Assembly (NCBI GenBank): GCA_945861775.1
Contig: CAMAVT010000005.1
Location: forward strand, 1-35,616
Length of the DNA stretch: 35,616 bases
DNA from: Bifidobacterium breve
Lineage (GTDB): Bacteria; Actinomycetota; Actinomycetes; S36-B12
Direction: 5' to 3'
The notes below the pieces were generated by a model that was not told the origin of the DNA, did not search any database, and saw nothing but the letters and a program-made list of their open reading frames with translations. The position numbers and the translations under genes were made by a program. Positions 1 to 35,616 of the stretch are shown here, one piece after another; position 1 is the stretch's first letter; each line of letters opens with the position of its first letter.

Positions 1-1691
1 TTACCCGAGTCATCGTTACCAGGTTCGTCATCACCAAATTCGGACGCAGGGTCCGCTGACCCCTCGACAGACTTAATCCAATTTTCATCTACTTCTACGG
101 CTTCGACCTCTTCCTCGGTCACCTCGAAAGATCCGTTTCCATCTTCATCGACAATAAGTTCGGCGTTGATCTCAGTGACGGAGCCGTTTTCTGATTCATC
201 GGGAAGGTCGAACTCTCCGATGATTTCTCCATCTTGCTCATCCATGAAGTTAACGGCTGTCCCACCATCAGCATCGCGGGGATCAACGTTCATGCTGACG
301 CCGTCAGGTACGGGGAAGTTGGCGCTGTTGACTCCGTTGGCGACATTTACTTTGGAGTTGGTGACACCGTCAAAATTGATTTTTACCTCACCGTAGAGAC
401 CGACGTCGAAGGAGACGGACTCGGATTCATCTGAATCAGTAATCGCTCGGAGTGTGACTCGCGGACTTCCGGGATCATCGATGGACATCGTTACTGGAAT
501 CGGTTCTGATTGATCTTCGTTTGGGACAAGCGTCGCCTTGAATTCTCCCACCCGATCGCGATCGATGATTACGGAAACCCAGTTGCCATTAAATACGGGG
601 GAGGCACTCGTTGCCATTGGTACGGCGCCAAGGGTTGATCGCACGTAGACACCGGCCGGCAGAACAGCACTGGGATCCCCGATGTCATAGTCCGCGCCAT
701 TAATGGTGAGGCGCACTCCCAAACGGGAGTCAGGATTAGGCGAGGTGATCAATAACTGCGAGCTCTTTCCGCCGTTTTTCTTGTCTTCGAATGGAGCGGG
801 GAAGGGGGTCAGCAGACGGCTTTCCATTGGCGTGAGTTCGATTGTTCCTATTCCGCCCTCATAGCCACCGGTCGGCGCTTCCGGATTGGTCGTACCCATG
901 GCGTAGGACCATGTCTCTGACTCAGGATCAATCATGATGCGCTGCACGGTGCCGGGGTAGTTGTTGTCGTAAACGTGAATCGCCTTCAAGTCGCCTTCGT
1001 TGGTAACCGCTATGGGAGTGACCGCGTGACCGCCATCAGGGGAGTAGATGCCCAGGGTGTAGCCGGCCCCGTTCAGGAGTCCTTCTGCGAGGGTAGCGGC
1101 GATCTCTGATGGTTGGTAGGAGTGAGTTTCCTGATATGCCTGTTGCACGGGCGCGACGAACTGGGTGGCCCACCAGTATTCGATTGTGCTGGAAACAGCT
1201 GGGTTGTCCTGGGTCAACTCGAATGTGGATGCCGCATCGGGGTCGAAGTCCGAAGGGTCTAAATAACCGCCATGAATCAACTCTGCCGTGACGGCCATTC
1301 CCTCGCATTTTCCGTTGGAGAGCGCCTCATTCATTTGCTCGACCCACTGTTGGGCTCCCGGATAGAGTACGCATTCGCCGCCGGAACCACTCGCGCAGAC
1401 CTTCTGGCGGCCGAACAACGCAATCAATTCGTCGGCACCAAGGTCACCGGGTGTACCCCAGTTCGCGAAGCTGAAACCGTCAACTGCGGGGTCGAACCCG
1501 CCGTAGGTGCAGGATTCGGAATCCTGTCCTGTGCAGTCGGGAATGGGAAAGCTGTCGGTAAATTCGACAGCACCGATATCACCGAGTTCAGACTGATCCG
1601 CTGACTCTTGGGTACTCGACCCGCATGCGGTGAGGACTAGGGCCAACACGGCCATTAGGGCGACTCGCGTGGTTATGGGCTTCACGTTCAT
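1..1691 (-). CDS. Secreted lipoprotein, partial (runs off the left edge); acidic C-terminal part with an EF-hand-like loop
   Basis: Manual reverse-strand translation from ATG at 1691: MNVKPITTRVALMAVLALVLTACGSSTQESADQ..., a signal peptide plus LTAC lipobox. The frame stays open to position 1, which explains its absence from the ORF track. Confidence 0.85.
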   Translation of the reverse strand, partial: MNVKPITTRVALMAVLALVLTACGSSTQESADQSELGDIGAVEFTDSFPIPDCTGQDSESCTYGGFDPAVDGFSFANWGTPGDLGADELIALFGRQKVCASGSGGECVLYPGAQQWVEQMNEALSNGKCEGMAVTAELIHGGYLDPSDFDPDAASTFELTQDNPAVSSTIEYWWATQFVAPVQQAYQETHSYQPSEIAATLAEGLLNGAGYTLGIYSPDGGHAVTPIAVTNEGDLKAIHVYDNNYPGTVQRIMIDPESETWSYAMGTTNPEAPTGGYEGGIGTIELTPMESRLLTPFPAPFEDKKNGGKSSQLLITSPNPDSRLGVRLTINGADYDIGDPSAVLPAGVYVRSTLGAVPMATSASPVFNGNWVSVIIDRDRVGEFKATLVPNEDQSEPIPVTMSIDDPGSPRVTLRAITDSDESESVSFDVGLYGEVKINFDGVTNSKVNVANGVNSANFPVPDGVSMNVDPRDADGGTAVNFMDEQDGEIIGEFDLPDESENGSVTEINAELIVDEDGNGSFEVTEEEVEAVEVDENWIKSVEGSADPASEFGDDEPGNDDSG

Positions 1692-1826
1692 TTACATAGA
1701 TTAACACGCTTTTTTGACCATTGAATTCAACTTTTCCATCACGGCTTGAGTTGGAGCGCACACCTGGGAATGAACTCTTTAGAGATGAAGTAGCGAATCA
1801 TGGGACGACTAGCTCGTCCTATTCCG

Positions 1827-2528
1827 CTAAGAAGTAGCCGCCACCGAACGAGAGATAAGAACCGTGAGCATCAAAATTGCGAGAAGAACCTGCATGGCCA
1901 TGATGAGTTTGGTGGGTCGTGACATCACAGCTTCAGATGTTGGTCCGTAGGTGGAGTTAACGTTGAGTGAGATGAATAGGTAGTCAAGTAGGTTCGGCGT
2001 GGGCGGGGGGTAACCGTCACGAGCGGGCCAGACAAATGCGCCACCAGGAGTGGACAGGTCAAGGAAGACATAAACGAACATGAATACGGTGACGCTCATC
2101 GCGTACAGCGCACCGACATCCCAGAGGCTGCCCAGCCCAATTCCCGAAGCGAAATGAGCTGTGCTCAACATCGAGAAGACGTTAGCGATGACTTGAACTA
2201 CCGAGAATGTTAGGTAGATCGCGGCTATGGGAAAAAGGGCTCGAGGATATGGCTTGAGCAGGCAGACGACAATTCCGATAGACGTAAAAATAAATAAAAT
2301 GGTGCTCGCTGTTTCCAACACGCGTACAACATCGGCCGTTGTCCCGGTTACCGCACCGCTCATTTCTAGGCGGCGCGATAGCAAGGCATCCATTAACCAG
2401 ATCGTCACTGTGCTGGCGATTACCGTGTAGCGGCCATGCCCGTGGGTGAGTCGCTCACGCAGACGATCAGCCGGTCCAGGTGTTGGCGAAACATCGGCGG
2501 GATCGATGGAGGATTCAGTTGAGGACAT
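1827..2528 (-). CDS. DUF1345-like multi-pass membrane protein
   Basis: ORF 1827..2753; internal start MSSTESSIDPADV chosen because the upstream extension overlaps the divergent gene. Several hydrophobic segments; C-terminal 'NLLDYLFISLNVNSTYGPTSEAVMSRPTKLIMAMQVLLAI' resembles the pore-like end of DUF1345 proteins. Confidence 0.65.
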   Translation of the reverse strand: MSSTESSIDPADVSPTPGPADRLRERLTHGHGRYTVIASTVTIWLMDALLSRRLEMSGAVTGTTADVVRVLETASTILFIFTSIGIVVCLLKPYPRALFPIAAIYLTFSVVQVIANVFSMLSTAHFASGIGLGSLWDVGALYAMSVTVFMFVYVFLDLSTPGGAFVWPARDGYPPPTPNLLDYLFISLNVNSTYGPTSEAVMSRPTKLIMAMQVLLAILMLTVLISRSVAATS

Positions 2529-2632
2529 AGATGGAAGTATAAATGTAGAAAGCGAGTGGAAGTCCGCTAATAGATTCACTGAGGGCATCGTGATTCGTGA
2601 GTCACCCAGACTTGAAGCGTTATCCTTTCCCC

Positions 2633-3724
2633 ATGCCCACAATCCCAGGTACTTTGCTTCACCACGAAACAATCCCAACCAGTGTTCCGGGTGCTCGCGC
2701 ATGGCGGGTTCGCTATGCATCATGTGATGTGAACGGAAAACCCACAGAATCAACCGGTCTGGTTATTGCCCCAATTGCAGAAGGCGCTGATCGATTTGTT
2801 CTAACGTGGGCTCACGGCACAACTGGATTGGGTGATGCCGCATGTCCTTCTTCGCAGCCGGATCCTGCTCGAGAACTCACCGTTTATTTCTCACCTGAGT
2901 CCACCCAATCAATTGATTACGGGGTCCCAGGTCTTCAGGGTTTCATTGATGCGGGCTGGGTGGTGTGCGCTACCGATTACCAGGGACTTGGCACTCCGGG
3001 CATGCACCAATATATGGTGAGTCGCACGAACGCTAAAGACGCAATAAATATTGTGCACGCTGCTCGGGAACTCAACATTGGTGCAGGTACAACGGTGGGT
3101 TGCATGGGTTGGTCCCAAGGTGGTGGCACGGCAGCCGCGGTTGCTGAACTAGATTCAACTGATTACAAAGATCTCACTTTGATTGGGACTGTTCCTATGT
3201 CCCCGGGGGTTGCAATAATTAGTTTGCAGCACCCCACTGGCTTGGCTGCGACACTTGCTGGCAATTCAGGTCCACCAGATGGCCACCTCGTCATGACTTT
3301 CGCCGGTTATTCCGCAGCCGATGAAACCTTGAAACTCTCCGACATCTTGAGCCCCTTAGGTGTTTCTATTATTGAAGGCGCCTACAACACGCAGCCGGTG
3401 CACCATCTCAGTGACACAGTGAGTCGCTTGTATCGACTCAAAGGCCCGATCCTGCAGATTAATAGTGATGCAATGCCCGCATGGAAAGCCGCATTTACAG
3501 CTGGGTCAGCAACATTGAATAAGCCGGTCTGTCCTGTTTTTGTGTGCATGGATACTTTCGATGGTGGAACTGTCGTCCCGGTTGAGTGGCAAGAGGCATA
3601 TGTTGCCGACGTCACCGCCTTGGGCGCAACTGTCATAACGAAGAGTTATCCCAATGACGACCACTTCAGCTTGCCCACTAGTTGCGTAGCTGATGCGCGG
3701 CAATGGCTCACCTCATTGTTGTGA
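2633..3724 (+). CDS. Alpha/beta hydrolase, secretory-lipase-like
   Basis: ORF 2597..3724 with likely start MPTIPGTLL. Nucleophile elbow GWSQGGG, 'WAHGTTGLGDAACPS', and a terminal His region 'YPNDDHFSLP'. Confidence 0.75.
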   Translation: MPTIPGTLLHHETIPTSVPGARAWRVRYASCDVNGKPTESTGLVIAPIAEGADRFVLTWAHGTTGLGDAACPSSQPDPARELTVYFSPESTQSIDYGVPGLQGFIDAGWVVCATDYQGLGTPGMHQYMVSRTNAKDAINIVHAARELNIGAGTTVGCMGWSQGGGTAAAVAELDSTDYKDLTLIGTVPMSPGVAIISLQHPTGLAATLAGNSGPPDGHLVMTFAGYSAADETLKLSDILSPLGVSIIEGAYNTQPVHHLSDTVSRLYRLKGPILQINSDAMPAWKAAFTAGSATLNKPVCPVFVCMDTFDGGTVVPVEWQEAYVADVTALGATVITKSYPNDDHFSLPTSCVADARQWLTSLL

Positions 3725-3888
3725 TCTTTGGTAATCCGCGTTCATAGTGAGCGTTCCGCAAGGACATGAGTGTAACTTCAGTCATTAAACCTGCTGTCTA
3801 AAATCTTGTCTGGAATTTTCAGTGACTGCCCCATGGGTAACGAAATTATCAAATACGATGCGATTCTTGATCTAATGAATGTTTATTA

Positions 3889-5010
3889 ATGGGAGCATCT
3901 ATGTCACGACGTGTCGTAATTCGCCGCCGGGCCATCACCGGCACCGTTGCTTTTTCCGTGGCATTGTTTCTTGTCGTTACCTTGACAGGTTCGGTGCAGG
4001 CTTGCGTGAGAATTCTTTGGAATGACAACCGCATCGGTGTGCTGGTCAGCCGGAGTATGGACTGGGTTGGTTCTTCGCAACCCAAAGTGGTCGCGCTGCC
4101 CAGTGGCATGAAACGGGACGGGGGCAAGGTTGGCCCCATTCAGTACGTGACCGTCAATCCTGCCACGTGGACTTCAAAGTATGGATCCGTCGGAGTCACG
4201 GCCATGGGAATCGGGACGTCGGGGGGCTTGAACGAGAAGGGCCTCAGTGTGAATGCCCTGTGGCTCAAAGCAACTGATTACGGTCCGCGGAATGCCGGGG
4301 TGCCTGGTGTCCAGTCCGCCATGTGGGCTCAGTACGTTCTCGATAATGCCGCAAATGTCGAAGAGGCAATAGCGCTGCAATCCCGCATTCAACCGGTTGA
4401 GGTGACCACGCCCCAAACGGTCATTCCCCTCGGGTTGACCGTCGAAGACTCAACGGGGGATTCCGCGGTTATTCAATACATTAAAGGTGAGCTCATCATT
4501 CATCACGGGCGCCAATACACCGTGGTTTCAAACGATCCCGCATATGACGAATCGCTGGCACTGCTGGACGAGTACAACTTCAACGGAGCGACTCGCAACA
4601 TGGTCATTCCCGGAAACACGAACTCTGAGGATCGTTTCATTAGGGCATCCTTTTATCGCCACTTTCTGAGCCAGACGAATCCTAAAAATACTCGCCAGGC
4701 GGTAACGGCGCTGCTGTCAGTGGCACGCAATGTCTCGGACCCGGTGGGTGCGCCGCAAGATGAGCCAGGTTCAGTGGGGGAGACGGACTATCGCACGGTT
4801 GCTGACTTGACCAATCTGAGCTACTACTTTGAATCGAAGGGGAGCTTGGGGGTGCAGTGGGTTGAGCTCTCCGACCTTGACTTCGAAAAGGGTGCCCCCG
4901 TTTTGGTATTCGATCCTCTCCGAAACAGAACGCCGGGAAGCATCAGCGAAAAAATGAAGCCCGCACGGGGATCTGTCTTCTCTGGCTGGAATGTGGGGGG
5001 CCGCAACTAG
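3889..5010 (+). CDS. Choloylglycine hydrolase / linear amide C-N hydrolase family (Ntn hydrolase), exported
   Basis: Signal peptide followed by candidate nucleophile Cys in 'VQACVRILWND..IGVLVSRSMDW', typical of the bile-salt hydrolase/penicillin V acylase family. Confidence 0.8.
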   Translation: MGASMSRRVVIRRRAITGTVAFSVALFLVVTLTGSVQACVRILWNDNRIGVLVSRSMDWVGSSQPKVVALPSGMKRDGGKVGPIQYVTVNPATWTSKYGSVGVTAMGIGTSGGLNEKGLSVNALWLKATDYGPRNAGVPGVQSAMWAQYVLDNAANVEEAIALQSRIQPVEVTTPQTVIPLGLTVEDSTGDSAVIQYIKGELIIHHGRQYTVVSNDPAYDESLALLDEYNFNGATRNMVIPGNTNSEDRFIRASFYRHFLSQTNPKNTRQAVTALLSVARNVSDPVGAPQDEPGSVGETDYRTVADLTNLSYYFESKGSLGVQWVELSDLDFEKGAPVLVFDPLRNRTPGSISEKMKPARGSVFSGWNVGGRN

Positions 5011-6020
5011 TTGCGTCGGGCAGATACTTCCCCTGCACTCCAGCCCACGGAGAGTTCCTGTTCGGGTGTGTCGGTGAACCGGACTAGTCCCGTTCCGTCT
5101 GGCCGAATCAAGTAGATGTCATAACTGCCTTCGTGGTTACTGCCGAAAGCGATCCATTCTCCGTTCGGGGACCACGCCGGGGTCACGGCCCCCCGCATCT
5201 TCGGGAAGATGCCGCCGGGGGCGAACTCGGGAGTATCAGATGGGATTTTGGTGATCTGGCGCTGGTTTGATCCATCGGCATTCATCACGACCAGTTGTCC
5301 AATGCCATCGACGATGGTCTGTGTAACTATCTGACTGCCGTCCGGTGACCAGCTCCGACTCTCGCGGTTGTTCAAGTCGGTAGTGATCCTGGTGCCAGTG
5401 CCACCGGCGGCAGGCATGACCCACAGGTCCTGTTGGTTTTCCGGATCAAACTCGTCGATGTCGCTCGCGTAGAGCAGGGTGGTGCCGTCAGGGGAGTACT
5501 TGGGTCCAACGTGTTGGAACGGTGGATCAGTGAAAGTCAGTTGTTGCACATCAGAGCCGTCGGCAGCCATCGTGTAGATCTCGTAGTTACCGTCTGCGTC
5601 ACTGGTAAACGCGATGCGTTGTGAATCGGGTGAGATGCTCGGGACAAGGCTCCAGTCTGAGCCCACGTTGAGCACGGTGACACTTCCGTCTGCAGGGTTT
5701 ACGCGCTCGATCGAAGATCTGTCAGAGGTCACTTGCGAATATGCGATGAATGAACCATCGGGTGAAGTGATGCTGTGTGCCTGAACGCCGGCCGCACTTG
5801 TCACCTCGACCTCGCCGTCTGATGCAGAGTTGCTGACGACGAGGTGTCCGTTCTTCCCGTCGTAACGAGTGAATGTCATGGTGCCGGGTCCAGCATCAGG
5901 AGATGTTGTGGCACAGCCGGCTAGGACCGTGGACGTGAAAAGGAGGGTGACCGTAAGAGTGGCGGCGCGAGTGATCACCCGGCAGTGCCGTGCAGACAGC
6001 ATTCGCAAATTATAAAGCAT
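5007..6020 (-). CDS. TolB-like beta-propeller lipoprotein
   Basis: Lipobox 'STVLAGCATTSP' and repeated WD40-like PD40 motifs such as 'SPDSQRIAFTSDADGNYEIYTMAADGSD', 'SPDGTTLLYAS' and 'SPNGEWIAFGSNHEGSYDIYLIRPDG'. Confidence 0.85.
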   Translation of the reverse strand: MLYNLRMLSARHCRVITRAATLTVTLLFTSTVLAGCATTSPDAGPGTMTFTRYDGKNGHLVVSNSASDGEVEVTSAAGVQAHSITSPDGSFIAYSQVTSDRSSIERVNPADGSVTVLNVGSDWSLVPSISPDSQRIAFTSDADGNYEIYTMAADGSDVQQLTFTDPPFQHVGPKYSPDGTTLLYASDIDEFDPENQQDLWVMPAAGGTGTRITTDLNNRESRSWSPDGSQIVTQTIVDGIGQLVVMNADGSNQRQITKIPSDTPEFAPGGIFPKMRGAVTPAWSPNGEWIAFGSNHEGSYDIYLIRPDGTGLVRFTDTPEQELSVGWSAGEVSARRN

Positions 6021-6047
6021 CTGTATTCCGTTGTTTCCGCTTCTGGT

Positions 6048-7280
6048 TCACCGAGTGGGAACCACCCGATAGGCCCTTGTCCCGATGGTGAGAACAACCA
6101 GGCTCAGACCCAATGCGACGAGCAAAACCTGAGCATCCCAGTAAACCGCGATAAATGTGCCGAGGATCGCCCCGATCGAAATCAGTACATATCTCCCAGC
6201 CACCACGATGGAACTAAACCGTCCGCGATAAGCCTCGCTGACCTGCTGCTGAATGATGGCTGCCGTCAGACCTTGCGCGTACGTGCTCATCAGCGACCCA
6301 ATAATGACTATCGCGGGGAGTAGCAAGGCCTGTCGTATTAACCAATTATCTTGCAAGGCAACAGCACCTACCAATTGAGTGAGTGCGAGACCTAGCACGG
6401 AAAGAATCAGGAGCAGGCGCGGGTTTCCCCGAAATCCAAGCACCGTTAAGAGCACTCGACCAGCCAGAACACCCAACATTCCTGCAGCGATGCTCAAGCT
6501 CGCCAATTCGGGGATATCTAGGTCAATCAGGACGAGATTCACCAATTGCGTTGGAATAATCACCGCCAGAAAAAGATCAATGAGCAGAATGGATCGAGGT
6601 GAATCACGACTTCGAAGATAAGCGCTAAATGCCCCTGGGTTTAGGTCGTTAGGCGGCGGAGTGGGGCGCATGACAACTGGGTTCATAATTTTCCACACGA
6701 ATACATTGGCCACAAGAATGAGAACCGCCATCACGAACAGCGTTGTTTGCGGATTCGGCATGGCACCGGCGATCAATGCACCAACAACCCCGCCGATACC
6801 CAGTCGCAAAATGTTTACGATTTCCGTGGCGCCTTCCGCTCCAGGCCGAACAAAACTGGCTTGGGTTTTCAAGAACGCGATGCTGCCCATTGAGAGTGCG
6901 ATTCCATCGGCGACAGCCGCGGCAACGGCCAGCCACGGCGGCACCCCACCGAGAATAATTGCTAGCCCGGTCACCGTCATGACCAGAGCCGCAAAGCTCG
7001 TCGCCAACACGACGAATGGACGCGGATCCCGCCGATCCATAACGCGTCCGAAGTATGGACCGGTCGCGGCAACCGTTAACGCAGTCGCGGCTGCCGTCAG
7101 TCCTAAACCCCACTCGGAATCAAATGTGTCATCGAGATATTGCCAGCGCGCCACCTCGCGCGCACCCAAACTGGTTGCAGCAATCAACAACACACCCATG
7201 AATGCAAAAATTCGAGGCGTTGGCGTTAATTGGGAATAGACAGATGATCGAGGGAGTGACGTGACACTCGCCATGTTCAC
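6048..7280 (-). CDS. Major facilitator superfamily permease
   Basis: 410 aa with about 12 hydrophobic helices; 'GPYFGRVMDRRDPRPFVV' resembles the MFS loop 2-3 motif. Confidence 0.75.
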   Translation of the reverse strand: MNMASVTSLPRSSVYSQLTPTPRIFAFMGVLLIAATSLGAREVARWQYLDDTFDSEWGLGLTAAATALTVAATGPYFGRVMDRRDPRPFVVLATSFAALVMTVTGLAIILGGVPPWLAVAAAVADGIALSMGSIAFLKTQASFVRPGAEGATEIVNILRLGIGGVVGALIAGAMPNPQTTLFVMAVLILVANVFVWKIMNPVVMRPTPPPNDLNPGAFSAYLRSRDSPRSILLIDLFLAVIIPTQLVNLVLIDLDIPELASLSIAAGMLGVLAGRVLLTVLGFRGNPRLLLILSVLGLALTQLVGAVALQDNWLIRQALLLPAIVIIGSLMSTYAQGLTAAIIQQQVSEAYRGRFSSIVVAGRYVLISIGAILGTFIAVYWDAQVLLVALGLSLVVLTIGTRAYRVVPTR

Positions 7281-7385
7281 CCTCCCTTCAGCCTAAGCCA
7301 CAGCATAGGGGTGTGGATCCGAATCGGGTACCTATACGGGGAAAGCGTGATCTTCCACCTAATGCACCAGATCTAATGCACCAGA

Positions 7386-8534
7386 TCAGAGAGGGACCTG
7401 CTTTTTTCCCGTGATGATTGCAAGGACTCGCTCGAGTGGGCCTTGACTAAACTTTTTCATCCATAACCAAGCGAAGATTGAAAGGATTGCCCAGGAAGCG
7501 ATGCTGGCGAGAACGACAGGGAACGCGCCCCACTGACCGAAATAGCCGAGTCCGTATCCGGCGAATAGGAGTGACAGCAAAGCTGATTCGCCGATGTACA
7601 CCGATAGAGACATGCGTCCGGTGGGCGCCATGATCGACAAGAACTGCGGTTTGCGCGCGATCATGAGTGCGATGCTTCCGATATACCCAGCGGTAAGAAT
7701 TGGTGCAGTGATGAAACCGAGGGCGAGGCCAGTGACTCCGGTGAGCGAGTAAGGGTTGTCATCGGCTGTTGCGCCGATCAGTAGTACGGCGGCAATCACC
7801 TGCAGGGGTAGACCGATTACCCAACCCCAAAGGGCCATGCGTCGCCACAAATGCATGTGTGCTTTTGGTTCCGCGAGGAGCCGGTGACGTGATGCGCGAA
7901 GCCCAAGAGTGAATGCTGCAAAGGCCATAGGACCTTGCAAAAATAGGACAGTTAGCACAGTATTTGGAAGCTCCTGGAGTCGCGCTAATGATGCTTGCGC
8001 AAAAGATCCGGTCGTCAAAGCACTTTCTAAGTTGCTCGGTGCTAAAAGTTCATCAGGCAAGGAAGTGAGAAGTGCGGCAATCGCCGTGATGAAAATCGCG
8101 GAGGTCACAATCGCTGCGATTGTCCACCTGCGAAGTGCACGATCTGAAGATCGAGAAATGGCCAGCAAAAGCAATCCCAAGATTGAATAGGTGATCAAGA
8201 TGTCGCCAACAAAAAAGAAAACCGCATGTGCGAGGCCGAACAGGAATAATCCAAAGAGTCGGCGGAGATACCGACGTCGATTCGGAGTTGAGTTATCGCG
8301 CAGGATGAACGCTGCGCTGTAGCCGAACAAAAATGAGAACAGTAGGTAGAACTTGCCTTCCGCGAAAGTCACGACAAGTAGCGCTGTTATGAGATTCGCG
8401 GTGCCATCCACCGACGCTTGAGTGAACCCGCCTGTGCTTATGCCCAGGAAAGCAGCGTTCACCACAACTATCCCGAGCAGGGCGATACCTCGGAGTCGGT
8501 CGGGCAAGGCCTCGCGAGGAATTGTTCCATTCAT
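7386..8534 (-). CDS. DUF418-like polytopic membrane protein
   Basis: 382 aa with 'RLRGIALLGIVVVNAAFLG', 'FLFGYSAAFIL' and C-terminal 'PTGRMSLSVYIGESALLSLLFAGYGLGYFG', typical of DUF418/YeiB-type proteins. Confidence 0.75.
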   Translation of the reverse strand: MNGTIPREALPDRLRGIALLGIVVVNAAFLGISTGGFTQASVDGTANLITALLVVTFAEGKFYLLFSFLFGYSAAFILRDNSTPNRRRYLRRLFGLFLFGLAHAVFFFVGDILITYSILGLLLLAISRSSDRALRRWTIAAIVTSAIFITAIAALLTSLPDELLAPSNLESALTTGSFAQASLARLQELPNTVLTVLFLQGPMAFAAFTLGLRASRHRLLAEPKAHMHLWRRMALWGWVIGLPLQVIAAVLLIGATADDNPYSLTGVTGLALGFITAPILTAGYIGSIALMIARKPQFLSIMAPTGRMSLSVYIGESALLSLLFAGYGLGYFGQWGAFPVVLASIASWAILSIFAWLWMKKFSQGPLERVLAIITGKKQVPL

Positions 8535-8709
8535 GGGGTAAAAATAGTGTACAAATCAACACAGATTTCAACTTTTAAACATGGTGACCAAAAATGGTCG
8601 AATCCTCGATGCAGCCACCGATGTATGGGTGAAGCGATCAGATGCCATAATGCGAAAGCAACAATGTAGTTTTTGTTACACTTGTCGTTAAATGTCAATA
8701 AACTAGAAG

Positions 8710-10878
8710 TTGTCTCATACCAACTCGTTTGGAGCCACCGTGCAACCGTATCGATTCAGTGTCGAACGCAGTAACCGTCTGTCAGTGCTGCTCCATCTCG
8801 CCTTGGCCGTGCTTCTCGTGGGTGGTTGGGCCGCGGTGGCCTTAGGCCTGCCAGTTCAGGCAGTGTCAATTGTTGCTGAGGACGAGACGGAGGAAGCTCC
8901 GGCCGAGGAGACGGAAGAAGCTCCGGCCGAGGAAACGGAAGAAGCTCCGGCCGAGGAAGAAGAGGAAGCGGCTACAGAGGAAGAAGAGGAAGCGGCTACT
9001 GAGGAAGAAGAGGAAGCGGCTGCGGACGAAGAGGATGAGTTTGGTACGGAAGAGGATGAGGATGAGTTTGGCACGGATGAAGATGAGTTTGGTACCGAAG
9101 AAGACGCAGGTGTTGAAGACGCTGGTGTTGAAGACGCTGGTGTTGAAGAAGGAAACCCAGTTTCTGCTACTTGGTCCCTAAATATTTCTGCCAAAATAGG
9201 CGCTCAAGTTAGTGGCTCAGCGGTCGACGCACAGGCAAGTGGATTGCTACCGGGGAGTCGCGCCGTTGTGTTGGTGTTTTCTACCCCGCAAGTTATCGGT
9301 GAGGGTACAGCTGATGCCGATGGCAACTTGTCGATTTCTGCGACCTTGCCGGATGACCTACCACCTGGCGAACACACTGTTGTATTGCAGGCGGTTGACG
9401 CAACCGGTGCACCTACCGAAATAGCAACAGGTATTTCGATCTCAGAGGACGGCACGTTGGCTGCTGTCACCCCGGATGTTTCCACTGAGGGGTTGGAGAT
9501 ACCGGTAATTTCAAGTAATCCCAAAGTTCCTGCGTACCCAGCGGTGGAGCCACTTGATGCGCCAGCTGTGGTGGCCGCGATTTCTGTTGCGGCCCTGACT
9601 ATCGCGACGGTCGCGGGGGTCGGCGCAGGCATGGGCGGCGGGAGTAGTCGTCCGGTTGACGTTGCAGGTGTTAGCAAAGGTCCAAGTGGAGAAGGCGTTG
9701 ACATCGCCGTTCGCAGTCGAATCGACGATTTAGACGAAATCGATGCGCCGGATTTGCCGGTACGATCAGCGGCGGTACTAGCACTTGCCGGGGTAGGTGG
9801 CTCGGTGGCCAAATTCAGTCCACTTCTGAGCCGAACTTTGAACGATGCGGCGCCAGTTCGTGCTTTCGCCGGAGGGTTCAGTCTGATCTTGCCGTTGGCA
9901 GCGTTGCTGCTGGGTATTTTTGCCGCCATTAGTGTCGGTGGGCGGGCGGAGCCGGCGATCCTTGCACTGATGATCCCTCTTCTTGTAATTGGTGTCTTTG
10001 ATGCGTTTGCTGGGTTGATCGGAGCGCTTGCATTTGCCGTGTCGGTAGCACTGGCCGGCGGAATCGTCAATGCATCCAGCGTGCGCACCTTGATCGGTGT
10101 TGGCTTGATCATGGTTGGCCCGGGGTTGATCGCCGGGAGTTTCCGCGATATTCGTCGCCGTTGGGCAACGGGGCCAGATGCGTCGTGGGAGCGCCTCACC
10201 GATCTATTTGTGGTTCCACTGATCGGCGCCTGGATCACCATTGCCGTAGTTTCGGCGTTACCCGACTTAGGTGCCATTGACTTCCCGATTGCCGAGCAAG
10301 CGAGACTCCTTGGATTGGTTGCGCTGATTGCCTTGGTTGCGAAAGTTCTGCTCGAGCAGGCCGCGGCCCGCAAGGTGCCGGCGCGGATGACGGCACTGAC
10401 ACCTACCGGTGTCTCGGAGCCGGGTACCACCCAACTGGTGTCATCGGCCTTGGTACGCACCGGGGCGTTCTTGTTTATCTCCGCGGCCTTCGTTGGCAAT
10501 GTGTGGCAATTATGGGTTGCAGCCCTGTTATTCCTGCTGCCTTCGTTGCTTTCGATGCTCGCGCATCGTTTCAAGAATTTCCCGGCATTGTGGCAGGCGA
10601 TTCCTGAAGGTGTGCCCTTATTCGCTGTCATGCTTGCGTTTGGTTTGGTTGTTACTGCCATCTTGAAAACTCTCTTAGGTAACGTTCCTAACCTTGCACA
10701 ATTGACCTTTCTTTGGATGGCCGTACCAGGTTTTGCGCTCGCACTTCTCGGATTATTTGGGCAGGAACCCAAAGAAGGTGACACGCGCTGGTACAGCAGG
10801 CCGTCAATGACCAAGGTCTATCGAATTGGTGGCGTGGTTATGTTAATCATCGCGGTAGTCCTGGCTGTCGGTGTTTAG
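8710..10878 (+). CDS. Membrane protein: N-terminal TM, acidic repeat linker, small beta-rich domain, C-terminal multi-TM region
   Basis: 722-aa ORF with TTG start (start uncertain). TM near residues 25-50, acidic low-complexity residues 57-148, then 'VSGSAVDAQASGLLPGSRAVVLVFSTP...', then many hydrophobic helices. Confidence 0.75.
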   Translation: MSHTNSFGATVQPYRFSVERSNRLSVLLHLALAVLLVGGWAAVALGLPVQAVSIVAEDETEEAPAEETEEAPAEETEEAPAEEEEEAATEEEEEAATEEEEEAAADEEDEFGTEEDEDEFGTDEDEFGTEEDAGVEDAGVEDAGVEEGNPVSATWSLNISAKIGAQVSGSAVDAQASGLLPGSRAVVLVFSTPQVIGEGTADADGNLSISATLPDDLPPGEHTVVLQAVDATGAPTEIATGISISEDGTLAAVTPDVSTEGLEIPVISSNPKVPAYPAVEPLDAPAVVAAISVAALTIATVAGVGAGMGGGSSRPVDVAGVSKGPSGEGVDIAVRSRIDDLDEIDAPDLPVRSAAVLALAGVGGSVAKFSPLLSRTLNDAAPVRAFAGGFSLILPLAALLLGIFAAISVGGRAEPAILALMIPLLVIGVFDAFAGLIGALAFAVSVALAGGIVNASSVRTLIGVGLIMVGPGLIAGSFRDIRRRWATGPDASWERLTDLFVVPLIGAWITIAVVSALPDLGAIDFPIAEQARLLGLVALIALVAKVLLEQAAARKVPARMTALTPTGVSEPGTTQLVSSALVRTGAFLFISAAFVGNVWQLWVAALLFLLPSLLSMLAHRFKNFPALWQAIPEGVPLFAVMLAFGLVVTAILKTLLGNVPNLAQLTFLWMAVPGFALALLGLFGQEPKEGDTRWYSRPSMTKVYRIGGVVMLIIAVVLAVGV
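8878..9153 (+). repeat. In-frame low-complexity acidic repeat tract (ETEEAPAE x3, EEEEEAAT-type x3, DEFGTEED-type x3, AGVED x3)
   Basis: Read directly from the DNA and translation; the first two unit types are 24 nt, the last is 15 nt. Confidence 0.95.
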
Positions 10879-10901
10879 CTCAACTCGCTATCGGTAATGC
10901 A

Positions 10902-11252
10902 CTATGCGAAAGACGAGTAGATCACGTACACCTGAGTGACAACAACGACCGCGGTTACGATTCCCGCGATCACCATCGCGGCCGTAGCTAGACCTGCACC
11001 CTCTGTCGGCGTTGACTTGGCTGCCGCACGCGACTTGGTGCCCATGATGAGGGCTAGGACAGGCACGGCTAACACGAAAAGTCCGATCAGGATCAGGACA
11101 ACGACCGAAATGATTTTGACCCAGAGCGGATTAGCTGATTCGTAGGTGATCATCGCAACACCAAATAAAGCGGTGAACTCAATGAAGAGCAAGATCGGGG
11201 TAAGGATCACGCTGACCAAAGCCAGAACGAAAGAAGTAACAGGACTCTTCAC
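10902..11252 (-). CDS. Small DUF4190-like membrane protein
   Basis: 116 aa with three hydrophobic helices and 'PVLALIMGTKSRAAAK...GLATAAMVIAGIVTAV'. Confidence 0.55.
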   Translation of the reverse strand: MKSPVTSFVLALVSVILTPILLFIEFTALFGVAMITYESANPLWVKIISVVVLILIGLFVLAVPVLALIMGTKSRAAAKSTPTEGAGLATAAMVIAGIVTAVVVVTQVYVIYSSFA

Positions 11253-11372
11253 ACTAACCGCCTCCGAGTAGGTCGCTTAGGACCAAGGATAGTGCGGGGA
11301 AAGCCACCCTTTTACGTAATGCATAAATCCGGGCCGCAGGGAATCTAGCGGCTGCGTGAACTGACTAATGCT

Positions 11373-12638
11373 CTACCACTGGGTGGGGTAGATTCCGTCG
11401 GTTGCCACTGCCCATTGGTACCCATCCGGTGCAACGACGACGGGCAATGTGCTGCCGAGCAGTTCGTAGAGTCCTGGGTTTTTGTCCTGAGAGATGGCAG
11501 CCCCATTTGCAGGGACGAATATGGACGGAAGTGGCTGGGATGTAGTGAAAAGACGGAACTCGCCCGTATAGGTATCCTCATAGCTGTTGGTGTTGGCCCA
11601 GGCGGCCGGCCAAGTGGAAGGAATAGCGTAGGCCGTGAACCCCTTCCCCATATAGGAACTAATGGTCGTATCGATCCGCGCGCCAGCCCCGGTCATCTCG
11701 CCGCGGAAGTAGCCCCCGGTCACCGCAGAGAGGTAGATTTCACCCGGGAAGACAGTCTCGACGGGCACATTCGGGTAAATGCCAAGGATTGCCACCGAAC
11801 ACTGAAGGCACTGACCGTCCCCGTTCTTACCAGTACGCACACCTGCCCAAGGTCCGGTCACCCGGGGAAGCGCGAAGGTGGACCTTTCGTCCCCACCCCA
11901 ACTGGCGCCAAGCAGAGAGAAGAGCGCCTGGTTGTCCCTGATAGACACATTTTGGCCCTCGGCTCGCGCGTATTGCTTTGGCATGTCCGAGATTGCGCCG
12001 AGTCCGATGCTCCCCATCCATGGGTCGGCCCCGGCTGTCGATGCGCCAACATTCCTGCAGGGGCAGCCGCGACTGTCAATCACACCTTTCGCCATCCGAG
12101 TTCGGCATGTCGTCGCTGATTGCAGGGAGGGATCCAGAGCATCGAATCCCGTCGATGCACCGGTGAGGTCCGTTCCCTTCCAGATCGCACCCGCGATGTT
12201 CGCGCCTGTGAGTCGGGCATTGGAAAGGTTGGCAGCGGAGAAATTCGTTCCGATGAGCTGCGCGCCGATCAGCGAGATTCCAGAAAGGTCTAGGCCGCTG
12301 AGATCCATCCCGGCGAGATCGGCACCGTCGCACATCGCACCGGGTTTCAATGGGCACTTCGTTGCCCCGGGGGACGCGATGGGCGAGGGAATGGCGGTCT
12401 CAGCCGATGACGAGGTCGAAACTGAAGGTGTCGCCGCAGGTGACGACGACTCAACGGTTGACGGAGCTACTGAATCGTCAATAGATTTCGACGGTATCGA
12501 ACCCTTGACCGTCCCGCTCTCGGCACCGATTGGATTATTCACAGAAACCCCAGCTTCATTATTTCCGGAAGAAGTCCAGCTACATGCGGTGAGGACCAGT
12601 CCAGCGATCAAGACTTGGCTGAAGAGTGTTGCCTTCAC
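11373..12638 (-). CDS. Lipoprotein with pentapeptide repeats and tail-collar-like modules
   Basis: ORF 11373..12752 with likely GTG start at 12638 (VKATLFSQVLIAGLVLTACSW). Pentapeptides 'CDGADLAGMDLSGLDLSGISLIGAQLIGTNFSAANLSNARLTGANIAGA'. Collar-like 'QNVSIRDNQALFSLLGASWGGDERSTFALPRV' and 'ANGAAISQDKNPGLYELLGSTLP'. Confidence 0.7.
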   Translation of the reverse strand: MKATLFSQVLIAGLVLTACSWTSSGNNEAGVSVNNPIGAESGTVKGSIPSKSIDDSVAPSTVESSSPAATPSVSTSSSAETAIPSPIASPGATKCPLKPGAMCDGADLAGMDLSGLDLSGISLIGAQLIGTNFSAANLSNARLTGANIAGAIWKGTDLTGASTGFDALDPSLQSATTCRTRMAKGVIDSRGCPCRNVGASTAGADPWMGSIGLGAISDMPKQYARAEGQNVSIRDNQALFSLLGASWGGDERSTFALPRVTGPWAGVRTGKNGDGQCLQCSVAILGIYPNVPVETVFPGEIYLSAVTGGYFRGEMTGAGARIDTTISSYMGKGFTAYAIPSTWPAAWANTNSYEDTYTGEFRLFTTSQPLPSIFVPANGAAISQDKNPGLYELLGSTLPVVVAPDGYQWAVATDGIYPTQW

Positions 12639-13086
12639 ACCTGCTCCTGTCCCAGCCAAATTGGCTGATTGAATAATTTGGAGGCGACACTGACCGTTGC
12701 GGTTCTTTCTTCGCAGTGTACTTGCTTGATCATCTAGATGTTGTAGCCTCATTAAGGATTAAGGGGAGTCCCATGCCAGTCAAAGGCGAGTACGAAGCAA
12801 GCACAGCTCAGGCGATGCCCCATTGAGCTGCACCTGTTTCAGTGATGTGGTGCGACTTATCCGGTGGAGTTATTCTCCGTTAACTCCAAACCCGTGAATA
12901 TGAGCCGCGGGTCATATCCAGGGAGGCACTTTCGGCTCAGGGTCTAGCGGGCGATTTTTCTGTGACGACTGTTGCCCTCGCAATTGCGCCACGCCAAATA
13001 ATTCGGCTGACTCGCTGCGGAAAAGTACAAGATGCCTTAGATTTGATCAAGCGTACTAAGGTTATAATTCAACTTCGAACAAAGGA

Positions 13087-13425
13087 TTGTCCGTGAAGGT
13101 TATTCGGTTAAGTGCAGCATCGGTTTTAATCATTGGTCTTACAAGTCTTATCGGGCTCGCTGCCCCTGCACAAGCGTTGCAGCCTTCGGCGACGAATAAG
13201 CAAAATGCCGTGGCAAAACTCGTTTACGAGGCGTTCGAGGAAAGTTTGGCTGAGGATCCAAAGACATTCGAAGACATCTGCACGTTGTTCGAGATTAATC
13301 CCAAGTCAGTTCTGGGCTTGTTCATGGGACAAAAAGAGATAACGGACGCAACTAAAATGATCGGCGCCTCGAAGAAAGATTTTCGAGCGGGGATCAATAT
13401 CGCACTCAAGAAGGTTTGCGCCTGA
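13087..13425 (+). CDS. Small secreted protein of unknown function
   Basis: 112 aa; signal peptide ending 'AAPAQALQ'; TTG or GTG start. Confidence 0.5.
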   Translation: MSVKVIRLSAASVLIIGLTSLIGLAAPAQALQPSATNKQNAVAKLVYEAFEESLAEDPKTFEDICTLFEINPKSVLGLFMGQKEITDATKMIGASKKDFRAGINIALKKVCA

Positions 13426-13768
13426 CCTGAATTTCCTTGAAAGAAACTAGTACCTGATTCGTGGATCAAGAGCGGGCCAGGAAGTAGTTCGCCCTGTCAT
13501 TTCAATTAATTGCTCATCGCTCACCCGAGAAAAACCATTATTTTGTGTCACAATGACAGAAATTGATGGGGGTTGTTGCGTCGGAAAAACTGACTTTTGG
13601 TGAAATCACTCAGAGGGAGCTTCGATGGCTTGGGGCTGGATCACTTCCCAGTCGTGGCCACATTGGGATCTTGACATTACTAGTGTTGAACTCTCAAATA
13701 GGAGAACTAAATCCTCACTATTGGGCTACGACGAATTGCAAGCGTGGAATCCTGAACACCCGCGCATG

Positions 13769-13834
13769 ACGGTCGGATCGGTTGCGAGTGCAATCGCGCA
13801 CCACTCGAAAAGCCCGATTCTGCTGGTGCGTGAT
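13769..13834 (+). pseudogene. Possible universal stress protein C-terminal remnant
   Basis: 'VGSVASAIAHHSKSPILLVRD' resembles the C-terminal G-S-V/T-x-x-A-h-x-H-x-x-x-P-h-L-h-V-R end of UspA proteins. The sequence upstream in frame does not look like the rest of that fold. Confidence 0.4.
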
Positions 13835-14039
13835 CGGAGCGAGGACGAAGAAACAGTCTGAGGGTGCCTAGTTTCACAAGGCAATTCCAGTGAGAACAAC
13901 GGAGGTTCGAATTCTTATGGGCTCGCTTCCCGCTAGGTCTACAAAAAAGTGGGAGTCGTCACCAGGTAATTCCCTGAACTCGTTTGTTGGCAAATTTTCA
14001 AATCTGTGAACGAAAGCTAAGTACTTTCGTAGATTAACG

Positions 14040-14058
14040 TGTCCCGCTTGACGGGAAG
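14040..14058 (+). promoter_or_regulatory. Candidate IclR-type operator C (TGTCCCGC-TTG-ACGGGAAG)
   Basis: Imperfect inverted repeat upstream of the aldehyde dehydrogenase; contains the reverse complement of GCGGGACA. Confidence 0.45.
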
Positions 14059-14069
14059 ACCTAAGTGTT

Positions 14070-14088
14070 TGATTCGCATAGCGGGACA
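14070..14088 (+). promoter_or_regulatory. Candidate IclR-type operator D (TGATTCGC-ATA-GCGGGACA)
   Basis: Exact GCGGGACA half-site, 30 bp from site C. Confidence 0.45.
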
Positions 14089-14107
14089 TACACGGCAGAC
14101 TTAGCAG

Positions 14108-15538
14108 ATGGACGTTTTTGAACATGTGATCGCTGGCAAGGAAGTGCCCTCAATTGATGGCGCCACAATGCCAGATATTGACCCGTACACACAGGAGCAG
14201 TGGGCAACCGTTGCACTGGGTAGTGCAGCCGATGCGGACCTAGCTGTTGCAGCGGCGCGCGAGGCGTTTGACCATGGGCCTTGGCCACGGATGGGATATG
14301 AAAAGCGCCAGAAAATCTTGCACCGGCTGGCTGACTTGATGGATGAGCACGCCCAAGAATTGGCCCTTGCCGATACGCGGGATATGGGCAAGCCGGTAAC
14401 TCAGGCGCTACATGACGTCGAGCGAAGTTCATGGAATGTCAGATTCTTTGCGGATCATGCCCGCTTAAGCATGGCCGACACATACCCGATGGATTCAGGT
14501 CATCACGCATACTCGGTCCACGACCCCGCTGGTGTTGTTGTTGCCATCGCGCCGTGGAATTTTCCATTAATGATGAGTACATGGAAAGTCGCCCCTGCGT
14601 TGGCGTGGGGCAACACCGTGGTGTTGAAACCGGCTGAGGACACACCCGCGTCAGCCACCATTTGGGCGAGGTTGGCGCTCGAAGCGGGCGTTCCCGAGGG
14701 TGTCTTAAACGTTGTTCACGGATTCGGACCGAATTCCGTTGGTGAGGCACTGACACGTAACCCGGCTGTCGATCGAATTACCTTCACTGGTGAATCCTCA
14801 ACAGGGCGAATCATTAGCGCGGCAGCGGCCGCGAACCTTATTCCGGTCAGTTTGGAGTTGGGCGGTAAAGGTGCCAACATTGTTTTCGATGACGCGGAGA
14901 TGGACAATGCCGTCAGATGGGCGGTGCAGGCAATTTTTCGAAACGCTGGTCAAGTCTGTTTGGCGGGCAGCCGGCTTTACGTTCAAAATGGAATTTACGA
15001 TGAATTCATGCGAAGGTACAAAATAGCGGCGGAGTCCATGAAAGTCGGTGATCCGAAGGATCCCACAACGGAATTTGGGCCACTGGCAAGTTCTGTGCAC
15101 CACGACAAAGTGACAAGTTACTTCGACACGATTGCGGTCGATGGCGGTCGAATCCTGACAGGCGGTTCTGGGAATGGTCTCTTTGTGAATCCGACGATTA
15201 TTGTTGATGCCCCCGCAACGGCACGCGTTTGCACAGAGGAAATATTTGGCCCGGTTGTTGCCGTCCAGCGTTTCGATAACGAAGAAGATGTAGTTTCTGC
15301 TGCAAATGCAACGCCATATGGACTCAACGCCATGGTGTTCACGGAAAACTTAAGTCGAGCCCACCGGGTGGCGGAAAATTTGAAAGCAGGAACCGTGTGG
15401 GTGAACTGCTTTTTTATCCGTGATTTGCGCGCCCCATTCGGCGGTATTGGTGACTCAGGAGTGGGCCGCGAGGGCGGAAACTTTAGCCGCGAGTTTTTCA
15501 CCGAGCCAAAAGCTGTAGTTATGCAAATTACACGTTGA
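14108..15538 (+). CDS. 2-Hydroxymuconic semialdehyde dehydrogenase-like aldehyde dehydrogenase
   Basis: ALDH motifs 'APWNFPLMMSTWKVAPALAWGNTVVLKPAEDTP', 'ITFTGESSTGR', 'LELGGKGANIVFDDA', 'NAGQVCLAGSRLYV' (catalytic Cys), 'EEIFGPVV'. Pathway context of a meta-cleavage cluster. Confidence 0.85.
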   Translation: MDVFEHVIAGKEVPSIDGATMPDIDPYTQEQWATVALGSAADADLAVAAAREAFDHGPWPRMGYEKRQKILHRLADLMDEHAQELALADTRDMGKPVTQALHDVERSSWNVRFFADHARLSMADTYPMDSGHHAYSVHDPAGVVVAIAPWNFPLMMSTWKVAPALAWGNTVVLKPAEDTPASATIWARLALEAGVPEGVLNVVHGFGPNSVGEALTRNPAVDRITFTGESSTGRIISAAAAANLIPVSLELGGKGANIVFDDAEMDNAVRWAVQAIFRNAGQVCLAGSRLYVQNGIYDEFMRRYKIAAESMKVGDPKDPTTEFGPLASSVHHDKVTSYFDTIAVDGGRILTGGSGNGLFVNPTIIVDAPATARVCTEEIFGPVVAVQRFDNEEDVVSAANATPYGLNAMVFTENLSRAHRVAENLKAGTVWVNCFFIRDLRAPFGGIGDSGVGREGGNFSREFFTEPKAVVMQITR

Positions 15539-16184
15539 GGTGTTCGGCGGCTTGATCGAATACCCTTCCAGGGTTTGTCACTTCAAGGAGAAGGCTCATT
15601 AATCCGGCTTCCGCGCCACCCTTCACGTATGTGGGGTTGTCGTCAATAAAAACAATCTCAGAAGCTGAAAGTCCCATTGCCTCAATTGCAATGTTGTAAG
15701 CACGAATGTCTGGTTTGCGGATCTCAATTTCTGACGAATCAATGATTATGTCAAACAGGGGGAACCACTCTTGTGATTCAACCCAGTTGCGACCTTGGAA
15801 GTCCATTAACTCGTTTGTGAGAATCCCTAAGCGAATCCCAGCATCCTTGACTCGATGAACCAGATCCAATGCTTCGGGTCGAATGATCTCCAGCCCCGGT
15901 GTTTGGAACATGGCGCGCATGATCGTTGGGTGACCGTCGAGAGGTGCACCGTTTGCCTGCGCTTTAGCCGCAAAGTCCAACCAATACTCCCTTTCGGTGG
16001 CCTCGCCTTCGAGGTACCGCGTCCAGCGTTGATCTTTATCAGGATCAAGTGGACCTCGGCCTACAACGGTGCCTGCGGGTAATCCGCGGGCAATTTCGTA
16101 GTCGTCCGCGATTTCCCACGCTGATTTAAAGAAGACGACACCGACATCAAGGAGTAGGCCTTTGGCATATTGGGAGTTGTTCAC
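15528..16184 (-). CDS. HAD-superfamily hydrolase
   Basis: 218 aa: 'LLLDVGVVFF' (motif I, DxG form), 'LGILTNELMDF' (motif II), 'IRKPDIRAYNIA' (motif III), 'IVFIDDNPTYV' (motif IV). Confidence 0.75.
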   Translation of the reverse strand: MNNSQYAKGLLLDVGVVFFKSAWEIADDYEIARGLPAGTVVGRGPLDPDKDQRWTRYLEGEATEREYWLDFAAKAQANGAPLDGHPTIMRAMFQTPGLEIIRPEALDLVHRVKDAGIRLGILTNELMDFQGRNWVESQEWFPLFDIIIDSSEIEIRKPDIRAYNIAIEAMGLSASEIVFIDDNPTYVKGGAEAGLMSLLLEVTNPGRVFDQAAEHLNV

Positions 16185-16567
16185 AGGGAAACCTCATCTC
16201 TTACGTCCTCGCCGCGAGCGCTTGCGAGTAAAATTTCACGCAGACTTTTTGCAGTGGTGGGTTCGGGCAGGTCAATTTCAATCCATCCAGCACGAACTTG
16301 AGTGGGATAGGTAGTAAGAACGGTATTAGGGTCACCTTGTTTTTGCCCTGTTGCTAGATCGAACCGCCAGAAGTGACCCGGGCAGGTGATACACCCTTCT
16401 TTGGCTACCCCGCCGCTCAATAACGTTCCATTGTGTGGGCACACGTTGGTTACAGCATGGAGTTCACCGTCTGTGCGCGAGACCAGAACATGGCGTGCGT
16501 CAACGCGGATACCAATAAATGAGTTGTCAGTTAATTCTGCATTCCGCAGGGCTTGGTGCCATGGCAT
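16181..16567 (-). CDS. Rieske [2Fe-2S] ferredoxin
   Basis: 128 aa with 'NVCPHNGTLLSGG...CITCPGHFWRFDLATGQ', i.e. the CxH...CxxH cluster ligands. Confidence 0.85.
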   Translation of the reverse strand: MPWHQALRNAELTDNSFIGIRVDARHVLVSRTDGELHAVTNVCPHNGTLLSGGVAKEGCITCPGHFWRFDLATGQKQGDPNTVLTTYPTQVRAGWIEIDLPEPTTAKSLREILLASARGEDVRDEVSL

Positions 16568-16576
16568 TGCGCGAGC

Positions 16577-16771
16577 CTATGAAGGGCGTAACTCAGAAAT
16601 GGGTTCGCCACCGATCGCCCATTCGTCTGCGGTGACTTCATAGATCGCCACCCGAATTCGCTGTGGATCCCCGCCAAGTGCGTCCGCAGCAGCTTCGGTG
16701 AGTTTACGCATGAGGTCATGCTTTTGTGCGATCGTTCGACCCTGAAGAATGGTCACCTGGATAAATGGCAT
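16577..16771 (-). CDS. 4-Oxalocrotonate tautomerase family protein
   Basis: 64 aa starting MPFIQVTILQGRTIAQKHDLMRKLTEAAADALG; Pro1 after Met removal; typical size. Confidence 0.85.
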   Translation of the reverse strand: MPFIQVTILQGRTIAQKHDLMRKLTEAAADALGGDPQRIRVAIYEVTADEWAIGGEPISELRPS

Positions 16772-16821
16772 TGGATACCTTTCGCTGGGATTAATTGTTT
16801 ATCGAATCATGAGAGTGCGTG

Positions 16822-17607
16822 CTAAATGCAGGAAACTTCAATTGAACCGAGTTGATCAAATCGAGCGGTGATGCTGTCGCCGGGTTCAACGGCGACCGCT
16901 TCGGTCAGTGCGCCAGAAAGCACAATGTGCCCTGCCTTTAATCCTTCGCCGCGAGCCGCTAGTTTGCGAACCAACCACGCAACACTGGCTGCTGGGTGAC
17001 CAAGGACTGCGGCACCAGAAGCAGTGGCAACCAACTTCCCGTTCTTTTCAAATGTGCAACCAAGTGTTCGAAGATCTAGTGAATCGATGCCCACAACCAC
17101 GCCTCCGAGGGTGAATCCAGCGGAGGAGGAATTATCGGCCGCGACATCGGGCAATGTGAATGAATATCCGGCAAAACGTGAATCAAGGATGTCCACTGCA
17201 GCGAATACAAACTGAGTGGCCGCCAAAACGTGGACGGCTGAGATATGAATACCGGACAAATCTTCACCGAGAATAAATGCGATCTCTGGTTCGCAACGAG
17301 GCTGAATAAATTTATTGCAGACTAGTGGAGCGCCCGTGTCAATCTGCATGTCATTGGTGAGCCAACCGTATAGCGGTTCGGAAACATTCATTTGCTTTTG
17401 CTTTGCGACACTTGTCAATCCAAGTTTTGCACCAACAACAACATTGCCCTGATCGATTCTTGCCTGTACCACTTCAGCTTGAATGTCGTAGGCGGCATCA
17501 ACCGTGAGATCGGGAAAGTCACCGGTTAACGCTGTGGTGGCGACTCGGTTTGCAGCGGCATCAATGAGGCGCTGAGCTTGGGGTGTGGGTGTTCTCGAGC
17601 TTGTCAT
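16822..17607 (-). CDS. 4-Oxalocrotonate (2-oxo-3-hexenedioate) decarboxylase-like
   Basis: 'GAKLGLTSVAKQKQMNVSEPLYGWLTNDM', 'EPEIAFILG', 'VLAATQFVFAAVDILDSRFAGYSFTLPDVAADNSSSAGF', which resembles the DmpH/XylI side of the MhpD superfamily. Confidence 0.8.
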   Translation of the reverse strand: MTSSRTPTPQAQRLIDAAANRVATTALTGDFPDLTVDAAYDIQAEVVQARIDQGNVVVGAKLGLTSVAKQKQMNVSEPLYGWLTNDMQIDTGAPLVCNKFIQPRCEPEIAFILGEDLSGIHISAVHVLAATQFVFAAVDILDSRFAGYSFTLPDVAADNSSSAGFTLGGVVVGIDSLDLRTLGCTFEKNGKLVATASGAAVLGHPAASVAWLVRKLAARGEGLKAGHIVLSGALTEAVAVEPGDSITARFDQLGSIEVSCI

Positions 17608-18629
17608 TTCTTTTCTGCCTCCGCGTGCTTCTTTGCCAAATCAAGGGCAACATCGATAATCATGTCCTCTTGGCCACCAACAACCTTGCGCCGGCCAAGT
17701 TCAAGCAGGATTTCAGCTTGCGACACGTTGTAGCGTTCTGCTGCTCTCTGTGAGTGCAGAAGGAACGACCCGTATACCCCGGCGTATCCGAGTATGAGTC
17801 CAGCTCGGTCAATCACCTGTTGACGTGGCATAAGTGGCCGAACAATTTCCTCGGCGACATCCATGAGTGCCAATACATTTACTCCAGTAGTAATTCCATA
17901 TTTGTCCGAAACGGCTGCCAGAATCTCAGTCGGACAGTTGCCAGCACCGGCACCTAACCCAGCAGAAGTACCATCGAGGTTGGTGGCGCCTTCTTCGTAT
18001 GCTGCAATGGAATTTGCAACCGCCATGGATAGATTGTTGTGTGCGTGAACACCAACGGGTACGTCCAGTGCATTCACGAGCGCGTTGACTCGCCTACGAA
18101 CATCTTCGGTGGTCATGGCGCCCGCAGAGTCCGCAAAATAGATCGCGTCAGCACCATACGACTGCATCTTGAGTGCTTCCTCAACAAGGCCTTCTGGACT
18201 GTTCATGTGTGCCATCATCATGAAACCAATTGTTTCCATGCCTAGTGACTTAGAAGTTTTTATGTGTTGCTCGCTAATGTCGGCCTCGGTACAGTGCGTC
18301 GCGATTCGTGCCATTCCGACACCGAGTTCTTTGACATCTCTGAGGTCATCCGCTAATCCGATACCGGGTAGAAGCAGGCAAGCGATTTTTGCGTTGGTTG
18401 TGGCTGCGCATGCCTGGGCAATAAGTTCCTTCTCGTCCACTTTGGAGAACCCGTAATTAAAACTAGATCCCCCAAGACCGTCGCCGTGAGCAATTTCGAT
18501 TACTTGAACACCGGCGTGATCCAGGCCTTTGACGATCGCAATAACTTCTTCGGGGTTGTACTGGTGGCTGATTGCGTGTGAGCCATCACGCAGCGTCGAG
18601 TCAATTAACCGAAAGTCTGGTGTTGTCAT
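17604..18629 (-). CDS. 4-Hydroxy-2-oxovalerate aldolase
   Basis: '[53 protein letters not shown]', '[16 protein letters not shown]', '[12 protein letters not shown]', characteristic of MhpE/DmpG. Confidence 0.95.
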
Positions 18630-19537
18630 GCGGTTGCCTCCCTACTGGCTCGTGAAATCGCAATCGCTTCACCGACACGCATGGCTGCGGCAGTCATGAT
18701 GTCCAGATTCCCTGCATATTCGGGCAGGTAATCGCCTGCGCCTTCAACTTCAAGAAGAACGACAGCGCGATGCGGGACGACTCCACCGGGTGTGTGGAAG
18801 GGTCCCTCTTCAATCACCGGCTCATTCTTCAATCGATAACCCGGTACGTACTTGGAAACCTCCCCGGCCATTTCATGAATGGAGTTGAGGATGGCCGCGT
18901 GATCGGCGCCCTCCGGAATCCCCGCGAAGACAGTGTTGCGCATCATGATCGGGGGCTCGGCTGGATTGAGCACCATAATTGCCTTGCTTTTGGTAGCACC
19001 ACCGATTTCGCGTAATGCGGTAGAGGTCGTCTTGGTGAATTCATCAATATTTTGTCGGGTTCCGGGACCGGCAGATTTTGATGCAACCGTAGAAATCATT
19101 TCGGCGTAAGGGAGTTCGTCGATTACCCGGCGAATCGCGTAAACCATCGGAGTTGTTGCCTGGCCGCCACAGGTCACCAAGTTGACATTTGGTGCATCTA
19201 AGTGTTCATAGAGATTCACGGGTGGAATGACCTTTGGGCCACGTGCGGCAGGGGTCAAATCAATTGCGGTAATTCCGGCCGCCGCGTACTGCTTGTAATG
19301 TCGAACATGAACGTAGGCACTGGTTGCATCAAAAATCATATCTATGTCGCTGGCATTTTCGAGAACCCAATCAGGCCCGGTGTGTGGTGCTTGAATCCCG
19401 TTTTTTCTTGCTCGGGCTAGACCGTCGCTGTCAGGATCGATCCCCACGAGTGCGACGAGATCTAGGACATCGCTACGGAGCATTTTCACCATCAGGTCGG
19501 TCCCAATATTGCCAGAACCTATGATCGCGCATCTCAT
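18626..19537 (-). CDS. Acetaldehyde dehydrogenase (acylating)
   Basis: '[19 protein letters not shown]', '[18 protein letters not shown]' (catalytic Cys), adjacent to the aldolase, as in MhpF/DmpF. Confidence 0.95.
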
Positions 19538-19563
19538 AATTCAGTCTCTCCCTTGTCTGCTGG

Positions 19564-20355
19564 TTATTCAGATATTCTGAGTGTTAGTGAACCGAGGTGG
19601 GAAAATTCCGCTCTGAAGACATCGCCTGGTGCGATGGGGCACATTGCATGCAGTGCACCCGTCATGATCACGCTTCCAGCAGGGAGAGTGACCCCCAGTG
19701 GCGCCAGTGTGTTTGCTAGCCAAGCAACGGCATTTAGGGGACCACCAAGTGCCGCTGCGCCGGCACCGGTTGCAGTTATGTCTCCATTCTTTGTAAACAA
19801 CATTCCAATAAGACGTGGATCACATTCATCAATAGGAATGACCGTGCTACTCAATGCGATTGCACCGCTGCTGGCCAAGTCGGCAACCGTGTCGGCAATT
19901 TTGATGCGCCAATCAATAATTCGAGAGTCAACAATCTCAATCGCTGCAATTAATCCAGCGGTTGCTTGATATGCCGTGGCTGCGGTGCAGTTGGGACCTG
20001 AAAGGTCGGCTCCCAAAACCACGGCTATTTCCGCTTCAACGCGAGGGGCAATGAAATCACTGACCGAGACCGTTGCTCCGTCACCGTAAATGGTCGACGC
20101 GAATATTGGCCCAAAATCCGGCTGGTCAACCCCTAGAAGATTTTGCATGGGTAAGGACGTCAGCCCCAACTTGTAGCCGGAAATTTTTTCACCCTTTGCA
20201 AGCAACATTGCCACAAGTTCTTGTTGTATGGCGTACCCGTCTGCAACACCCAGCTCTGGATCACTACCCGTAAATGGTTCTATCGGAGTGAGTGAAGTCC
20301 TGGCATCGAGTAGTTGCCGAGCCATATTTTTGGCCTGTTCTTCAGTGATTTTCAC
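19564..20355 (-). CDS. 2-Oxopent-4-enoate hydratase-like
   Basis: 'GYKLGLTSLPMQNLLGVDQPDFGPIFASTIYGDG', 'RVEAEIAVVLG', 'AIEIVDSRIIDWRIKIADTVADLASSG', typical of the MhpD/DmpE hydratase side of the superfamily. Confidence 0.85.
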   Translation of the reverse strand: MKITEEQAKNMARQLLDARTSLTPIEPFTGSDPELGVADGYAIQQELVAMLLAKGEKISGYKLGLTSLPMQNLLGVDQPDFGPIFASTIYGDGATVSVSDFIAPRVEAEIAVVLGADLSGPNCTAATAYQATAGLIAAIEIVDSRIIDWRIKIADTVADLASSGAIALSSTVIPIDECDPRLIGMLFTKNGDITATGAGAAALGGPLNAVAWLANTLAPLGVTLPAGSVIMTGALHAMCPIAPGDVFRAEFSHLGSLTLRISE

Positions 20356-21155
20356 GATTGCCTTCCTTTGGGTTTTTCGTGGTAACCCAGTCGACGACTA
20401 ATTGCCACGCCAGCCTCAACACAGGGGCGCGCGAATCTTTTCATAGAGTCACCGGAAACTCGTTGCAGTGGCCCAGCGACGGACACGGCCGCAATTACCT
20501 CACCCATACCGTTTCGAATCGGGGCCGCAACGGATGCGACACCCATTTCGGATTCGTTTATGTTTTCAGCCCACCCTCGCTTACGAATTTCACTTAGTTC
20601 AGCCCGCAATGAATTGAGTTGCGTAATTGTGTGTGGGGTGTGTGGCTTGAGTTTCCAATCCTTCAAAGTTGCTTCAAGCGTGTGTGGGGTTAACGCTGCC
20701 AATAACAGTTTTCCAGTACTCGTGCAGTGAGCATCATTTCGGTATCCAACGCGTCCAAACAGACGAAGAGTTTGTGGGCTCTCCCGTCTCTCGATATAAA
20801 CGACTTCGCGCCCGTCAAGCACGGCCACCTGAACTGTTTCCTTTGTGGCATTGCGCAACTGATCGATCACGGGACTGCAGGCCTCATGTAAGTCGGCGTG
20901 CAATGCGACCGAGGCTCCGAGTTCGTACATGACTAAGCCGAGTCGGTAGGCACCCGTGTGGGGATCCTGATCTAAAATTCCCTCAGCGGCAAGGGTATTC
21001 ACTAATCGATGAGCGGTGCTTTTGCCTATTCCCAACCGCCGAGAAAGTTCGGTTACACCAATATCTCGGTTCCCCTTGGAGTATTCCTTAAGTAGGCGCG
21101 CTGCATTTTGCACACTCGAAAGTGTGGAATGGGAGCGCCTTGCTGGTTCGGTCAT
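20352..21155 (-). CDS. IclR-family transcriptional regulator
   Basis: N-terminal wHTH 'IGVTELSRRLGIGKSTAHRLVNTLAAEGILDQDP' and IclR effector-domain features 'CTSTGKLLLAAL', 'GWAENINESEMGVASVAAPIRN'. Confidence 0.95.
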   Translation of the reverse strand: MTEPARRSHSTLSSVQNAARLLKEYSKGNRDIGVTELSRRLGIGKSTAHRLVNTLAAEGILDQDPHTGAYRLGLVMYELGASVALHADLHEACSPVIDQLRNATKETVQVAVLDGREVVYIERRESPQTLRLFGRVGYRNDAHCTSTGKLLLAALTPHTLEATLKDWKLKPHTPHTITQLNSLRAELSEIRKRGWAENINESEMGVASVAAPIRNGMGEVIAAVSVAGPLQRVSGDSMKRFARPCVEAGVAISRRLGYHEKPKGRQS

Positions 21156-21156
21156 T

Positions 21157-21828
21157 TCAATTTCCCCGCAATGCTTTGATGAGGGCTTTGCGCACTACCG
21201 TGAAATCTTGGGAGTCGATTTCGAGTTGAGGCAAGATCTCGCGTGCAAGTAACGTGTGAGCATTTGGTAAACCATTGACGAATGCTGAATTCATTTCAAA
21301 AACGAGTTCATTTCGGTGCGGTGACAATGCCAAGATTGTGTCAAAGTCTCGGATTGCCGCGGCGTGTGAATGCGCGAGACCGGTTCCGGCGTGATGGGCG
21401 TGATGCTCACTAAGCCCACCACCGGGGGGAATGCTGAGGTGGTAAACGGTTGAGCGAATACCGAGGGCATCTTGGATCCGCGCCGTCTCAGGAGAATCCA
21501 ACTGTTGAGTAAGGCCAAGTTCAGGAATGACCGTTGGGTCAAAAAACCGCAGTTTCCACTGCAATTCGCCAACACTGTCATTAACGACCACCTCGTGTCC
21601 CCGTGGCGCAGGTAGGTTCTCCGTTGTGCCAATGATGTGAAGGTTTTGGGCGCCAACGGCTGCAACGGTGAATTCCGTTGTCGAATAAAGGGGGAGGCGA
21701 CTGCGATCAGCAGGGGCAAGTGACTCCGAAGCCTCGAGATAAGCCTGATGTGTTGCCTTCACGTACGCAGCCATGGCAGCCCGCATGTCCTCGGGCGCTG
21801 GCGCACTGGATTCGGAATCAATCCTCAT
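21157..21828 (-). CDS. Conserved-looking protein of unknown function, His-rich motif
   Basis: ORF 21157..21849 with likely start MRIDSESSAP. First gene of the minus-strand operon. Motif 'GGGLSEHHAHHAGTGLAHSHAAAI'. Confidence 0.65.
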   Translation of the reverse strand: MRIDSESSAPAPEDMRAAMAAYVKATHQAYLEASESLAPADRSRLPLYSTTEFTVAAVGAQNLHIIGTTENLPAPRGHEVVVNDSVGELQWKLRFFDPTVIPELGLTQQLDSPETARIQDALGIRSTVYHLSIPPGGGLSEHHAHHAGTGLAHSHAAAIRDFDTILALSPHRNELVFEMNSAFVNGLPNAHTLLAREILPQLEIDSQDFTVVRKALIKALRGN

Positions 21829-21850
21829 GGAAACGCACGCTAGCAGCAAG

Positions 21851-21889
21851 TGTTCCTACATATGGGACGGTGTGCTTCCATGCGGGACA
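21851..21889 (+). promoter_or_regulatory. Two candidate IclR-type operators (A: TGTTCCTA-CAT-ATGGGACG; B: TGTGCTTC-CAT-GCGGGACA)
   Basis: Divergent intergenic region between the minus-strand meta operon and the dioxygenase operon. Site starts at 21851 and 21871 are 20 bp apart; B carries the exact GCGGGACA half-site. Confidence 0.45.
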
Positions 21890-21963
21890 CTTTCCATCTA
21901 CCTTCCCAATAGCACCGCAGTACGTGACATTGACAACATCGACCGCTGAGGAAGTGAACGTTC

Positions 21964-22872
21964 ATGGGTTTACAGCGTTTGGCACACGTAGATGTCATCG
22001 TCACAGATCTGGATCTGGCGACCGCCTATTACACGGAAGTTATTGGGATGCTCGAAACCGAGCGTGATGCCAATTCCGTTTACTTGAAATGTTGGGATGA
22101 ACCCAATCACCACTCACTTCGGCTTATTTATGGTCCCCGGGTTGGTTTCGAGCAAATGTCCTTCAAAGTGGATCGAGAGGATGATCTTGGCGAATTTGAA
22201 AACAAGGTCACCAAGTACGGGTACCCCGTGCGTCGGGTGTCAAAAGGTGATCATGTGGGTCAAGGAGAATCAATTCGATTTGAAACACCTTCGGGTCAGA
22301 TCATGGAACTCGTCTACGACATTGAGCACGTTGGACGAGCAACCTCGTCAGTCAATCCGTCTTTGACGGTTGAAGGGCTTAAAGGAATTGCACCGCCACG
22401 GCTGGACCACGTGTTGGTGACGGCTGAAGAAGTGGGTGATTCCGCGAAATTTTTTGAGGACGTGTTTGGTTTCCGCACCACCGAGCAACTACTTGATGGC
22501 CAAGGCCACCAATCTGCAGTGTGGATGGAGGTCTCACATAGCCCTCATGATTTAGCAATTGTGACGGGCAAAAATGGTGGGCTGCATCATTTTGCGTGGT
22601 GGTTGGATGACTGGGATCACATCCGCCGTTCAGCTGATGTCCTGGCTTATAACGGTATTCAAATTGATGTTGGCCCAACCAGGCACGGCATTACTCGTGG
22701 AAACACAATCTATTTCTTCGACCCACTGGGAACTCGCAATGAAGTTTTTACCGGTGGATATCGCCCTGACCCTGATTTCCCCACCATCACCTGGACCGAA
22801 GATCAAATTGGGCGTGCAATTTTTTACTACGAAGGCGAACTAAACCAGCGATTCATGAACGTTCACACCTAA
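21964..22872 (+). CDS. Extradiol (catechol 2,3-) dioxygenase, type I VOC superfamily
   Basis: Two-domain VOC protein; metal-ligand regions 'RLDHVLVTAEEVG', 'LHHFAWWLDDW', 'RNEVFTGGY'. Confidence 0.9.
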   Translation: MGLQRLAHVDVIVTDLDLATAYYTEVIGMLETERDANSVYLKCWDEPNHHSLRLIYGPRVGFEQMSFKVDREDDLGEFENKVTKYGYPVRRVSKGDHVGQGESIRFETPSGQIMELVYDIEHVGRATSSVNPSLTVEGLKGIAPPRLDHVLVTAEEVGDSAKFFEDVFGFRTTEQLLDGQGHQSAVWMEVSHSPHDLAIVTGKNGGLHHFAWWLDDWDHIRRSADVLAYNGIQIDVGPTRHGITRGNTIYFFDPLGTRNEVFTGGYRPDPDFPTITWTEDQIGRAIFYYEGELNQRFMNVHT

Positions 22873-22887
22873 GACAGGACTCGGTAC

Positions 22888-23799
22888 ATGGCAATTTTGC
22901 GGTTATCGCACGTTGAGATTCGGGTTCCCGATCTCGAGTTAGCTACGGCTTATTACAGTGAAGTGGTTGGCATGTTCGAAACAGATCGCGAGGGCGATCG
23001 TGTTTACCTTAAGTGCTGGGATGAACATCAGCATCACTCGGTTGTTTTGCACAGCGCCCCGACTTACGGACTTGTTCGCATGGGCTGGAAGTTGGAATTT
23101 GCCCAAGATCTTGATTACTACCAAAGCAAATTGGAGGAGGCCGGTGTCGCCGTTCTCCGGGTGTCCCGAGATGGGGCAGGCCCAGGTGGTGGCGAGTCCA
23201 TCCGCTTCGAGTTGCCTAGTGGCCACGAAATGGAATTAATGTATGGAATGGATCAAGTGGGTAATTTACTGCCGCTCACAAATCCACCACCCAAACCTTT
23301 AGGTCTTGTCGGAATCGCACCGCCTCGCATCGACCACATCTTTTTAACATGTGAAGACGTCGGCGGTAACACGAAATTCCTGCAAGAAGTCCTCGGTTTT
23401 CACTTGACCGAACAAGTAATGGGTGACGACGGCTTTCAAGTAGCCACCTGGTTGGAGCACTCAAACCAATCACACGACATCGCGCTCGTAACCGGACAAA
23501 ACCGAGGACTTCACCATTTCGCTTATTACGTTGAGGACTGGAGTGCCATCCGTGATGCTGCTGACGTCCTCGCGTATCACGGTGTAAACATCGAGACGAA
23601 TCCAACACGTCACGGAGCAACGCGCGGTCACTGCCTCTACTTCTTCGACCCCGCTGGAAATCGCAATGAAACTTTTACCGGTGGGTACTACGTAGACCAC
23701 GACGAACCTCCCATCACATGGACAGAAGCTGAAATGGGACGTGCAATTTTCTACTACGACGGCGTTGTGAACCAAAAGTTCCTGACGGTGCACAGTTAG
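22888..23799 (+). CDS. Second extradiol (catechol 2,3-) dioxygenase, type I VOC superfamily
   Basis: Paralogue of the preceding ORF; 'RIDHIFLTCEDVG', 'LHHFAYYVEDW', 'RNETFTGGYYV'. Confidence 0.9.
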   Translation: MAILRLSHVEIRVPDLELATAYYSEVVGMFETDREGDRVYLKCWDEHQHHSVVLHSAPTYGLVRMGWKLEFAQDLDYYQSKLEEAGVAVLRVSRDGAGPGGGESIRFELPSGHEMELMYGMDQVGNLLPLTNPPPKPLGLVGIAPPRIDHIFLTCEDVGGNTKFLQEVLGFHLTEQVMGDDGFQVATWLEHSNQSHDIALVTGQNRGLHHFAYYVEDWSAIRDAADVLAYHGVNIETNPTRHGATRGHCLYFFDPAGNRNETFTGGYYVDHDEPPITWTEAEMGRAIFYYDGVVNQKFLTVHS

Positions 23800-23807
23800 G
23801 AGATGCA

Positions 23808-24962
23808 GTGACCACATCAGAGTCAACCCATGACGTCAATAACCGTGAAGTTGACGGCCAAGTGCCGCAGTCAACGAGAGCGCCACTTCCGCGTATGGAG
23901 CGGACCGATCCTCCGGGCTACCTGCAGCGGTATCGGGAACGCGAGGCAGCCAACACGGTCACGCCTTCGGCTGAATCTCTGGATTTAGAACGAACTGAAT
24001 CAACCCCGCTATATCTGCGCCGGTTCCGTGACCGGATAAGCGGTGCGAATGCACTGGAGCAGCGCTTGCCTTTATGGGAGGGGCAGGACCTAGGAGTCAC
24101 CAACGCTTACTCGCAAATCACTAAGACCAAGGAAATAGTTCCTGAATCAGAGGAACAAATTGGAGCCACCCTCACCACGCAGGTGCACATTATCCGCCAC
24201 GGTGAAACACAGGGATACTCAACCGAGAGTGGATTAACGCCGCTCGGCAGTTGGCAGGTTCACCGACGCGGCTTCGACATCAGCAAAGGAATCAAGCAGG
24301 GTGAACGTATCCGGATTGTTTGTGCGGATACGAATCGGGCTCGCCAAACCGCAGAAGGAATTCGAAAGGGACTTCTTGATGGCCTGACCATGTGGGACCG
24401 AACCGCCGAGATCAGTGAAGTCACGGCAATGGAAGAGTTTAGAAATTTTCAAGTGTGGACTCCGGAGGGCCTCCGCGATGTCACGGGTGCCTTCCGACTC
24501 TACAAAAAAGAAATGGAAAAGTACCAGCGCGTGGCTCAGGGCGACCGGCCAACGTGGCTGGTCGAAATGGATCGGTTCTGGAGCACTCAGGCGGGGGGCG
24601 CCGACCCCATCACATTGTGGATTCAAATCCCCATGCTGAATTTCGAGCCACCGTCCGCAACCGTCCGCAGATTTTGGGCTGGGATTCAACGGATTATGGC
24701 CGAATATCCCGGTGAACGGATCATCGTCGGCACGCATTCCGGCCCGATTCGGGTCTTCGCTATCAGTGCATTTGGTTACGACCCAGGGGAGCCGTACAAC
24801 ACGGAAGAAGTAATTGTCCGCATGATGTCAAAAAATTCCGCGTTTATTGCATATCGAAATCGAGTTCAGGAAGTAATGGTGCCGGATCTCGATCAACTCC
24901 CAGATTGGTGGGCAGGCCTGAGTGGCCGAGCTCTTCCAACAGTATTACGAGGGAAGGAGTAG
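23808..24962 (+). CDS. Histidine phosphatase superfamily protein with a long N-terminal extension
   Basis: 'VHIIRHGETQGYSTESGLTPLGSWQ' (RHG motif), 'ADTNRARQTAEGI', 'IIVGTHSGPIRVFA' (second catalytic His). About 125 aa precede the catalytic domain. Confidence 0.85.
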   Translation: MTTSESTHDVNNREVDGQVPQSTRAPLPRMERTDPPGYLQRYREREAANTVTPSAESLDLERTESTPLYLRRFRDRISGANALEQRLPLWEGQDLGVTNAYSQITKTKEIVPESEEQIGATLTTQVHIIRHGETQGYSTESGLTPLGSWQVHRRGFDISKGIKQGERIRIVCADTNRARQTAEGIRKGLLDGLTMWDRTAEISEVTAMEEFRNFQVWTPEGLRDVTGAFRLYKKEMEKYQRVAQGDRPTWLVEMDRFWSTQAGGADPITLWIQIPMLNFEPPSATVRRFWAGIQRIMAEYPGERIIVGTHSGPIRVFAISAFGYDPGEPYNTEEVIVRMMSKNSAFIAYRNRVQEVMVPDLDQLPDWWAGLSGRALPTVLRGKE

Positions 24963-24968
24963 AGAACC

Positions 24969-26048
24969 ATGTCAGAAAATATCGTGTGGTTTGAAGGCTA
25001 CTGGAAAGGGCTTAAAGGTGAAGTTGGTGGGAAGGGAGCCAGTCTCGGTGAGATGACGGGCGCTGGGTTACCAGTACCACCCGGTTTCACACTGACCTGT
25101 ACCGCTTACCGAAAGAGTAAAGAGCAAAGTTCGCTTGACGAAGATATTGCCCGACTGCTTTACGAACTCGATACCGACGACACTGACATGGTTTCTGATC
25201 GTTGTAAGCAAATCAGGGCTGCATTTGGTGAGATGGCAATGGCTGATCAAGTTGAATCAGATTTACGTGAGGCCTATGCGGAACTGTGCCGCCAATCGAA
25301 TTCGGAGGACGTACCCGTGGCGGTTCGATCCTCAGCGACAAGTGAAGATTCACCCGACGCTTCTTTTGCCGGAGAACACGATACCTTCCTATGGGTCAAG
25401 GGCGCGGACGCTGTCATCGATGCAGTCCGCAAGTGTTGGGCGAGTTTATTCACGGATAGGGCAACCTGCTACCGAGTCAAGATGGGATACGAGCACCGGT
25501 CAGTGGAAATGAGCGTCGTTATTCAAAAAATGGTGCGGCCAATTTCAGCAGGTGTGGCATTTACTCTGAATCCAATCAATGGTGACAGGTCACAAGTTTG
25601 TATTGACTCAGCCTGGGGTTTTGGTGAGGCGGTTGTTTCGGGTGAGGTAACCCCGGACAACTACTTGATTGACAAAGTCTTAATGGAAATTGGACAGCGA
25701 AAGATCTCCATTAAGGAAATGGAATTTAGTCTCAGTGACCACGAAACTGTGGAGAGAGCGGAACTAGATGAAGAACGCGCCAAGTCACCAAGTTTGACCG
25801 ACGCGCAAATTCGTGCAATCGCGGTGCTTGCGAAAGCCGCAGAGAAGCACTATGCCTGCCCACAAGATATTGAGTGGGCCGTGGACGCAGACCTGGATGA
25901 CGGCAAAAATGTCGTTTTACTTCAGGCTCGACCAGAAACTGTCTGGAGCAAGAAAACCTCAAGTGCAACAGGCAGTGTTCAATCCTCGGGAGATTTCATG
26001 GCAAGCATTGTCTCCACACTAATGAATCCACTTCACACCAAAAAATAA
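24969..26048 (+). CDS. Stand-alone PEP-synthase/PPDK N-terminal (ATP-grasp) subunit, putative aryl phosphotransferase subunit (PpsB/CreI/HpeI type)
   Basis: 'GGKGASLGEMTGAGLPVPPGFTLT', 'VPVAVRSSATSEDSPDASFAGEHDTFLWV', 'GVAFTLNPINGD', 'AWGFGEAVVSGEVTPDNYLID', 'DIEWAVD...VVLLQARPET'. No swivel domain. Confidence 0.9.
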   Translation: MSENIVWFEGYWKGLKGEVGGKGASLGEMTGAGLPVPPGFTLTCTAYRKSKEQSSLDEDIARLLYELDTDDTDMVSDRCKQIRAAFGEMAMADQVESDLREAYAELCRQSNSEDVPVAVRSSATSEDSPDASFAGEHDTFLWVKGADAVIDAVRKCWASLFTDRATCYRVKMGYEHRSVEMSVVIQKMVRPISAGVAFTLNPINGDRSQVCIDSAWGFGEAVVSGEVTPDNYLIDKVLMEIGQRKISIKEMEFSLSDHETVERAELDEERAKSPSLTDAQIRAIAVLAKAAEKHYACPQDIEWAVDADLDDGKNVVLLQARPETVWSKKTSSATGSVQSSGDFMASIVSTLMNPLHTKK

Positions 26049-26084
26049 TCGTATTTAGACGCGGTTACCGCGAGAGGAAATCAC

Positions 26085-27896
26085 ATGGCCAATCGTTTTC
26101 CAAGCCCATTCGACATTGAGACACCTGAAGGTGCCGAGGGCTGGCAAGAGATGTACATATATTCGTCGTTGTTCTCTGAGAATCGACGTGAATTCGAAGA
26201 CTCAATGTTTTGGTTTCAGGACGGTGTTCACTGGCCAAATGTCATGACTCCCTGGGATGCAACGTTCTTTGAGTACGCCCTCGCGTCACTGTCTCAATAC
26301 AACTCCCGTCATTTGCAGGTGCCACCCGCTGACGGCATTGCGTTCCGGATCCTCAATGGCTACGGCTACCTGAGCCCGGTCCCTGCTGACCCGGCAAAAA
26401 TCGAAGAGCGCGTTGCAAACTTCACTGATCGTGCAGGCCACTACTTCATGAATTGGGATGATCTATATTCCAATTGGATGGTCAAGATCCGTGATCTCGT
26501 TGGTGAACTTGAGGCTATTGAGTTCGCAGCGTTACCCGATGTAGAAGATGCTGAGAGGGTAGTTAAGTCCGGTGCCGGTGTGGGTTCTGGGTATCAGATT
26601 CAGGAAAATTATGTGCGACTCACAAGTTTGGCACTCAAGCTGTGGAATTATCACTTTGAATTTCTTAATCTCGGATACGCGGCTTATCTTGATTTCTTTA
26701 TGTTCTGCAAGACTGTATTCCCAAGCATCGCCGATCAGTCAATCGCAAAAATGGTTGCCGGAGTAGATGTGGATCTCTTCCGACCGGACGATGAACTCAA
26801 GCGTCTCGCTCGCAAAGCAGTTGATAGCGGCGTTGCTGAGGCATTTTCAGCAGGTGATGTTGACGCGACTTGTGAAATTCTGAAGTCAAGTGCTGATGGC
26901 CAAGCTTGGATTGCATCCTTTGAGGAATCAGCTGAGCCTTGGTTTAATTTTTCGACCGGTTCCGGTTTCTACCACCGCGACAAGATTTGGATCGAGAATA
27001 TCGAGATCCCATTCGAGTTCATCCGTAGTTACATTCAAAATCTCAAAGATGGCAAAGATCTCAACCGACCGGTAGAAGCAATTCGTGTTGAACGAGATCG
27101 GATTGTTAATGAATACATGGGATATCTGTTAACGGATGAGGACCGCGAGACATTCCAAGGCAAACTTGGACTAGCGCGTACAGTTTTCCCCTACGTTGAG
27201 AACCATAATTTCTACGTCGAGCACTGGGCTCACTCGGTGATTTGGCGCAAGATGCGTGAACTTGGTGCGATTATGGTCAAGGAAGGTTTCTGGAGCGAAC
27301 CCGATGACATCTTTTACCTCAAGCGCACTGAAGTTGAGGAAATGCTGTGGGACTACTTCGTGTCGTGGGCGACGCCGGAAGCGCCAGCGGGACCGGGGTA
27401 CTGGCCACCGATCATTGCCGATCGTCGTCGAAAGTGTGCTGCACTTGCCAAATGGAAGCCCATTCCAGGGCTCGGTGTGCCACCGGAGGTTGTTACCGAA
27501 CCATTCACGGTCATGCTGTGGGGAATCACCTCAGACAGTGTGAATGCTTGGCTCGGTGGTGGAGACCAGATTGAAGGTGAACTCCGAGGTATGGCCGCTT
27601 CCCCGGGTAATGTTGAGGGTCTTGCTCGAGTCATTTTCTCCCCCGAAGACATTAGCCAAATCCAAGAGGGCGAAATTCTGGTAGCTCCGGTGACAGCACC
27701 AAGTTGGGCGCCCATTTTTGGAAAAATTCAGGCGACGGTCACTGACTCTGGCGGAATGATGAGTCATGCGGCAATTGTCTGTCGTGAATACGGTCTTCCA
27801 GCGGTCACCGGAACGGGTTTCGCAACGGCCAAAATCCAAACGGGTATGCGTATTCGGGTGGATGGCAATAATGGCGTTGTCACAATTCTGGATTAA
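26085..27896 (+). CDS. PEP-utilising-enzyme mobile-domain protein, putative aryl phosphotransferase catalytic subunit (PpsA/CreH/HpeH type)
   Basis: 603 aa with C-terminal phospho-His swivel domain 'GMAASPGNVEGLARVIFSPEDISQIQEGEILVAPVTAPSWAPIF..TDSGGMMSHAAIVCREYGLPAVTG'. No ATP-grasp domain; adjacent to the ATP-grasp ORF. Confidence 0.85.
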   Translation: MANRFPSPFDIETPEGAEGWQEMYIYSSLFSENRREFEDSMFWFQDGVHWPNVMTPWDATFFEYALASLSQYNSRHLQVPPADGIAFRILNGYGYLSPVPADPAKIEERVANFTDRAGHYFMNWDDLYSNWMVKIRDLVGELEAIEFAALPDVEDAERVVKSGAGVGSGYQIQENYVRLTSLALKLWNYHFEFLNLGYAAYLDFFMFCKTVFPSIADQSIAKMVAGVDVDLFRPDDELKRLARKAVDSGVAEAFSAGDVDATCEILKSSADGQAWIASFEESAEPWFNFSTGSGFYHRDKIWIENIEIPFEFIRSYIQNLKDGKDLNRPVEAIRVERDRIVNEYMGYLLTDEDRETFQGKLGLARTVFPYVENHNFYVEHWAHSVIWRKMRELGAIMVKEGFWSEPDDIFYLKRTEVEEMLWDYFVSWATPEAPAGPGYWPPIIADRRRKCAALAKWKPIPGLGVPPEVVTEPFTVMLWGITSDSVNAWLGGGDQIEGELRGMAASPGNVEGLARVIFSPEDISQIQEGEILVAPVTAPSWAPIFGKIQATVTDSGGMMSHAAIVCREYGLPAVTGTGFATAKIQTGMRIRVDGNNGVVTILD

Positions 27897-27913
27897 CCGG
27901 TAGTACCGAATGG

Positions 27914-27964
27914 GGCTCCTCGGTTCCCGCGGGCGGGACAAAATACTTGCCGTTCGCAGGAGCC
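27914..27964 (+). other. Intergenic nested inverted repeats (GGCTCCT...AGGAGCC enclosing TCCCGC-GG-GCGGGA)
   Basis: Seen directly: GGCTCCT at 27914-27920 and AGGAGCC at 27958-27964; GCGGGACA at 27933-27940. Confidence 0.5.
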
Positions 27965-28042
27965 GGGGTGCACCATTAGGGTTGGATAGTAGTTGCCCTA
28001 CAAGCATTTTTCATTTTTATCAGTTATATTTTCAGGGGAGGA

Positions 28043-29308
28043 ATGACCATGTTGACCGTAGAGCAAAACGAGGAACTTACCTCAGTAGGCCCAGGCACAC
28101 CCATGGGCGAACTCCTGCGTCGCTACTGGTACCCCATTGCATTTGAGCAGGACTTCGACTCCGTGCTTACCAAAACGGTTCGCTTGCTCGGTGAAAACTG
28201 GACTCTGTTTAAGACCCCAAAAAGCGGGCGTTACGGCATCGTTGCAGAGCACTGCCCGCACCGTCGAGCGTCACTGACTTACGGTGTGGTGCACGAGGAC
28301 GGTATCCGCTGCGGTTACCACGGTTGGAAATTCGATTTTGATGGCCAGTGTGTGGAGCAGCCCGCTGAAACTGATAATCAGAATTTCCGCGACCGGGTGC
28401 AGCAGAAGGCGGGTAAGGCTCAGACATTAGCCGGAATGGTTTGGGTGTATGTCGGACCGGACCCGGCACCCGAACTCCCGCGCTTTGATGTCTTCGTAAT
28501 GGACGGGATCAAGGATTGCGGCTACACCACCCTGCCGTGCAACTGGCTCCAGATTATGGAGAACTCGGTGGATCCGCACCATGTTGAGTGGCTACATGGT
28601 TACTACTTTGATTTTCTTGGTCAGACCGAGGGTTTTGACGCACCCAAAGCATTCCAAAAAAAGCACATGCGAACTGGTTTCGAAGAAATGGAATGGGGAA
28701 TTCTCAAGCGCCGAGTTCTTGAAGGTGGCACAGAAGAAAATGATGACTGGAAAATCGGTCATCCACTTGTGTTCCCTTATTTCATGCGTGTTGGTGGAGC
28801 CGGAATCAATCAAATGCAAATCCGGGTCCCCATTGATGACACAACTACTTGGAAATTGTTTTTTTCCAATCACGCTCCCAATGGCATTGAAGCACCCAAG
28901 CAGGATCGTCCAGTCTTCTACGAGTATCTGTGGAAGGACGAGAACGGCCGCTTGATCACCGATTACATTGAAGGACAGGACATTATGGCTTGGGTTTCCC
29001 AAGGTCCCATCACGGATCGGAGTCAGGAGCATTTGGGTCGTTCCGACGGCGGTGTTGCCATGCTGCGCAAAATGTTCAAGGAGAACATGAAAAAGGTTGC
29101 CAACGGTGAGGATCCACTGGGAACTGTGCGTGAACCACACGAGCGGATCGATCTGCCGTGTGAGCGCGACAAGTTTGGTGCCGAGCGTGAATTCGCCCAT
29201 GCATGGATCACCACCGGGTCAATGCGTTACAGCCCATTGAAGCAGCAGTTATTGGACTTGCATGAGGATGCATGGGCAGCCAGGGAAAGCGCCGGGACGA
29301 GTGCCTGA
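28043..29308 (+). CDS. Rieske non-heme iron aromatic ring oxygenase / O-demethylase, oxygenase subunit
   Basis: 'AEHCPHRRASLTYGVVHEDGIRCGYHGWKFDFDG' (Rieske ligands) and 'NWLQIMENSVDPHHVEWLHG' (mononuclear iron region). Phthalate-dioxygenase/LigX-type start 'GPGTPMGELLRRYWYPIA'. Confidence 0.9.
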   Translation: MTMLTVEQNEELTSVGPGTPMGELLRRYWYPIAFEQDFDSVLTKTVRLLGENWTLFKTPKSGRYGIVAEHCPHRRASLTYGVVHEDGIRCGYHGWKFDFDGQCVEQPAETDNQNFRDRVQQKAGKAQTLAGMVWVYVGPDPAPELPRFDVFVMDGIKDCGYTTLPCNWLQIMENSVDPHHVEWLHGYYFDFLGQTEGFDAPKAFQKKHMRTGFEEMEWGILKRRVLEGGTEENDDWKIGHPLVFPYFMRVGGAGINQMQIRVPIDDTTTWKLFFSNHAPNGIEAPKQDRPVFYEYLWKDENGRLITDYIEGQDIMAWVSQGPITDRSQEHLGRSDGGVAMLRKMFKENMKKVANGEDPLGTVREPHERIDLPCERDKFGAEREFAHAWITTGSMRYSPLKQQLLDLHEDAWAARESAGTSA

Positions 29309-29324
29309 CTTTGGTAAAGCTGCC

Positions 29325-29621
29325 ATGACGGACGCACCTTTAACCCCAGACGAGCGGAAAGCAGATCTGGCGGCGTTGCCACCGGATCCATACCGACTGC
29401 CGCCCGTGGGTTCGTGGTTTGGACCAGACGCTGAGCGTCACCTGATTGATCGACCCAAGTTCTGCCCGATGTGTGCTGCTGATCTTGAAACGGGTGGCGG
29501 AATAACGACCGAGTATTGGGCTGGTGATCTTCGAGTATTTATGACGTGGTGTGGGGCATGTAGCTGGTTCGGTGAGGTTGTGCGATTCGACATGGTAACT
29601 ATCGAGGAAGAAGAGCATTAG
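29325..29621 (+). CDS. Small zinc-ribbon-like protein
   Basis: ORF 29262..29621 with likely start MTDAPLTPDERK. Two cysteine pairs, 'FCPMCAADL' and 'TWCGACSWF', about 30 residues apart. Confidence 0.65.
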   Translation: MTDAPLTPDERKADLAALPPDPYRLPPVGSWFGPDAERHLIDRPKFCPMCAADLETGGGITTEYWAGDLRVFMTWCGACSWFGEVVRFDMVTIEEEEH

Positions 29622-29654
29622 CGTTTCGGGTCTCGCTTGTAGTTAACGCACCAG

Positions 29655-30320
29655 TTGAAAGGTAGTTCTTTGTCAGCGTTAGTTTTTGATTTTGGCGGCC
29701 CAGTGCTGCTTACACCGTTTGAACTTCGAAAACAGGGTGAGCAAAGATTGGGTCTCCCACCAGGATCGTTTAATTGGGCTGGCCCATTTGACCCAGAATC
29801 AGATGCCGATTGGCAGGCGTTTCAAGCGGGCGAAATGAATGAACGCGAATATTGGAAGCTTCAGGTAGACAGATTCGCTGATCTGGTAGGACATCCTTCC
29901 TCCATGCCCGAAATGATGGCTCCGCTGTATGCCGGACCTGAAAGTGAACTAGTTCGACCAGGTGCGCTTGCACTGTTGAATGACGCGAGGGCCGCGGGTA
30001 TTCCAGTGGGTATGTTGACCAACGATCTGACGGCATTCCATGACGCTGCGTGGATAGAGAGAATGGCCGTTATTAAGTTATTTGACGCAATGGTGGATGG
30101 CAAGCAGGACAGTGTTCATAAACCTGACCCGGAGGCGTATATCTTGATGTGTGCACGGCTAAATGTTCCGTTAGAAGGTACTGTTTTTATAGACGATCAA
30201 CCCGTTAATGTGCGCAGCGCGCAGGCTCTAGGGATGACGGCCATTCACCTAGATCCACGTGACCCAGAACCCGGGTATCAAGCTGCTAGAGCAGCACTGT
30301 CTCTACCGCCCGTGCATTAG
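29655..30320 (+). CDS. HAD-superfamily hydrolase (related to the 15528-16184 product)
   Basis: 'LVFDFGGPVLLTP' (DxG motif I), 'PVGMLTNDLTAFHD', 'HKPDPEAYILM', 'TVFIDDQPVNV'. Shared family pattern 'GPFDPESDADWQAFQAGEMNEREYW' vs 'GPLDPDKDQRWTRYLEGEATEREYW'. Confidence 0.75.
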   Translation: MKGSSLSALVFDFGGPVLLTPFELRKQGEQRLGLPPGSFNWAGPFDPESDADWQAFQAGEMNEREYWKLQVDRFADLVGHPSSMPEMMAPLYAGPESELVRPGALALLNDARAAGIPVGMLTNDLTAFHDAAWIERMAVIKLFDAMVDGKQDSVHKPDPEAYILMCARLNVPLEGTVFIDDQPVNVRSAQALGMTAIHLDPRDPEPGYQAARAALSLPPVH

Positions 30321-30362
30321 TCACGCTCGTTGGCATGAGCGGGTCTGATCAAGTTCACTACT

Positions 30363-31535
30363 TCACCGCGCACCAAGGTGTGATCGGCGAACCGAGTTGA
30401 TAAACAGTTCGGGCTGCTCCCATGAACCGAAGTGACCGCCAGCGTCGAGAACTTCCCAGTCGACACTATTGAGTGAGCGCTTGGCCCATGACTGAGGCCA
30501 ACGTCTGATGTCATTGGGGAAAATAGACACGGAAACGGGCACGGTCACAAACGGGGGATTTGGTTGGGAGGCTTTCTGCTTCGCCCATTCGAGGTAGAGC
30601 CGCATTGCCGAGCTGATAGTTCCGCTCGCCCAGTAAATCGTGGCATTGGCGAGTAGTTGGTCTCGAGTTAAGGCTGTTTCAACGTCGCCTTCGTAGACGG
30701 TGAATGAGCGACACATATCTACCATCCAGGACAGTAAGCCGGCGGGAGAGTCGTTTACGGCTACCGCCATTGTGTGTGGCCGGTATGTATTGGTGTTCAC
30801 GTGATTAACTCGACCGGTGGCAACCGCGTGGTCCCAGTGGTCCAGCGAGGCTTGTTCAAACTCGTTGAGTTCTTCCACCTCTCCCGGCTGGGGTGGAAGC
30901 CCGGTGGGCATCGTTAAATGAAGTGCGGTGAGTGAAATTGCGCGTTCTGAGCGAGCGAGGTCAGTAAGAATGTTTGAGCCCCAGTCACCTCCGGCACCCG
31001 CGTACTGGGGGTAACCCAGACGCTGCATCAACACATCCATTGCACCAGAGATCCGTCGGACATCCCAACCGCGTGCATGCGTGGGCCCGGAAAATCCGTA
31101 GCCGGGAATCGAAGGACACACAACATGAAATGCAGGCGCACCGGGTGCACCGTGACTATCAGGGTCGCTGAGCGGACCGATTACATCGATGAACTCAATG
31201 ACAGATCCGGGCCAGCCATGGACGAGAAGTAGCGGGGTTGCATCGGGGCGCGGGGAGCGCTGGTGAAATGCGTGAACATGTTGGTCATCAATTGTTGTGA
31301 CAATCTGATTAAATGAATTAAATCTGTCCTGGACCGCGTACCAATCGAAATCTGATGCCCAGTACTCGCAGAGCTCCCGCAGGTAGGTGATGTCGGTGCC
31401 GTACTCCCAACCGGAACCTTGAATTCCGTCGAACCAACGGGTATTTTTGAGTCGATCCTGAAGGTCGGTGATCACTTCGCGGGGTACGTTCACTTGGGTG
31501 GGCTCAATGCCGTGGGTTTCCTGCGCTTGAGTCAT
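30363..31535 (-). CDS. Epoxide hydrolase, alpha/beta-hydrolase fold with EHN N-terminal domain
   Basis: EHN-like 'VNVPREVITDLQDRLKNTRWF...YLRELCEYWASDFDWYAVQDRFNSFNQIVTTIDDQHVHAFHQRS', then 'LLLVHGWPGSVIEFIDVIGPLSD' (HGxP) and 'AGGDWGSNI' (nucleophile Asp). Confidence 0.9.
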   Translation of the reverse strand: MTQAQETHGIEPTQVNVPREVITDLQDRLKNTRWFDGIQGSGWEYGTDITYLRELCEYWASDFDWYAVQDRFNSFNQIVTTIDDQHVHAFHQRSPRPDATPLLLVHGWPGSVIEFIDVIGPLSDPDSHGAPGAPAFHVVCPSIPGYGFSGPTHARGWDVRRISGAMDVLMQRLGYPQYAGAGGDWGSNILTDLARSERAISLTALHLTMPTGLPPQPGEVEELNEFEQASLDHWDHAVATGRVNHVNTNTYRPHTMAVAVNDSPAGLLSWMVDMCRSFTVYEGDVETALTRDQLLANATIYWASGTISSAMRLYLEWAKQKASQPNPPFVTVPVSVSIFPNDIRRWPQSWAKRSLNSVDWEVLDAGGHFGSWEQPELFINSVRRSHLGAR

Positions 31536-31641
31536 GGTCGGACGGTATCAGCGCCAGGATAACTGTGAAGGTCAGTGGAGCCGTGAGGTTTCACACCTAA
31601 ATTCCATTGCCTCAGACCCGTGTTTCCTCTACTGTGCTCGG

Positions 31642-32901
31642 ATGACCGACACACTGCCGCAGGTTAACCCGCACTCGGAAGATTTCTACCAAAATCCGTT
31701 CCCCGCCTATGCGATGCTGCGGGCAGAGGCCCCGGTCTATGAAATCCCCGATCAACCTGGCCTGTTCTTTGTCACAACGTGGGTGCTGGTTCGCGAGGCA
31801 TTGATGGACCCCGTTCGCTTTTCCAATGTTTTGCCACCCGCCCGGCGCACCGAACCACCCGCCGAGGTGGTCGAAGAAATCGAATCAATTCGAGCTCAGG
31901 GGTACCCGTACACCCCGGCACTGGGGACGAACGATCCACCTAATCACACGCGCTACCGCAAGATGGTCAACCGTGCGTTCACTGTTCGGGCACTTGCCTG
32001 GATGGAACCACTTGTGGACGAGGTAGCCGATCAGTTGGCCGCTGCACTGCCGGACAACGAGATCGTTGACGGGATGGAACAAATCACGATCCCCTTACCC
32101 GTGTGGGCGATTATGCGAATTCTTGGAATCGATGATCGTTACCGTGCTGATCTGCGTCGGTGGTCGGACTCATCAAATGCTTCAATGGGTGGAAAACTCA
32201 CGGCCGAGCGCTGGCTTGAAGTTGAGCGAGACATTTTGGAATTCCAGCAGGTGATCTGCGAGATTCTCGATGAACGTCGCGCGAATCCGCAAGATGATTT
32301 GTTGTCAACCCTGGTGAAAGCCGAAGAGGGTGAAACACCACTTACCAATCAGGAGTTGGTGTGGCTGATCCGGGAGTTGATTGTTGCCGGCAACGAAACA
32401 ACAATCCGTTCACTGGCTGACATTTTGTTGTATATCGACGAACTGAGAGTTGTTGAGCCGAACGTGTGGGACCGTTTGCGTGATGACGAAGTGTTTCGCC
32501 GCGGTGTCGTTGAAGAAGGAATCCGACTTGCGTCACCTGTGATGGGTCTGTTCCGCGTGACAACGTGTGACACTGAACTTGGCGGAACCGTGATTCCCAA
32601 GGGCAGCACCCTCTTCCTTTCTTACTCTTCCGCCAATCGAGATGACGCAACATTTAATAACCCTGATGTTTTTGATCCATTGCGCGAAAATGTGAAAGAA
32701 CACCTCGCCTTTGGACACGGTATTCATGTGTGTGTTGGATCCGGACTTGCTCGAATCGAGTCCTCATCAGCTCTACGCGCGCTGGCAAATAATGTCACCG
32801 CACTTGAAGTTGTTGATCGTGATGCATTGACTTATGGCCCAAGTTACGCACTGCGTGGACTCACCGGACTGCCTATCCGTGTTCATCGCCGTACAAGTTA
32901 A
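31642..32901 (+). CDS. Cytochrome P450
   Basis: ORF 31534..32901 with likely start MTDTLPQVNPHSEDFY. I-helix 'ELIVAGNETTIRS', ExxR in 'VEEGIRLASPV', heme motif 'FGHGIHVCVGSGLARIE'. Confidence 0.95.
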   Translation: MTDTLPQVNPHSEDFYQNPFPAYAMLRAEAPVYEIPDQPGLFFVTTWVLVREALMDPVRFSNVLPPARRTEPPAEVVEEIESIRAQGYPYTPALGTNDPPNHTRYRKMVNRAFTVRALAWMEPLVDEVADQLAAALPDNEIVDGMEQITIPLPVWAIMRILGIDDRYRADLRRWSDSSNASMGGKLTAERWLEVERDILEFQQVICEILDERRANPQDDLLSTLVKAEEGETPLTNQELVWLIRELIVAGNETTIRSLADILLYIDELRVVEPNVWDRLRDDEVFRRGVVEEGIRLASPVMGLFRVTTCDTELGGTVIPKGSTLFLSYSSANRDDATFNNPDVFDPLRENVKEHLAFGHGIHVCVGSGLARIESSSALRALANNVTALEVVDRDALTYGPSYALRGLTGLPIRVHRRTS

Positions 32902-32914
32902 GCCGTAAAAGTTA

Positions 32915-33283
32915 ATGAGTCCCGAAGAGGTTGTCACCGCGCTTATTCGGGCATGTGAGGCGCGCGATCTCGATGCGGTCGAGGCTCTTGTCACCGACGA
33001 CATCGAATATGACAATGTGCCGATCGGAAAAGTGTTCGGCCCCGAGGGAGTTCGACGCGTGCTCTCAGGCGGTGTCAGTGAAGCCGCATCGCAAGTGGAA
33101 TGGGTGGTTCACCGACAAGTGGCATCGGGCAATACGGTGATGAATGAACGCACCGACCGATTTCTCGTTGATAACAGGTGGATTGAAATTCCTATCGCTG
33201 CAGTGTTTGAAGTCCGTGGTGACCGAGTGAGTTTGTGGCGTGACTATTTTGATCTGGAGTCCTATCGGGCTCAGCGACAATAG
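32915..33283 (+). CDS. Limonene-1,2-epoxide hydrolase / SnoaL-like protein
   Basis: 122 aa with 'YDNVPIGKVFGPEGVRRVL', 'NERTDRFLV', 'AVFEVRGDRVSLWRDYFDL'. The Arg-x-Asp and WRDYFD Asp fit the LEH Asp-Arg-Asp catalytic pattern. Confidence 0.75.
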   Translation: MSPEEVVTALIRACEARDLDAVEALVTDDIEYDNVPIGKVFGPEGVRRVLSGGVSEAASQVEWVVHRQVASGNTVMNERTDRFLVDNRWIEIPIAAVFEVRGDRVSLWRDYFDLESYRAQRQ

Positions 33284-33343
33284 GACGATACCCTCACGCA
33301 TTCATCTGTAATTTTTCCATCGACAATTAATCCGGAGGCACCC

Positions 33344-33814
33344 GTGTACGACTACACAAATCGCATGTTCCATATCGGACACCTTGTTCCCGATATTGAT
33401 GCCGCCATGTTGGAGATGGGTGCAGGTCTGGGTTTGGAATGGACCGAAGTCGTTTCGCGGGAGGACCAGAGGGTTTGGACTCCCGAGCACGGACAACGAC
33501 TGGTGCCATTGAAGTTTTGTTACTCAACCCAAGGCCCGCAACACGTTGAGTTGATTGAAGGTACGCAGGGAACTCCTTGGTGGTTCGGAGATGCGGAGAA
33601 CAATCACCACGCCGGTGTCTGGGCGGATGTTCCGAGCCTGACCACAGATCTGATTTCGCGGGGCTGGACCCTGGTGTGTAGTCAAGTTTCACCGGATGAA
33701 GGTTTCGGGTCGTTCTCTTATGTTCGATCGCCATCCGGATTTCTCCTTGAACCGGTTGCTGAAGCGAATATGGAACGAATGCACCGGTGGTTCTCCGGTG
33801 GCGGGCTCTCATAA
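33344..33814 (+). CDS. VOC/glyoxalase family protein
   Basis: 156 aa, single VOC-like: 'FHIGHLVPDIDAAMLEMGAGLGLEW', 'HVELIEG', 'HHAGVWADV', 'FLLEPV'. Confidence 0.7.
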   Translation: MYDYTNRMFHIGHLVPDIDAAMLEMGAGLGLEWTEVVSREDQRVWTPEHGQRLVPLKFCYSTQGPQHVELIEGTQGTPWWFGDAENNHHAGVWADVPSLTTDLISRGWTLVCSQVSPDEGFGSFSYVRSPSGFLLEPVAEANMERMHRWFSGGGLS

Positions 33815-33823
33815 GTTCCCGCC

Positions 33824-35584
33824 ATGGCAAACGCGACGCCTAATGGGCAGATCAGCGACGACTGGTGCATCGACAGCGCGAAACTGAGTGAGCGCTTCCC
33901 GATCTATTCGCGCTTTAATGCCAATGACGTATTGCCCGATCCAATTTCACCTTTAGGTGCCGATCTGATTTGGAATCAGCAGATCATGCCGGGATGCGCG
34001 AACGGCTATGCCGAATTGGGTGCGATAACTGCTGCTGAGGCACATCTTGACCCAGAGGCGTACCCCGCAGCGGCATTTCGATACGGGCATATGTACGTCA
34101 GTGTTACGACAGCCCGACTGATGGGTATCCGTGCTGGACTTGGTTGGGAGGCGATTGACGCGGCATTCTTTGGCAGCCACCCTGATGCGCCACCGCATGA
34201 AATGCACCCAACCGATGGTGACCCCGCGTTGTCGGCTCGGTTGGCTGCGCGTACCGAGTGGACGTTAACCACGACTTCGTTTCCCGAGTTAGAGGAAGAC
34301 ACCCGGATCGCAGATCGGTTACGCGCCCAGCGCCCGGACTTCAGTGAAATGTCGAATGCGGCCCTGGTGGCTTATGCCCGAAGTCTGGCTCCCTATGAAC
34401 GCATGACGTGGCGCGGAGAGGTAATTGCCAGCGCTCAATCTGCGGTCGGACCGGCCGTTATCGGTTCTGTTTTGCCCGCTGACTCAGGTATTTCACCGTT
34501 CAACCTGGTGGGTCCGCCAGGTGATGTTGTGTCGGCTGCTCCTTCTTATGCGTTGTGGGATTTGTCCCGCATTGTTCGCAATGACACCGCGCTTAGTGCA
34601 CTTTTTGATGCTGGCATCGTGGGCATAGTGCCTGTGCTTAAAGACAAGCACCCCGACTTTCACCAGAAACTGCAGGTCTTCTTGCGCGAGTTCGGTTACC
34701 GCGGTCCATCAGAGTGGGACTTGGGAGCGGACTCGTGGGAGACACGGCCTGAGTTGCCGTTGGGTCTTGTCGACCGGATGCGTCAACTCTCTGATGACCA
34801 ATCACCAGCGTCGCGACGCGGTGAAGCAAGCGCGGCCGCTGAAGCATTAGTTGCCAGCATCGTTGAGAGCCTGGCCGGAAATGATGAAGCGTTAGGCACC
34901 TTGCGCATGGGTCTTGATTCAGCACGCAGGTTCGCTGGTTGGCGTGAATTAGGTAAGAGCAACTGCATCAAGGTAATCAATGAAGCCCGCGTAGCGCTGC
35001 TCGAAATGGGTCGTCGCCTAACAAGTGAAGGTCACTTCACCCATCCGCGACAAATATTTATGGCACTCGATGGTGAACTGGATCGACTCGTTCTTCAACC
35101 TGATCTCGTGACCCCCGCAATTGCTCAGCGTGAAGCGGACTGGAAGGAATACGCCGACCTAGACGTGCCGTTGTTCCTTGATGCGCGCGTACCCAGAGTT
35201 CCGATTGCGCAACTTAATCGGGTATCTAATGAGAAATTTTTTGTTGCTTCGGTGGGCGACACTTTGACCGGCATAGCCGCTGCCCCCGGCAAAGCAACGG
35301 GTCGGGCTCGAATCATCACTGACACCGCGGAGATTGCAGCTTTTGAGCCCGGTGATGTACTTGTTGCCCCGCAGACCGATCCGTCATGGACACCACTGTT
35401 TGTCGTAGCCAGCGCCGTTGTTGTGGGTGTAGGTGCACCAAATAGTCACGCGATGATCGTTAGCCGCGAACTCGGTATTCCGTGCGTTGCCAGCCTGGAG
35501 GGTGCAATCCACAAAATTCCCGAAGGGGCAATCATTACTGTTGACGGTTCCACTGGAAGCGTCACCATCGATTCACTTGCCTAA
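33824..35584 (+). CDS. Second PEP-utilising-enzyme mobile-domain protein, without ATP-grasp domain
   Basis: 586 aa; 'NDVLPDPISPLG' and 'FGYRGPSEWDLGADSWETRPE' resemble the middle region of rifampin-phosphotransferase/PEP-synthase-like proteins. C-terminal swivel 'GIAAAPGKATGRARIITDTAEIAAFEPGDVLVAPQTDPSWTPLF...GAPNSHAMIVSRELGIPCVAS'. Confidence 0.85.
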   Translation: MANATPNGQISDDWCIDSAKLSERFPIYSRFNANDVLPDPISPLGADLIWNQQIMPGCANGYAELGAITAAEAHLDPEAYPAAAFRYGHMYVSVTTARLMGIRAGLGWEAIDAAFFGSHPDAPPHEMHPTDGDPALSARLAARTEWTLTTTSFPELEEDTRIADRLRAQRPDFSEMSNAALVAYARSLAPYERMTWRGEVIASAQSAVGPAVIGSVLPADSGISPFNLVGPPGDVVSAAPSYALWDLSRIVRNDTALSALFDAGIVGIVPVLKDKHPDFHQKLQVFLREFGYRGPSEWDLGADSWETRPELPLGLVDRMRQLSDDQSPASRRGEASAAAEALVASIVESLAGNDEALGTLRMGLDSARRFAGWRELGKSNCIKVINEARVALLEMGRRLTSEGHFTHPRQIFMALDGELDRLVLQPDLVTPAIAQREADWKEYADLDVPLFLDARVPRVPIAQLNRVSNEKFFVASVGDTLTGIAAAPGKATGRARIITDTAEIAAFEPGDVLVAPQTDPSWTPLFVVASAVVVGVGAPNSHAMIVSRELGIPCVASLEGAIHKIPEGAIITVDGSTGSVTIDSLA

Positions 35585-35616
35585 TGTGATCATCGAAAAA
35601 GCAGAATTTCATGCAA

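Follow-up and report, generated by a model that had tools for sequence, protein, structure and literature searches.

A predicted phosphorylation-initiated route for aerobic phenol degradation that pairs a two-component kinase with a Rieske oxygenase

Background

Aerobic phenol degradation is taught as beginning with a flavin or diiron hydroxylase. The systems closest to the locus described here phosphorylate their phenolic substrate with a two-component kinase. PpsAB of Thauera and Aromatoleum is part of an anaerobic pathway and feeds the UbiD-type carboxylase Ppc. The Cre pathway for 4-cresol in Corynebacterium glutamicum is aerobic, and its kinase (CreHI) is followed by a P450 that acts on the methyl group, by aldehyde oxidation, and by a candidate HD-domain phosphatase. 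In the Hpe pathway for hydroxyphenylethanones in Rhodococcus rhodochrous GD02, a biotin enzyme carboxylates the intermediate phosphorylated by HpeHI, and a phosphatase acts later (PMC12167813, PMC9618137). Phenol kinases of this kind carry the swivel motif T/SXXGGXXXH (PMC12167813).

Gene organization of the locus

The original prediction placed a phenol-phosphorylation module at positions 23808-27896 of the window, which is the whole 35,616-nucleotide stretch of DNA that was analysed. ORF coordinates and Pfam matches confirm that the phosphatase, ATP-grasp, and swivel-domain ORFs predicted there follow one another on the + strand, separated by 6 and 36 bases. These are the core genes, but the conserved co-directional unit centred on them is wider (21964-30320) and takes in the Rieske oxygenase (28043) and extradiol dioxygenases (21964 and 22888) that had been pointed out as neighbors. 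Its order is two catechol 2,3-dioxygenases, phosphatase, PpsB-like and PpsA-like kinase subunits, Rieske oxygenase, a small CxxC protein, and a HAD protein, and a divergent catechol meta-pathway adjoins it. The features are as follows:

14108-15538, +, aldehyde dehydrogenase, hydroxymuconic semialdehyde dehydrogenase-like (TIGR02299, 518.5 bits; TIGR03216, 514.4 bits; both below cut-off)
16181-16567, -, Rieske ferredoxin that may pass electrons to the oxygenase (PF00355)
16822-17607, -, 2-oxo-3-hexenedioate decarboxylase-like, DmpH (best NCBIfam match TIGR03218, 271.8 bits, below the cut-off of 350.6)
17604-18629, -, 4-hydroxy-2-oxovalerate aldolase, DmpG (TIGR03217, 503.6 bits; cut-off 286)
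18626-19537, -, acetylating acetaldehyde dehydrogenase, DmpF (TIGR03215, 427 bits; cut-off 282)
19564-20355, -, 2-oxopent-4-enoate hydratase-like, DmpE (best NCBIfam match TIGR03220, 264.6 bits, below the cut-off of 408.8)
20352-21155, -, IclR-type regulator, conserved (PF01614, PF09339)
21157-21849, -, conserved His-rich protein divergent from the block, in at least 21 loci (no Pfam match)
21964-22872, +, catechol 2,3-dioxygenase 1, 302 aa, conserved in the block (TIGR03211, 361.6 bits; cut-off 320.2)
22888-23799, +, catechol 2,3-dioxygenase 2, 303 aa, conserved in the block (TIGR03211, 358.8 bits; cut-off 320.2)
23808-24962, +, histidine phosphatase, probably of branch 1, 384 aa, that may remove the phosphate (PF00300, His_Phos_1, 48 bits)
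24969-26048, +, predicted ATP-grasp subunit of a phenol kinase, PpsB/CreI/HpeI-like, 359 aa (PF01326, PPDK_N, 374 bits, sole domain; tree)
26085-27896, +, predicted substrate-binding and swivel subunit, PpsA/CreH/HpeH-like, 603 aa, swivel His H561 (PF00391; full-length family match; invariant GGxxxH; tree)
28043-29308, +, Rieske oxygenase, phthalate-dioxygenase-like, 421 aa, candidate aryl-phosphate hydroxylase (PF00355, PF19301; invariant ligands)
29325-29621, +, small CxxC...CxxC protein (orf119), likely start 29325, kept after the Rieske gene in most block loci (no Pfam match)
29655-30320, +, HAD-like protein (HAD2), final gene of the conserved block (PF00702)

The window has catechol 2,3-dioxygenases, DmpE-, DmpF-, DmpG-, and DmpH-like proteins, and an aldehyde dehydrogenase in common with Dmp-type catechol meta-cleavage. 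The phenol hydroxylase usual in that pathway is absent from the block. It is also missing from most of the block-bearing genomes examined: in 10 of 15, a profile search for PF02332, PF03241, and PF07976 found no phenol hydroxylase over the cut-off. A PF02332 enzyme is present in 4 of the 15, and the positive-control genomes for PF02332 do score. A P450 at 31534, suggested earlier as a possible pathway oxidase, lies outside the conserved block and has no counterpart in syntenic loci, and it was rejected as a partner.

The kinase subunits

Size, sequence, and phylogeny support the prediction that the 359-aa and 603-aa proteins form a two-component phenol kinase. Their lengths and their side-by-side placement across the 36-base gap fit the Pps, Cre, and Hpe dikinases (~360 and ~600 aa), in agreement with the likeness first seen to the sizes and split point of Thauera PpsB and PpsA and to the arrangement of CreHI and HpeHI. 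The 603-aa protein matches the two-component kinase family from end to end (823 bits), as against 107.6 bits for RPH and 103.4 bits for PEP synthase, both confined to the swivel part. Its mobile domain of PEP-utilizing enzymes (residues 526-597, PF00391) contains the motif TDSGGMMSH, which fits the phenol-kinase pattern. Here a Met replaces the Thr of the PEP-synthase regulatory position, and a Ser precedes the catalytic His, as in PpsA and CreH.

In trees of the PpsA and PpsB subunits, the Rieske-linked kinases form a clade of their own that is sister to the Cre kinases. PpsA identity is ~52% to the Cre proteins (loci L042 and L043) and ~48% to the Pps protein of Azoarcus KH32C (L044), whose subunits are nearly equal in size to those found here. 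A grouping with PEP synthase or antibiotic phosphotransferases would have counted against the original prediction; both trees group the pair with Cre and Pps and leave PEP synthase and rifampin phosphotransferase outside. The HpeHI kinases (L047), which have the same type of swivel motif, sit on another branch of the PpsA tree.

The candidate oxygenase and phosphatase

Both the Rieske CxH...CxxH and the D-x2-H-x4-H iron-site motifs are present in the 421-aa protein, and in the family alignment the Rieske ligands (C71, H73, C90, and H93) and iron site (D177, H180, H185, and D325 or D335) are invariant. An FNR-type gene at another locus (L055, 13717-15048) is a candidate for its reductase. The solved structures nearest to the oxygenase in sequence and in fold are those of the phthalate and isophthalate dioxygenases of Comamonas testosteroni KF1 (7v25, 7fjl, and 9ina; ~27% identity), which are likewise Rieske oxygenases for anionic aromatics (PMC12445078). 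Their carboxylate-binding residues (R207/R244 in phthalate dioxygenase and R234/H257 in isophthalate dioxygenase) are unmatched, however, with no Arg at the aligned positions in a region where the alignment is weak. The AlphaFold model of the protein is weak in the catalytic domain.

The phosphatase has a fold of the phosphoglycerate mutase or alpha-ribazole phosphatase type. Its RH motif, R177, and H310 are invariant in the family alignment, and the general-acid Glu is common at the expected place without being universal. HAD2 is a doubtful candidate for the main phosphatase because the second Asp of its phosphatase motif is replaced (DFGG).

Conservation of the block

A search of other genomes for the ATP-grasp, swivel, phosphatase, Rieske, and extradiol neighborhood, as originally proposed, found the block in relatives of the same order and elsewhere among actinobacteria, with the isolates Nocardioides psychrotolerans and Nostocoides Soil756 among its carriers. 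Because the same order recurs across these relatives and named genomes, the gene pattern is not a chance one. In 24 complete loci the six genes of the conserved block point the same way and lie close together, and the catechol 2,3-dioxygenase, phosphatase, and kinase genes frequently overlap by 4 bases. Among 168 genomes of the order, which are related to one another, the kinase and Rieske genes occur together in 35 and are both missing from 128, with one alone in 2 and the other alone in 3; they are adjacent in all 31 genomes that have both on one contig. Almost every locus keeps the phosphatase, kinase, and Rieske genes together, and one (L059) has no Rieske gene.

The block shares with the Cre pathway a predicted aerobic character, an oxygenase that would act after phosphorylation, a phosphatase, and, in some loci, a toluene-4-monooxygenase partnership. 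One locus (L114) runs on into a toluene-4-monooxygenase-type (toluene/benzene monooxygenase) operon, which would yield phenol or p-cresol. Whereas Cre has its P450 and HD-domain phosphatase candidate, the block has the Rieske enzyme, the histidine phosphatase, and catechol 2,3-dioxygenases, and the Cre markers taken from L042 (CreJ-type P450, ferredoxin, reductase, and SDR) are absent beside the kinase in Rieske-type loci. Unlike Pps and Hpe, the block has neither a PpcA/PpcB-type carboxylase nor the biotin-enzyme genes by its kinase. The absence of a UbiD-type or biotin-dependent carboxylase, remarked on at the outset, held for the neighborhoods of Rieske-type loci and for the annotated genes of the window. 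In haloarchaea, the same kinase type lies beside an unrelated alpha-beta Rieske dioxygenase and a phosphoesterase or phosphatase.

A proposed pathway

The pathway that we propose rests on the genes present and their conserved order, on active-site residues, on co-occurrence, and on phylogeny. The block probably encodes an aerobic route in which a simple phenol, with phenol and/or a cresol as the likeliest substrate, is first phosphorylated. The ATP-grasp subunit (24969) would charge H561 of the swivel subunit (26085), which would then phosphorylate the phenolic OH in the manner of PpsAB, CreHI, and HpeHI. The Rieske oxygenase (28043) would hydroxylate the ring of the anionic aryl phosphate adjacent to the O-phosphate, and the histidine phosphatase (23808) would take the phosphate off the resulting catechol monophosphate. 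If the oxygenase attacks the phosphate-bearing carbon, then the phosphate would leave spontaneously. Ring cleavage would fall to the catechol 2,3-dioxygenases, and the divergent meta-pathway genes would carry the product to pyruvate and acetyl-CoA. We infer each enzymatic activity, the sequence of the steps, the compound used, and the ring position that is hydroxylated. The phosphorylation-oxidation-dephosphorylation-cleavage scheme first put forward is retained here with its Rieske, extradiol, and phosphatase components, which are conserved partners, and with a kinase phylogeny that agrees with it; the P450 and the three-gene extent are not.

A methoxyphenol such as guaiacol could be the substrate, with the Rieske enzyme O-demethylating its phosphate to catechol monophosphate before dephosphorylation and meta-cleavage. 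The oxygenase matches the LigXa and, barely, the VanA C-terminal domains in Pfam, which are families with O-demethylases, and a catechol product would be consistent with the catechol 2,3-dioxygenase genes. We nonetheless consider this unlikely, since the closest structures belong to phthalate and isophthalate dioxygenases that hydroxylate the ring, rather than to VanA- or DdmC-type demethylases, no formaldehyde-handling gene is seen in the conserved block, and the L114 operon provides phenol or cresol rather than guaiacol.

It is also rather improbable that the kinase traps phenol in the cell or serves another substrate while the Rieske enzyme takes a substrate that carries no phosphate, so that the genes share an operon and not one linear pathway. 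The authors of the HpeHI study do propose that phosphorylation may serve trapping; against this stand the joint retention of the phosphatase, kinase, and Rieske genes, the 4-base overlaps, and the second, unrelated Rieske enzyme beside the haloarchaeal kinases. A split PEP synthase or an antibiotic phosphotransferase is a very improbable identity for the pair: the ATP-grasp subunit does score highest with PEP-synthase profiles, which span just that domain, but the full-length match of its partner and the grouping with Cre and Pps in both trees largely refute this reading, and we rejected it.

Implications

No report of a phenol kinase paired with a Rieske oxygenase was found in the literature searched, whose coverage leaves out preprints and most subscription papers; the combination may be undescribed, as had been suspected. 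With phosphorylation followed by Rieske hydroxylation as the preferred reading, we lean toward regarding ring hydroxylation of an aryl phosphate as the mark of a fourth type of phenol catabolism that begins with phosphorylation. This type may have at least two origins, an actinobacterial one that uses a phthalate-type Rieske enzyme and a haloarchaeal one that uses an alpha-beta Rieske dioxygenase. Kinase, oxygenase, and phosphatase would therefore jointly stand in for a phenol hydroxylase.

If the pathway operates as proposed, it would provide a Rieske reaction on aryl phosphates, it would be relevant to a puzzle posed by the HpeHI authors, namely why cells phosphorylate phenols in the first place, and it would correct the usual annotation of the kinase genes as PEP-utilizing enzymes. 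The pathway is testable in two cultured strains, Nocardioides psychrotolerans CGMCC 1.11156 and Nostocoides sp. Soil756. If the proposal holds, numerous actinobacteria, among them some whose genomes seem to be without flavin or diiron hydroxylases, would invest ATP and rely on a Rieske enzyme in place of such hydroxylases.

Gene content of the block

The three consecutive core genes of the original prediction are present on a single strand, separated by 6 and 36 bases, with these Pfam domains:

23808-24962, block strand, phosphatase (His_Phos_1)
24969-26048, block strand, 359-aa PpsB-like ATP-grasp protein (PPDK_N alone)
26085-27896, block strand, 603-aa PpsA-like protein (C-terminal PEP-utiliser mobile, or swivel, domain)

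The NCBIfam hypothetical subfamily PRK08296 matches the 603-aa protein over its full length (823 bits), whereas PEP synthase and rifampin phosphotransferase (RPH) profiles score about 100 bits and are confined to the swivel part. Its motif TDSGGMMSH holds the catalytic His (H561), preceded by Ser and with Met at the regulatory position, both described features of phenol kinases (PMC12167813).

The expected Rieske oxygenase and extradiol dioxygenases surround these genes. Two catechol 2,3-dioxygenases (C23O), each exceeding the equivalog cut-off, lie upstream, and the Rieske oxygenase lies 3', followed by a small CxxC protein (orf119) and a HAD-like protein. The opposite strand encodes a His-rich conserved protein, an IclR regulator, DmpE-, DmpF-, DmpG- and DmpH-like proteins, a Rieske ferredoxin and a second HAD-like protein; an aldehyde dehydrogenase gene comes after this group. 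DmpF and DmpG pass equivalog cut-offs; for the aldehyde dehydrogenase-like protein and those resembling DmpE and DmpH, these families give the best match, with scores below the cut-offs. Together the neighbouring genes make up a catechol meta-cleavage set that lacks phenol hydroxylase, the enzyme with which it usually starts. The His-rich protein (230 aa, 21157-21849) and the CxxC protein (29325-29621) are conserved in the block and have no Pfam match. Elsewhere in the window, a 722-aa membrane-like ORF (8710-10878), whose N-terminal region contains a long low-complexity stretch rich in Glu, also has no Pfam match.

Conservation and co-occurrence

The order C23O-C23O-phosphatase-PpsB-PpsA-Rieske-orf119-HAD is syntenic in relatives of the host's order and ends at the HAD gene. 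The P450, named in the original prediction as a possible oxidant, lies outside the block, as do the epoxide hydrolase and a second swivel gene. The latter (33824-35584; 586 aa, PF00391, stand-alone) comes after P450, epoxide-hydrolase-like and glyoxalase-like genes. Further swivel proteins of about 590 aa occur on contigs C26 and C34 of the same genome, and no stand-alone ATP-grasp protein was seen to accompany them.

When named genomes were scanned with a broad PpsA alignment, the block also turned up in Acidimicrobiia, Nitriliruptorales, Nocardioidaceae, Intrasporangiaceae, one genome of Candidatus Nanopelagicales and two labelled Acidobacteria. Block-bearing isolates include Nocardioides psychrotolerans CGMCC 1.11156 (L055) and Nostocoides sp. 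Soil756 (L056); in Nocardioides silvaticus (L065) the kinase and Rieske genes are side by side and C23O is elsewhere in the locus. The six genes lie on one strand in 24 of 24 complete loci, with frequent 4-base overlaps along C23O2-phosphatase-PpsB, and one locus (L060) has an additional gene between C23O2 and the phosphatase. Pairwise distances of PpsA, PpsB, Rieske, phosphatase and both C23O proteins correlate (0.73-0.89).

Among 168 genomes of the order, the PpsA-like protein is encoded in 37 and the Rieske protein in 38 (both 35, PpsA only 2, Rieske only 3, neither 128). The two PpsA-only genomes are G036, which carries a Cre cluster, and G108. Kinase and Rieske genes are adjacent and co-directional in all 31 genomes that have them on the same contig (gaps of 42-352 bases) and are on different contigs in the other 4. 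The Fisher value for co-occurrence (3e-30) exaggerates the association because the genomes are related.

Kinase phylogeny

Reference contexts for the trees (Cre-like with P450, Pps-Ppc and Hpe-like) were taken from plasmids and genomes; close relatives with diagnostic neighbours, rather than the original sequences, represent CreHI, PpsAB and HpeHI. Rieske-context kinases form one clade in the PpsA tree, with SH-aLRT support of 94 when L059 is included and 98 for the remaining 31 rows without it, and the Cre clade is its sister. Three loci labelled Rieske-less (L038, L061 and L082) have sequence that ends at or near a contig end. Order-level relatives cluster closely with the Nanopelagicales locus (L075), which suggests that the host is probably related to Candidatus Nanopelagicales. 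The PpsB tree, which includes RPH and PEP synthase rows, agrees: the Rieske group (98) unites with Cre (96), and PEP synthase and RPH fall outside, as anticipated for a phenol kinase rather than an antibiotic kinase. Five loci (L112, L113, L119, L122 and L125) form a further two-component kinase clade with no P450, UbiD, biotin carboxylase or Rieske markers nearby. At L085 and L090, a Cre-type cluster and an Hpe-type carboxylase cluster are no more than 20 kb apart.

A PpsA-PpsB pair is also present on plasmids of three haloarchaea, Haladaptatus salinisoli, Natribaculum luteum and Natrinema sp. DC36 (L048, L049, L130), where it adjoins genes for an aldehyde dehydrogenase, a metallophosphoesterase and a ring-hydroxylating dioxygenase of the alpha-beta type. 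These kinases are a distant branch of the PpsA tree and the oxygenase belongs to another Rieske subfamily than the block's enzyme; the arrangement is an independent case of a kinase beside a Rieske-type oxygenase. L059 has C23O and phosphatase genes and no Rieske gene. Immediately 5' of its PpsB is a haem-oxygenase-like protein (PF14518; L059:8107-8838) that is possibly an exchanged oxygenase. Swapping the oxygenase while keeping kinase and phosphatase fits a kinase-oxygenase-phosphatase logic.

Substrate and proposed pathway

Ten of 15 block-bearing genomes, some of them incomplete, have no over-cut-off match to the multicomponent (PF02332), HpaB-type (PF03241) or flavin (PF07976) phenol-hydroxylase families. 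Matches occur to PF02332 in G027, G043, G055 and G058, to PF03241 in G058 and to PF07976 in G060. In L114, the block operon extends into a second operon of toluene-4-monooxygenase type, encoding a hydroxylase, a Rieske ferredoxin and a reductase, whose product would be phenol or p-cresol; several Cre loci are likewise partnered. Such an operon also follows the Rieske-type block on the same strand in L138. Both C23O proteins match catechol enzymes. The hydroxylase absence, the L114 operon and the catechol-type C23O favour phenol or cresol over guaiacol as the substrate, short of proof.

Cluster and iron ligands are kept in all members of the Rieske family. The closest solved relatives by sequence and fold are phthalate and isophthalate dioxygenases (about 27% identity). 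Arg residues are reported to bind the substrate carboxylate in those enzymes (PMC12445078); the alignment reveals no counterparts of them in the block's protein. Its invariant K222, R223, R224 and H240 might, as a guess, contact phosphate. The phosphatase has a phosphoglycerate-mutase-like fold, a conserved family-specific insert and Arg and His residues that are the same in every member; its general-acid Glu varies among members.

In PpsAB, CreHI and HpeHI, ATP phosphorylates the swivel His and the phosphate then passes to the phenol. The genes, motifs, gene order, co-occurrence and trees are direct observations. In the proposed pathway the same transfer would come first. The Rieske enzyme would then hydroxylate the ring of the aryl phosphate, the phosphate would be removed, and meta-cleavage would follow. 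No cis-dihydrodiol dehydrogenase candidate occurs within the conserved block in syntenic or named-genome loci, which counts against a stable cis-dihydrodiol. A literature search, with preprints and most subscription journals outside its coverage, found only Pps, Cre and Hpe and no phenol kinase paired with a Rieske oxygenase. An earlier description is possible, and the block may represent a phosphorylation-initiated phenol catabolism that differs from all three of these systems.
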